From Ligula intestinalis (lineage: Eukaryota; Platyhelminthes; Cestoda; Diphyllobothriidea; Diphyllobothriidae): 64,000 nucleotides of DNA. Made by a program: the position numbers and the translations under genes. Under the pieces are notes generated by a model. That model made no database searches, was not told the origin of the DNA, and was given only the letters and a program-made list of their open reading frames with translations. Below, in pieces: positions 1 through 64,000 of this stretch (the first letter of the stretch is position 1; each line of letters starts with the position of its first letter). The stretch covers positions 8,703,866 through 8,767,865 of the forward strand of contig JAYGXS010000010.1 in NCBI GenBank assembly GCA_036362985.1, written 5' to 3'.

Positions 1-373
1 GAGCTTCTAGCATCTAGCTTTTCTAAGCTATACTCTTTTTCATACATCTAAGTTATATGAGCATAGAAAAGTCTTCGTTTTCAAACATGCTGCTTTTTAA
101 AGCGACAACGAGCTTTCTTGTAAGCTCTGCTTCCCTTGGGGTTTGTTTGTTTGTTTTCAGCTCCATTTGAAATTTTGTTTTGCTTTTGTCGCCCATACAA
201 AACCGTATTGTTCCTTTTCCTTCTCTTTTTTGCCATGCTGTTTTGATTCCTCGCACACACACACACACACACGCCATTATATTATGTCTCATCGCCCTCT
301 TCCTCCGTCCATCCACCACTTATCACCCCCTCATTCTCTTTCTTTTCATGTATTCGTCTTTTATTTCGTTTAG
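1..373 (+). other. Intron sequence upstream of the first visible cystinosin exon
   Basis: The sequence is pyrimidine-rich and contains an AC dinucleotide run. Its last 40 bases are a good polypyrimidine tract and acceptor. The open frames here are low-complexity, and I see no exon-like conservation. Confidence 0.7.
254..272 (+). repeat. (CA)n microsatellite
   Basis: About nine uninterrupted CA units lie in the intron, about 100 bases upstream of the first cystinosin exon. Confidence 0.9.
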
Positions 374-544
374 AGGGGCTCCCAACGGGTTTCAACCGTC
401 TGTTGGGTGATTCTTTCGATCATGCTGGTCTTCATCGGTATTTCCAGTGTGTTGGCGGGGGTGGGAACAATTAACTGGCTCACCTGTCTCTACTACATCT
501 CCTACGTGAAACTGGCTATGACCATACTCAAATTTACGCCTCAG
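374..544 (+). CDS. CTNS: Cystinosin exon (TM helices before PQ-loop 2)
   Basis: The exon is 171 nt, 57 codons, and phase 0 at both ends. A pyrimidine-rich tract ending in TTTCGTTTAG precedes it, and CAG|GTAAGC follows it. The in-frame TAG at 371-373 is part of the acceptor, so the exon cannot extend upstream in this frame. It encodes RGSQRVS, a long hydrophobic stretch, and the proline-glutamine of the second PQ-loop as its last two residues. Confidence 0.92.
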
Positions 545-3500
545 GTAAGCCCGCTGTTGCTCTTCTTAACCGTCCTTATTCCCCCATTGTAAGTGAACGT
601 GTGGTAGACTGGCCATTTTGAGGCCCCACTGGCGCTCATCGGACAGCTAGAGGCTTTTCTCAGCCGGCGTGGAAAACAGGGACTCGAAATAGACCTCGTC
701 TTCCCCCTGGTGATGTTTCCCACTTCTTCTGCGTCGTTGCGAGGTATCCACGCAGTCACATCTGGTGCAAGGAGAGAGGGAGAGAAAGAGTGTAAGCAAG
801 AGTTATTAATGGGCAAGCCTACCGACAAGTTGCCAAGGCGATAAGAAATGGTCCTTCCAACTTATCCGATTTTGTCGAGCAGCCCTGCTATAACGTCCAA
901 CCGATATATGCGTGCCACTTCAGTTGGTTATCGTACTTCACGCTCCAGTAGTTTAATCGCCACTCATATGTTTGCCTGCGTTGTAAAACCTTCAGCCGCA
1001 ATCGACTGGCTTCCACCGATATGGCCTGATTACCTGGATGAATTGTAGAGTTTTTTGCTGCTGTAGCAAATAATCCTTTCGTTTTGAGCATTATCTCTAC
1101 CGTTTGTGCCTTCCATGTGGACCCTTCAACTGCGTCTGCCATTGCGACCGCCAAAATGGCACCTTTGGGAGTTTCAGATTTTCAGTTTCCTTAGAGTGCA
1201 ATTTCTGTGCTCCGTATGGGGTTGTACGCTTAAGGTCAACAGGTATAGACCGAAAGTTGATGTATATATTTGGATCGAACTCCATCAGCCACTGTGGGAT
1301 AACTGCGTAATATCTAAATGCCGCCAACAGGTAGAAAGTATCATAAATTAATCTTCTAATTCACCATACTTACATCACATGCACGAGCTAAAAACCCATT
1401 CACGTGTTTCGTCGGTATTCTATAGTTGCTTGACACAGCTGTGAAAGATCCGCCTCATCAACGCCCCCCAGCTTTCCCTGTTTGATTTTCGGTTTATATG
1501 TTGGTTTTGAAATTTCGGCATCCTTTGGGGTGCCAAGAAAACAAATTATTTATAAGTTCAGCTCTTAATCTCCTGAGAAATTAATTACTGTTCGCGGTGT
1601 ATATCAGTTTATTTAAGCTCTATAGGCGTAGACCGTAAGTGTAAGGTCTACGCTTATAGAACTTAAATATACTGACATATACCACAAGCAGAAATTAATT
1701 GCTCAGGAGATTAAGAAGCTGAACTTTCAAAACCAGTTTATACTCAGAAAGCAGATAGGGAAAGCTAGGGGACCCACTTATGTGCCGGACCCCTCGCAGC
1801 TGTGTCAAGCAGCGGTAGAATACCGATGAAACGCGTGTCTGGGCCTTTTAGCAAGTACCTAGGCTGTTAGTATGGTCAGTTACAACGTAAATTTATTTCT
1901 AAGTTAACGGCCATGAGGTGTCAACCTTCATTTTAAGTATGCTTTCACACGAGACGCTCGTACAGATGAGTTCTGACTACTGATTACCCCGTAGACTGGC
2001 ACCTTCACAGCCAAATAACAAAACCACAGCCACTTCAAATGGCGGTTGCAATGTGTACTTTCTCAGATATCTTCTGTAAGTGATTATTATTCATGAAATA
2101 AAGAAAAAAATCTCAGTCTCATGGAAATGCTGCACAACCATGCCATTTTTCGATGTGTAGTTATTTTTCATTTCTGGTCTTTAGAAGAGACAAGTATTGA
2201 CCTCCGAATATATACTTGTTAGGGATGACTCATATAGCCTCCTAGACAGGACGCTAAAAAACTAACCTCCTGCCCAAGTAATATAGGTGGGTCTGTGCAA
2301 AATTCCTGGGAAAGTAAATATTCCTGTGTTCTAAGCACATAATTAACCCTTACATAGACCCAAACCGTAGCCCTAATCTTAATCGTGACCATATCCTAGA
2401 GTATAACCTTATATTTAATAATAATTCTACCTATGACCCTAAACCTACCTTAAATGCACTGTAATGCCAACCTTAATTGTAACCATAAACCTAACCCTAT
2501 TTTCCCACAACTTGGCGCAAGGGGGCCTGTATTGCGGGTGTTTCCTGTTCTCATTTCCTGGTTCGGTGGTCCTATAAGCCCTCCTCATCTCGACACCTAC
2601 TAGCATGTGTGTGTCCCGCATGTTTGCAGGATAGTTGCCTTCGTGAATGGTGCAGTTAAAAGGTTTATCACGAGCAAGGACTACTTGAATTATCCTCTCA
2701 ACAGAACACATGAGTAGGAACCCCCCGTCCAAGTGGGAGAGTCGGCCCCCTGCATTAATCTAGAAAAGAAAATATTCCTGTCGCCCAACTCTACCATTAG
2801 ACCTAGCATAAACGGAAACCGTCGCCCTAATTCCAACCCCAACCTTTTCCTAAACCCTACCTATGTAGCCCACATCAACTCCAAAACTCTTCCTTACTTG
2901 TCTTAGCGTTAACCCGAATTGTACCTGTACAGCTAACACTAAATTAAACCTTATCTCAAACCTTACCCTCGAAGTTGGCGCAAGGACACCTGTAATGCGG
3001 GCGGCATATAACTTATTCTTACCGTTTATCTGTCCGTGTACATTTCTAGATGTCCCGTGTGTTTTTGATAGACTTCAGGTCTGCAGCGAAATCCAATATT
3101 TCTCAGTCTTTCTGCAACGAAGCCCGCTTTAGCTCATAGAATATTGCAATAAACAGATATGTACATGGCATAAGGACATTACCAGCAAAGACGTGGGACA
3201 CTAGGAAGGCCTTTTCTGCCTTATTAGGCGTCATCGGCTAGTGATATCCAACCCCATTGTGGCCGCTGAAATTTCTGCCACACCGAGATTTGAACTCGCG
3301 ATCTCTCCCGTCAGGGTGAACGTCCTAACAGTTGAGCTACCAGTTCACGGTCTTGTCGGTATCATATCGGGGATCTAAAGTGGCAATGCAATATGCACAT
3401 ATATATCGCATTGTGCACTCACACAACGGCGTGAATACAGCCAGAGGTGCTAAACAGCGCCTCTGAAAATCATATTGATTTTAGATGATTTGGCTCAGTC

Positions 3501-6500
3501 TCCTCTACCAACGAAATTTAAATATATACACAGGCATTTCGTGATTTTCAAGCGAATATACTAATTTGCCCCTTTCGTTTCCTTTTTTGGTTAGAAAACA
3601 TTTTCTGAGGTAGTTCATGGTAATTTTCTTCTTCATGTCTCCCTCGGTCGTCAAAGGTGTTTTCCCTTTTTTACTCCCTTAGCCCTGCTGTGCCCAAACT
3701 GCGAAGCCGCCTATCGCGCTTAGCATGTTCGTCCGTAGGCACAATCCTTTCGCATCTTCGTTTACCAACGTTTACACACCATGTCCATCTATCCATCCAT
3801 CCATCCATCCATCCATCCATCCATCCATCCATCCATCCATCCATCCATCCATAAATCGCCCCCTCCCCGTCCTACCTGTCCGCCAACACCTCTCGATGGC
3901 ATTCTTATTTCTTAAGAGGCATCGGTCGCCTGTCGGATGAGGCGGTACACGCCGTTAGCTTTCTGTGCTTTTTTCCCCCAACATCGGCGTAAACATCTTG
4001 CTGACGTCGAAGGATTTTTTCCGGCAGTAGAAACTGTTGTGACCCTTCTCCCCACCGATGGACTTTCGCTGGAACGTAATTTATGTTTCGGTCGCCAAAA
4101 GGAAATCTGTGCCCCCCCCCTCCCAGTTGCGTGCTCCAAGCGCAGAAAAACACTAAGTGCTTCAACCCTTTTTAATCCCGTCGACAGTTCCTTTCTTTTA
4201 CTCTCTAGCCCTATCGTCTAGTGCCGGTACTAGTCTTCTGCGTCCATAGTTCACGACCCAGCGTGGTCCAGTTCCTGCGATCGGAAGCCCGTCTCTCGGC
4301 CCTCATTGTCCTGTTGCGTTCTGGAAGTCTGTTAACCACATCTTTCTGCCATTTTGGTTGATCACCACCGCTGCAGATAGCATGACAGAAGGTTAATGCT
4401 GTGACGAGATAACTTAGACCCTGCAGTGCGCGTTTGTGTGGAGTGGCAGACTGGTGGACTGAGAGCCAGGCGGCGGTGGCTCCTCCTTAATCTGGTCTTG
4501 TTAGCACTCGCACTGCGTGAGCTCCAGGCCTGATGTTGCGGAATGCCTGTGATCTCTCGCGCCTTCGAGTGACTTTTTCATGGCATTTGATTCAGGTGGT
4601 AGAGGAGGAGGAGGAGAGTGAGGTTAATGCAGCGCAACTCCACCCCTTTTATAAACTCACCGTCCCTCCTCCACCTTGCTGTGGGACACAGGGTGGACCT
4701 CGTCTAAATTGACGCTAAAACTGTCTTGTCGCGAAGACACTTCACAGCAGGCCGGTAACGCGTATCACCTTACCATCTAAGAAGGTAGCCGTCTGTTGAA
4801 ACGTCGGTAGATACCGCTGTTCATTCGCATACTTTCATTCAGAAGACGTAGTAGTTGTAGCATCTGACGTGTCACCGTCGAATTACGCCCTGTTGAAATC
4901 CCCATTAAAAAAAACACAATAAGAAGGACATGATTCCGGACTCCACCCGGAGGAGTTATCTCGGGTGGATGTTGCCGCTGGTTGATCGCCAGTGCGTTCT
5001 TTCTCCCGCATCGAGGGTAAGCTTCGGTATTGGGAGCGGACTAGCGTGTCCTCGCTGTCCACGTGTGTGATGCAACTCTGCCTATGTCAGGGTTGACAGT
5101 GACAACTGCGACTCGTGGCGCACGCGAGGAAGCGCGTGCATCTGTGTCCTTTCCAGAGGTTAAGGTCATCTCCCGTGGGCAGTCATAGCCTGTATGCGGT
5201 CAGAGCTAACAAGCAAAGACACTTGGCTAGGCTCGACGCCTCAGGAAAGCCTCCAATTGTTGCTACCACTGGGTCAGGCTACCGTCCTAGCAGTAGTCAC
5301 TAGTAATTCAACATCCTGCTTCTTCTCAGGTCTGCCATGCACGGTTGCAAATATAATAGCCGGCGGCCTGAAGAGGCGAATAGTTTGAAATATATCGGGC
5401 CGTGTTGCTGGCAAGTAGACAGGAGAACGACACCATCGTCAGGATCAATGGTGTTAGCAGGTTCTTTTAAAGCTTAAAAATCCTCGACCGCCACCAGTAT
5501 CCACCTGCGTTAGGACTGCCCAACTAGCCTCTCTTCTGTGTAGAATAATCATAACAGTATCTCAAAGATATTGATGATGAACATTCAAAGCTATTGCCGA
5601 CCGGGGTCGCAGGTAGATCTTTAGGCTGGCAGAAACCTGCTCCACCACGAAGGATAGGTTATCTTCACGAATGCGAGAAAATACTCGTATTCCAGGAATT
5701 TCTATTGGTAAAGGAGACATATGGTCGAACACTGGAACAAAATTTATTTTTGCCAGTGTTCCAGTGTTCGACCATATGTCTCCTTTACCAATATAAATTC
5801 CTGGAATACGAGTATTTTCTCGCATTCGTGAACAATTCGGGCGCGAGGCGCTTCGCATAGCTCGCAGCTGGGAGCTATTCTCCACACGAGAAGCAGCAGC
5901 CTATGAACAGCTACGCTTCCTTCACAAGTGCCTTCAACAGGATCTGACGCCACGATGCCTCAGATATAAGGCACCAGTGAATACGGCTATGGGGAGAGAA
6001 GTTACCAAAAGGTTCATCAAACAGATAGTGAGAGTCCTCATTGATGACTGCCACCGACGCATAATAAAGTACAAGGCCAAGATTGAGGAGGATAAAAGAG
6101 AGTGTTTCCAGATCTTTGGAGATTTTATTGCCGAGAATCTTGGAAAAACGATCTCAGCTTTAACACGAAACCGGCAGGCCAAGAAAAGGGAGATTTTGGC
6201 GAGAAAGCTGAATAAATTGAAACCTGCAGACACTACGAATTCTGACTTAGTCCACAATTTTTCGTCGAAACAATTAACAGAGCAGCAATTACGCGTGCTA
6301 CAGCACGAAGCCTGTTTTAATACTGCAGATGCCGACCCAATTGACTTCATTGCTACAGTGGAAGCGATGTTGGTGAAAACGGAAGCAACTGACGACACTA
6401 AACATTCAATACGACAACGTGTGATCTCCTTGCTTATGGCTCATAAACCAGCCAGCTACATCTCGCAAAGTGAGTCAAAAGCCTTGAGAGAACTGAAGAA

Positions 6501-9500
6501 AGATGATAGTATTATCATCTTACCTGCTGATAAGGGACGGTCGACTGTCGTGATGAACCGACAAGATTATAACGTCAAAGCTAAGACTCTTCTTGACGAC
6601 AGAGAATTTTACCAACCAACACCCACTTCGCAAGCCAAAGCATTATCCAACCGATTGACTAAACTTCTCAGAGAATACAGGAGCAAGAATGTGATCACTA
6701 TGAATGAGTGGCGCCAAATGAAAGTAACGGATACAGCTCTGGCGCGATTTTATGGACTTCCAAAAATCCACAAACCGAATGTCCCACTTCGGCCAATCGT
6801 TGCTCTTCAAGGCAGCCCAACCTATAACTTGGCAAAGTGGATGTATAGAAAACTTAAATTCCTCCAAGGCAACTCGATTACCTCAGTTCAATCAGCCTCT
6901 CGATTCCTCGAGGACCTCCGAGGTCGGACAATTCAATCAGACGAAATCATGGTCTCTTTCGATGTGACTTCATTGTTCACATCCATACCGCCAAAACTGG
7001 CGCACAATATCTTACAGAAGAGACTTGAAGAGGCATATGATGAGGCCCAAAGCCCCTTAAAAATTGAACACCTTATGAGGTTATTCGAATTCTGCCAGAA
7101 AACTTACTTTACCTTTGCTGGAGAAACGTACGAACAGATCAAAGGAACTCCAATGGGCTCCCCGATCTCTGGCTTAGTGGCAGAACTGGTTCTACAGGAA
7201 CTAGAAAGCATCGCCTTCGCCCAACATGAGCCTGTCTTCTGGCGCCGCTACGTCGACGACACGTTTGTCATCATCAAGAGAAACATGCTGCAAAACTTCC
7301 ATGACTTGCTCAATGGAATATTTCCTGACATACAGTTTACACGGGAAGAAGAAAAAGAGCAGCAGCTGCCTTTCCTTGATGTCCTCGTCAAGAGAACACC
7401 CAATGGTGAATTCGAGACGACGGTTTACAGGAAGGCGACGAACACAACACAACTCCTAAGTTTTCACAGTAACCATCCAGTTGCTCACAAACGGAGCTGT
7501 GTAAAAACACTCTTCAAACGGATCCAGACCCACTGCAGTAAACCAGAGGAAAAGGCACGCGAGGCCAGATATCTCCGTGACCAGTTCATGCGGAACGGTT
7601 ATCCAAAAGCATTTATAAACCGATGCCTACGCGTTCGGCCCCGGAGGACCCAAACAGAAGAACCACCGAAGATATGGCACGCTCTGCCATACATAAAAGA
7701 CGTCTCAGAAGCGACTGAGCGCATCGCTGCAGGGCTAGGTGTTGGAATTGCACACAGACCCAAAGCTACAATGCGCAGCAGAGTGATGAAAATAAAAGAC
7801 CGGCTTACGCAGAATGAACAATCGGGTGTAGTATATCGCATCCCATGCCTAAAATGTCCCTGTAATTATGCAGGACAAACGGAACGCATGCTCGGATCGC
7901 GTATACGTGAACACAAGCAGGCCGTGCGACTAGGCGACGAATCATCACAAGTTGCAACTCACACCTACAAAACAGGCCATGAGTTCAACTTCGCTGCCGT
8001 CAAGGTACTCGCCCACGCGGGAAACAAGACGAGCAGAGAATTTATCGAAGCCTGGTCCACGGATGAGAATTCGGTCAACAGATGTGTCGAATTGGCGCCA
8101 GCGTACAGGGCCTTACGCTACTGCAAACGATCACGTCCAGACGCCCGCCGTAATCAGTTAGCCCAAAATCCTCCATAATCATCCCACTTTCGATGCTGAC
8201 GTGGCCATTTGGCGCCCAAGCCTACATTATCCCTCGCTTCTCTTCCCTTCTCCTATGACTTTTTAATTTCTCATCCCTCCCACCATAACTATTACTTGTG
8301 TTGTTGACGATTCTATTTTTGTAAATATTTCCACACAACTTGTCGGTCTTGCCTACTGGCACTGGCTAGCACAGCCCTCAGTGGCAAGCCGGCAGCACAC
8401 ACAATTATTGATTTTCTACACGTTCAAAATTTTAGTTATTGTACACCCGCCCCAAGTAGCTCCACATTTGTTGCTGTTTCTCCACCTCTGACGATGGGCT
8501 CTTGTAAGAGCTCGAAAGCTCAGGCAAAAATAAATTTTGTTCCAGTGTTCGACCATATATCTCCTTTACCAATAAATTATCTTCGCTGTGACGCTCTTCG
8601 AGGATATCTCAGGTAATCGGAGATGGACGAATGACGCGATTTTAATTGCTGTCTATCGTATAGCATAGAATCGATTCTTGTGAGGTTTTATTTTTATCGT
8701 ATTGAGGTGGAATGAATCGAACTTTCTAGGCTCGCTGCCGCTAATCAGGACGCATGGAGAATTATCATCCTGGCATCCTTATGACCGAATAAATCAAATA
8801 TGAAGTCCTATGGAATATGATAAGTTGACACTTTCTGGTTATAAAAATGGTATACCGACCCAGGAGGGCGGATTTTATAAGCAAGACTAGGAATCACCTG
8901 ACTCTGTTTCCACATCCATCTTTTCGCATACTTCGGATATGTGAGCCAAACCATTGATTCTACTCGTGAGATTAAGTTGATACTGCATTGGAATTTCAAC
9001 TCTCTTTCCAGCCGTTGGGTTTCTCCTTCAAACTATCAGAGTGACATATTACTTCCTGACCTTGGAAGAGTTGCATTTTTATAAAAAAAATTGACAAAAT
9101 CTTCCTTTCTGCTTGCTGTTTAGGTCATTTTCAACTGTCGTCGGAGAAGCACCGAGGGCTGGAGCATTGGTCAAATCATTTGTGACTCAACTGGCGGCGT
9201 TTTGAGTATTCTGCAAATGATATTAATCGCCTACAACAACAGTGAGTATTTAAGCCCTTAGTTTATGCCTTTTTCATTGATTCTGGCGGTTTAATTGTCT
9301 GATAATGACTTCTAGTCGCCGTTCACTTCATCGAAAACAGACTCCTACGTCGTATACTTTTTGTGGTTGGGTTATGGCAGGAACCGGCTTCCAACGGAGC
9401 GTATGATAGAACCTGCCTGTTTATTTCTACTTCTCAGTAAGTTCTCAGCGTGCTCATCTCCGTCAGATAATCTGACAAAAACTAAACGGCAAATGCAAAG

Positions 9501-11703
9501 AATCGGAATCGGCGAACGCATCTTCCAACGCCGGCGTCAGAAAATCTGTTGGTTGAACAATCATCACGCCGGCATCCAGCACAGACAACTAAAGTTTAAC
9601 AAGCCATTACCCGCACGGCGGCCCTCAAGCAATTAGCACACGAGCGGGCAACTGTCGTGGATAGGTGGAATCGTTAATTATCATAGGTGGGCAGTAGACT
9701 AGTGACTGCAACTGCCTCTGCAAGAATTACCAATTTCTGCTACTGTCTCCGCGACGGTACCAACTATTGCATCTACTTTTTGGCAATGAGAAAACGGATC
9801 TTGACGATACAAGCGAACATGCGTGTCCCAGGAAGCAACTGAGAAGAAGCAGGCTCGATCGCTGGGACACTATGTTTATTCGCCTGACGTTTCGACATCT
9901 GTCGCGGACTCATAATCGGAGACATGAACAGTAGCAGAAAAGGGTAATGCATGTACAGAAGTTTGCAGTATTTATACGATACAGTCATTACTGCAAACAT
10001 ACAGCGACAATTAACGTTACTTGCCTTTTTGCGCGTGGATAGTTTGTTTGACAGCACGCGGGCTCTGACCTGTTTAACTTTCATCACGGGTGGTGTGCTC
10101 GGGCGTGATGATTTCTCGGCCGTCTGGCTCTCCGGTGTTGGCGTGAGATGAGGCGGTGGCCTGCCCGTTCCTCAAGTGAGGACTTGCTTGGGCCAAATTG
10201 ATTCTCAACATTGAATATGGATTGGGCAACACGTTGTACTTGTTTATGGATTGGGGGCCCGTGAACCATGAACCGAGAACTACTTGACTCATGGTTCACG
10301 AACCCTTAATCCATAACCAAGTGCAACGATTTGCCCAATCCATATTCAATGCTGAGACTCAATTTGGCCTGTCTGCTACTGTTTTCTGCTAATGTCTCTG
10401 ATGATGAATCCGCGATGGATGTCGAAACGCCAGGCGAATAAACGTATTGTCCCAGCGATCGAGTCTTCTTCTTCTCAAAATGGATCTTAGCTTTCCTCAA
10501 CTGACTGCCCACAGCCGTACTGCTCGCCTCTTGCCTATTCATGCGCCGGCATAGCTTGAGGTTTATGTTTGAGATATTTACGGTCCAAAACCGCCATATT
10601 GTTAGCTTATGAGGGAAGCTAAACTCGGGGGTACAAATTACGATCCCCCTGACCTTCTTCCTGAGTACTTCGCTTTTGCTGACTGCCCTTCAGTGTGCAG
10701 CCACTCACGAGCACTTTAGGTTCCCTCTCCAATTTTTTCTTGTCTGGCTGTCAATTAAGATCGACGCGGATAAGGGGAATGCCAATAGCTGATGATGATT
10801 TCGAGTGAAGTTGTCATAGCTGGCTTGATAGCCCAACAATGGGCTGTCAGTGTAGATTACCTCGAGCTTCTACCTAGCAGTTCACACCCCCCCCTTCCCC
10901 CTTATCGCACACTCTCGTTCAGCATGAATTATTTCAGCTTTTTGGTACATAAGGATGCTGGGGCAGTAACCCTACCAGTTAATTTATTCATGTACCACTC
11001 ACAGTGGCTGTATAGTAAAGGTTACTCGATCCAAAAATCGGGTCCCGGTGATCACATCTGCTTCTTCTCAGTTAGTCGATCCGTTGCTTAGACGCGACCT
11101 GCGAATCATCCACCATCAGTATTTGCGAGACCCGCATCATGTCCACCCCATTCGGCTTTGAGCATCATTGCTTAAAGCAGGCGAGTAAAATACTTAATGT
11201 CTTTTCTTCTTTTTGTCGCCGTCGCCATCGTCCTCTCCCTTTTCTCTCTTTCACCATCGTATTCATATTTATCATCCCCATCTTTCATATTATCTTATTA
11301 CCATTGTTAAGGTTTTGCACTCGTTATATGGTTTATCATACTAACAGCACAGATGCCAGCCAAAAATCTGCGATTGCTAGGTCCTACCCATTTTCGACTC
11401 CTCATTTTGTACTTTTCTTTCTCCTCCTAGGTGATTACCTATAACTGTCTTCCTCTCCTAATCTCCACCTTGGTTGGTATTTTAGATGAATGGTCAAGCT
11501 TCTGGGGCTCTCCCACCAAACTGGGTCTTGCTCTGCTTTCCATCAAATATGACATCGTCTTCTTTATGCAGCACTACGTTTGCTACCGCGAGAGGCCGGT
11601 GGTTATCATCGAGGTAGCACCCTCTGCGATCCAACCCACACTGGATACGGGCACCGTTGACACGACAGAGACGTCTCATCTTCTAGAGCATGCAGCTGCT
11701 TGA
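374..11703 (+). CDS. CTNS: Cystinosin-like lysosomal cystine transporter, 3' part (three exons)
   Basis: The coding sequence joins 374-544, 9124-9241 and 11486-11703 (507 nt, 168 residues plus stop). Cystinosin is a seven-helix PQ-loop protein that exports cystine from lysosomes with protons. The translation shows RGSQRVS before a hydrophobic segment, [14 protein letters not shown] at the end of exon 1, [12 protein letters not shown] with D-S-T-G-G in exon 2, and [20 protein letters not shown] plus [10 protein letters not shown] in exon 3. These align without gaps to the C-terminal third of animal cystinosins, and acidic residues in DSTGG and KYDIVFF correspond to conserved membrane aspartates of the family. 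Splice phases (0, then 1) restore YNN-N-E-W across the last junction, matching YNNDQW in the human protein. The N-terminal half and start codon are upstream of the window. The C-terminal tail differs from the vertebrate one. No clear AATAAA follows the stop. Confidence 0.93.
1387..1852. mobile_element. Foldback element I (near-palindromic, MITE-like)
   Basis: A 466-bp inverted repeat starts GCTAAAAACCCA and ends TGGGCCTTTTAGC. The arms meet at 1622-1663, where GGCGTAGACC is separated from GGTCTACGC by nine bases. They then match outward through CTTAATCTCCTGAG, CAGCTTTCCCT and TTTCGTCGGTATTCTA-type blocks. The left arm carries an extra block of about 39 bases (around 1513-1551) that the right arm lacks. 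There is no coding capacity. The structure fits a foldback or MITE-type DNA element; its family is unknown. Confidence 0.7.
2340..2545 (+). repeat. Degenerate telomere-like CCTAA tract with boundary box
   Basis: Loosely repeated six-base units such as CCCTAA, ACCTTA and AACCTA fill about 160 bases. A block then reads TTGGCGCAAG, a few variable bases, and CCTGTATTGCGGG at 2512-2537. The same block follows the next tract. Confidence 0.6.
2790..3003 (+). repeat. Second degenerate telomere-like tract with the same boundary box
   Basis: Imperfect CCCTAA-type units run to about 2970 and are followed by GTTGGCGCAAGG, three variable bases and CTGTAATGCGGGCG at 2974-3003. Tract plus box is duplicated relative to 2340-2545, so this looks like a dispersed composite repeat and not simple sequence drift. 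Confidence 0.6.
3195..3360 (-). mobile_element. tRNA-derived SINE, family B
   Basis: On the minus strand the element starts with a pol III A-box-like TAGCTCAACTGTTAGG and a B-box AGTTCAAATCT. The family body follows: a GGTTGGATATCAC block, CCGATGACGCCTAATAAGGC, then AGAAAAGGCCTTC. The body resembles copies at 26985, 41035, 51025 and 61665. Confidence 0.65.
3785..3852 (+). repeat. (CATC)n microsatellite
   Basis: About sixteen nearly perfect CATC units. The ISHPSIHP-type peptides read through it are artefacts of the repeat. Confidence 0.95.
4225..4400 (-). pseudogene. Possible 3' end of a LINE reverse-transcriptase ORF
   Basis: One minus-strand frame is open for about 55 codons and ends at a stop near 4218. 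It reads [19 protein letters not shown], then [20 protein letters not shown] basic region with DRxxW and a nearby L is typical of the C-terminus of many LINE ORF2 proteins. No RT motifs are visible upstream, so this is a weak assignment from pattern alone. Confidence 0.25.
4400..5560. other. GC-richer intronic stretch, unassigned
   Basis: Base composition is clearly richer in G and C than the flanks. Several short frames are open, but none shows a motif I know. It may be the remains of an older repeat into which, or next to which, the PLE inserted. Confidence 0.4.
5659..5666 (+). repeat. Left target-site duplication of the PLE (TTATCTTC)
   Basis: The octamer TTATCTTC lies directly before the element and recurs at 8577-8584 directly after its tail. 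Fusing the flanks restores GATAGG-TTATCTTC-GCTGTG as the likely empty site. Confidence 0.65.
5664..5832. repeat. Inverted pseudo-LTR of the PLE
   Basis: Arms of 76 bases (5664-5739 and 5757-5832) flank a 17-base spacer. By eye they differ at one position (AATAG versus AATAT around the middle). The spacer plus left arm read in reverse equals the element's own 3' tail at 8522-8574, so the 5' end is an inverted copy of the 3' terminus joined to a direct copy. Confidence 0.85.
5797..8178 (+). CDS. Penelope-type reverse transcriptase with GIY-YIG endonuclease
   Basis: The frame is open from 5797 (a TAA lies at 5794-5796) to TAA at 8176-8178, at most 793 residues. The first in-frame ATG is at 5989, but conserved N-terminal PLE sequence ([20 protein letters not shown]) lies upstream of it, so the true start is unclear and may be non-AUG. 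Numbering from the GTG at 5977, visible motifs are [11 protein letters not shown] near 183-193, [10 protein letters not shown] near 258-267, [12 protein letters not shown] (catalytic D329), [10 protein letters not shown] near 390-399, YVDDTF (D427, D428) and PFLDVLV. The C-terminal endonuclease has GVVYRI near 617, [12 protein letters not shown] near 630, R-I-R-E-H and EFIEAW near 688. All key RT and endonuclease residues are present and there is no internal stop. The protein copies element RNA onto nicked chromosomal DNA. Confidence 0.9.
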   Translation: MPGIRVFSRIREQFGREALRIARSWELFSTREAAAYEQLRFLHKCLQQDLTPRCLRYKAPVNTAMGREVTKRFIKQIVRVLIDDCHRRIIKYKAKIEEDKRECFQIFGDFIAENLGKTISALTRNRQAKKREILARKLNKLKPADTTNSDLVHNFSSKQLTEQQLRVLQHEACFNTADADPIDFIATVEAMLVKTEATDDTKHSIRQRVISLLMAHKPASYISQSESKALRELKKDDSIIILPADKGRSTVVMNRQDYNVKAKTLLDDREFYQPTPTSQAKALSNRLTKLLREYRSKNVITMNEWRQMKVTDTALARFYGLPKIHKPNVPLRPIVALQGSPTYNLAKWMYRKLKFLQGNSITSVQSASRFLEDLRGRTIQSDEIMVSFDVTSLFTSIPPKLAHNILQKRLEEAYDEAQSPLKIEHLMRLFEFCQKTYFTFAGETYEQIKGTPMGSPISGLVAELVLQELESIAFAQHEPVFWRRYVDDTFVIIKRNMLQNFHDLLNGIFPDIQFTREEEKEQQLPFLDVLVKRTPNGEFETTVYRKATNTTQLLSFHSNHPVAHKRSCVKTLFKRIQTHCSKPEEKAREARYLRDQFMRNGYPKAFINRCLRVRPRRTQTEEPPKIWHALPYIKDVSEATERIAAGLGVGIAHRPKATMRSRVMKIKDRLTQNEQSGVVYRIPCLKCPCNYAGQTERMLGSRIREHKQAVRLGDESSQVATHTYKTGHEFNFAAVKVLAHAGNKTSREFIEAWSTDENSVNRCVELAPAYRALRYCKRSRPDARRNQLAQNPP
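8179..8482 (+). other. PLE 3' untranslated region
   Basis: Non-coding, pyrimidine-rich sequence between the ORF stop and the hammerhead-like module. I see no additional motif. Confidence 0.6.
8483..8527 (+). ncRNA. Hammerhead-like ribozyme core at the PLE 3' end
   Basis: CTGACGA at 8488-8494 fits box 1 (CUGANGA). GCTCT and AGAGC (8498-8502, 8507-8511) form a five-base stem II with loop TGTA. GAAA at 8514-8517 fits box 2. It is followed by GCTC, so AGCU would be a palindromic stem III and C the cleavage-site base. ACCT before box 1 and AGG after the cleavage site give three stem I pairs. AATAAA follows at 8530. The match is to the known pattern; activity is untested. Confidence 0.55.
8577..8584 (+). 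repeat. Right target-site duplication of the PLE (TTATCTTC)
   Basis: Second copy of the octamer, immediately after the AATAAA that ends the PLE tail. Confidence 0.65.
9124..9241 (+). CDS. CTNS: Cystinosin exon (PQ-loop 2 continuation)
   Basis: The exon is 118 nt. It follows CTTGCTGTTTAG and ends at ACA|GTGAGT, leaving one base (A) of a split codon. It encodes [17 protein letters not shown], then DSTGG and LSILQM, and ends at [11 protein letters not shown] and the acidic DxTGG are the most conserved part of the second PQ-loop of cystinosins. No longer open frame reveals this exon; splice sites and family similarity define it. Confidence 0.93.
9779..10271 (-). mobile_element. PLE 3' end, subfamily A (minus orientation)
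   Basis: Read on the minus strand, this is PLE 3' untranslated sequence with CCAATCCATATTC. It shares blocks such as GCCACC..CATCTCACGC with the copy at 24000-24300. It is followed by a hammerhead-like module and the tail GTGTCCCAGCGATCGAG, then CTTCCTGGGACACGCATGTT. No coding remnant is attached. Confidence 0.6.
9881..9924 (-). ncRNA. Hammerhead-like module (box 1 decayed)
   Basis: On the minus strand, TGTCT precedes box 1, AGTCCGCGACAGAT is the stem II region, and CGAAACGTC then AGGCG follow. TGTCT with AGGCG gives a complete five-pair stem I. Box 1 reads CCGATTA, not CTGATGA, so this copy should be inactive. AATAAA follows directly. Confidence 0.4.
10185..10365. repeat. Palindrome joining two PLE 3' ends
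   Basis: Arms of about 85 bases, containing GAATATGGATTGGGCAA and GTGAACCATGA and their complements, meet near 10272. This is the junction between the minus-strand PLE end and the plus-strand one at 10272-10480. Confidence 0.75.
10272..10480 (+). mobile_element. PLE 3' end, subfamily A (plus orientation)
   Basis: This is the partner of the minus-strand copy, shorter by an internal deletion between the CTCAATTTGGCC block and CTGCTACTGTT. It ends with a hammerhead-like module and the GTCCCAGCGATCGAGTCTTC tail. Confidence 0.6.
10393..10436 (+). ncRNA. Hammerhead-like module (intact boxes, GCC at cleavage site)
   Basis: TGTCT and AGGCG can form five stem I pairs, two of them G-U. CTGATGA is intact at 10398-10404. 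ATCC pairs with GGAT around loop GCGAT. GAAAC is intact. The usual GTC is GCC here, which removes the conserved U of stem III and should weaken cleavage. Confidence 0.5.
11486..11703 (+). CDS. CTNS: Cystinosin terminal exon with cytosolic tail
   Basis: The exon follows GGTATTTTAG. Its first two bases complete an AAT codon with the last base of the previous exon. It encodes [14 protein letters not shown], the last membrane helix around [12 protein letters not shown], the basic end YRERP, and a tail of about 37 residues ending SHLLEHAAA before TGA at 11701-11703. Human cystinosin ends a few residues after RKRP with GYDQL. Here the tail is longer and carries ETSHLL, a match to the acidic dileucine sorting pattern [DE]xxxL[LI]. 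Confidence 0.93.
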
Positions 11704-13082
11704 TTGACCTTTGCCTTTCTCCTCCATTCCTCACTCTGATCTCTACGTACTTTGGCTTTCTAACCCGACTTAACTGATTTTATGTATGAACTGGCATCCT
11801 GAGTTCTGGTTTTTTTTTACAAATAATTCGCTGTCCTTTGCAATTTTGCCTTCCGTGCAAATTTGTACCCATTTTATATGTTATTTTTTACTGTTAAATT
11901 CATTTCCTTAGCGTGTTTTAATTTGTATCACAAACGGCGTCGGACACCGATACACCGATACGATACTTGTTGCTCGCTTCCTAAAACAAAACAGTATTTA
12001 AGAGAATGCAACAAATCTGTTCTTGCTCATTATCTTCGCGATATATTGTATTTATGACAGTTGTTAAAAATGTGTAGGGACTTTTATAAACTGGAAAATT
12101 GGAGCCTGTCGCTACCGGTTTCACTAGCTTATATTTATACTTCAGTTTCTGATGGGTATTTTGCACCTTGAAACGGGTGACCTTATTGCAAGAGCCATTT
12201 CCCATGAAGCGGTTTGAGCAGGTTAATAAGTCCAGCCGGCATTTAAGAAAGACGACCTCATACTGCTGAGGCTTTATGGTGTACACTCAACCGAAACGTT
12301 TTGTGATAGCGATCACCTCTTCTAAATTGGCGTGTACCACGGACCAGATTGACGTTGTATGTTGCCTCACCTAGGAGTAAGGTCGAGAAGCCTTTATAAG
12401 AAGAAATCCGTCGCAGCGATACAGACTCGTGAATGCTGGCTCGTAAGATTTGATTATTTTTGACACATTTTCGTTCAGAAAAACCAGCGCAGCTGAGGTC
12501 TCGTTACTGAATATTCTAGAACATGGTCTCAAATTACCTACCAGAACAGCCTGTTAGCTTTTAAAATAGGGCCGTCTTAACCAATTACTTAAATTTCTGA
12601 GATAACTCACCAAGAAGTATGTTCTTACCATAAAACTTCGACATCCATGTAAACTGGAATACATTTGTTAAGTGTGATCACAGGCATGATGCATTCCACG
12701 AAGGATTTGCAGCAAATTGAAGCGTGAACTTCAGCGTCTGAAAGTGCAGAGTAGTTTGCTCCTAAGAGTATTATAATTCTTGTTGAACCACTACTTGCAT
12801 TTTCATCGGCTTTTAAGCGCATAGTCCCCAAAGTAAACATACTCTGAAATTTATTTTAAAGCCCTGTGGTTAGGTACAAATGCTACTTATATATTTGTGT
12901 AGGCCTGGATTCCAGTACACGGTATATGGTGAACTAGTAAACCCGTGACCACTTCGCTGAACAAATACAGTGGATTTGTTTTTTTCACTAGGAATATATT
13001 GCTTAAGTAGGGCTCTAGCATTGCTTAGCGTGCAGCATGATCTCCAAATTTTTCCGGCAGATCAGGATGTGTTCTTTCAAAC
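11704..13082. other. Sequence downstream of cystinosin, nothing recognised
   Basis: AT-rich, with only short frames lacking motifs. It may include the cystinosin 3' UTR, but I see no canonical polyadenylation signal near the stop. Confidence 0.6.
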
Positions 13083-13310
13083 GAAATACTATTACTATCG
13101 TTACTACCAACACTACTACTACTACTACCCCGACTACTACTAATGGTACTACTACTACCACCACTCATACTATTAATGCTACTACCACCGTTTCTACAAT
13201 TACCACCAGTACTACTACCAGTACTACGAATATTACCACTACAACTACTGCTACTATCACTACTACCGCTGCTACTACGACTACTATTACTACGACCAAA
13301 AGAATTATTA
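13083..13310 (+). repeat. Imperfect (ACT/ACC)n trinucleotide tract
   Basis: About 75 mostly ACT, ACC and related triplets. All six frames stay partly open because the repeat lacks stops, giving poly-Thr or poly-Ser-type peptides that are not genes. Confidence 0.9.
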
Positions 13311-13557
13311 CATAAACAGCATGCACTTGGTGGGGTTTTAATGACCTTAGAAATGCAAATATTAACAACAAACGTATACAACAGGATTTATTTGTACCAG
13401 CAAATTTTAAGACGGCTTTTCAAGTGCTGCTGGTCTTCTCAGGGAATCGATAACGAATGGAGTACACAAAACTTTGAATTTGCGCAGATTATATACTCCC
13501 AGAAGTAACTGACTCTTTTGATTTGCCACTAAAACGAAAACTATTAACGCTGGGATA

Positions 13558-14094
13558 TTGAAACTCCTTTTATTCGGAAAAATAAATTCTAGAATTTGGT
13601 GCGATGAAAATCCAAGAGAAATTCAAGAAAGGCCGCTGCATTCTCCTCATGTGACGGTGTCGTGCGGAATAACTGCTTCCAATGTGATTAGCCCATACTT
13701 TTTTGAAAATAATGATGGCGCAACAGTAACAGTTAATGGTGAAAGATATCGAACTATGATTGATAAACTTCTTATTGCTGAAATTGAGAGACATGGCCTA
13801 CGCAATACTTGGTTTTAACAGGATGGAGCCACGGCCCATACAGCAAGAGAAACGATAACATTGCTTAATGAGTGCTTTCCAAATCATTTGATTTCACGAT
13901 TTGGTAACATTCCTTGGCCTTCTCGATCTCCAGATTAGACCACATGAGATTTCTTCTTATGGGGCTACCTGAAGTCAAAGGTTAATGTAACAAATCCAAC
14001 AAATCTGCAAGAAGTTAAAATCAAAATTTGTTCTGAAATAAGACACCTATCGCCTGATACACCAAGGAGCGTTATGGAGACGACAAAGAAATGA
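13558..14094 (+). pseudogene. Broken Tc1/mariner-like transposase
   Basis: The frame reads INSRIWCDENPREIQERPLH, then VTVSCGI, ISPYFFEN, VTVNGERYR, WF-stop-QDGATAHTARET, LISRFGNIPWPSRSPD and DFFLWGYLKSKV. This is the C-terminal two thirds of a DDE transposase of the common animal type with QDGATAHTA around the second catalytic Asp and DFFLWG around the third. In-frame stops lie at 13816-13818, 13936-13938 and 13945-13947, each one base from the residue usually found there. The final stop is at 14092-14094. The N-terminal DNA-binding domain is absent. Confidence 0.85.
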
Positions 14095-14252
14095 ATCCCA
14101 AGTTGTCAAAACAACCTTGGCCATCATTTAAAAGACATTATATGCAAAACCTTGTTCTAATAAAGCATAAAAGTTTTTTTTTCGAATTAAACAAGTTTCA
14201 ATATCCTAGCGATAATAGTTTTCGTTTTATTGGCAAACCAAAAGAGTCAGTT

Positions 14253-14272
14253 AATTCTGGGACACCCTGTAC
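14253..14272 (-). repeat. Terminal inverted repeat of the Tc1/mariner element
   Basis: CTGGGACACCCTGTAC lies 160 bases after the transposase stop, as expected for the right end of such elements. Confidence 0.65.
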
Positions 14273-14277
14273 ATAAC

Positions 14278-14500
14278 AGCAAGGTCATTGTTCAAAGCGG
14301 AGATTAGTCAATTATAATGTCGCCTTTAAGCTTGCGACACAGAAAGGAAGAATGTGGAAGGGAATTAAGAAAATTCAAAGGGTGTTTAAATCTGTGCATG
14401 TGATTACCATGGCAGTTGGAGATTAGCCACATGGGTTAACTGCTTACAAAGGTCGGGTGTCTTCTGCCATGTATAGACTGTTTCCATATAGCGCAAGGTC
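14278..14500 (+). repeat. Solo arm related to foldback element II
   Basis: AACAGCAAGGTCA, GTTGGAG, TTACCATGG, a TACAAAGGTCGGGT block and GACTGTTTCCA occur in the same order as in the arms of the inverted repeat at 62660-63370. It begins within a few bases of the transposon end. Confidence 0.45.
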
Positions 14501-14540
14501 CAATTTGTTCTAGTCCACATGAAAGAGGCCCTATTTAAAC

Positions 14541-15043
14541 GTGGCAATCCTTCAGGCTTCATTCAAAGATGCAGCAGCTCTTGACGGCCGCAATTTGCGG
14601 AACCGTTACTTCCGAAAAAGTCTTCATTTTATAGCGTTACCCTTAAAGAGTGATAATATTTCAAATACAATCAAGCGATGGTTACGTTGCACCATAGGGA
14701 GGACGTACAATACAGTTGAACTAGTCTTCCTCAGTCCCAATAAAAGCCTCCCAGTAAACTGGACAAAGGACGCCTTGCTTTTGCACATAATACCAAATTG
14801 TGTACTTGTGGATGCATGGACCCTGGATGCACGCAAAGGCAACTGGCGGCCGAAGCCGCTGAACAGTTACTTAAATGGCTTTTTTTAACAAAACATTTCC
14901 TAGACAGTAGTCACTCAGTTGACCTCAAAACATCTTTCCGTGTATTCGTTCGAGGGCAAACAGATCAAACCTTGCGTTACATGGAAGCATACTATTTACG
15001 GCCAAAGAAACCCGACCTATGTAAGCAACTAGGTTATCGGTAA
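14541..15043 (+). pseudogene. PLE relic of a second lineage (RT C-terminus plus GIY-YIG domain)
   Basis: Two overlapping frames make up the remnant. The first reads ALPLKSDNISNTIKRWLR, then LVFLSPNKSLPVNWTKDALL. After a frameshift near 14800 the second reads CTCGCMDPGCTQRQL, then EAAEQLLKWLF, HFLDSSHSVDLKTSFRV and KPDLCKQLG. This matches the order seen in invertebrate RT/GIY-YIG proteins: LPxKGD, a KDxLP motif, CxCG-YIGxTxRxL, HxPxWL, HLxDxGHxVD and a final LCxQK. The GIY-YIG tyrosines are lost (CMDPGCT), so it is inactive. It is clearly different from the 5667-8576 lineage. Confidence 0.6.
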
Positions 15044-15059
15044 ATTTCTAACTGCCCTG

Positions 15060-15980
15060 GTAATCACAGGCCTATATTTAATCCCCTTTGATTTTTGCTA
15101 TTTCCCTTCCTCATCTTTCTATCCTGTATCTCAAGTTTTAAGGTGGCAGTATTATTGAGTATTCGCCGCGTTGAACGATGGTCTTCTCGTGATAATTTTT
15201 TCTGAAAAAATTCAAACTGCTGTGAACTACATCCGTTACCTATCTCATACGTTATGGGTAGCAGTTAAAACACCGTATCGAAGTTTGTTTGTAAAAATAA
15301 ATACTGCAATATATCCTTTTTTCAATTCATCCCCGAGAAAAAATGCTTTAAATTTCAAATCTATCATGTAGGAAAAATCTAAAAAAATATTATTTCTTGT
15401 GCATATTTGGAAGTACAGTATATCTTTTTTTAAAAAAATATACAGTACTGCAAGTCCTGCGAACAACTTTCATGACGAAATTTAACTTCGTAGTTTGGCA
15501 TATAGTTGGACAGGTTATTTTGATAAAATGAGTGGATTTGAAAACTAGAAATGCTTGAGTTTGGAAAACTGCCATCTTAGTTAAAGATATGGAGTGAAAT
15601 AGGCACCAATTTTGGCCAAATCATGAGTAACTTTATATCGAACAAATTTCCTATGCTATAAGGATATGCATTGTGCTGTGAAAGCATTCCAGCATAAATA
15701 AAAAAATTGGAATAATGCTCCCTTCCAGAACTGGGATATTTTGTGCGAAGTTGATAAAATGGAAGTGAAGCCAACTTTAAGGAATCGAATGTAGTTTCAC
15801 TAATAAGGACAGATTTGAGTGTTAACAATTATTATTTGGTACTTTGCCATAACAGCCAGTTTCATATATTTGTATGCTAAATTTGTTTAATCGTACCGAT
15901 ATCTACGAGCGTCAGCTCGATATGTAATGGGAACCCGCGATTTGCTTTCATTTTTCTGTATCCTGTCGTAGTGTTCAGAT
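15060..15980. other. AT-rich stretch, nothing recognised
   Basis: Short frames only. I see no repeat family, RNA gene or motif. Confidence 0.5.
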
Positions 15981-15984
15981 GTCA

Positions 15985-16970
15985 AAGTCCTGTCTGACGC
16001 CGACTACATGCGCATGCGAAAATTGACAGCCGAAGGGCTGCCGCGTAAATCGTTAGCCAATACGTTCGATGTTAATAAGGCCACAATTTCAAGAATTATT
16101 AACTAAAGGACAGTGCCCAGACGTAAAATTCATGGGCAAAAACGGTCTACAACGAAGCAAGATGACAATTCTATTCGTGGAATAGTAAAAAGGTACCATT
16201 ACATGTCCGCTAGCGCTATTCAAAGGGAACATTTGTCAATGCTCTCTCGGTACATCATTACAAAAAGAATGTACGAAAGCGGTCTTCGTCAGCAGAGAGC
16301 AACGATGAAGCCGTATTTAAGTAGGACACTAAGTGAGGAACCTTTTTATCCTTACTGAGGAATATATTAGTCACAGGCTTTCATATTGGAAGAGTATTTA
16401 CTACTGCGATGAAGTCCTATTTTTAGCCAGGCCGCCGAAGTCGACGCAGACAGTAATATGCGGAAAGAACTTTCCAAAAACTATACACCGTCAAAGCCGA
16501 CTTTTATGAACTGGCTATCAAATTCCGGGAGCAACAGGTTTGGCGGTCAACAAAAGGCACCATAAACAGCAATAACTTCATAGACGTTGTAAAGGATACC
16601 CTTGGATAAAACAACATCAAAAGATGTCGAATGGACACGGTTATGTTACAAGATGACGCCCCGATCAAAGGAGGTATGATACTCATTGCCTTAAGAATAA
16701 AATTTAATTTTTTCAGATGACAGTCCGCATTTCTGCCTGCGGAACATTTGTAGTCCTCCCAACTCTCCGGACCTTAATCCGATTGAAAATCTTTTTGTTT
16801 TAATCAATTGGAACTGGGCGAAGCCAGCTAAGCAGAACAGAAGTTGGAATTTGTTCTTAATAATTGTGTAAATCAAACAACCATTAGCGACTTGGTTCTC
16901 TCCTTCTAGTCCCGCCTTACGGCTGTTTTGAACGCTAAAGGACAATCTACGAAATATTAGTATGGTACAA
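15985..16970 (+). pseudogene. Decayed Tc1-like transposase
   Basis: The N-terminal part reads KLTAEGLPRKSLANTFDVNK and ATISRII, a helix-turn-helix of the transposase type. A basic region follows (VPRRKIHGQKRSTTKQDD, SASAIQREH). The C-terminal part has NSPDLNPIENLFVLINW, the Tc1 block that carries the third catalytic acidic residue (E or D). Several frameshifts and stops separate these, for example TAA just after ATISRIIN. The overall length of about 1 kb equals a normal Tc1 ORF, so the whole gene is present but dead. Confidence 0.7.
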
Positions 16971-16974
16971 ATTT

Positions 16975-17220
16975 CTTGATTTTATTTATTTTGTACTTTT
17001 ATCTCTTTTTCTTGTACTGGTGTCACTTGCACAAAGACTTAAATAATTCAGCGAAAATTCCCATTTCTACGATTGAAAAGTCGCATGGGCAAACGATCGT
17101 TTTCGGTCATTCATCATCAGGCCAGTACATGACATGTTACATTTTTCTTAATTTTCCTTATTTTGTTCTCCTATCTCTTTTTTTACACTGGTATCACTTG
17201 CACAAAGGCTTGAATAATTG
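16975..17220 (+). repeat. Direct repeat pair of about 70 bases
   Basis: TATTTTGTACTTTTATCTC, then ACTGGTGTCACTTGCACAAA and GACTTAAATAATT, recurs about 170 bases later with small changes (17143-17220). The repeat directly follows the Tc1 relic. Confidence 0.6.
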
Positions 17221-18634
17221 ACCTCTCGTTCATTCCTTTTTTCCGATTTCACAGTTTTCGATTAAACTTATTAGTTCTCCCTTAATAAATTATACATTAT
17301 AAATTCAAAAATACTTCCCTTTTGAGATGTATTGTTCCTCTGACGTTATATCTATTTTGCGTCCGTGGGGTAAACACTCTGCGCGCTGCAAGGGTTTTGT
17401 ACGACTTTGATGGTGTTGCTTGCAGCACGCGCGGGACTGTTCGTGACATTTTTCGGCTTTTAAAAGTTTCTAATGGCAAGGTGTTTTAAAACCATGAACT
17501 GCCTATTCACAGGACATCGTGTCTGTTCATGCGTCAGTTTTCGTTGTAAAGTATACAACATGACCCTCTCTGCATCAAAATTGTATGAACCCTATACGAC
17601 GCCTTTTTAACTGCATACAGATTTGAGTGCTTTCCTCTACACGGGAAATATACGATTTGTTATTTAAAATTGCTGCATATAAATGCAACCGCAGTTGGAG
17701 TTCAAAATTATTCCGGAATCAAACAAGTTTTTCATGTCAAGGGTAACCTTTTTTTAAGCCTAAACATCAGAAGGCGCAGTTGTCGACCAAATAAGTAAAA
17801 GAAAGAATATGTATATGCAAGTTTTTCCAACTTTATATTTGAATTTGTAGGGCTATCAAAAATGAACAATAGGCATACAATTAAATGGGTTTCTAAGGGT
17901 TCCGGTTTTGAAGGTGGCTGACAAGAATCTTGTTCAAAAGTCCATACCCTTACCTGAAAAACTATCTACTCCATGATACCGAATGTTACAGTCTAACTCA
18001 ACTAATATTTTCAAATAGAAAACACATTTTAGAATTTCGGTTAACATTTGATGGGGTAGAGTAATGTCTTAAAATTGACATTTTTAGGACAGTTGGAAAA
18101 CCGGTTGTCTCCAAGTGCTTGTATTTAAGAAAACTTACCTTTCGGGAATGCGAGTATGGAAGACCAACCTTTTGGGAAACCTGTGCGGAAATGTCCGGTC
18201 GTTCAGAATCTGCCAACCGGCTCGCAGTCTAAACACCCATCCGGGAATGCGGTTGAGGCAGGCCTCTAGTAAAATCACAAAAAATACATCATGCGCGTTG
18301 GACTGTATGAATTTATAAATGCTTTTCGTTTTCGCCGAAGCACCCTAGGGATTTGAAAATCCACACAGGCAAAAAATTTTCATACTGGATAGGAGTAGAG
18401 CCGTCGGCCTCACTTTCGGTTTGTTGTCGGACGTTCAGCTACCTGCGTACAAATTTACTTTACTGACAAAACATGTACAACGTCAATTATACATATGCAA
18501 TTTCAAACCGTGGTCGAGTAGGTTTGTTCAGGACTTTATATAAGTTTGCGCATTGATATGCTTGGAAATTAAACAAGACATGATAAAATTCGAATTCACA
18601 GACTGGTCCTTCTCAATAATTCCTACTCCCAGCA
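17221..18634. other. AT-rich stretch, nothing recognised
   Basis: Only short motif-free frames. Confidence 0.5.
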
Positions 18635-19150
18635 TGTTAACCTACTATAACGGTGGCTATAAGGTTTTATGGGTAGGGAATTAGGATACGCAGTAGAAAA
18701 TCCTTCAATGCCTGCTAAATGCATTTGTATTTTATTGTATTTAGTAGTGTTGTTGATTCATATTTGTAGATTTTCCTAACCTGTATTACCGTTAAAATAT
18801 TGTGAAAAAATCGGTTTTAAATCGCAGCTTTCTTGAAATTCCCGAAAAAAAAAATGGCGGTTATGGGGTTGTCTTCTTTAACTTACCTGAGGTCAAACTT
18901 GCCACTCTTGAGTTAGATAAGTATAGTCCGCGGCGCGAAGCGCCGTACACACCTTCAGTTTGCATGCGGAACAAGTTACTTTTAGTGGCCGCAGGAAGCA
19001 ATTTCGACTAAATATTTTCACTTAATACTTCGTTCTAAAAATGTCCTCCACTGCCTATTCTATTTGCCCACCACCCAAAATCCTGTAACCATAGTTTTTA
19101 TAGCACTAGGGGTATAGGAGGGGTACTGCATAAGCTATTTTGCCCCAAAT
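18635..19150. mobile_element. Foldback element III, copy 1
   Basis: The left arm (AACGGTGGCTATAAGG, TATGGGTAGGG, CGCAGTAGA) and the right arm read in reverse (AACTATGGTTACAGGA, TTGGGTGGTGGG, GGCAGTGGA) are related. The interior contains GCGCGAAGCGCC and a CATGC block shared with 56960-57510. Divergence between arms is substantial. Confidence 0.45.
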
Positions 19151-19974
19151 AATTGAGTGGTTGAATAATGTTGGCTAAATATTGTCAGTTTTTGAATATC
19201 ACGCAGCTATATCGCAGCGACCGTTTAGATTCAGCTCATATATTCATAGAAATTAACGGATAGGGCCTGAAAAGATCTATCCGTAAGGTTTAACTACAAT
19301 TTTATATAGAATTTTCCTCGGAAAGTTAAAATAGCGCAAGCACTAGCTTTTTCGCTGTAACTGATGAATTTTAGCTCAGATGTTAATGCCAACTTTCGGA
19401 CCGAGGCTAAGATGGTTTTGATTATAAGATTTGCTCGAAGTTTTCACAGTTACTTTCCTGATTATTTAACAAGCGGTCCAGCTATGTGTAGTACCAACTT
19501 ATCACCTTATACATTTCGATGTTAACTTTTTTCTGAATTGCAAAACTAGGTCAGAATAGCACAAACTAGGAGGTGAACACCAACCGCAACTTTGGGTCTC
19601 GGGTCCGTTTCACACCGAATCTTTGAATAGCTCAATATCGGTAAAATGATGTTTTAAGTCTGGTTCTAGTGGGCCAAAATCTGCATCATTTCAACGGCTT
19701 TGGTAAGTTTTTTTGCTAAGCTTATCATCAGGCCTGTCATTTTCAGTCAGACAGATATAAACGATGCTCAGTTTGCTACTATTCATAGCCGTTTCCCGTG
19801 TACATCTGACAATGGCGTTCCATTTGGCTCAACAACTTTTGGGAGAGCGGAAATGTTTGGGCTATTGGGTCGTCAAGCCGGAACTGTTTACTTAAGTATA
19901 AGGTTCACTTAAACATCTTACTTTACGTTAGTATCGTATCTGAACTTTTTTGTCGTTTTTAGGAAGCTGCTAAA
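19151..19974. other. Nothing recognised
   Basis: Moderately AT-rich sequence with one short frame (19700-19912) that has no motif. Confidence 0.5.
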
Positions 19975-20070
19975 CATATCCCGTCTTGCCAATAGAGGAG
20001 AATATACGAGTTCCAGGAAGCTGTTTAAAAGAAGAGGATGCGATCACTCGAACAAAATCAAATTTAACTT
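19975..20070 (-). repeat. PLE 3' terminal fragment, subfamily B
   Basis: On the minus strand it contains GTTCGAGTGATCGCATC, then CTTCCTGGAACTCGTATATT and CTCCTCTATTGGC, the end shared with 27470-27605 and 29940-30060. Confidence 0.55.
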
Positions 20071-20449
20071 GTTTCAAAGAATTGTTTTTTATCATTATTT
20101 GTCCAAGATAGAAAGCCATAAAATCCTTGACTTACGAAATAGGGGTTATTACATGGAAATACGGCATTGCAGACGGTTCCGAACAGAAGTGGTGTGGAAT
20201 ATTCAATAATGACCTCATAAGGGAACCTCGTGGATGGGCAGAATAGAAAGTGGAATGGAACGAACGATAAGTCCCTTTTAAGTCACATCCGCTAAAAGTG
20301 CATGGGAATCAGCGTTGATGGTAGCAAGCAAACGATGCTTACTCACCCAGCTGTGATCGGTTGAGTACAAAAAGTTAACAAAACAGAAAAAAGCAAAAAC
20401 AACAACGGTTGGGGGCTTGCGTGACGTTATTATCTCGTCATACAAATTA

Positions 20450-20910
20450 TTCATTTTTTTCAGTCGAATATGAATATCCCGTATGATCCAATATGATGGC
20501 CGTAAAGAGTTTGCAGAATATTTGGATTACGAAAAGCCACACAAGCGCAGCCAAAAACACGATATTCATAAGAAGAAGTTAATCACGAGTGCTTGCTGGT
20601 TTTATGCAGATGTAGTCCACGATTATTTTACGAAACCTGGCTCATCGATCAAGGCGGAAGTAAACTGCAAACAACTGGACCAAATGATTCAAAAGCTTGA
20701 AGGAAATCAGTCCCGCTTGGTCACCCGATCGACCCCTATTCTATTGCACGACAACGCTAGACTACACACCACACAACTGACAATGACACTTGGAGTTGGG
20801 TGTTTTCCATCATCCAACATACTTTCCAGGCTTTGTACCCACTGATAACTATTTCTCTTTCCGGATTCTAGCCAAATTATTTCACAGAAAAACAAGTTGA
20901 TTCCAACAAT
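20450..20910 (+). pseudogene. Decayed mariner transposase (C-terminal half)
   Basis: The frame from 20483 reads HKKKLITSACWFYADVVHDY, then TKPGSSIKAEVNCKQLDQM, QKLEGNQSRLV and PILLHDNARLHTTQLT. After a frameshift near 20800 it continues PTDNYFSFRILAKLF. These correspond in order to the classical mariner blocks KKV-WW-G-IHY-F, NPGETITAxxYCQQLDxM, ILLHDNARPH (second catalytic Asp) and SPTDYHFF (third Asp). The N-terminal HTH region is absent, so it is inactive. Confidence 0.8.
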
Positions 20911-20920
20911 ACTGTAAAAA

Positions 20921-21205
20921 AGGTCTTTATTAGGAGCTTTGGCAGATTTGCTTAATTTGCGTTGACCCAATTGTGAAAAACTTGAGGCATTCGGCGGGAT
21001 TTGAACCCGCGTAATAGAGAAGGCCTGTTCCTCAAGCCAACGCTCTAACCACTCAGCTACAAACGCCTCATCTCGCGCCATGGGTCAATATTGCCCGCCC
21101 AACTTTACCGTTCTTATGGAATCCACCAATAAAGAACAGCAAACTGAGTGTCCAAGCAGGATTCCCTAAACAATCATCTAGAATCCACCAGAATGACTAT
21201 TAGGC
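20921..21205 (-). mobile_element. tRNA-derived SINE, family A, copy 1
   Basis: On the minus strand a 5' segment (TTCTGGTGGATTCTAGATGA, GGGAATCCTGCTTGG) precedes a tRNA-like unit. That unit has GGCGTTTGTAGCTGAGTGG (A-box) and GCGGGTTCAAATCCCGCC (B-box and T-arm), then the tail TTTTTCACAATTGGGTCAA, AAATTAAGCAAATCTGCCAA. The anticodon region is longer than in a real tRNA. Confidence 0.75.
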
Positions 21206-21225
21206 TAACTTATTTTTTAGGAAGT

Positions 21226-21345
21226 TTGACAGATTTGCTTGATTTGAGTTGACCTAATTGTGAGAAAACTCGAGGCCTTCTCTAATACGCGAGTTCAAAT
21301 ACCACCGAACGTCCCGAGTTTTTTCACAATAAGATCAACTCAAAA
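21226..21345. mobile_element. Rearranged SINE-A fragment with inverted tails
   Basis: A minus-strand tail (GACAGATTTGCTTGATTTG, AGTTGACCTAATTGTGAG) is joined to a plus-strand B-box and tail (ACGCGAGTTCAAATACC, TTTTTTCACAATAAGATCAA). The result is a partial palindrome centred near 21285. Confidence 0.55.
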
Positions 21346-21499
21346 TAGGTCCCTAAACATTTCATTGACTCCATTACCAGGCCTTTACACCATCGGAATT
21401 AAAAAAAAACTACTGCTGAAATGACAAAAGGTAATTGGCAATATCGGTACACCATTTAATGTACAAAACTATTCGTTGTATTAATTAGTCGTTAAAAAC

Positions 21500-21625
21500 A
21501 TTTGTTCAATGAAGTATATGCCATTGCTGGAACAACTTTTTTCTTCTCTAGACGTTTCAGATTCTAGCTTGAGCCAATCTTCAGAGACAGCATCAGATAT
21601 GGGATAATTCGTACACATGGAGTCA
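21500..21625 (-). repeat. PLE 3' end, subfamily B, with degenerate hammerhead-like module
   Basis: On the minus strand it has ATCTGATGCTGTC, a long spacer, GAATCTGAAACGTC, and then TTGTTCCAGCAATGG. Box 1 and the GAAACGTC box are recognisable, but stem II is enlarged. Confidence 0.4.
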
Positions 21626-21839
21626 TCGCCTTTGCAAAATGCAGTCACTATACCATTTAATATCTCTGAAAATTAACCACTCGCCTGTTTGAGGTTTCAG
21701 TGGCTTACCGGCATTGGCATTGGAAACTATTTTCAGCTGCGCACTCTCGGAGCAAGTTAAGTTAAAGTACGGAATCAGGGGTTGCGGAGGTCACTGCACT
21801 GACTGGGAACCCGTACACTATGACTTAAGCAGACTAATA

Positions 21840-21975
21840 CTGATACCCCAATCTGTGCATGTCCTACCCTTTTCTATGATTACCTATGGGTAAAGATTCT
21901 CTACAGAATCCGAAACGTCAGTCACATAAAATTATTGTTCAAGCGATCGCGTCTTCTACTTCTAGGCTAGTAGTG
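21840..21975 (+). repeat. PLE 3' end, subfamily B
   Basis: ATCTGTGCATGTCC and CTATGATTACCTATGG are followed by GATTCTCTACAGAATC, a perfect six-base hairpin with a CTAC loop at the stem II position. CGAAACGTCAG and a TTCAAGCGATCGCGTCTTCT tail follow. Box 1 is not intact. Confidence 0.45.
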
Positions 21976-22084
21976 TTCTGGTCCTAGGGATTGCGTCTAC
22001 TGCTTCTCAAATATTTCCCGGGACGAGCTGTTTTTCCTTGCATCGAAAAAATACTTAATCCAAGGTTTCTATAACTCAGAAGAG

Positions 22085-22270
22085 GCAATAACTGGAACAA
22101 CAGTTTTATTTTCCTAACGCTTCGGTCTCTGTCAAGAATCCTTAATCATAGGTTATGGCAGGATAGTCTGAGACATGCGCAGATAGGAGTGATACATTCA
22201 CGGATTGCGCGGTATTTATAGTTCGCAGGCGGGCAATGAAATAGGTTACCGAATTGAAATGGCGCACATT
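22085..22270 (-). repeat. PLE 3' end, subfamily B (minus)
   Basis: On the minus strand it shows ATCTGCGCATGTCTCAGACT, CCTATGATTAAGGATTC, then AGCGTTAGGAAAATAAAAC and TTGTTCCAGTTATTGCC. The first two blocks match the copy at 29890-29960. Confidence 0.5.
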
Positions 22271-22989
22271 TTCTAATACCGTTCGTTCTGCCGTTCTTTT
22301 TTGGCAAAAACCAACGGTGGGACTTTATCACCGCACCACAACTACTTCTACCGATTGTCAAGCAGCTCTCATTTTCTAGTCGCTCATCACTCTGATAAGT
22401 ATATTCTGTCCCCCGAAAATCCCTTCTCTGCACGTCTTGCAGGATACAGTTCTGACACAATACCCTCCCTCCTAAAACCTGCAGAGGTTGCAGAGCTGGA
22501 TAGGAGATTTATTAGCAGCGCCTTAGGAAAATTCCGTCCCATTTAGTCGAGTATTTTGTCCGCTGATATATCAGCTGAGTGTCACTTTGAGTACTTCTCC
22601 ATCTGCCTCGAAAACCGAACATTGACCTCCCGCCTAAATCTGCAAGCACGCACATGAGCTGTTTATGAATGCCAAAGGCGAGGCAAATTTTATCGTGAAA
22701 ATTATGCAAAATATCATTGGCTATGTTGCGGTGTTGGGCATGGCGTTAAAGATCAGAATTGTGAGTCTGTTGGGGGTGCTATAGCGTTTGCGTGTGCATC
22801 ATTGTTAAGTTTAGCCGGTCCATATATTCAGTGTCCCCCGACGCCAAGTATTCGTAACCTTTGCTTCGTCTTATCTGATGGCCACGGGGATGGCAGTCGC
22901 CATCAGCTCAGCATTTTATACCCTTTGTAAGTCCTTCTTCAATTGAACGGGCCTTTCTAAGGCCTGAGTGAAACGCCTGCTAAAAAAAT
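22271..22989. other. Unassigned, possibly PLE-B 3' untranslated sequence
   Basis: It lies upstream, in minus sense, of the subfamily B end. I see no coding motif on either strand. Confidence 0.3.
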
Positions 22990-23050
22990 CTTTTTTTCAC
23001 GACGTTTCGAATGGTTTTAAGTGAAGTGCTTCAGGCACTGACATTTTTGA
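22990..23050 (-). repeat. Degenerate PLE terminal module
   Basis: On the minus strand, TCAGTGCCTGAAGCACTTCA precedes CCATTCGAAACGTCGTG. The CGAAACGTC box is intact, while box 1 is replaced by CTGAAGC. Confidence 0.35.
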
Positions 23051-23374
23051 TTGATAAGCTGGAGGTGACAAAATGACTGAAACATACGTAAGCACGTACA
23101 AGAAAAGTTAAGGCGAGGCTACGTGCAAACACTGACCATATTTTCGAGTAAATGATTGATTCCTGTTACATTGGTGCTTAATTAATAATATGCCTAGTAT
23201 TCTGTCTAGCCAACAGCCGAGGGATAGTAGCTATGGGAATACATAACTGTTGTGCCTATGTAAAATAGGAGAGGACAAGTTAGGAAACGAATCATTTCGT
23301 ACATACTTTGTTAAGTCGATGTTTATGCAAAAATAGTTCAAGTGAAGTAAATAAAGATGTCGACCTCTGTCGCA

Positions 23375-23995
23375 AAGATTTTATTGGCCTAAAGACTAAT
23401 GTATTCAGGGAAGTGACAAACACGATGCAGGTACTGAATAACAACAGCAACCACCAAATCAGCCACAAAAGCAGTTGCGTAAGGACGCTCTATCGGCGTG
23501 TTGAGACGCACTGCAGCGAACCAGAAGATAAAGATGCTGAGGTAGAAAACCTTCGACGGATCTTCAGAGAAAATGGCTCCCCACGCAACATCAGCAACCG
23601 GTGCTTGTGCAACCGAGATGGCCAATGGACCCCAAAATTTGGTGGTCGATCCCGTACGTCAAAAATGTCGCGGAGGCTGTCAGCCGCCTTCTCGCACCAC
23701 GTGCAGTTGGAGTCGCACACAGGCCGGAGGCAACCATAAGGCGTCAGATAATGAAACCAACAGACCTACTGTCACGGCAAGAAACATGTGGAGTCGTCTA
23801 CAGGATCTGGTGTAGTTGAGGGCAAAGCATCTATGTCGGAGAAACTGACAGTCCTCTCAGTAGGTGAATTACCGAACACGCGGTGGCAGTGCGGCGAAAT
23901 TCTGCCAATTCTCAGGCTGCGGCTCATTCGACGAGACTCAGTCAAACATTCAAATTTAATGAGGCTGAAATTTTCGCAAGATTTGAAAATCAGGT
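23375..23995 (+). pseudogene. PLE relic: RT thumb region plus GIY-YIG domain
   Basis: The first frame reads NVFREVTNTMQVLN, NHQISHKSSCVRTLYRRVET, HCSEPEDK and FRENGSPRNISNRCL, collinear with residues 483-551 of the intact PLE. Near 23600 it shifts to a frame with IWWSIPYVKNVAEAVSRLL, VGVAHRPEATIRRQIM and ETCGVVYRIWC. A stop at the GIY-YIG linker is followed by IYVGETDSPLS, another stop and ITEHAVAVRR. At least one frameshift and two stops make it inactive. RT catalytic motifs are not present. Confidence 0.8.
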
Positions 23996-24385
23996 GAGCT
24001 GAGAACTACTTGAGTTATGGTTCACGGGCCCCAAATCCATCAACTAGTTTAACGATTTGCCCAATCCATATTCGGGGCTGAGACTAAAGTTAGCCAAAGC
24101 AAACCACCGTTCAGGGAACAGACATGCCACCACATCATCTTATGCTAACACTGCAACGCCAGATGGTTATTGCTGACTCAACGAATCAGTGCACTTTTAC
24201 GGCATTTATCGATTTGTATTGTACGTTTAAATTTTACGGCAAAACCTTGTGCACATACAAACTGCTACTGCTACTGTTCTGTGAGTATGTCTCTGATGAT
24301 GAATACGCGACGGATTTCGAAACGTCAGTCGAATAAACATAGTGTCTCAGCGATCGAGTGTTCTTCTACTTCTCAAAGGCAGGGG
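23996..24385 (+). mobile_element. 3' end of the PLE relic (subfamily A untranslated region and tail)
   Basis: GAACTACTTGAG, ATGGTTCACGGGCCC and TTGCCCAATCCATATTC match the palindrome arms at 10185-10365. CTGCTACTGCTACTG then leads into the hammerhead-like module and a CAGCGATCGAG tail. This copy links the coding relic with the subfamily A 3' end. Confidence 0.7.
24288..24331 (+). ncRNA. Hammerhead-like ribozyme module, best-preserved copy
   Basis: CTGATGA is intact at 24293-24299. Stem II is AATAC and GGATT around GCGAC, four pairs with one mismatch. GAAAC and GTC are adjacent at 24319-24326, and TGTCT and AGTCG give four of five stem I pairs. ACGU between box 2 and the cleavage base is self-complementary and has no loop, so stem III can form only between two molecules or two tandem units. 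AATAAA follows at 24332. Confidence 0.55.
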
Positions 24386-24499
24386 CACTGGAATGGCCAT
24401 TTCCGGTTTACCAACCAGCTTCAGGCAGCCATACGCAACCGTTGTTTGTGCCTTACCCTGAGGGACGAATTCCGAATTTATCGGTTAGGAGTCAAATGC

Positions 24500-24900
24500 T
24501 CTACATATTGAACCACAGGTCCGTTTTCTGGTCAGTTTCGATTATGAATACAAACAATGTAGGATGGGTGCTTGCACTGGTTACTGCCTGCCCGACGCCC
24601 GGCCTTTCTGTCGTGACCTCAAGGTCGTGGCGGCCGCCAGACTTACCGACGCGCAATACATGGACCGCCCACGTCGATGTCTACCCACACACTGTCCAAC
24701 CAATCACAAGCCGAATTCCCCAAACCTCTGGGCAGTGGCTGCAGCTTGGCGACCCTTGGACCCGGCTGGCCTTCTGACTGGTCATATACTCTCCAAGTCG
24801 AATCTCGGTCCAGCTATGCTTCGATCCTCCGTGTCCATTATGTACTGTTCCTTCTACTTTGGCCTTCCCTAGACTAATCTTCTCTACTAAGTAACCATGG
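24500..24900. other. GC-rich unassigned segment
   Basis: It is clearly GC-richer than its surroundings and has overlapping frames in all three forward phases up to 139 codons. None has a motif I recognise, and several open phases suggest composition and not selection. Confidence 0.35.
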
Positions 24901-26329
24901 TCTGAAGGTCGCAGTTGCCGGTGTCTGCCTCATTTAACCCCCTGCGATACGGACACCGATCTGTTGCAAGACCTATTCCGCAAACAATCGCATAGTGACT
25001 GTTATTCACACGCAGTAGTTAATCTCTGGTTATCATTGAGCCCTACGGGACAACGGAGCGAGCTATTGGTGGTTGCCTATTCACCAGAATTAAGATTCCA
25101 GCTTGGAAAGGCGTTACGTGAACGTTTAGACTAATTACGGGTCAGGAGTTACTGATCAGGCGAGAGAGTGTGAAAATTCAAATTGCTATGTGCTTCCATT
25201 CATTATTGATGTCATGCAAAGACGGATTGCATTAGAAAATATGTCACGAAATTTGTTGGCACTAACTAATCTTGGTGGTGATCAAGCAAAGTGCAACGTT
25301 TTCTTAAGCTGTGACATCTGAAATTTTGGCAAGGTATGTACTGCTCAATTTATGCCCTCTTCCGATATTTGCGTTCGCAGAGTGTGCGGCCGGTTCCTTC
25401 TGTCACAATTTTCTTGATTTTCGGTGAAAATTCATCATTACCGTTTCACATCTGTAACTTTTTGATAAACGTACGCAGCTTTACCCTACAAATACCATCA
25501 AATCCATCTCCTAATGTACCATAGCTAACAATCCCGCGAAATATCGGGTGTGTAAACCCTGATAGTGGATACTTAAGCGGAATAGAAATTCGCATCACTG
25601 CAACTAATAATCACACAACGAAACCGTCAATATGTCTTTGAATTACTCCATCTAGTGAGAGGTAAAGTTTCGGAGCTTTTTCTCAGCTTTCTCTCATAAA
25701 GGCCTGTCTGCTAGCTCACTTTCTCAGTGTGGCGATTAGCGGTTATTTAGGAAAAGGCCTTGGAGGACCTAAACGGTGCGCAGCATCAGCCTTTCCAATA
25801 GAGTCTGCGGAATCTAAAATATGGTTCGGGCTACAAAGGGGAAGTTGCATTCAAAATGATCGTGGCTACGAGCTTAAACACTGCGAATTTAACGAGAATG
25901 GAACTGCACCATGTACTCAGTTGACAAGAGTTTGTTTGATTTTCTGAAGAATAATTATCGGTGCTGTCCATCTGACAGTTTGATTTCAGTAAAACGTAAA
26001 ATTGGGAGCATTCAAGCATGAAAGGAGTTCCGTTTCCGTCAACCATGCACTTACATTTTGATGTCATTTATTTTGGAAAAGAATATACGCTAATATTTGA
26101 AATCGCTCTTAATCTGAACCATTTTGGCTCTTAGAAGTAACCGTAGCTAAAGTGCCGCAGGTTGTCTGAAACAAATTATTATCGAAATCTGCATTACAGC
26201 ATAGACGTTAAATCCTAGTGAGGGAGGTGGCGGCTTATTTCGTTGTGTCATGGAGCTCAATTGCAAACCTTGTCAGCAGCCTTTCACGGCTGGTACGGAG
26301 TCATAGGTGGCTGATGATGACTAGTGGGC
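24901..26329. other. Nothing recognised
   Basis: Moderately AT-rich. Short frames at 25336-25524 and 25729-25947 lack motifs. Confidence 0.5.
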
Positions 26330-26404
26330 CCGAAACAGAAGTAGAAGATACGAGCACTGGAACAAGGTTATTTAAGTGTCGTTTCAGATTCTGTCTTAAA
26401 CCCT
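26330..26404 (-). repeat. PLE 3' end attached to the relic at 26405
   Basis: On the minus strand CAGATGAAGGG, then GAATCTGAAACGAC and TTGTTCCAGTGCTCGTATC directly follow the coding relic. This is a degenerate hammerhead-like module and tail. Confidence 0.4.
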
Positions 26405-26800
26405 TCATCTGAGATGACCGCAGAACAGCGCTGTGTTGATCTCGCGTGTCATCGTATTCGTGGGTCTGGATTTGCATGGAATATAGAAATGAAGATACCC
26501 TAAAAAGATTTTAGCTGTGTCAATGTAGTATTTCCTGTCAAACACGACCATGGTGTTCCCCTTGTCTGTAGGCGCAATAATGAGGTCAGTATCAGTCATG
26601 AGTTCCTTTAGTGCATTACATTTGACCTTAGAGATAACGTTTCCTGGTCTGTGAGTCATGAGTAGGGATGACACTTAGTGCCATCTAAGGTTCTTCGTGC
26701 CGTCCGTCGCTTCCACTTAGCTGATAGTTGACTCTAGTGCAGCCACCATGTTAGCAGATTTAGTATCAGCTGTGTTAAATGAGGCTACTTGCCCTAGCAG
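26405..26800 (-). pseudogene. PLE relic: N-terminal RT region only
   Basis: The minus strand reads LLGQVASFNTADTKSANMVA, then VEATDGTKN, SSLLMTHRPGNVIS, LIIAPTDKGNTMVVFDRKYY and FYIPCKSRPTNTMTREIN. It is collinear with residues about 112-220 of the intact PLE ([35 protein letters not shown]). It contains in-frame stops near 26674 and 26725. The RT core and endonuclease are missing, and the coding part runs straight into the 3' tail, so this is an internal-deletion derivative. Confidence 0.8.
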
Positions 26801-26984
26801 TTGCATTTGTTCCCCCCACAGAAACCGTAGTTATTTTATCTCATGTCCTTGTTCGTTAAAATCTCCTCCGTTATGATACTGATAGTCTGTGCTCACTAAT
26901 CGCGTTAGGGAACAGACGTGTCCCGTGGTGTCTTGGGCATCAATAGCAAGCCCCACCAACAGCCACTGCATGGCTAGTACGCCA

Positions 26985-27085
26985 TCCAAAAGACACATAA
27001 GCCTAGAATGTCCGTTTCTGTCTTATTAGCCCTCATCGGCCAGCCCTGCCTGACCACAGGTGAATCAACACCCGAGGTTTCGATT
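26985..27085 (-). mobile_element. SINE-B fragment
   Basis: On the minus strand it has GGCTGGCCGATGAGGGCTAA, then TAAGACAGAAACGGACATTC and TAGGC, the body of the SINE seen at 3195-3360. Confidence 0.5.
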
Positions 27086-27469
27086 GGTGACCTGGTTTTT
27101 AGATGTTCATGGCTTTAAACACTTATCTGTGTGTTTGCTGTCCTGTCTGTTCCTAGGGGGTTCCTTCATGGTGGTAATGGACTGCTTGGCGAGCGCACTA
27201 CGGAACGCACTCTTCCCGTTATCCTTTGTGACTCTTGCTCCTATTCCGCCAGAAGCTGCTCCATGGCTACTATATGTTTATGACTAGCTGTTGACGACTG
27301 ATGGTAGAAGTAGCCACTCTGGTACCTTACGTTTTTGTCGGTGATATCTTTCTGCCATTTCTAAATGGTTAGCGTATGCCTCAGGTTCAGACCTGCCCAT
27401 TTAATCCTCACAAATCAGCGTGCCAGTTTCCTTTTAAGTAGTAAGTATTGTCTAGATAAACTTATCCAT
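27086..27469. other. Nothing recognised
   Basis: The plus-strand frame 27060-27287 is hydrophobic in places but shows no family motif. Confidence 0.4.
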
Positions 27470-27605
27470 GTATTTTCCAATAGAGGAGAATATCCGAGTT
27501 CCAGGAAGCAGTTCCGAAGAAGAAGAAGCGATCACTGGAACAAGACTTTTATTGTCCTGACGTTTTGGATTCCAAATGTTTTAACAAAAAACAGAGTTAA
27601 CGCTG
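27470..27605 (-). repeat. PLE 3' end, subfamily B
   Basis: On the minus strand it has GGAATCCAAAACGTCAGGAC, AATAAAAGTCTTGTTCCAGT, then GATCGCTTC and CTTCCTGGAACTCGGATATT. The GAAAC box has decayed to CAAAAC. Confidence 0.5.
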
Positions 27606-28329
27606 TTAAATAATACATGTTAGTTTAGTCCTACTCTGCGAAATTTTGCTGCTATGGGTGACTGAAAACACTTTATCTGTAAAGCCAGGCTCTTTGAGTC
27701 TTAAGGTAAATAACGATTATATGGTGTAAGGATTAGTTTTTGCATTCAAGCCTTATAAGAAGTCTTAGCCAGTTTGTTGTTCAAGTCAAGTCAATGCAAG
27801 TTTATTGAGAGAACTATAAACAAACGCTTTTGAGCTGCTTATTGGTACACACTAGTGAGCAAATGCATTGGCACAGCCGAATATTTCAAAGAAGTCGTTT
27901 ACATAATTGTAGGCGACTACTCACTTGTTTCAAGTAGTAAAATCACATTTGGTGATAGCAGTTAACATAAGCCAGCAAGTGTGACTGAGCACAAAGGGCA
28001 GGCAGTGAAAAAAACTCCTAAGGCATGGTTCAGAATTCAAAAATGAAATGTCATTTGTGGATTTTTTAAGAGAAAAACTGTCGTTCGTGGGATGAAGTAT
28101 GTGAAGTATAGGAGGCCCATGACTAAAAATATGTTAACATGAAGGACCATACGAAGAGAATATCTCAAAGTCACAGGAAGGTCCCCAAGAACCAAAGAGG
28201 CGACCATGAAAATCCTTTGCTGTGACAAGAACAGACAAACCTGCCACCGTCGTCAGTAGTCGGTTTTTAGTTCGATATGAGGAAGAAATTGACCAGGCAG
28301 GGCGTATAATGAGAAGTAGCCAGCGCTAA
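27606..28329. other. Nothing recognised
   Basis: AT-rich, without motif-bearing frames. Confidence 0.5.
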
Positions 28330-28525
28330 TAAACCATTCCGGGCTATATATCTCATACAATCGTATATATAAGCAGAAATATATTATCGATAAAGGAACT
28401 GGTGGCTTAAATGGGCACCACCATCCAACCATGCTCAACCCCAGGGATGCAGACATTCGAGGTTCAAACCCACAATTTCGGTAGTTAGAAGTGCAACGCT
28501 ATAACCACTACGCCCAGGGGTCGCT
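28330..28525 (-). mobile_element. tRNA-derived SINE, family B, minus copy
   Basis: On the minus strand it has GGCGTAGTGGTTATAGCGTT (A-box), GGGTTTGAACCTCG (B-box), GAGCATGGTTGGATGGTGG and ATATATTTCTGCTTATATAT. The tRNA-like head begins at 28520. Confidence 0.6.
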
Positions 28526-28544
28526 GTCTTGCCGGTTTCAATCG

Positions 28545-28680
28545 GGAATATACACAATGGCGGTCGCCACCCTTGAAGTTAGGTGTGGCCAGCTAACGAC
28601 GGCTCGTCAACCAGGAATGGCCATTTCAGTCTCCGTTGTCTTTTCGTGAATTTATTTCTGCCTATAATATTTGATAGCCG
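28545..28680 (+). mobile_element. SINE-B body fragment, plus copy
   Basis: AGGAATGGCCATTTCAGTCT, then TTTATTTCTGCCTATAATAT match the bodies at 51025 and 61345. It lies back to back with the minus copy. Confidence 0.5.
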
Positions 28681-29819
28681 TTAAAGGACTGCCGGTAGGG
28701 CTTGCGAGCGAATTTCCATGCAAAATGGGGCGAGCGGGTTCCGTAACCGGTTAATGGGTGTCTGCTTACCGTATGTGAACGCAGCGGGGGACGACTGTTG
28801 CCTACCAATTGACATCACGTTATGGACAACTTGCTTTCTTACTAAGCAGTCCACACGTACATTCTCTCTCTCTCCTTTACTGAGATTGCTATGTTAGCGT
28901 GACGTTTGCCTGCTGTAAGTGACTACTTTCTCAGTAATTAATGATTGACGCTCAATAATATTGCTTGTTTACAAGGTCAGAATGCTCGTTTTTCGTTGGA
29001 CTTTGAAATTATGGTAGACTTGATTAAGGTATTGTGGACTGTCCTGCGCAAACACCTCAGGCGTGATGTTGCTACTGTGGCTTGGAGTGATAATTTATTT
29101 ATGGAAGCCTATTTATGGCCCTTGATGATGTTTTTCCCAGTGTCCGCATAAATTAAGTGCCTTCAAAATGTCCGCAGTTAGGTTTTGTATCATTTTCTCT
29201 TACGCAAGGTGTATATAAACATAGTTTGTTGGGAGATTGAAAGGAAGTGGACATTGTTCTGAAAAAAAATGCTTCATTAATAATTTAATTGAAGTTGACA
29301 TAATGAACAAAATTCTGCAGTCGTCTTCTCACCAAAGTAGAATTTCAGTTCACATGGGGAGGTGATTCGTCAACTGGAATATAGACACGATTTATCATAA
29401 TGCCTTTTCACTTCCCCAAATTATAGGTAGGTTTAACTATGTTTTTTGTCAACGCAAGCTTAGCGCATTCAGTTCCAGTGGCCATTACAAACTTTAGCAA
29501 TTCTAAGTTTCTAATGAGCAATAAATGCATTTCTGTCGAGACAACTGTCCCACACACTTATGTTAATCTCTAAATGAGACGAATACCTGTGTTTCTAACA
29601 CGGAATGCCACAAGGTTAAACATGTTTTGCACATGAAATAGATGGCCATTTCCAAAAGACCTTATGAAAGCCAGAGTTACTTGCCACAATAACTGAAAAG
29701 CGTGTGCTCAGTATTAGCACAGGAAGAAAAACAGGAAAATCTGTAAAAGCAGTGAAAACATCGTCATTCTTCCACAGACTGCCTAAGGTTCTCAAACCTG
29801 CTGCACCACTGCAGCCGGT
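28681..29819. other. Nothing recognised
   Basis: AT-rich sequence. The frame at 28945-29151 has no motif. Confidence 0.5.
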
Positions 29820-30060
29820 AGTAGCCTAGATCCGCGCACCTAATCATAAAATTCCGAAATGTCTATTCCGAATGCTCCACCCATTGATACAAGATTGTGA
29901 AACATCTGCGCATGACCATGACTGTTTTATGCTAACCTATGATTAAGGATTCCCGAGGGAATTTGAAACGTCAGGAAAATAAACCCCTTGTTTCAGTGAT
30001 CGCATCTTTTTCTTCTGAAATGCTGCCTGGAACTCGTATATTCTCCTGTCGCATTTCTGA
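29820..30060 (+). repeat. PLE 3' end, subfamily B, with variant hammerhead-like module
   Basis: CATCTGCGCATGACCATGAC and CCTATGATTAAGGATTCCCG are followed by AGGGAATTTGAAACGTCAGG and TTTCAGTGATCGCATC, ending CCTGGAACTCGTATATTCTC. ATTCC and GGAAT form stem II and GAAACGTC is intact. Box 1 (TATGATTA) is not. Confidence 0.5.
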
Positions 30061-30210
30061 AACAAATTCCAGGAAATGCACATAGCAGCAGGTTAAATAA
30101 TGATATTGCTTGACTTTTTCTCCCTCGTCACTTCGATACAATTGAATTTAGCAATGCACTACATATAAAAACTACTTAAGGCTTATGCTATATAATTTTC
30201 TGTGAAAGAC

Positions 30211-30396
30211 TTGCTGAAACTCTTGGATCTATGCCTGGGAACAAACTTTTCATTCTCACAAAAATACTATCAACAAATAAAGGGGGTATTTATGGGGTCA
30301 CCGATCTCAGTGTTCTTTGCTGACTATGGCTCTACCATTACTTAACCGTAAGCTGTGAGTACGCTATGTCGATGTCACATTTAATACCTTTAAAAG
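30211..30396 (+). pseudogene. PLE relic: RT palm fragment
   Basis: The frame reads LLKLLDLCLGTNFSFSQKYY, QQIKGVFMGSPISVFFAD. This matches [25 protein letters not shown] of the intact element. After a stop near 30343 and a frameshift, RYVDVTF stands where RYVDDTF is expected, so the second catalytic Asp is Val. It lies about 150 bases after a PLE 3' end, so it belongs to a different insertion or a tandem unit. Confidence 0.7.
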
Positions 30397-33159
30397 GGAC
30401 TAACTGGAAACACTGCACTGCTTTACTATCTGAAAGATGCCAAGAATCACCTTCTTTCAGCCACGACAGGACGCAGTCACCACTAGCCCTGGCTTCGTCA
30501 GTGGCGGGAACTCGGGGTTCCACGCCGAAGAAGTCCCTCATGCTGGTAGCTTCTGCCTTTATCTGAAGTCCGAATTTGACGTAATAGTGGTAGGGGTACG
30601 AGCAAAACGACTGTCAAGACCCTAAAATCTCAAACAATATTCCACAATGATTTTTATTCTACGGCTCAATCAGGATATTTTTGATGTCGCATTTGGCCAT
30701 TTGAAGTAGTAATTCTTATCATTAAATCGTGTGTGTACTGAAAGTCGCATACCTAAATCTTTGCTTTTGTAATATTCAATTTCAGACCGGGTTTGAGGAT
30801 CTTGAGCATAAACCCCGCAAGTGAAAGCACAATCATCAGATGCACGAGGAGCAAAAGGTCATATGCGAACGCCATTTGAACAAAATCGGACAAATTACAG
30901 TAAAATGCCTGCAATTAGATACCTTTTTTCTATCAATATCGAGTGTAGCAGAAAGTATGTCTGGTTTTTATCGGGTCACTGTACACTAAATAAATTATCA
31001 GATCACACAGACCTTTATTGAAGTCCGTTAACAGAGATGTCTACATCTAACGGAGGCATCTCCCTCTGCCCAGGCCGACTTTTACTCTGGATAGGGATCT
31101 AGCTGGTCTGGGCAGAACGTTTACCGTATTCCAAAGCATGACGGTAGTGACGACGCAACGCTTGTCTGAATCACAAGTGAGTGAGCAGCTACCATAAACC
31201 TGATTTCTTCCAACCCGTCATTTCCAGTTGATATTGGCTAACGCAAAAAACATGTGAATTTTGAGTTGCCCACTGTAGACGGAGGGCAGTGTATCACTGC
31301 ACATTAACTTACTGTGAAAAACAATTAAAAATGTTCTCTTTTGCTGTTTAGTATTATTTTCCACCTAAACAAAATGGAAACTTTACTGTTATACAGAACA
31401 ACTAAGAAGTGTAGACAGTACACATATATAAAGGCGGTTTTTCAAAACTATTTTTACTTCAGATCCAATATCAGGACCTATTTTTTGATATAAATGGCTG
31501 ACGAAGACACGTTACGCAGAAATGAACATAACAGTCTTCCTTATCTTTGTCGGTATGCGTTCCTATTAAAGAATGAACCGCTGAGGAGTACCGAATATCC
31601 AATCGATGATGCATAATGTACGAACTTATTTTATGACGTTGGCCATCTAGAAATTGGTCTTGTTCACGTTGGGGCGTTTCGCTGGGCCTTTAAAAGTGCA
31701 TCAATGACCATCGATAGCCATCTCAATCCAGTGTACTTAAAAACGATAGGTTAAGTTACTGCATTTTCTCTGTCATATGATAGTACCTACGTAAGCTTCC
31801 CCGAATAAATGGATTTGCAATACTGGCAAGCATTCGGAAAACATCTGGCCGGTGCAAGAGCGAATCAACGTTGCAGTATCTAAACACTAGAAATATCCGT
31901 GTACAATGTTTGCTGTGTAGTTTCGATGGAGCAAACTCGTTCGCGGGGGTTCTTCCTATAATATATATATTTCGACCCACCGCTATATTTACTTTCAAAA
32001 GTAGGCTCAAATTTACTATAGTGTTTTTTGCAAAGGTTATGGTTAAATTCTTTCAAATTTTACTCCTCTCTAAACCCTTACAATTATGTTTAAACTGTGC
32101 TGAGATACCAGTACTGGAGTGCTAATATTGAGCTGGTCCCTTTGGCCACCTAAGCGTCTGGTACTGTTCCTGCTGCCACAATGGACATGCGAACCACAGG
32201 TTATTTTTGCAAAGAAGACCATGACGATATTACTCACACAGACCTGATATAAGTCTGAGATTTTGTACTCGTCCACGAGGCCATGAAAGGTTGTGCCCGT
32301 GCTCCCGTCTTCTCACCTCATCATCTCGGCATACTTCCTTGGCGTCATTATCTCTGAAGATAGCTTTCTATAAGAATCCAAAAGCTCAGAATAATACAAG
32401 CGTGCCTTCCTTGCATTAATGAATATTGCCAATTTTTCCTGGTGTGATCTCAATGTGTCGGATTTGCAATTCTTCTATTGTTATGAAAAAGATGTCTCCT
32501 ATGGTATTGCCACCAATATAGCAAACCTGGCGCGTGGAGCTAGGAATTCCATCATAAAAGTACACAACCCTGCCAACAGAGCCAAATAGCAACTGAATTC
32601 CACATACGCGGTGGTTGTGCTTGCATCTGCTAACGTTCCATCGAGGTGTTACCTTTATTAACCACCGAACGTTCACTAAGGATGCTTGAAAGCTACGTAT
32701 TACGGATAAATGTCTTTCTGGTTAACATACATAAAAAGCAAAAATAATTCCAAATAAATCTAGAGGTACCCTTGCGTATCTGTCAGGCACGCATACCGCA
32801 TTTCCGACCGAAAATTGTTTTTTGGTTTTTTGCACAGATCATAGTTAATATGAACACAGTTCTGGAGAATTTATGGCTGGCTAAAATCTGCACGGGGACT
32901 TCGGGCCCCAAATTGAGGGTAATTCAGAAATGCGATTCCTTACTTGCAAATGAACACGATCTTTGAATGCCACGTGGCTAAGCGGGGTAAACTTTTGCCC
33001 GACATAATATGAGCAAACATTGCAGAACGCTGGCTGGGTTTGAATAACTGCTTAACAATAAATCTGCTGCTTGCAGGAATCTCAATTTACCTACGGCCCT
33101 GAATAGGTTAACTTCCTTGGTAAGGTTTCCTTATAAACTACAAAGTAGTTTACTACACA
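30397..33159. other. Nothing recognised
   Basis: AT-rich. Frames at 31756-32010 and 32416-32676 (minus) and others show no motif or repeat I can name. Confidence 0.5.
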
Positions 33160-33838
33160 TAATTAACTACTTACAAGGCGGTAAGTCGTTCCCTGGGACC
33201 AGTGGTTGATTTCTCAGACGTTCCGAACCCTTTCGCGAGCCCACATAGTTAAAACAGCCCAGCCAGGAGTGACCTTGACCTTGTCTTCTGCACTTGATCG
33301 GTTCGCTCGACGCAAGATACGTATCAGGAATACCTATGTGCCTATAAACTGAATCTGCATGCCATGCTTCCTGCAGCAGGCGTGAGGTTCGGTCGTCCGA
33401 CTGACCCAGTGTTCGCACGCGTTCAAAATTTAAACCATGCCTTGTCGTGGATGTGTGAGTGGCTGCCAAGGAAAACTTATCCTTCCGTCGCACGGCGAGT
33501 TCGTGCTAATTCATACTTATGAGAACCCGTTTGCCAGTTTTGTCAACATAATTGGCTTGACCAAAAAGGCAGTCGATGTGGTAAATTACACCGGATTTTT
33601 TGTAAACGGGTATTGAGTCTTTAGGCTGTATAAGTTGCCTGCGGATTGCCACTTCAAGTTTGTGAGCGACGCTTATCTTTAATCCGCTGACCAGTCGAGC
33701 GAATCTTCGGATACACCAGCAATATATGGTATTGCTCGTCAACTTGTTGGTTCTGACTCTCCCTCTTTTGGCTCTTCGCCTGCATTTTTTGACAAATGCG
33801 CCAGGGTATCCATATATCGTGAAAAGTTTCCACATAAA
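33160..33838 (-). pseudogene. PLE relic: C-terminal linker and GIY-YIG domain
   Basis: The minus strand reads YGYPGAFVKKCRRRAKRGRV, then RFARLVSGLKISVAHKLEVA, IRRQLIQPKDSI and SGVIYHIDC. It continues with ANYVDKTGKRVLISM, a stop at 33506-33508 where a Glu codon is expected, then HELAVRRKD, LLQEAWHADSVYRHIG and IPDTYL. The order matches the intact element's [39 protein letters not shown] and [12 protein letters not shown]. The frame is continuous apart from one nonsense codon, so it is younger than most relics. The RT core is missing. Confidence 0.8.
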
Positions 33839-34220
33839 TTAGTCATTAATTTTTTGTAGTTTAGAAATTCAGCTATTTTTATCTTTTCTCCTTTAGTTTG
33901 ATTTTAAGTTAGATTAGCTTTAGCGTAGTTAATTTTAGTTGGGTTAGTTAGGTTTACTGTCAATTAAGCCTTTGTTTCCCTCAGTTTTTTACTTTACGAT
34001 TGAGTTGCATCAGTTTTAGTTTATTTAAGTGATAGATAACTGCGGTGTTGTTTATAAGGAAAGCTCAGCATTTCCTCAAAAGTTTTTACGTTTTCCTGTA
34101 ATTGTGGTTAATGTGTAGAAGCTGCAATTATCAGAAAACTTCATTTTTTAAATAATTATACAATGCAGTAAAAAGACCACCTCAAGAAAATGTTAACAAA
34201 TACAAAATCGTATTTAATTA

Positions 34221-34261
34221 GTGACGTTTCGATAACCATCGTGGATTCATCATCAGAGACA
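34221..34261 (-). ncRNA. Hammerhead-like module, intact boxes
   Basis: On the minus strand CTGATGA, a weak stem II (ATCC, ACGAT, GGTT) and CGAAACGTC are all present. Stem I is poor beyond the first pair (TGTCT versus ACTAA). Confidence 0.45.
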
Positions 34262-34275
34262 TGAGTAGCTACTCA

Positions 34276-34319
34276 TGTCTTAGATGACGAATCCGCGACG
34301 GATATCGAAACGTCAGGCA
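34276..34319 (+). ncRNA. Hammerhead-like module, box 1 mutated
   Basis: TGTCT and AGGCA pair fully as stem I. ATCC pairs with GGAT around GCGAC. GAAACGTC is intact. Box 1 is TAGATGA, not CTGATGA. AATAAA follows directly. Confidence 0.45.
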
Positions 34320-34395
34320 AATAAACATATTGTCCCAGCGATCGAGTCTTCTCCTTTTCTCAATTGCTTCCTGGGACACGGATGTTCACTTGCAT

Positions 34396-37194
34396 TGGCA
34401 AACGAAAAAGTATTTCAGTATTTCGGTTAACATTTCACGGTACTTCAAATCTCCTTGAGTATGCCTGCGGCTTTCCTAGAGAACAAAGCCCTTTTCACAA
34501 AAAATATTTGCCCAAAAGTAACTCGTGTGAATGAGATGCCAACTGGTTTGAACGGTGTGGTTAGTAATGTGAAAGCTCATTAACCTGTGAAAACTGGCAA
34601 ACTATTCACCTCGCCATTTGATTCTGAAGAATCCAAGGCAACCAAAAACCACAATCATGTTTTAATGGAAATGTTTGACAAGGTTGATTTGTACGAAACA
34701 GTTGTATTTAGCTTTGAAGATTCAGACGAATGATTTTGCATTATAAACATGGTCAAGGACACCCTAGACTTGCGAAATGAACGCTTGTCGATTGCGTGCC
34801 GTCTGTGTCTGGCCATAACAAATCTGTATGCCGTAAAGGTGCACAGATAAGCTAAAACCCTAATTGTTTTGTACTGCAATGGCTAGAATCAGAGGAAGAA
34901 CTGGGAATAGTTAGGAAAAAGAACTACACCAACCGATAGCGTGGGTAGTTATGGAAATTCTCTTCAGCTTTATTCGCAAGAATATCTTATATTGCCTGCA
35001 AAAATCAACGAGTGAATGTTTAGAAATGCTTCTTAATCTAAAGTTTTTCGCATTAAAAAAATAATGGACAGTGGGTAGAATTATCTCAAGCAATTTTAAC
35101 CATAGCCTTACATTGCAATCAAAAAATACTTATGCCTAAGAGATATCCATTTTGGTATACCAATTGCTAATTTCTAACTAACTTAAGATCTATTTCGTTA
35201 AATGGATGCCGTGGGTGTACATATTGTATTAAGTGGCATGATATCTCAGTTTACCTAGAAAATGAAATAAAATCGAAGTTTGGTTCATTTTAAAATCTAT
35301 TTAAACTTTTGAGACGTTTTGCACGCTCTATTGCCAGTTGGACCACCGTTCGTGAATGGATTCGTTCATGCTGCCTGAAAGCGCGCAGGATGATCGGCCT
35401 TATGTAAATATTTGATGAGCGCAAGGAGATATGTTTTTAGAAAAGCATGTATATGTTAAATTTATTTAATTTTTGTATATGACAACAGAAACTTTAACCA
35501 GAGACACAAACAGAATTGGAGAAAATTTCGCAAACGCGATGCAATTTTGTAAACGATCAAAATATAATACCCATTTTCGTATAAAATGTCGTATAAACTG
35601 TCAATTTGAGGATGGCAATTGGTTCAATTGAAAAAATTCTGATGGGTGGATAGTGATTTGAGAGTTTTGTCGACTGTGTGAAATTTTCTTATGCGCAACA
35701 GCAATTGGAAACTGAAATAATAAACTTAACTAGTCGGCACCGACTTAATCGATCTTATTTCTAAATAAATTTAAAATTTTGCATTTTCAACGCAATATCA
35801 GTATACTAGACACACCGTTATTTAGAAAGCGAAAGCAGGATAGCAAATAGCCACTTTATTCTTGAAAATTATATTATTCTGTAGGTAAAGAAATAAAATG
35901 AAAAGTGGTGAAGAAATTCAAACTGTTCGAGTTAATAAACTACATTTCTTGAATTTCATATATGTCTGCCTTATGCATTACTGGAACCTATTTATACGCA
36001 TTATATGTTTTTGAATTATTCTAGTAACCGACAGCGTACATTTTAGGAAGGAAATTAACTAAAACATTTTTGGGAAAACTTCCAACTTGCTTTTATCCTA
36101 TAGACGGTATCTCCCTATTTTGGTATATTTCAATAACAGATATTATGGACCAGGCCGCAAAAATCTTGCAAGAAAAGATGAAACTCGGGGCTAATTTTTG
36201 AGTAAACAAAGCGAAAAAAATACGAATAGACGGAGTCTTTTTGCAGTAAACTAATAATTTTATTTATAAAATATTCCGCTTGAAGAAAATGTTTGATTTC
36301 GGTGTCGAATGCACTATTACCTTCACCAGAATAAACATTACCACATGACACTTGAGAGGTAAAATTCCGGATAAAAACCGCAAGAAATCCCGCCAACAAA
36401 TAGTTCTCTAAATTTTAAACACCCGATTAAGTGCTTTGTTGTCTGCATAAGACCAAGGACCAATCAAGGATAGCAAAAACTGTAAAAAGTCAAAAAATCG
36501 AATTTTCTGTTTGCCATAGATCAGCTTTCAGTATCATTTAATGAAGACTTAAAGCGTGCAAGGAAGCTGAAGAATATGACCAGTTACCTGAGAAATAATC
36601 CAGGAAGCTTCTTATTAGAAAGCGCTTCATTTGACCGACGGCATATACAACGTTGATATCCGCTGTACTTTGTAAAACCGTCCTCTCCATACCGTTCAAT
36701 TGGTGGAGTATCTTCGTCTTTCAAAGTTTTTCCCATCGACCGGTTGTTAACGTTAAGATGTTTTATTTGAAGGGAGAATAGACGGGTTTCTTTCCCCCCT
36801 TCGGATGAGTTCTTGAACAGACCCTCACAGTTGGTTTTCTTTCTGAACATATCGCCCTGTTAATTGTGTATGTAATGACACACCGTGCTGTAAGCCTTAG
36901 GAAGGGCTCAATGGCTCTTGCTTTAGAGAGCATCTAAATAAAATGTCTCATTCTATATCCTTCGGACACCATGGCTTCAGATTTTTTTTCTTGAATGTCG
37001 ACAATAGGAAAATTGCTTTAATGTCAATTACCAAACTGAGAGCCACTAAGTTGACACTTCATGCTCATTAATGCATGTCGACAATTTTCTTCCGTGTTCC
37101 TTAAAGTAATTGCAGACTTTAGCATTAAAACCGGTCTGAGATATACTTGATGAAATAGCCCCAGTGGAGAAAAATGAGTGCTAGAAGCAACCAA
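34396..37194. other. AT-rich stretch, nothing recognised
   Basis: No frame above about 90 codons and no motif. Confidence 0.5.
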
Positions 37195-37290
37195 GAGCAA
37201 GAAGATGTGATCGCTGGAACAAAGTTTACTGACGGTGGCCAAGGAGAATCAGTCCGAATCCGAAGGTCGATCTCCTATATTGATCCAACA
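37195..37290 (-). repeat. PLE terminal fragment
   Basis: On the minus strand it has GGATTCGGACTGATTCTCC, then CCGTCAGTAAACTTTGTTCC and AGCGATCACATCTTCTTGC, the shared PLE tail pattern. Confidence 0.4.
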
Positions 37291-39559
37291 AGGTTGACTA
37301 TTATCGGTCACTGATGGCAAAAATGTCAAAATTTTAGTCTTCTTAATGTTAAATATAACTAAACCAGCTACGTCAAACCCCAGTTTTGAAGTTAATACAG
37401 AACTGCCAATTATCGTTTGTCACTTAAGTATATACCTTCCCGTGCTATTGGACAGTTGAGCATAAGTTTAAAGCCGAATAATCAAACACAGCGATCCAAG
37501 AATCCCATTTACAGCAGCCGACTTTCATGTACATGAAAACACAAAAGTATCGTCACATGCGCATTTAAATAAACAGAAATGACAGTAGTTTTAATGTTTG
37601 CGTTAAGTACACAAAATAAATGCGTGCATGCAACATCGAACACAAATGATCCTACTTAATGTCACTGTTTGGATTGTCACCATAGGGGGCATCCTCCCAG
37701 GTCTACGCGTCACACTGACACATATTCAGTCATTGCCGTGCATCAGAAGTTATCTTTTGTGTAATTAAAACTTAATTTTCTGGCATCTTGATTTTCAAAA
37801 ATGCCAGAGTACCTTTTGAGTTTTTTTTGGTAGCCTCAATCGACTGCTTAGGATTTCAAGGTCTGCAGGTTCTGCATATAAATCCTTTTAAAATATAAAA
37901 ATTATTTTTCCTTATAAAGTCAATCACTGAATATGTGTTTTGTGCAGATAATAGGTTAGTTTACGATCATGGAATCGCGTTTAGATAAAACATACCAGCG
38001 AAAAGAAGTAATGTTCACAACGTTCGTTTGCATTGAAATGCGTTTACGCAGCTGGTAAACCCTATTTACCGATTTATCTTTTTTAACTGTATTTTGATAA
38101 GGTACTTACTTGAAATAATTTCACATTCTCCCCTTTCTCTTCTAAAGTAAAGTCTTGATAGGTAATGAGAACATGCGACCGTCAATCTAGAATTATGCAT
38201 CTGACAAAAAAGGGAATATAATTCGCTAATTTTACTTACTTTTCAGCATTACATTCTGACAGCATAGGGTACAGTATTGCTTAAATCGTTGATGCAGTGC
38301 ATAATCTAGCTCTGAGTTACGTAGAAGTAGAACTTCAACTGGACAGCATGCATTGTTATGTGCCCATTTGTTCATGTGGACTTACATATCAGGAGATGTA
38401 AAGGCAAAAACAGTATAGCTTTGTTTCCGAAAATAAAGGTTTTCTTCAGCCTTAGGCAAAAAATTAACATTGTTAACTTTAGCAAGGGTTTTTGTAAATA
38501 ATCGTTTCAATTCTCCTTCTACGGTTTCATCACTCCCCAGAAGAAGGCTGACTTAAATAGACAGATGTGGTCAAGGCATCTATTATGAATGAACATAACT
38601 CCATCATACTAGAAGGTTTATTCTCACCCAACAGTTAAAAATCACTGCAGAGTAAAATTACTCATAAGCACAGAACACAAAAAAGTTTTTGTGAAGCGTT
38701 AGGTTAACAAGAAAAATGCTCAATGTTTATGGTAGCTCAGAATGATCACCCACATTTAGGTAACCGGATCTTATGAGTTACATTCTATGGAGAGTCACTT
38801 GGTCAAATTCAGCAAGCTCATGTGTAGGAGACAGCTAACAATCGCGCTCCAGTTAAGTTATCTTTATTATCTTAATCGAGTGGAAAGTTGATGAAATTCA
38901 ATAAGAAATCGTGTCGCCCGGTTACTTTGTTCTCGGCCCTTATTTTACATACAATAAATTTGGATACTTTTGTGGAGATCAGGCATTTTTAATATGGATA
39001 TCAACTATGTGGACTAAATTCTGGAAATATAAAATGGAAATTTCAAAAACGTTTTCTGTCGACAGCAACTTACCATGACAATCAGGCTGGCCCCATGTTT
39101 ACTTAATGGCACGAGCCGAGCAAACTGAAACCATCTAACATGATTGCAATCAGGCCATTCTTGGGGCAGGCAAACGGTTTTTAGTTGCGAAAATCGAGTT
39201 TGCCCTGATAAAAGTTCACATGTCCTGATCGATAATGCCTTCATTAGATTAAGGACCCTCTACTTCTTATTCGCTTGAGCAAACAGACTGCAGTCCTTGT
39301 GCGAGCCTACTTTCGTAAACAGACTTCGTTTGGACGGCGCTAAGAAGACCCAAACAATTCCAGACACAAAGCGACGTTACGCGCTTTCGCTAACCCTCAG
39401 AAAGATGCAGAAAATGCCATTATTCCTACTTATTGTGCCACAATCAGCCAAAAGGATGAGAAAAAAGTACATTTGCAGGCGTCTTCATTCGTGCATATTT
39501 ATTTAAACATGATCCGGACTGCCGTTCCACCGGCTTTCTCCAAGTACTAGCCGAAATGA
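37291..39559. other. AT-rich stretch, nothing recognised
   Basis: No motif-bearing frames. Confidence 0.5.
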
Positions 39560-40020
39560 AAGTAAACGGTGAACGGCGGAATCAGGAGAGAGGGGTGAGG
39601 GAAGAAGGGCAGGTGATAGCGACAGAGACGGTAGGTGCAGAGGTAGACGTTACAAAAATAAATACTTTACAATTTGTCAGCTGTCGCCGTCACCACCGCC
39701 ACCGCGTGTGTTTTGGGGATGAATGCTTCCGTGTGCGCCTTGGAAACCGGCATGTAAATTATGTGAAAAGGAGAATGAGCAGGGACACAGAGACGAGAAG
39801 AAGGACAGTGGGAACAAGAGGCCGGCGAGCGCTAACTGCAGGACGTCGACGGTGAGAGGCCGCAGCGTGCAACCATTGACATTGGGGATTCTTCTTACAG
39901 GGGAGAGGGTCCAGCAGACTGCCATTGGTCGATGCAATATCGGTGTACCTGCTGTGTGTCTCAATTCCAATCATACTGGGTGGCGCTGCAACATGCAATT
40001 GAAACATATAAAGGTGTGTG
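39560..40020. other. GC-rich island with overlapping open frames, unassigned
   Basis: About 450 bases are far richer in G and C than the surrounding AT-rich tens of kilobases. Frames of 80-114 codons overlap on both strands (for example 39723-40067 plus and 39677-39970 minus), so openness follows from composition. No family motif is visible. It could be a promoter-type CpG region, an unspliced first exon or a repeat. Confidence 0.3.
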
Positions 40021-40227
40021 TGACAGTAAACTGTGGAACAGGGTTACTTAATTTCTTATGTTTTTGAAATAGCAGTTAAGGTTTTAATCTTCAGTTGTTT
40101 GGCAAGCGTGCCGATTTAATCAAAATTGCTCACAGCTGAGTGTGACGATGCAAGCCAATTCTGCTCATGCGATGCCAAGAATAAATTTTATGGCTGCCTC
40201 AACTAGCCCTCGCAATAAGTTTTAAGT

Positions 40228-40345
40228 TTTAAACCCTAACCCTCACATTAAACTAAAGATTATCCTTAATCTCTGCGCTATCCCTTACCTATGTCTGAAC
40301 CCTATAAGTAGCACGAACTCAAATCCTAACCCTTAAAATAATCTG
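40228..40345 (+). repeat. Degenerate telomere-like tract
   Basis: TAAACCCTAACCCT, ATCCCTTACC and CAAATCCTAACCCTTAAA-type units. Confidence 0.5.
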
Positions 40346-40879
40346 AACATTTAAAAAGAGGAAAATTCCCATTGAAAATTTAAGAAGATAAATTATCAAA
40401 CACACGTTTGTTTCCGACACTTTTTGTTAGTCCTGTCATAACTAAATAAGCCATGCCGGTTGGTAGAAAAATTGTGCGGTTGTCAACGCAGGTGGGGCGA
40501 GGCGGTAACTGGGGTCAACACATCTGATAAGCAATAGGGGAACTCGTAGCCAAGACAGGTGATAAGCTGCGGGGCGTTGGATTAGCGACCTTTAGCCATA
40601 GTAACTGCGGCCCCATTACGCTGTCGCTGTAGCCCACGAACCCTCTCCATGGAATTTTGAAAAGCTTGAGAGCCGACCGGTCCCCCTTACGCTGATCAAA
40701 TAGTTTTTTTAACCCCCTACGTCCCCTGACAACCACGCTGAATTTTCTACCAATCTACATAGTTCATTTAGTTAAGTACGATAAAAGTGTACAGTCCTGG
40801 CTATGATTTATCGAAAACAAACGTATGTTCACCAATTTATTTCCTGAATTAGTCCAACCACTAATTTCCAACACTGATT

Positions 40880-40950
40880 TTAACTCTTCTATCAAAACTA
40901 ACACTAGACATAACTCTTAGCCTCACCGTAAACATAAATCCAATTTTACC
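40880..40950 (+). repeat. Short degenerate telomere-like tract
   Basis: AACTAACACTAGACATAACT and CCGTAAACATAAATCC-type units are followed by CGGCACTTGCGGCAAAG, which vaguely resembles the boundary box at 2512. Confidence 0.35.
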
Positions 40951-41034
40951 GGCACTTGCGGCAAAGTCACAAGGCAAAGTGGTAAACTTCAATCAACAAG
41001 TGTCGATATCTCCCAATCTAAACTGGCAAGGCAG

Positions 41035-41235
41035 CGAGCCCGTGGCTCAATGGTTAGAATGTTAGGCTTCTCATTAAAACGGTTGCGGTTTCAAGCGTTT
41101 GATGGGGCGCCCCTTTGGGTCGCTTATGCCTGGCTGATGACAGCAAGTCTCACTGGTCTTTACGAGCAGTGCTATCTGCAACGTCACATATATTCTGAGC
41201 GGTTCCTCTTCTTGTTTCCTATATAGGTGACCACC
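41035..41235 (+). mobile_element. tRNA-derived SINE, family B
   Basis: CCCGTGGCTCAATGGTTAGA (A-box), a decayed B-box (GGTTTCAAGCG), TATGCCTGGCTGATGACAGC, CACTGGTCTTTACG and a TTTCCTATATAGG end. Confidence 0.6.
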
Positions 41236-43459
41236 CAAGTCATCTTTGGCCATGCAATTAAAGCTCTCCGTTTCAAATATACAAAATTGATGGATTACCT
41301 GCAGAACCTAAGGATCTAGCTAAAATGCCTCTCGTTGAAGGCGTTTATTCAGGCAAATTGCGCTCGTGCAATTTAAACTGTCCGTTTAAATAACATAACG
41401 GCGATGCATACACTGCAATACAGAATTTAGATTAACACACATGGAAGGACAGTGAACTAATCGAAGCAGTAACCGAACTCTTGGTGCATTTGTACAAGCT
41501 AGACCAGGTAAATTTCCGAAAATGGCAGGTTGTAATTATAGAGTAAATTATATGAAATAGCGGATTATGCTTAAAGTCGGAAACTGCATTTTATCGGAAT
41601 CTGAAAAGCGTACTTAAGAAACACAGAAATCGATACAGGCATCAGCCGTTTGGATCAGATGCTTATAAACATAATCATATGTCTTATTTTACCAGTTTCT
41701 GCTGGTTCAAATGAATGGATTATAAAACAGATCGTGGTTAATGGGAAAACGATTTTTCGAATTCTACAAAGATTTACTCTTTTAGGTACAGCAAAATGCT
41801 TGAAAATGATAAACACTAGATAATGTGTGAAGCTTATTAGCGTAACATGGGCAGATATACACCGCAAAGATGGCTCAAAGTGCTGTAAAGTTAAATCGAG
41901 GCAAAATTTTCAGATTTCAAGATAGTGTTGCATAGATTTACCGAAGCTTTATTTTTTCATGAAAATCTTTTCCATCAAGAATGGTAGTTGGAGGCACTGT
42001 TACATCAATAAAGGTAGTGATTGCATCAAAAAAGGGAATGAGACCATCAAACACGTGGAAGTTTTGGGCAAAGAGACTAGAAAAAATGTGTTGCTATGTT
42101 TTTTGGAACTCATACTCTCACCATAACAAGAATTTGAATTGTTATAACTATATTATGCCTCTATGAATCCGTTGTGGGGAACGAAAGCAGAACTTAATTT
42201 GGTGATGCAACAACTATATGTAAAAATGCGGTTGTTGTAGATCAAAACTCTGCCAAGTTTTGGATCATATGCGGTCAGCTTTGTCGAACGTATACCACTG
42301 ACATATTTGTAAGTGATGATCCAACTGGTTGGTGAGAATGCGTTGGCCCATCATCCGTCAAGGATTATAATTCGTGCTAGTAGTCACATTTATAACAGAC
42401 CGTCAGTTAAGCTTATCAACAATCTGTCCATCAATATTCTTAAATTCCAATACTTTGAGAAGATCGTTAGATTTTTTCAATCGGCTTAAGAAGAGTTACT
42501 TTAGGTCTGGCAGCTCTTATACTGTAAATAATTACGACCTTTAGCATTTCTGAGATTTTTATGGTAAAAAATATCCCAACAATACATTACTTTTAAAACA
42601 TTCCTCATTTTATTTGTTCGTCTAAAATCTGGTGTTTTGATTCTGTTTTTAATTCCGTACGTGACCCACTTACTTCTTTAAATAAGATGATAGATCGTAG
42701 CAAATAAAAGGTCAGGTTAGTAGATGCTAAAGTTAAGTAACAAGAAATTGTTTCAGCGTTTTCCTATTTAACATTTAGCTGGGTTTATCGTTAGTGATAC
42801 TGGCCGTCTTAAATATTTGCGCCTCTCACCACAACCGTGCTTTTCTCTGATTTCGAGTAAGAAACCACAGGCTGCACTCCTGTTAAAAACTGGCAGAGGT
42901 GTTGCGAAATTGGGTCATTCGTGGCTAATGATAATGGTTTTATAGTTCCAACTTTATAGTTCTTCAGTTAACACTGTTTCTTTTGAAAATTGAAATGGTG
43001 ACAAAAATTAAATCATAACTGTTTTATTAGTCTTTGGATACGGAGTACTAGTGGCAGAAATTCTTGTACTCTTATAGGTAAATCACATTGAAAAATGGGA
43101 GTTAGTCTAGACTGAGTCCTTCATACGTTAGATGACCAAATCCTTTATGGGAACTAGAGCGGTAACTGCGTTCCAAGGTGATTAATCTTTGGTTTTGGAA
43201 GCAAGAAGTAGAAGGTTTTTAAATTTTAGTATAAGCGCATTTTCAAGTAAAAAAAATCGTAGCCTAAATAGAATGGCCTTGCGGAAGGCATTCTGTAATA
43301 CAAATCAACAAATTTCAAATTCCATCGCAATGTCTTGCTTCATATTAGTTGGTGGTTAATTTTTGCCTCAATCAGTAAACTAAACTAGCCAAAAGAAGGG
43401 AAACACGGAAACCTCTAAGTCGTACAGGTTGTTTTGTGTCATATCAAATGTAACGTAAA
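41236..43459. other. AT-rich stretch, nothing recognised
   Basis: Short motif-free frames only. Confidence 0.5.
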
Positions 43460-43590
43460 TATAATCGAACCATAACCCTTACCATATCTGAAACCTACTT
43501 TCAAAACATAACTCAAACCATAAAATTAACCTTGAAGTGCGTTATTAAATAAACCTTTTTGAACCTCAAACTTAACTCAACATCCATCTT
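43460..43590 (+). repeat. Degenerate telomere-like tract
   Basis: CCATAACCCTTACC, AAACCTACTTT, AACTCAAACCATAAAATTAA and CTCAAACTTAACTC-type units. Confidence 0.4.
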
Positions 43591-46500
43591 CCTAGAAGTA
43601 AGGAAAAGGTCCCAAAATTATGGGATTTTCTTAGTTCTTGTCTAGTTATAAACTTTAAATCATCCTCATAGTAAAATTGTCTCGTTGCGTATTCATGCTA
43701 TCCTTAGCCATAACTTCAGCTTTAACGTTGGTGATCTGCTCATGCAAAATCGCAATCGAAATATAGATGCATAGTAGAGTGTACATATGGTCTTGTTATT
43801 TTGAGTTTTTGACTGAAACTAAGGTTCAGGCGGCCTTTAACAAAGTAAAAAAGGCATAATACAAACGTTTTTCTTTATAGGAAAGAATATACGAAATTGC
43901 AATACTTGGTAAATGTTTTTACTAAAACCTTAGTTCAAAGATTTTTATAAAAATAAGAAAGAATCTGTTGTTATGGAAATGGATTTTAAAGACACGAAAA
44001 TTCGCCAGTTGTACGAAACTGAAGGAAGGTTCTTCTGACAGTATTTTGCAATTAGGCATAACGAATATATTTCCATTTAGTGCATTTGCAGATGCCATGA
44101 TTTTTCGATTTTTTGGGTTTCGAGGATTTTTATAAAAGTTTTTATTTCTTAAATAGTTGATGGAACTTTCTCTTTCTTTCCCTTACTTTCGGGCATTTTG
44201 AAAAATTAGCAATTGCGATCTGTGGCCCACAGACAAATCTCATGTTTACATGAAGTAAGCTTGTTGCCAAAAAATCTTCGCAGATTCTGGATGCTTCAAG
44301 TGCTTTTGGCTGACTGAAACTCTGCTGATGTCTGTTCTTCCGCACGTCGTTTCCTGTAGTGCAATCGGTATGATGTTTTTTACTCAATACCAAATGAAGC
44401 TTTATTACTGTCAGAAGCTGACATGATCTGTAATATTTTGCGTAAAAAGCAGAGCAGATGATCTGCGTTTTGGCTTAAGAGTAAACCAAGATTTTGCTAC
44501 TCCATTAGCTTTATACACATTTGGATGACATCTGTTTTTTTTATTCCTAGCTTAATGTGGGCAGGTAACGTTTTTGCATCCGAGGAGGAAATATTTTAAA
44601 TTGACACAAATACTGTTGATGATACCATTACAGTAAGTTATTTTCAGTCAATCCGTTGGCAACTCTAAAATCTTAAGAAGCAATGAGTTCTCGGAAATTA
44701 TTTTGAATGAAAATTAATATGCCACATTTGCAGACAAAGTACGCCAGGAATAAAATGAACATTAACATCGTCTGGGTCCATGTTTGTAAACTTAAAGTCA
44801 AAGCCTGTTTCCTCAGACTAATTTCAGTTATTCATTTAGGCAGTGCAAACTAACCAACGATATTAAGACGTAAAAATAGCAATTATATAAAAAAAAGGTG
44901 TTCTTGTGTAGTCAGCAGGCAAATCTACCCTGGTTTTACTTCCTCGGCTAACCTCAACGTAGGCAAATGCAATTTGCATTAATTTGGCAAAACAATTATC
45001 TGATACACTGCAGCTCACCTGATAGTGGCTCACGTTTTAACCTCATTGCTTTTTGGACCTCTACCGCAATGTTTTTACTAATCCCTTAGTGATGCTTGGA
45101 TGTTTAACGCCAGTGAAATGCTCAGTCGCGAATGTCACATTAAACTGCATAAGAAAGCAGAAAAGTAGAAAAAACAAGGCAACGAGCAAAATACTTTGAG
45201 GTAGGATTTCAGATATTTCTCTCTTTCAAATACAACGACACAGGTGGAAGGAGTTGTTATTACTAAAAGCACTTATTGCAAGTCAACTGCAGGATCGATT
45301 TGCATTAACGCTCCGTGACTTGGTTCAAAGGATTTTTAAAAAAAAGTATATTCTCCGATGTGACAGGTGATATTATGGCAACACTTTTCAGTACAAAGAT
45401 AACATTTATTTCCGGGAAAATTTTAAAATCTCATATTTCCATTTTGTTAGCAGTTTTTATTGTAAGGCCTTACTTGAACACGAGTCCTTTCGCTGAAGTA
45501 TTTTCGGACATTGCACTTTTTCGTGGCAAAACAATTTAAGAAAAACTAACACCAATAATATCAAATTGCAAGTCAGACTGTCATTGCTACAATTTATAAC
45601 GAAGCTGAAGAGAACTCATTCGTAAATTACCTTTAAATCTTATGGTCATTACGTATTATCTCTTTGACGCTCAAGTTATATTAACTAGTTTAACTATGAA
45701 ATGCTAAATGCTTTGAACATGGGCTCCAGCGATATAGAAAGAGATTTCAATCTGAATAACAATTTAAGTACCTAGCATTGCTTTAATCGGTAATCGGTTC
45801 GTTGGACATTTACAACCCTGATACATATTATTTTCAGCTTGCTTGGATACTCAAGTATAGGAAACGATGAGCTATCTTGATACTTTTGATGAAAATGTTC
45901 GATTTGCATGGAACACTGTATTACGCAAAAGAGCAACAATCGAGAGAGTGGCATGCTCTTAAGCTTGACAGCTCAGGAAGGAAGAGTGCCGACAGAAGGC
46001 GATTGCAACTAGGCTTCACAAGGAAAGGAATTTCTCAAGATTATTTTGCAAGGAATACGCAACCTTACAGAGCGACGAACTACAGTTCATACGCATCATT
46101 CATCTTTGCCAGCGAATGCCAGGAATAACTACACGAGCAGATGTACAAAAGAAAAATCTCTCTTACGTTTTGCATCAGAAAATGTTAAAGTGACATTTTA
46201 TCAAATTCAGAGAACGAAAAAATCTTATCTCAATCGAAATAATGTACCGAGCAGTCGCCCATTTCCTTTTCAGATTACAGTAGACGGTAGCAGAATAATA
46301 GCTTAAATAACATAAAAGTCTATATAAGACCGGTTTATAGGCTGATTATCATTAAGGTTGAGTCCTTATAATTAAAGTGTGCTAGCCTGGTGTCATATAC
46401 CTAAGCATTATTCAGCCGTGTTTGATACTGTAATAGGCTGAAGCAGCTCCGTCTAAATTGCGTGTAGTTTTTCCGCCGATATTTTATATTTGCAAATTGC

Positions 46501-49500
46501 TTTTGAATTACCTAGACACAAGAGCAACTTCATATCCAGGATGAAATGCATTGCGCCTCACCTTATATTCTCACTTACAGGACTACTTTTAATATGACAC
46601 TTGTGTTGCGTATTTTTTCTTTTGTTTTTAACTGTCTGCTGCGTAAGTTGGCATAAAAGGCCGCACCAACAACAGTAACGTAGATGTGCAGCTCCTGAAT
46701 TTCCGATACGGCGCATAACTAGTCAATATATGCTTTTCATACGGAGATAGATTTCAAATGGAAATATTTTTGCGCATATATTTTGCCTTTTGTCCAAAAT
46801 TTCACTGTTTTGGCTGTACAGTGTGCAGTTTTGAACAAATTACTCTAAAATGAGACTTCAAAGTTGAAGGCGGATTCCATATAGTTGGCTTCCAATCATC
46901 CGACCAGGCACCAAATCTCCGCCCATGACGTTAATAAATAGTTTACAAACCTCTTTTGGGATATTAAAGAATTTCTGTACCTAATGTCAATTTTTGGACT
47001 GCAGTGGGTTTCAGAATAGAAAAAGGTACTGCCGAAATCAAAATAAGTGCAACTTTTAGTTCTGGTTTTGGACGAAAAATTGTCTTTATCTGATCCGACA
47101 CTTTTAAAGAACTTGAAAATTTAATGCATAGGATCTGTTCTTTCATTTTGAATTTGTTCATGCAAGGTTAGGCAAACGACACAAATAACCATTTGCTACA
47201 AGGCAAACAAATGCATGCTGTACATGCAGTTTGTTACTCGGGGCTAAAATTGTTGCTGAATATTGGCAGGCTGTCAGTAAACTGTAAGGTTACTCTGCCT
47301 ACCTAGATAATATGCCTACCACCATCTGTCTACATTAGAGCATTTGACTGCAAGAAACTGCTGCTAGCGAGACTTTTTAGGCCAAATGGACGTCCAGGAA
47401 ATTACCCTCTTGACTGTTAACTTCATAAAACTCTTTATTTCTGTGACTTTCTTACCCAACAAATAATAAAGGTCCAGTCAGTCTCTGTCACGAAATTGCA
47501 AAAATGACCTATGGTTACTTTTGGGTTTTTTTAATGCTGAAAAACTCTCGGTGGAGCGAAAGGCAATAGAGTGGTTGTCACAAAAAAAGCACATGACATC
47601 TCAAAATTTGGATAAGTTAGCGTCATTGGAAGAGGATTTGGAAATAAACCTTAGTAACAAGTTCTGTACATGAACAAATTAAAGTTTACAAACGTGATAA
47701 ATATTTGCGTCCAGAAAGGTTGTTTCTATTTAAGTGGAATTCTTTCAAACTGCCTGGGGTCCTGATGCAATCTGCATGCGACTAATTTAAAGATAAGGCG
47801 GTTAATAGGAGGTATTCCCTAATGGCGTGAATTTATTCAAGTAAAAGTTAGCAAAGGAATGAATGTGAAGTTTTACTTGATTTAAACATAGATAGATCAA
47901 ATAAATCTTGCAATGCAAAAGCTTTTATTGGATAACGGAGCAAAGTCTAAACAAGTACGTTAAAAAAGGAGTACATATATGCACACAAGATATATAAATA
48001 CACCTGTTACCATATTCATTTTTAACATAAGATATGTATTGAAAGGATAGTTTCGCATGTGAGAAAGCCTTAGTACGATTACTTTTTACTGGAATTCAGT
48101 TTCTATCCGATAGTCTCCTTTAAGTCGATATTGAACATACTTTGACAGAAATCTTGACCTTAAATTTTGCATCTTTGCCAAAATAGATTAATACTTTGTG
48201 GACAAATAACTGCCTTACATCAAAAAACCAATGATGAAAAAGTGCACTTGAGTATTTTTTCCAATGAAGAAATCACTTGAAATATACCAAACCATACAAA
48301 ACTTTAAAGGCACGCACGTTGCCGAAACAATTCAACTAACTATAAAAAGGTCGATCTGATTCGAAATAAATAGATCTCGCAACAAATTGCTGACTTATTC
48401 AATTAAGCACTAGGCATATAAATTGCATCATTATTTTTTCCACAACATTGGTACTGACCGATTAAATTTCTCTAAGCATCGGTTTTTCTAAAAGGCTAAG
48501 GTAACAGCCATATTTTCGAAAAATTTCGAAAATTTCATTTGAGACCAACTGAAAGCATAGCGAGACATTTGGTTTGCTATAACTTTGTTGAAAAACTTCC
48601 ATATTTTGGCGAGAACGCCACAATAAACAATACGGATAATACCGTGGTAAAAATGTTTTGTTTATGGTTTATGCCAACAGTTCGCTGTGTTATGTAGGTA
48701 ATTCGCAAAAAGAATTTCCCATCGGACTGAAATAAACACTTAACAATACTTGAGTAAGTTAAAATGCAATGTGACGTGTGTTTTCAATTATCTGTCGGGT
48801 GACCGCTTTTGCTCTTACCAACAGCAGTAGAAAATGATTCAGCAAGCGTTTAAGAATGTACTCTAAATCTGTAAATTGGTTTCAGTTAGATGAACAATAT
48901 GACTTATTCGTTGCTGCCTTTTTAATTCTTCAAAAGCATTGGTCATTAATTTCAGAATGGTCTCTAATAAAACTTGTCAATTTCTATATCTTCAAACACT
49001 GTCCTTAGCAAGGTTCAGCGGCACTCCAAAATTGGTGTCTTTATTTACCTAAGCCGCCATTTGTGCCATCCTTAACGCTTGGATTATTATTGTATTTCAC
49101 ATTTCAAGATTCATTCTTAAATAAGACAATGTTTAGGTGCTTGCTTAAGTGGTCTCTTCAAAACTTTCGTTTTCGCCAACTTCATGTTAAGGTTCAACTT
49201 AAGTTACCTTCAATGCTACACCACTTTCAGTGAATAGCCTGACGTAGAATCCATCAGCGAATGCCTTATTACTTTTCGACGAAACTTAAGGCCACGTACT
49301 TTACCTCGGCTATACATTTGATGTAGATTATTTTAACTGACCATTAATTTCTCTCCAAAGATAAGTTTTACAAGCACGAAGTCCATTTTAAAATAAATAT
49401 AGCATGAATCAACGTTATTCCTTTGTTAAAACAACCAACTATGATGTAAATCAAGGACAATGGACCTTTATGATATGGAAGCGAAGCAGAATTCCCCTTA

Positions 49501-51024
49501 TATTGTTGAAGGACGCGCTCATAAGCCAAATGATTTGCAACTGCGCCATACAGCGGCAAAACGATAGGAACCAAGATTGCCTGAGCTTTTATCTAGTACC
49601 AGTGCGGGTATTATGGTAAATGATCAAAAGAGAGTTTTTGCTGCTCCTTGAGAATTGAGTGGCACGGTTGTGTTTGCATCGGATGAGCAGTTCCATTATT
49701 CGTTTTCAACGACTATTTGCGTAGTTGTGGTTTATTTTAAGTCTTTAATAGTATTAGGAGCATCCAAAGAGAATCAAGTCTATGCTTATTTTTGATTACT
49801 TCACCACGAAATAATGTGACCTTCAAAGTCATCAACAGTGGTTTGCCTATAAAGCACTTGATAGAGCCTCCGGTTGAGTGAAGCACTGCGCCCAAAAATC
49901 AACTCTTTAAATTGCTGTGCCATAAACTTTCATTTAGAAGAGAATGCGGTGCTCATTAATATTTCTACTTTAAGCAATTCACGACTGACATCAATAAAAG
50001 GTTCTCCGGTAACAATAAAGTTTCTGTACCACCTAAGGTAACCCTAGCCACAGAATCTTGTTTTCCGAGAATGGTGGTATTATAAAAATTTAATTGTTAG
50101 TTTATGATTTGGTTTATTGGTTTTATTTTAGTTTTTGTATACTGAAGTTGGTTGTGTTAAGGTAAGCTTACTTTAATTACTTTTGTTATGTATGCAGTAG
50201 TCAGGTAAATATATTTACCTTACATCGGTAGTATATGACTAAAAGAATACTTATAAACTGAATAAAAACTAAAAACTAAAGTAAACTACAACGAACGTTA
50301 CTGTAATAAACCCAAAAGTGACTAAAGGACTAGAGCCAAAGTGAATTTATGGTGGTAGCCCGGCACTCCTTAAAAATGAATTGCACACAGCACATTCATA
50401 TTCTTCGCTTGGGGTTTTAACAATATTTGCCGCAACGTCCGCCTATAAAGCGTGACATTTTTTTCATCCATTGCTTAATCTTTATATAGTCAGGCACTCT
50501 GAATTCGAACCGCCAATTTGTGTTCCACAAATCTTAAAGCGTTGAAGGGCAGATGGTGGAAATTGTGACATTGGCAGATACAATTTCACTTGTTATATCG
50601 CCGTCCTATTGGTCTACCGCATACTGCAATTATCCAAACGTTTTTGCTGGTCTTTTGTAGAAAAGTCGTTCTACACTTTTTTATCGTTACTTGTAAAGGA
50701 GGAGCAAAATGATGTCTACCGAAAAAAGAATTGACAGAAGGCTTTAAAATGTTGGTTTAAATATCTACAATCCTTTTGTTTCTACTAGTAATTTTTTTTC
50801 ACAAAATTGCTTTTATGAAGAGTGCACATTTGTGCGTGAACGTCATCCAAACGACCAGAAAGTATTTTTACAAGTGCAGTTAGATGAGAAATATTGAACT
50901 ATCGTAAGGTCTGTTAAACCAGGGTTAGACGAGGCTTATTGATTGTTTGAATAGTCTCTCATCAGACAGAAATATTTTTGTACAGAATATTTAGCAAAAA
51001 ATTACGTAATTGGAGACGGGCAAT
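43591..51024. other. Long AT-rich stretch, nothing recognised
   Basis: About 7.4 kb without a motif-bearing frame, SINE or PLE signature that I can see. A loose self-complementary low-complexity patch lies at 50095-50320 (TTTAGTTTTTG against CTAAAAACTAAA). Confidence 0.5.
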
Positions 51025-51200
51025 CCCATAAAACGCGGATCCCTAAGTCAACTGTTTGGCGTGTCGCAGGTTCAAATCTCGGGGCTACCAACCCTCTAGA
51101 TTGGGTATGACTGGCTGATGATGGCTATCAAGCGAGAAATGGCCATTCTGGTCTCCCTTTGCTTTGTCGAATCCACTTAATCATACCAACTTAGTCACAA
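51025..51200 (+). mobile_element. tRNA-derived SINE, family B
   Basis: GGATCCCTAAGTCAACTG head, B-box AGGTTCAAATCTCG, ACTGGCTGATGATGGC, GCGAGAAATGGCCATTCTGG, then TCTCCCTTTGCTTTGTCG. Confidence 0.7.
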
Positions 51201-52604
51201 TGCCACGGTCATGAGGGTTTGCGTTGCGAGCTCCTTGGCAAAGCGGAATTTAATTGTTCCTTGACTAGATCGGTGAAATACCTCCATTTATTCATTTCTA
51301 GTATTTCCACGTTTAACACTGTACTTTTTCAATTGTTTTTATCCTTCCCATGATTTGCTCACCTTATTAACCCTTGTTACAACCTGTCCCGCAATGCAGA
51401 AGGATGGAGTTTTCACGTGCCCTAAATGCAACTTACGCCGGTTTGAGCCTTGTTCGCTTTGCCTGTATTAGTTGCCTGCGATGTTCAATCTCGAAGGGCG
51501 GGGGAAGAGATAAGGACAACGGCAGTTGAGATAGAAAGTTTCAAAACTCGTTCCGGAGTATAAAAATGTGGTCACTTACCTACTGACTCGGTGCATTCCA
51601 AAACCGTACAGCTTCGAACATAATCGAGAGTTCTGCGGTCAATTAGCTAATCTTGATTTTACCTTATACCATTTACACATTTTTGCCAAACGTCTCTTGT
51701 TTTCATTTTATTTTTAATGTCATAGGAAATTTTTAAGTAATGAAACTTTGAGTAAATCTGCCTGTTAGGCTTTTGGAGATGTCGGCGGATAATTGGCATG
51801 ACTATTTGTACAGACTCCTAGCAGACACCACTGGATAACCACGTTTTACTCGTTAAACCACTAGTAAGCAGAAACTAGTATAAACGGGAATGAAAAATTA
51901 CCACATATTGATCGGACTCGTGTTTAGTCGATATTGTACACTCGGTCTTTCCTAGGGATCCACTGGTGACCATAATATCCCACCACTCTGTACATGTGCT
52001 GTGTCCAATCACTCTTGTATGCGCCTTAAGTTCGCTGTCTCCGATAGAAATCAGCTCGAATATTCATATAAAAACAGTCTCTGCTATAAAACGTTAGCGA
52101 ATAATTTCAAGGAAATTTTAAAATTCAAAATTTAAAACCGATGTTTCTACTGAAAGCGCTGAGGGATCGCTGTTGGACCCACTGATGAGCCAAGCCCTGG
52201 CAGCGGTGGCATAGAGCGACAAGGTGCTGACCAAATCCTTGTTCGGAATTTAAACAGGGATAATGGTGTAACAAGTAACTCCCAAAAATTTTATAGCTAG
52301 CTGTAACCTGACAACGGAGACTATCCAAGTTTCTTGTTCAAAGTAACGCTGACACCCTTTTTCCCCCCTTATACACTGAAGCTCCAAATAGGTCCATGTG
52401 CAAAAGAGCACCTACGATTTAACTGCTGTCTCTACCGCGTTACTGTTCTACATGGAGTGCATATTTACCACAACGACACGCCGGTGAACACGCAACTGCA
52501 ATGGTTAAACTTAGCGTGGGCTTCAGCCTTCACTATATATATAACAGTTTAGGTGTAACCAATGTCAGAACTAGCTTTAGGTGCATACGGCATGAGAAAA
52601 AAAG
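51201..52604. other. Nothing recognised
   Basis: AT-rich. No motif-bearing frames. Confidence 0.5.
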
Positions 52605-52690
52605 AGATAAGATCACTGAAACAGCAATTTTCTTTGATTGAAGTTTCTGATTCTCATTTGGACACATCATCAGATATACTCACAGATAAG
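52605..52690 (-). repeat. PLE 3' end with degenerate hammerhead-like module
   Basis: On the minus strand ATATCTGATGATGTGTCC, then GAGAATCAGAAACTTCAATC and a CTGTTTCAGTGATCTTATC tail. CTGATGA and GAAAC remain; the GTC is lost. Confidence 0.4.
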
Positions 52691-53299
52691 TGTGATGGAC
52701 GTACAAGGAGCGCAGCATTTGTAGGATGCATCCACCTCCTTACTATATGCTCTCCATAAAAAGCAATTTCTGTGTGCACCGCTGGTGGTGTAAATCGTAC
52801 GATGATGGCTTGCTTGTCCGCCTCCAAAGCGTTGTGTGCCAAAGTTTCGCTATTATAGTCGACTGGTGGCGTAAAAGGTCTTTCCATTTTGGACCGGCAT
52901 GGATATAGTAAGAAGAAACTGCACTTAATCCATTAAAACAATTAAGACGCATCTGCTAGGCACAGCCTTTTTGAACTCAATGTTTGCTGCCTGAAAGTTA
53001 CACCTGGTTTGTGATAGCAAGTCTGAACAAGAATCCGAAACATCCGGATCGAATCTTCTTTGCCTTCTTCTTAACCGCTTTACGAAACTCGTCATTTTGT
53101 TTCTACAGCGCAGAATGAGCACTGATCATGTTAAAGAAGATCAGCATGATCATTTTTTGCTTAGTTGACAGCGCCAGTCAGCCCTGCCTCAAAACTTATT
53201 TGGCGTGGGAAGGCGAAACAAAAAGGACATACGCCTGACGTAAACCTTATCAGTAAACGCCCGTTAAACGTACACTTAGACTTTTGAGAGGGATCACTT
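52691..53299. other. Nothing recognised
   Basis: Overlapping short frames on both strands without motifs. Confidence 0.45.
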
Positions 53300-53365
53300 T
53301 ATCTGTGTACATCTCTGATGGTGAGTTCGCATGGGAATCTTAAACGTCCTGCAGATAAACGCCTT
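53300..53365 (+). repeat. Decayed hammerhead-like module
   Basis: ACATCTCTGATGGTGAGTTC, then GCATGGGAATCTTAAACGTC and CTGCAGATAAACGCC. The order of blocks is preserved, but both core boxes carry substitutions. Confidence 0.35.
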
Positions 53366-55754
53366 CTGCTAGCAATTACATTATATTATTATGAGTAAGA
53401 TGTATTGCTTACATACTTCTAAAAGGCTTCACCATGTGAGCTGTAGTAAAATTCTGTGAAATTGAAAAAGTGCTGCTATTAAGAATGATTTTTATACACC
53501 CCTTAACGCAAGTTTGATAATTTAGTACATTTGCCTGGCAAAAAACGATAAGGTTCTGGGATTCTTCTCTAGAGCATCCCTTAGCTGTGTCAGAAGGCAC
53601 CTGTGTTAGTTCGGCCAATATCGTAAATGTTTTGCTATTCTGTACAAATGTAAACAGGAAATGGAGCAGGCATTTTGCTCTGAGGAACTTTATCCTGTAA
53701 ACCAGCAGCAGAATGCACTCAAAAGAAACACAGTAGATTGACGAGGGGTTTCTTCAGGTGTGCACATACGTGTACTCCACAGACCACACCGCCACAAAGT
53801 GAGTGTCTTTAATAGTTAGTGTCCAAGAGTATGCAGCCTTCGTCAAGCACTTAGGCTAAGTATGCTTTGGCTCATGACCGGTACGTTCTGAAAGACGGGG
53901 ACGATCTAGCATGAATTTCACTATGCGTCAAGGTACAGAGCCGACTGACCAAAGGTTAAGTAACGTCCTATTTATTTGCAGGAAGATTCAAAGTGAATTA
54001 CTGCACTTATCTTATTTAATAAAATCGATCGTTTTATGAGAAAGCCCTTAGTTCTAAGCAAAAACCCCTAACTGAGGAAGGTATTTAACCATTTTCACTA
54101 ATTTTTAGCTGTTACGGAAGCGCTAGGATAGACTGCATAAGCGCAATTGTCGGCAGCATTTTCAATTATCAGGATTGATCAGTGGCTTTCATTCATTCTT
54201 AGTTTTCACCCATGTCCTGATAGGAAATTTGAAGCAAAAGAGCGGTATTTCCTTAGTATAATATTTTGTTTGATGTCCGCGAGGAATTTTCTCACTACCC
54301 TGAACACAGATATTAGCCAAGAACCCGTTTTATTCTGTCAGAATTAGATTTTTCCGTTCATGACATGTTATCCGATGTTCAGTAATAAGTATGCATGTTT
54401 GCATAAAAGCGGGTGGCATACTCTTAGAAGCCAGATCCATTTCACTTACATTAGATGCAGAAAAATTAAGAACACTCGTGCCACCTACATTGAAGGCATA
54501 GAAAACGGTTCATTCCCAGAAACCTTTTGGTTCCGTTCCCTATTTAATTTGTGCTCTTGGGCCTGATAATGTCGTGGTGAATTTTCTACTAGAACGAGGC
54601 CGTGTGTTTTTTTCGCTGCGTTCGCATTGAGATTATTCATAATTAACAGTTGATTTAAACGATAAATTCGGCCTTTTGTGATGCTTAGGGATGCACGCTT
54701 CACAAAGGGACACTGTGATCTCCATTTTTATAATCATATCCTCAGTAGTGTGCTAAACTAGAGAAAAGGTAGGCATAAGCAGACATAAATGCCACAAACT
54801 AATGGAATACTTACGCTTAGAAGAAGTTATTTAATAAGAGGATGCTAACAGACAGAGACTGATACTGTAGTTTTTACTTTTCTTAGACCTTAACTTCTAA
54901 ATTGAAGTAATAAAGTATAATTCTGGGGCCCGAATAGAGCTTTGTGGGAGAAGACCAAGTTTTTATAGGGATATTCTAACGAAAGTTCCTCAGCAATTGA
55001 AGGCTAGCCGCAAAATATGCAGAAGCTGCCAATGAGCAGTTAGTAGTATGAATCCCATAGCAAATCACCGTATGGGAAGTATAAATACGGGTTAAAAGCC
55101 CAAAGACGTGTTTTTACTGATACTTTGCAACTCCGTGGTGGAGTTATTAGAGGATCTGCTACTTAGACAGCCACACCCTTGAAAGTATTATGTACATGAA
55201 ATGATGTACATACTGGATTCGTTGGTTTAAATCCAGCATTTAGTCTAATTATTAAATTTTCCTCCTCTTCTGCGAGCAATTAAATGCTAGAAATGTTACT
55301 CCGTTCTAAACTAATTTTTGCACAATAAGTTAGCAGGCGATAGGGCTAAGTACAACATGGTTTTATCAAAAAGTGCATAAGCATAATATTTGAAAAAATA
55401 TGATCCATATTTGGCTGTCCCATGCCTGAATTCATATTCTTCTTACGGCGTCCCTTCTTTAGGTTAGAAGAATTTATGAAATAATTTCGTTTTCAGGTTA
55501 CAGCACCGTGATTATTGATATAAAATGATCACATATTTGCGTTCTAGTCCAGTCGTAGCACATCACATATTGTGTAACTTATCTCATGAAAGATCAACCA
55601 AAATTGTAAAAGGCGTTTTCTACTCAAACAAATTATCTAAGTACGATTGTAGTTCAGATTATCAAACAATCCAATCCAAAGATATTTTAGTCGAGTCCTT
55701 TCTTTCTGCCTACAACTAGAAGTACTGTATCGTATAAGTATTAAAAACTTCCGT
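53366..55754. other. AT-rich stretch, nothing recognised
   Basis: No motif-bearing frames. Confidence 0.5.
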
Positions 55755-55880
55755 AAATGCATTACTCGTTTCTGCTACGGATGTCAACACGTCAGGCGAA
55801 AAAAAGTATTGTTCCAGCGATCAAGTCTACTTCTCAATTGCTTCCTGGGACACGCATGTTCGCTCGTATTGACAAGGAAT
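55755..55880 (+). repeat. PLE 3' end, subfamily A, with the ribozyme core deleted
   Basis: ATGCATTACTCGTTTCTGCT matches the sequence before the module at 9930-9955 (minus). It then jumps to GGATGTCAACACGTCAGGCG, skipping box 1 and half of stem II. The TTGTTCCAGCGATCAAGTC and CTTCCTGGGACACGCATGTT tail follows. Confidence 0.55.
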
Positions 55881-56274
55881 ACCTAAATAGCATTTACTTT
55901 TCACGTTTATTGTCGATAATTTTATTATTAAAAATAAATCTCTTTTTGTAGTTGTTTGGTAGCAGCCATTTTAAATATCTAAGTTGTACATATGTGAATT
56001 TCAGGTGAAAAAGTGTCTATTTGTGAGATTTTCTATAATCTTGACATTTGCATGAAATATGTATCCTAATGTCCATTAATTATTGTTATATATAAACTAC
56101 ACGTCAATTACAGCAGCTTATGAGTACTATACTACCTCTTTATCGTAGCCTAAAGATGTGCGTGTTTTTTTTGACAGAACGTATGCATCGCTTTGCTTGC
56201 AAATTTCAAATGCCAGTTTGTCGGCAGATCAAAATCAAAATTTTTTAGCACCTGAAAAGGGTTTTATGAAAACG
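55881..56274. other. Nothing recognised
   Basis: AT-rich spacer. Confidence 0.5.
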
Positions 56275-56430
56275 AAGCGGGCGTTTATAGCTTAGCGGTA
56301 GAGCATTAGTCTCCAACGAAAGCTTTCTCTGATGCGCGGGTTCAAATCCCGCCAAACGCCTACAGTTTTTCACACTTGGGTCAACCCAAATTAAGCAAAT
56401 CTGCCAAACCATCTTCATAATTAAGTCAGC
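56275..56430 (+). mobile_element. tRNA-derived SINE, family A, copy 2
   Basis: GGCGTTT at 56280-56286 pairs with AAACGCC at 56354-56360 as a seven-base acceptor stem. TAGCTTAGCGG is the A-box and GGTTCAAATCC the B-box, with a perfect T-arm (GCGGG, CCCGC). The anticodon arm is oversized (CATTAG and CTGATG around about 19 bases), so this is a tRNA-like SINE head and not a working tRNA. The tail TTTTTCACACTTGGGTCAA, TTAAGCAAATCTGCCAAA follows. Confidence 0.75.
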
Positions 56431-56439
56431 CTAGTAGTA

Positions 56440-56690
56440 ATTCTGGTGGATTCTAGATGATTGCTTAGGAAATCCTGCTTGGGCAGTCAACNNNNNNNNN
56501 NCGGGTAATATCGATCCAAGTGTGATTAAACTCATGGCGTGAAGCGGGTGTTTGTAGTTTAGCGGTAGAGCATTAGCCTCCGGCAAAGGTTTTCTCTGAT
56601 GCTTAGGTTCAAATCCTGCAAATCGCCTAGAGGTTTTCACACTTGGATCAACTCAAATTAAGCAAATCTGCCAAACCAACTAAATATCAC
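56440..56690 (+). mobile_element. tRNA-derived SINE, family A, copy 3 (contains an N gap)
   Basis: The 5' segment TTCTGGTGGATTCTAGATGA, AATCCTGCTTGGGCAGTC is interrupted by 10 Ns. TTTGTAGTTTAGCGGTAGAG (A-box) and AGGTTCAAATCC (B-box) follow, with a TTTTCACACTTGGATCAA tail. It sits directly after copy 2 in the same orientation. Confidence 0.7.
56492..56501. other. Assembly gap (10 Ns)
   Basis: Ten consecutive Ns inside a SINE. The true gap length is unknown. Confidence 1.
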
Positions 56691-56959
56691 TCGCAATCAG
56701 TACTCAGCAGTTAAATAAGCAATATATTTTGCAGTGGCAACCAATTTAACTCTAGCACGACCAGAAATCGACATCCTATCAATTTTCATTCTAACTGCAA
56801 TATAACACTGTAACAATAGGCTTTCTAAGTGTGAGAGAGTCAGTTTTGGGTCGTTGATATAAAAATAAAATCATTTTATGCTAAAACCAGCTTGCGTTAA
56901 AGGTGGCCGACCGAACGTAAAACTTTCCGCTGTGCAAAGCTACGGCAAAGGTAGTTTAA

Positions 56960-57510
56960 ATAGTGCAGCTTACATACCCCTAGTCCCAACATTTTTTCGT
57001 GTGGAAACGGGGCTTATATAGGTTTGGGGATACAAAAATAGGAAAGACACTGAAGGAACTCTGCAGAAGTTGGTGGGAAGTCGAAAGAACACTTTATACA
57101 CCCAACATGAATGGAAAAATCCATATTTTTTAAACAATCATTTGTACTGAGTCTTTTGTGTTCTTATTCAAACTTCGGCTATCAGAGCTGATAAAAGATT
57201 TGGGAATTGTTTTGCCAGTTGCTCAATATCGAAAATGCACGTTAGTTCCAGTTTTCCGTTCTGGAATTAGATTAATATAGATTGCAGCGCGAAGCGCCAA
57301 TAACACATTCAATTTCCATGCAAAACAACTAATTCCCAGCGGTTGCGAGAAACAAATTCAACTACATTTTTCCACTTTCCAGTTATTTCGACAAAGTTCG
57401 TTCACTGCATGTCCTACTTTTCCACCCTTAAGCCCTTAAAACCCTGTTTCCATTGGACAAAATGCTGGGACTAAGGATATGTGAGGTGCACTGCTTTATC
57501 TACCTTCCCC
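56960..57510. mobile_element. Foldback element III, copy 2
   Basis: TAGTCCCAACATTTTTTCG, TGGAAACGGGG and ATAGGAAAGAC at 56980-57050 recur in reverse at 57380-57480 (CAAAATGCTGGGACTA, CCCTGTTTCCA). GCGCGAAGCGCC and TTTCCATGCAAAAC lie inside and match the copy at 18635-19150. Confidence 0.5.
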
Positions 57511-58904
57511 GTTCTTTATTTTAAAAATTTGACCTTTATTCATTTCTATTTACTATTCTATAATAAAAGAAGGAAATTTTAGGTTTAAGTGCATTTTCAC
57601 TAAAGGACTTTTTTGAACCCGACCTTCTGATATATATGTAACCACTTCAGTCGTATATTTTGCGTGTAAGACAAATCCCACATTTTACTAGGCCAACAAT
57701 AGGATTTCCTATAAGCCGCAACAGTTTTGCAGTATTGGTGAATAATGTTGTGCATTTTACAACAGCTGTAAAAGAGAAACAGATAGGATGCTTCAGGAGT
57801 GAAAATTTTATACTCTTCAAAACTCACATGGGTAAATAACATTTCCTTAAAGTGAAAGCTCTTCATGTCGAAGACTGTACTTTAAAAATGGCGGCACGTG
57901 TTAGCGAGCTTATAAAACATAGAATCAGTATTTAAGAGGTGCCTATAAATGTAGTTAATTGATAAGGGCATTAACAATCCCCGGTAAAATGCATATGAAA
58001 TAAAAAGTTATGTTTAACAGAAACGAAATTCATCCGAGAGGGTTTTTGTAAATGGCATAACATATTTGAGGATTAAGGTGCAACAGCGTTAAGCTAACAG
58101 CCCGTATTAAGTAATTAATTGTAATCGAAGCCACATGTTAAAAGTTTGTTCAAAATTTCATGAGATAGCAAATATATTATGCATATAGTAAAAGTCCGTC
58201 CATTTTGCCATGTAGTTACTGATAAGCTGATATCAAGAAAATATTTGCTTTTCCATTATTTCCTATACTCTATAGATTTACCCACCTTTTTACCTCAAAA
58301 ACGTTGATGTCATACTTTAGGTCCTCTTTTTATTACTGCAACGCACACTGTGTGAGCTTTTATTACGATGATTTCTTTATGCGTGGAATATGCACTGATT
58401 AATTTTTAATAAATTATAGAAAAGAGGTCTAGTACAATATTAATGCAAAGTTGTGTAATGCGCCACACTTCCTAGTCTAATTTTATAGGTATATGCTGAA
58501 GAGTGCTTACCCACTGATTTATTATGACCAAGTCATATTGCTTTTTGCTTTTGCTTGACCAACAACTCCATTTAGCCGGGAATTCCACGCCTAGGTCAAT
58601 TGCAGGGTTATACATAAGTTTTGGTAGCAACAAGACCAAGCGTTTTGCCACAACCACCCTAAATCATCTTCTGTGCTATGATCTTGGTTTTTTTAATCCT
58701 AAATTATCTGAAAAAACGCAGTGCTTCAAGAATTTTTAAAATATAATTTACTACAAACATTTAGCTTTTCAATTCTGGATAGCTGATAGACAGGATTGCC
58801 TCCCAGAGGACGTTAGATTTCATACAGTTATCCAAATATTTACCAAACAACGCAGAATATTCCCTACCCAACACAGAAATGGTAGGGCGGATATTCTATT
58901 CCTT
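57511..58904. other. AT-rich stretch, nothing recognised
   Basis: No motif-bearing frames. Confidence 0.5.
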
Positions 58905-59330
58905 AGTCTACATGCACGGACCTTCTGAAGTGATCGCCTAACAATTAAATCGACTCGGCATCAGCCTCGCTCACAGGCTGGTGTCCCCCCTGAGGACAAA
59001 CCGATCTCGCGTTAAAGGTAGCATACCGAAAGTGCAACAAACCAATGTGATTTATCGCATTCCGCGTGCTGATTGCCTAAGCGTTTACATATGTCATACA
59101 GGTTGGACACTCGGAACCCGCATAGATGGACATTAGCTGGCCATCTGTAGACGTTACCCATTGTTTTTCGTGTTTGCGCACGCTATTTATATTAACCACT
59201 GCTCCGATTGAGACGAAACTGAAGAGGTAGCCGCGGCTAACACAAAACAGGCATGATAATTTCTTGAAGCGACACAGTATTAACTGGCACGTATGGTCGA
59301 CGAACTTGCGTCCCGCCTGAACTAACAACA
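58905..59330 (+). pseudogene. PLE relic: GIY-YIG domain, third variant
   Basis: In one frame: VYMHGPSEVIA, stop at 58939-58941, QLNRLGISLAHRLVSPLRTN, QTNVIYRIPRADC, SVYICHTGWTLGTRIDGH, stop, LAICRRYPLF. It corresponds to [49 protein letters not shown] of the intact element. GIY-YIG residues are altered (YICHT), and several stops follow, then a recognisable ANTKQA and FLEAxQYW. Inactive. Confidence 0.7.
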
Positions 59331-60074
59331 GTCGATCCGTACTTGGTCAAGTGGAACTTCGTTGATTCTGCTGTTCCCTCGAACACGCAGCTCATAATCG
59401 AGACGTTCAACCCCCTTCCTATTCACTCGCAACGCCTATGGCAGTAGTGTTCGCGTCATCCTAGTGCGTCACCTCACGTCCTCACTAATGTTCTATGTGA
59501 CCTCTGCCCCAAAACCCTCAAGTACGACAATCCCAGCCCTCACTTTTAATTCATCTGACTAAGAGCTAGTGTCACCAGGTCGAAAATTCACGAGTTAAGC
59601 TCCATTTTCTTACGAGCCCTCGCTCAACTTTTACTAACCAGCTGAACTGTAAACTGGGCGACATTTTCGGGCAGTACACAGAAGCATACATTGCATATCG
59701 TCAACTTATTAGTAATAACTTATCTTAACTTTGATATATGACAATGGCATTATAGTTTAGACTTCTATCAATAAGCTTGTTCATCCTATTTAATAAAGGT
59801 TCTTGTGGTAAAACCGTATTGTCTTTTAAAAGGTAGGACGAAAACAGTCAAACAAACTTAATCATCGCGTTTGTGTACTAAGCCACTTGCGCAGTTATAC
59901 TGACATCGCACTCATAACCTAGATCAAGTTTTCGCTGTTTACTAGTTTATCAATTGTATAATAAAATAAGCAACATCCATCGACATGTTCCCCGTATTTG
60001 TGTTTCGGTGTATCCTGTGTAGACTTAAATCAGAAAAACCCTTAATGACTAACGGTGACCTATCAATTATTAGG
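59331..60074. other. Nothing recognised
   Basis: It possibly includes 3' sequence of the PLE relic, but without the hammerhead-like module. Confidence 0.4.
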
Positions 60075-60315
60075 AGGGGTTGGCAGATTTAATTAATGAA
60101 CTAAGTCTTATAGTCATTCTGGTGGATTATAGATGATTGCTTAGGAAATCCTGCCTGAGCAGTCATACAACTATATCCGTTATGTGGGATTTCATAAGTG
60201 CAGTAGGCTCCTCAGGGAAAGTGACCCAAGCGTCGGCTTTGCTGAGGCTCTTCCTGCTGTATGGGTTCGAATACCATCAAGGTCATGCATTTTTCACAGG
60301 TGGGCTAACTAGACT
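60075..60315 (+). mobile_element. tRNA-derived SINE, family A, copy 4
   Basis: TTGGCAGATTTAATTAATGA, TTCTGGTGGATTATAGATGA and GGAAATCCTGCCTGAGCAGT match the 5' segment. AGTGCAGTAGGCTCC and GGGTTCGAATACC are decayed A- and B-boxes, followed by TTTTTCACAGGTGGG. Confidence 0.6.
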
Positions 60316-60464
60316 TACTAATTAATTTGATAACTCAACACACAAAGACTGAAAGTGTCCGTTATTTGTCAAAGTATGCAATAAATGCACTAACCGCAGC
60401 GTCTATTGCACACTGGCCCAAGCGAAAGAGCTCTTGACTCACTAAAACAGTAACTGTAAATGTG

Positions 60465-60560
60465 GCTTGAATATCGGTTGATGGTGACCGCAAATAGACC
60501 AGAAATGGCCTTTTCAGTATTTTTTGACCTTGCGGTAGCATACTATAATAAAAGTACACC
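60465..60560 (+). mobile_element. SINE-B 3' fragment
   Basis: GGTTGATGGTGACCGCAAAT, AGACCAGAAATGGCCTTTTC, then TTTTGACCTTGCGGTAGCAT match the SINE-B body. Confidence 0.45.
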
Positions 60561-61340
60561 CTTCTACTGCAAGTAGTCATTTCTTCCAGATTATTTCGCG
60601 AGATTCTCACGCCCTCTTTCCATAATCAATGGTTAAGTAATAAGTAGAAGACCCGGTGAGGTTAACGACGTTGCATGATGCGCACTCACTACTGAAATCA
60701 GTATTGCATAGTGGAACTATGTGAAAGCGCCAAAAAATTCACTGACCGAATGCATCAGTAATTATTGCTACTTTACGATGAACATCAGCTGTCCGACACT
60801 GTCGAGTGTTGAATGGTGATTGGGAGGTATTGAGATAGCCATTGGTGAACCCATTCTTGCAGTAAATCGGTCCTTTTTTGTTAATAATAAATGTACCGCG
60901 TTTTGCTTTAGCATACCGTGCCATTTACGGTTGCCAAGTGACGCGGTAACTCGGAGCATTTCAGGATTGAGACTCAAACTGCAATAGCTCCTTCTCAGTA
61001 TGGCCTTTCTGTGAATAGCTTGAAGTTAAATCCGAGTGGCCTTTAGAGAATCCAGGTACATTCGGTTTAGGTCAGGTACTGCGTAGCGCGCGTAGACAAA
61101 CAATCAGGCAACTGCTGTAGAGTCAGCAAACGTCTTTGTCGAGATTATCCAATGCAGGTGCAAGTCACGTCACGCCCCAACCCTATCGAACTATAAGTTG
61201 GACATGGCAGTTTGCGACGGTTAAACCTTCATTGAGACTCCTAGACAATGCTAAGTGAGAAAAAGTATTATGTAAAGGCAGAGATTTGCATACAATAGGT
61301 CACTTTCTTCTTGGCATTAAGATATATCCACGGGTGGTTT
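60561..61340. other. Nothing recognised
   Basis: Short frames without motifs. Confidence 0.45.
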
Positions 61341-61450
61341 ACCGTTTGCGATTGAGGATGACGGGCTGATGACGACTAAACAGCAAGAAATTGCCATTTC
61401 AGTTTCTTTTGACCTTGCCGGTAGTGTGTTTCTGCCTATATGTTTACATC
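61341..61450 (+). mobile_element. SINE-B 3' fragment
   Basis: ACGGGCTGATGACGACTAAA, CAAGAAATTGCCATTTCAGT, TTTTGACCTTGCCGGTAGTG and TTTCTGCCTATATG. Confidence 0.55.
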
Positions 61451-61664
61451 CATAAGCCAAATATAGCACACGAAGTGCGCAAAATGACCTACGTCTGGGC
61501 TATTGAACACTTTGCGTGCCGTACTGGTATTATTAAAGCATTTGCGGTATGGCACACCAAATATTTTTGCCAGTAGCAAGAGAAAAGTAGAAATAATGGG
61601 ATCCAGCAAAATCCGATACATATGATTGAGGGCGACGCGCTCACCTGACTTATATATAAAAATA

Positions 61665-61845
61665 AGGGGGCCGTGGCGCTGTGGTTAGAGCATTGGACTT
61701 TTACCTAACAAGATCGTAGGCTCAAGCGTCCGCATCACTTCCCCTGGGTTGCGTATGGCTGGCTTATGGCGTCTAAGACGCCAAAAATACGCATTGAAGT
61801 CTCCCTGGTCTTTTTCGGCAATACATTTCTGTATATAATATGTTC
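61665..61845 (+). mobile_element. tRNA-derived SINE, family B
   Basis: GGGCCGTGGCGCTGTGGTTA and GAGCATTGGAC form the A-box region, GTAGGCTCAAGCG the decayed B-box. TATGGCTGGCTTATGGCG, then AAGTCTCCCTGGTCTTTTTC and CATTTCTGTATATAATAT follow. Confidence 0.7.
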
Positions 61846-62659
61846 GCAGTTTAGGGCTGCTGTCGGGACTCGAGAGTACGCTCATCCAAGGCGTAGCAGA
61901 ACAAGTGAGCTCCCCACCGATCAGTAAGCGCCATCTACCCATATATAATTATACTTTAATAAACTGAATCAACTGCTTGCAAGTTAAAAGGGCGAACTAC
62001 TTTACATTTTGAAAAGCATCTTATCCAATCCAAGCAATTGCGCCGTTGAGTAGGACATGTATGCTAGTTCATATTGACACCCGGCCGTTGTTTGAAGCAA
62101 ACAAATGCAGTTCTCAATTGGATAGCCAAAAGAACGTTCAGAATGCAGTGTTTGCGGTATATAATGATAAAGTTTGCTCTCAATTTTCTTAGTGGCTCAT
62201 GCATAGCTGCGGGCAACAGGCACACCAAAGTTGCTTGGAGTCGGAACACGGCCAAAAAACTCCGTTTCAGGTAAATAGAGTATGCGGAAAGCAAGACATG
62301 CTATAGCAACGTTTTTTGCTTATGGAATGGCTGTTAGGTTTTTTTTTTCGCCAAAATGGCATGCTTTTGTGGCAGACATGCTTGACTTGCAGCTTACCAT
62401 TTTCCGAAACAGGAGTGATCGGAACGTCTAAAAGTAGATGGGAATAGCATAGACTAATGAGAGCGATTGATTTTTAGAGCCGTTAGGGCGGACTTGATAG
62501 ATCTCCCATGCTGGAGAAACAAAACTGCCCTGTATTGCATGTTTTGCTAATAAAACATACTTAACATGTAAGGGGGTGCACATAAAACATGTCTTTTTGC
62601 GTGCGATGTCAGCATATTACTATACCAGTTTTCAGCTTTTGAAAATTGTGTAAACAGCA
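61846..62659. other. Nothing recognised
   Basis: AT-rich. No motif-bearing frames. Confidence 0.5.
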
Positions 62660-63370
62660 TAATTTATTCGAACTATTACTTTCGAGAGTGCTTATCAGTT
62701 GCTTCGTCTCGTGGCGTAACTTGGATAACGTCAGCGAAAATAAAACATTGATTTCCTACAGAAAAATCGATACAAACAGTAAACTAACGGGAAATGGCCA
62801 AGATACAATCAATAGAGTAAGAAAGTTAAAACGCTGTGGGCAGCAAAAGCTAAGGAAGAAATATCTGAAGCTTAAAGATGGGGAGGAAAATGTGTAAACA
62901 GGGAGTCGGTTTTATGACGGCAGAATTAGGTTTACCGCATGCTCCAGTTGTTTACATAGGTCGGGTTTGAACCGCCGTATGTAGGCTGTTTCCAAGTTGT
63001 GTAAAGTACGAGTTTTTCGTGCCTGAACAAGTACGCGGAAAGAGTTTTTGGCGTCCACGGAATGGCTTACATACGGTGGTTCAAATTTGACCTATGTGAA
63101 CAACTGGAGCATGTGGTGAACCGAATTTCACCATGGTAACACCGGCTCCCTGTTTACACCTTTCCTTTCCCATTTTTTGCCTTAGACTTTTTCTCCCCAG
63201 TTTTTGCTGCCCACAGAGTTTTAATTTCCGTATCTTATTGATTAGATTTTGGCCATTTTCTGTGACCTTGCTGTTTTGTATCGATTTATCTGTAGGAATT
63301 CAATGTTGTCTTTTCTCTAACGTTATGCAACTAAAGGAAGCAACTGGTGAGCACTCTCGAAATTAATGGA
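62660..63370. mobile_element. Foldback element II
   Basis: Arms of about 330 bases (roughly 62670-62995 and 63058-63365) share, in inverted order, TCGAGAGTGCT, CAGTTGCTTC, TTTCCTACAGAAAAATCGAT (left) against ATCGATTTATCTGTAGGAAT (right), TGTGGGCAGCAAAA, GTGTAAACAGGGAG, CATGCTCCAGTTGTT and CACATAGGTC-type blocks. The central loop is about 60 bases. No coding capacity. A related single arm lies at 14278-14500. Confidence 0.7.
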
Positions 63371-64000
63371 TCCAATACATTGAACCAGGGAAAAGAAAAT
63401 TTAAAATTATAGTTTTCAATTTGTCATTTATCTAGAGTGACAAAAAAATGGTAAGACGCAAAAACAAACATCCAAGCAGTATTCAGGATCAGTCAGTTCT
63501 ACGTTCATGATATCTCAAAGACTGGACTGGCTGTCAAACGTCAACACATCAAACGCCGTGCAAGAGCAAGTATTTAAGGAAACGAATAAGTTTTATTCAT
63601 ATAACTATCGGCATTTTATTTGCCCTTGAAAATAAATCTAAACGCGGACGTCGCATATGAAAAGGAATGGTCACTCTATAGGTTACCGATATCAAGAATT
63701 TTATTTTGCTTATTTTAGCCTTCTATGTACCTCCTTCATACGATCGACGTCTTCTTAATATTATACGTTTGGCAGATCTGCAACGCATCAGTGCCTGTCA
63801 CCATAAACACTGAACAGTTCATTCCCGGTTACACTAGATTTGCTCATTGTGCGAGGAAACTAAACGTTTTTCGGGAAAGAGGAAAAATTGAATGGGCGTT
63901 ACTCACTAAAGTGAACCTATCTCGCAGTATAGGAGAAAAAGAACCTGTAAAGCCAATACTGTGGTATTTTTGCTAAAGAAAGACGACCATTACTTCCAAC
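63371..64000. other. Nothing recognised
   Basis: The frame at 63725-63976 (83 codons, hydrophobic start) shows no family motif, and I could not tie it to a splice structure. Confidence 0.4.

What the first reader, a model, noticed from the sequence alone, without database searches (positions are those of the whole stretch)
24288..24331. PLE ends carry a loopless, dimer-type hammerhead ribozyme; stem III covaries between copies
CTGATGA, a small hairpin and GAAACGTC occur in order at many PLE 3' ends here. Box 2 runs straight into the cleavage triplet with no loop, so stem III is the palindrome ACGU and can form only between two ribozymes. In the intact PLE (8488-8521) the same position reads AGCU: C-G became G-C and the palindrome is kept, which is what selection on a dimeric fold would produce. 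Hammerhead motifs in PLEs are known from published work; the covariation seen between lineages in one window is what I add.
Basis: partly seen in the sequence, partly recalled or inferred. Interest (0 to 1): 0.75.

Follow-up and report, generated by a model that had tools for sequence, protein, structure and literature searches.

The report
Dimer hammerheads with swapped base pairs
A tapeworm genome carries thousands of tiny self-cutting RNA motifs in its Penelope-type jumping genes; the pairing-up design is already known, but some lineages have exchanged base pairs while keeping the pairing, one of them inside the catalytic core.

Summary
In detail: 24293-24326 and 8488-8521 hold loopless hammerhead modules with a self-complementary stem III (ACGU, AGCU); the window has 14 usable copies. 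The host looks like a diphyllobothriid tapeworm; in its genome the core pattern matches 25,230 times (reversed control 629). Helix III-less, dimer-acting hammerheads in Penelope-like elements are published, so the design is not new. The stem III claim is partly right. Among families 15.2-16.2 is C-G or G-C, the only two of 16 choices with a stable dimer helix; G-C occurs in at least two families (best tree two changes; one origin not rejected). Single copies lose the pair one side at a time, and 11 of 100 otherwise identical copies already have. Natural U3-A8 is published; I found no natural A3-U8, but could not read two key papers. Cleavage is untested; insertion ends show no pile-up at the cut.

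The parts
24289..24330 (+). Hammerhead module, family F1: stem I 5' strand 24289-24292 (GTCT), box 1 24293-24299 CTGATGA, stem II region 24300-24318, GAA 24319-24321, A15.1 24322, CG = 15.2/16.2, U16.1, C17 = 24326, predicted cut 24326|24327, stem I 3' strand 24327-24330 (AGTC; one U.U mismatch)
8484..8525 (+). Hammerhead module of the PLE with the long ORF, family F3: CTGACGA, 7-bp stem II GGGCTCT/AGAGCTC (one G.U), GAAA-GC-TC, predicted cut 8521|8522
   Evidence: a profile trained without F3 finds it at E 3.1e-09
29936..29975 (+). Module of family F2: CCT-ATGATTA-A-GGATTCC CGAG GGAATTT-GAAA-CG-TC-AGG; A3-U8 in place of C3-G8
22077..22221 (-). F2 copy with A3-U8 (15.1 changed to G)
21849..21964 (+). 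F2 copy with A3-U8 (A6 changed to G)
10364..10479 (+). F1 copy, GAAA-CG-CC (16.1 changed)
9840..9979 (-). F1 copy in antisense, head-to-head with 10364-10479
34213..34309 (-). F1 copy; the family homology stops at the predicted cut (GTC|A)
34228..34359 (+). F1 copy, box 1 mutated, head-to-head with the copy above (palindrome about 34222-34315)
32314..32401 (+). Weak F3-like copy, GC at 15.2-16.2, box 2 AAAA (E 0.13 with a profile lacking F3)
21509..21637 (-). Diverged copy, CG
26336..26461 (-). Diverged copy, CG with 16.1 changed to A
52595..52726 (-). Diverged copy, CT (pair broken)
53281..53394 (+). Diverged copy, CG
34330..34378 (+). Hairpin downstream of the module (TGTCCCAG ... CTGGGACA); one of its pairs reads C-G in 10, U-A in 9, U-G in 2 and C-A in 1 of 22 local copies
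5977..8178 (+). 733-aa ORF of the PLE: reverse transcriptase (RVT_1, slightly under its cut-off), 77% identical over 95% to a Spirometra protein
5664..5832 (+). Palindrome at the 5' side of that PLE; its loop carries the sequence that begins next to the ribozyme cut of the family

Best explanation
These are the small, stem III-less hammerhead modules of Penelope-like retroelements (PLEs), in what looks like a diphyllobothriid tapeworm. Box 2 runs straight into the cleavage triplet, so stem III can exist only as a 4-bp self-complementary helix between two modules, as published for such elements. Pair-keeping exchanges occurred between lineages: (i) C15.2-G16.2 became G-C in at least two families, one of them that of the 8488 element; (ii) the abundant F2 family has A3-U8 in place of the core pair C3-G8 and keeps U4, G5, A6, A9, G12, A13 and A14 as its majority state. 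Shown: the sequences, families and counts. Inferred: that F2 and the G-C families still cleave, that cleavage needs two modules, and that selection acted on source elements rather than on the thousands of decaying copies.
For: Ungapped register: with 18-20 nt allowed, 98 of 100 listed C3/G8 copies and 96 of 100 listed A3 copies have exactly 19 nt between box 1 and GAAA. The core pattern free at 3, 7, 8, 15.2 and 16.2 gives 12,632 + 12,598 matches against 328 + 301 for the reversed control. Of 86 distinct listed copies 69 are Watson-Crick at 3-8 (shuffle mean 49.5, maximum 59 of 5000) and 60 at 15.2-16.2 (mean 36.5, maximum 51); background-corrected they rank 1 and 3 among free-position pairs. 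In 46 copies (14 window, 26 from 20 fixed 10-kb pieces, 6 from short loci) the same two pairs rank 1 and 2 of 91 core pairs. A3 pattern: 1,849 + 1,848 matches, control 0; position 8 is U in 87 of 96. Stem II is a 7-bp hairpin in F2 and F3 with different base pairs at the same places. Only CG (-1.7) and GC (-2.5 kcal/mol) of 16 dinucleotides give a negative dimer energy. GC occurs with several different stem II sequences and in two tail types; L041-L043 form a supported group (100/99) apart from the 8488 type in the best tree. PMC3088659 passages: C3 and G8 pair, natural U3-A8 exists, 3-8 covariants are active in vitro.
Against: Events are few: one or two for G-C (p-AU 0.288 for one clade); for A3-U8 the short, poorly resolved trees give 5 or 6 changes, which I do not trust as events. 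Shuffles ignore relatedness: a pair without structural meaning (3-p1) ranks 2. Given that both sites changed, some Watson-Crick pair arises by chance in 3 of 9 cases and G-C in 1 of 9. 15.2 and 16.2 deviate in 16% and 17% of 70 F1 copies, more than most stem II sites. 4 of 7 one-change F1 copies have the change at these two sites out of 22 free sites (in two F2 reference types it is 2 of 12 and 0 of 12), and 11 of 100 otherwise identical copies are single changes there, so pair-breaking variants are common even in young copies. No cleavage data. No pile-up of insertion ends at the cut. In PAc, the anole PLE, the ribozyme was dispensable for insertion in vitro and inactive without protein (PMC11167929 passages).
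Confidence: 0.75

Rival explanations
1. F2 is a dead ribozyme: C3 and G8 mutated one after the other in a source element that no longer needed cleavage, and the family spread with the broken module. A3-U8 pairing is coincidence.
For: Single changes at 3 or 8 are common in decaying copies (CA 5, CC 3, CT 3, TG 3, GT 2, GG 1 of 86 distinct rows). The F2 copies fetched are short palindromes.
Against: Of nine invariant core nucleotides the family majority changed only at the two that pair with each other, to a Watson-Crick pair, with stems I and II intact. F2 types with loops CGAC and CGAG and with N7 C or T share A3-U8.
Confidence: 0.3
2. The GC stem III is a neutral founder difference: changes fixed by drift in one or two lineages, with no selection for a dimer.
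For: One or two origins only. Pair-breaking single changes are frequent in families with CG and with GC, and even in young F1 copies.
Against: GC is one of only two dinucleotides with a stable dimer helix and is the majority state across types with different stem II and tails (15 distinct GC rows).
Confidence: 0.25
3. The conserved box is kept mainly as a signal bound by the PLE protein during target-primed reverse transcription, with hammerhead cleavage incidental.
For: PMC11167929 passages: ribozyme mutants did not affect insertion in vitro, and cleavage needed protein. Alignment ends of insertions cluster at about +40 to +53 and +75 to +94 downstream, not at the cut.
Against: A protein-binding box would not be expected to change precisely at paired ribozyme positions.
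Confidence: 0.25

Closest known systems
Small hammerhead variants associated with Penelope-like elements (Lunse, Weinberg and Breaker 2017, PMC5785218; Cervera and De la Pena 2014, PMC4209133; neither held, only titles seen in reference lists)
   Same: PLE location, near-absent helix III, dimer cleavage by the 2017 title; reviews say the same (PMC7761336, PMC6155905 passages)
   Different: Whether those papers already list G-C stem III or A3-U8 could not be checked
Natural core variants of hammerheads (Perreault et al. 2011, PMC3088659, passages)
   Same: Compensated exchange of the C3-G8 pair, there to U3-A8, in several natural examples
   Different: Here A3-U8, in a PLE family with about 3,700 A3 matches; no cleavage test yet
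Dimeric newt, axolotl and viroid hammerheads (PMC7229834 passages; PMC6155905 passages)
   Same: Weak helix III, better cleavage as dimers; in axolotl a palindromic loop
   Different: Those keep a short helix III with a loop; the axolotl ones have loop 1-loop 2 contacts; here there is no stem III loop at all
PLE insertion structure with head-to-head arms and optional tail (PMC3846280 and PMC11167929 passages)
   Same: Divergent palindromes; two clusters of 3' ends about 40 nt apart, like the two reverse-transcription start sites
   Different: Nothing clearly new; seen here in a tapeworm

Membership tests
Small PLE hammerhead (F1 and F3, incl. 24293 and 8488) | Core CUGANGA ... GAAA ... U-H17 | tested here: met
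   98 of 100 listed with 19-nt spacing where 18-20 was allowed
Small PLE hammerhead (F1 and F3) | Stem I and stem II helices | tested here: met
   Strict scan 3 hits vs 0.05 in shuffles; stem II pairs vary with pairing kept; F1 stem II has a bulge and 24293 a stem I mismatch
Small PLE hammerhead (F1 and F3) | Helix III absent or loopless, self-complementary | tested here: met
   ACGU or AGCU followed directly by C17
Small PLE hammerhead (F1 and F3) | Association with PLE coding sequence | tested here: met
   two window modules
Small PLE hammerhead (F1 and F3) | Cleavage after C17, faster as dimer | not testable with these tools
   needs in vitro RNA
Rfam hammerhead families | Match at gathering score | tested here: not met
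   not filed under the Rfam models
Hammerhead, F2 module | Invariant C3 and G8 | tested here: not met
   A3 in 12 of 12 local F2 copies, U8 in 10 of 12; U8 in 87 of 96 of the A3 listing. F2 is called hammerhead-like, not filed as a proven member
Hammerhead, F2 module | Watson-Crick pair 3-8 and the other core nucleotides | tested here: met
   (the other core nucleotides were required by the pattern, and rows were kept only with at least 6 of 8 of them)
Stem III under compensatory selection | More than one independent pair-preserving double change | tested here: inconclusive
   GC in two families; best tree two changes, one clade not rejected, p-AU 0.288

The most novel reading that the evidence does not exclude
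The palindromic stem III is mainly a dimer-linkage site: it holds two PLE template RNAs together in one insertion complex, so that both target strands are primed and the two cDNAs meet head to head. The G-C swap and the A3-U8 core would be alternative ways of keeping such a paired, slowly cleaving RNA dimer. Divergent pairs are the usual arrangement of neighbouring modules here (18 of 23 pairs within 2 kb in the listings, read by eye), and in 10 of 12 fetched pairs the two arms end at clearly different tail positions.
Probability: 0.08. Interest if true: 0.8.

Novelty: new variant of a known kind. Interest (0 to 1): 0.45.

Why it matters
If A3-U8 cleaves, it is a natural transversion of one of the most constrained pairs of the hammerhead core and makes a simple test of how far G8 is needed as a base rather than for its 2'-hydroxyl (that role is recalled). 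The C-G/G-C stem III families give ready-made natural partners for a mix-and-match test of dimer cleavage (ACGU with AGCU cannot pair fully), which would show directly whether PLE ribozymes recognise their own kind.

Tried and rejected
Junction idea: two window boundaries (34223 and 5740-5756) fall at the ribozyme cut, which suggested that cut RNAs are the templates. In 77 alignments of local copies only three ends lie within 2 nt of the cut (window 5754 and 34222, L026 6448); no formal test was made, but this is no pile-up, so the idea was dropped. Natural U3-A8 here: one row and two (one of them the same place, L006); decay at both sites explains it, dropped. Simple cDNA fold-back for the palindromes: in 7 of 12 fetched pairs the right arm runs further into the tail than the left, in 3 the left runs further, in 2 they are about equal (L039, L040), so the right arm is often not a copy of the left. 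CTGATGA...GAAAC matches of the type CTGATGAAGGCTAATAAGCCCGAAACAG (26 nt) belong to another repeat without the cleavage triplet and were not counted as ribozymes. Relatives in viral contigs: none.

Rows dropped before counts: 17 of 63 profile rows lacking a usable core. Rows with a gap other than 19 nt (2 of 100, 4 of 100) were left out of the family table and the per-site counts, but the dinucleotide total is over all 100. In one search families were assigned by the nearest of four stem II references, a loose rule. Six of the 46 rows come from loci fetched by a pattern that demands C3, G8 and C15.2 (L001-L008). The listings are the first 100 places along contig C1, not a random sample, and overlap one another. 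Nine long-branch rows and two of the seven places fetched (L045, L047) were left out of the tree; the tree used rows with at least 7 of 8 core letters, that at least 6. A script with a wrong row name stopped half-way and was run again.

Full report
What was claimed. A loopless dimer-type hammerhead at 24288-24331 and at many PLE ends, with stem III covarying between copies (ACGU in most, AGCU at 8488-8521).

Check of the sequence. Both modules are there as described. Cut sites by the hammerhead rule would be 24326|24327 and 8521|8522. Box 2 (GAA plus A15.1) is followed by two nucleotides, U16.1 and C17, so a stem III hairpin has no room for a loop. A profile search of the window gives 14 copies with a usable core. 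A strict structural scan gives 3 hits against 0.05 in shuffles. Rfam's hammerhead models do not report any of them.

Host and element. The 733-aa ORF 5977-8178 is 77% identical over 95% of its length to a Spirometra erinaceieuropaei protein and carries a reverse transcriptase domain just under its Pfam cut-off; a GIY-YIG-like C-terminus is my reading of the letters, recalled and not tested. The window lies in a 644-Mb genome with contigs of up to 118 Mb.

Families. Twenty 10-kb pieces at fixed positions of ten contigs, with the window and eight short loci, gave 63 profile rows, 46 of them with a usable core: 14 from the window, 26 from the pieces, 6 from the short loci. All 46 were read in one ungapped frame: 7-nt box 1, 19 nt, GAAA. 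F1 (24293 and several other window copies): CTGAYGA, CG. F3 (8488): CTGAMGA, GC, stem II GGGCTCT/AGAGCTC and relatives. F2: CCT-ATGAYTA-A-GGATTCC CGAC GGAATCC-GAAA-CG-TC-AGG. The tail hairpin downstream (TGTYCCAG...CTGGRACA) also covaries: one pair is C-G in 10, U-A in 9, U-G in 2 and C-A in 1 of 22 copies.

Stem III. In the 46 rows 15.2-16.2 is CG 32, GC 6, CA 3, CT 2, TG, TC and TA 1 each. In the first 100 genome places with C3, G8 and TCAGG required: CG 58, GC 16, CT 6, GG 4, AG, CA and TG 3 each, CC and TT 2 each, AC, GT and AT 1 each. In that table all 16 GC rows fall nearest to the F3 stem II among four references (16 of 18 F3 rows), a loose rule. In 86 distinct places with 3, 7, 8, 15.2 and 16.2 free: CG 43, GC 15, other 28. 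Hence two family states and much one-sided decay. In otherwise identical F1 copies (447 + 441 in the genome, control 0), 11 of the 100 places listed are not CG (CC 2, GG 2, CT 3, CA 2, TG 1, AG 1; counted by eye) and none is GC. It is not met among families: the two states are exactly the two dinucleotides with a favourable 4-bp dimer helix.

How many events. L041-L043 share stem II TGGCTTCTCGTGTGGAGCC or near it, GC, and a tail that scores higher against the tails of F1, F2 and F8 (a further CG family) than against F3 for L041 and L042, and against F2 and F8 for L043; L044 and L046 are nearer F3; L045 (AC) and L047 match none of the references by tail. In a tree without the four columns in question L041-L043 are a group of their own (100/99), the best tree needs two C-G/G-C changes (2 in the bootstrap range), but a single clade is not rejected (p-AU 0.288; 88 columns for 66 rows). 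An earlier tree without these rows also needed two changes, with one origin not ruled out. So one or two events; given two changed sites, the chance of any Watson-Crick pair is 3/9 and of G-C 1/9 for each event.

Core pair 3-8. The more surprising signal is inside the core. In the 46 rows 3-8 is CG 27, AU 10, UG 3, AG 2, UA 2, CU 1, AA 1. Mutual information ranks 3-8 and 15.2-16.2 first and second of 91 core pairs (0.594, 0.592, next 0.224); over all columns two non-pairs rank higher (2.4-p8, p12-16.2), a sign of family structure. In one search, 3-8 ranks first, the non-pair 3-p1 second and 15.2-16.2 third after background correction. Genome-wide, CTATGANNA-(18-20)-GAAANNTCAGG has 1,849 + 1,848 matches with none to the reversed pattern. 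Of the 96 listed with the usual spacing, position 8 is U in 87; three of the nine others have an F1-type stem II and G8, so a simple C3 change. With C3 and G8 required the count is 4,072 + 4,039. C3 and G8 pair in the active fold; natural U3-A8 was first reported by Perreault et al., and 3-8 covariants are active in vitro (PMC3088659, passages). PMC11167929 passages: C3G/G8C partly rescues a PLE ribozyme. I recall, without a call, that Przybilski and Hammann (2007) found any Watson-Crick pair at 3-8 competent in two type III ribozymes. A natural A3-U8 was not found in the passages of PMC3088659 nor in the searches (no paper holds 'C3-G8' with 'hammerhead ribozyme', a weak test since PMC3088659 itself does not use that term; 8 papers listed, none about it by title). 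Lunse 2017 and Cervera 2014 are not held, so they may contain it.

What is already known. PLE hammerheads that lack helix III and may act as dimers are in print (PMC7761336 and PMC6155905, passages; Lunse et al. 2017, title in reference lists). Head-to-head PLE insertions and the optional tail are in print (PMC3846280, PMC11167929, passages). I saw both patterns here: all 12 divergent pairs fetched are palindromes, and alignment ends cluster near +40 to +53 and +75 to +94 from the cut.

How it most likely works. Two PLE transcripts meet through the 4-nt palindrome, forming two hammerhead cores, each cut after C17 (inferred; published for the type by title). The G-C families keep this with AGCU, which is slightly more stable. 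F2 keeps the core with A3-U8 instead of C3-G8 (inferred). The genome gives no sign that cut RNAs are the usual insertion templates, in line with the anole PLE work.

Verdict. Stem III covariation is real between families but rests on one or two events and is contradicted among copies. The added and more surprising result is the A3-U8 core family.

Noticed in passing
window 34222-34315, 9840-10479, 5664-5832; L029-L040: Hammerhead-bearing ends sit head to head as palindromes; of neighbouring modules within 2 kb in the listings, 18 of 23 are minus-then-plus, 3 same strand, 2 plus-then-minus (read by eye).
   Followed up: partly
window 34330-34378 and 21 other local copies: Hairpin TGTYCCAG...CTGGRACA downstream of the ribozyme, with one compensatory pair (C-G/U-A); many insertions end inside its TTC-rich loop.
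   Followed up: partly
F1 copies genome-wide: 15.2 and 16.2 are unusually variable in copies that are otherwise identical (11 of 100, 8 of them transversions), which simple decay does not explain well; F2 does not show it clearly.
   Followed up: partly
L031, L037: In some palindromes the stem II loop of one arm reads CTCG where the other reads CGAG or another loop, as if the hairpin had been flipped.
   Followed up: no
L024:16-110, L024:3947-3816: A further lineage with GAAACGCC (A15.1-C16.1), which would break the first stem III pair.
   Followed up: no
window 20986-21066 (-) and 56281-56360 (+): Two tRNA matches inside dispersed repeats, perhaps tRNA-derived short elements.
   Followed up: no
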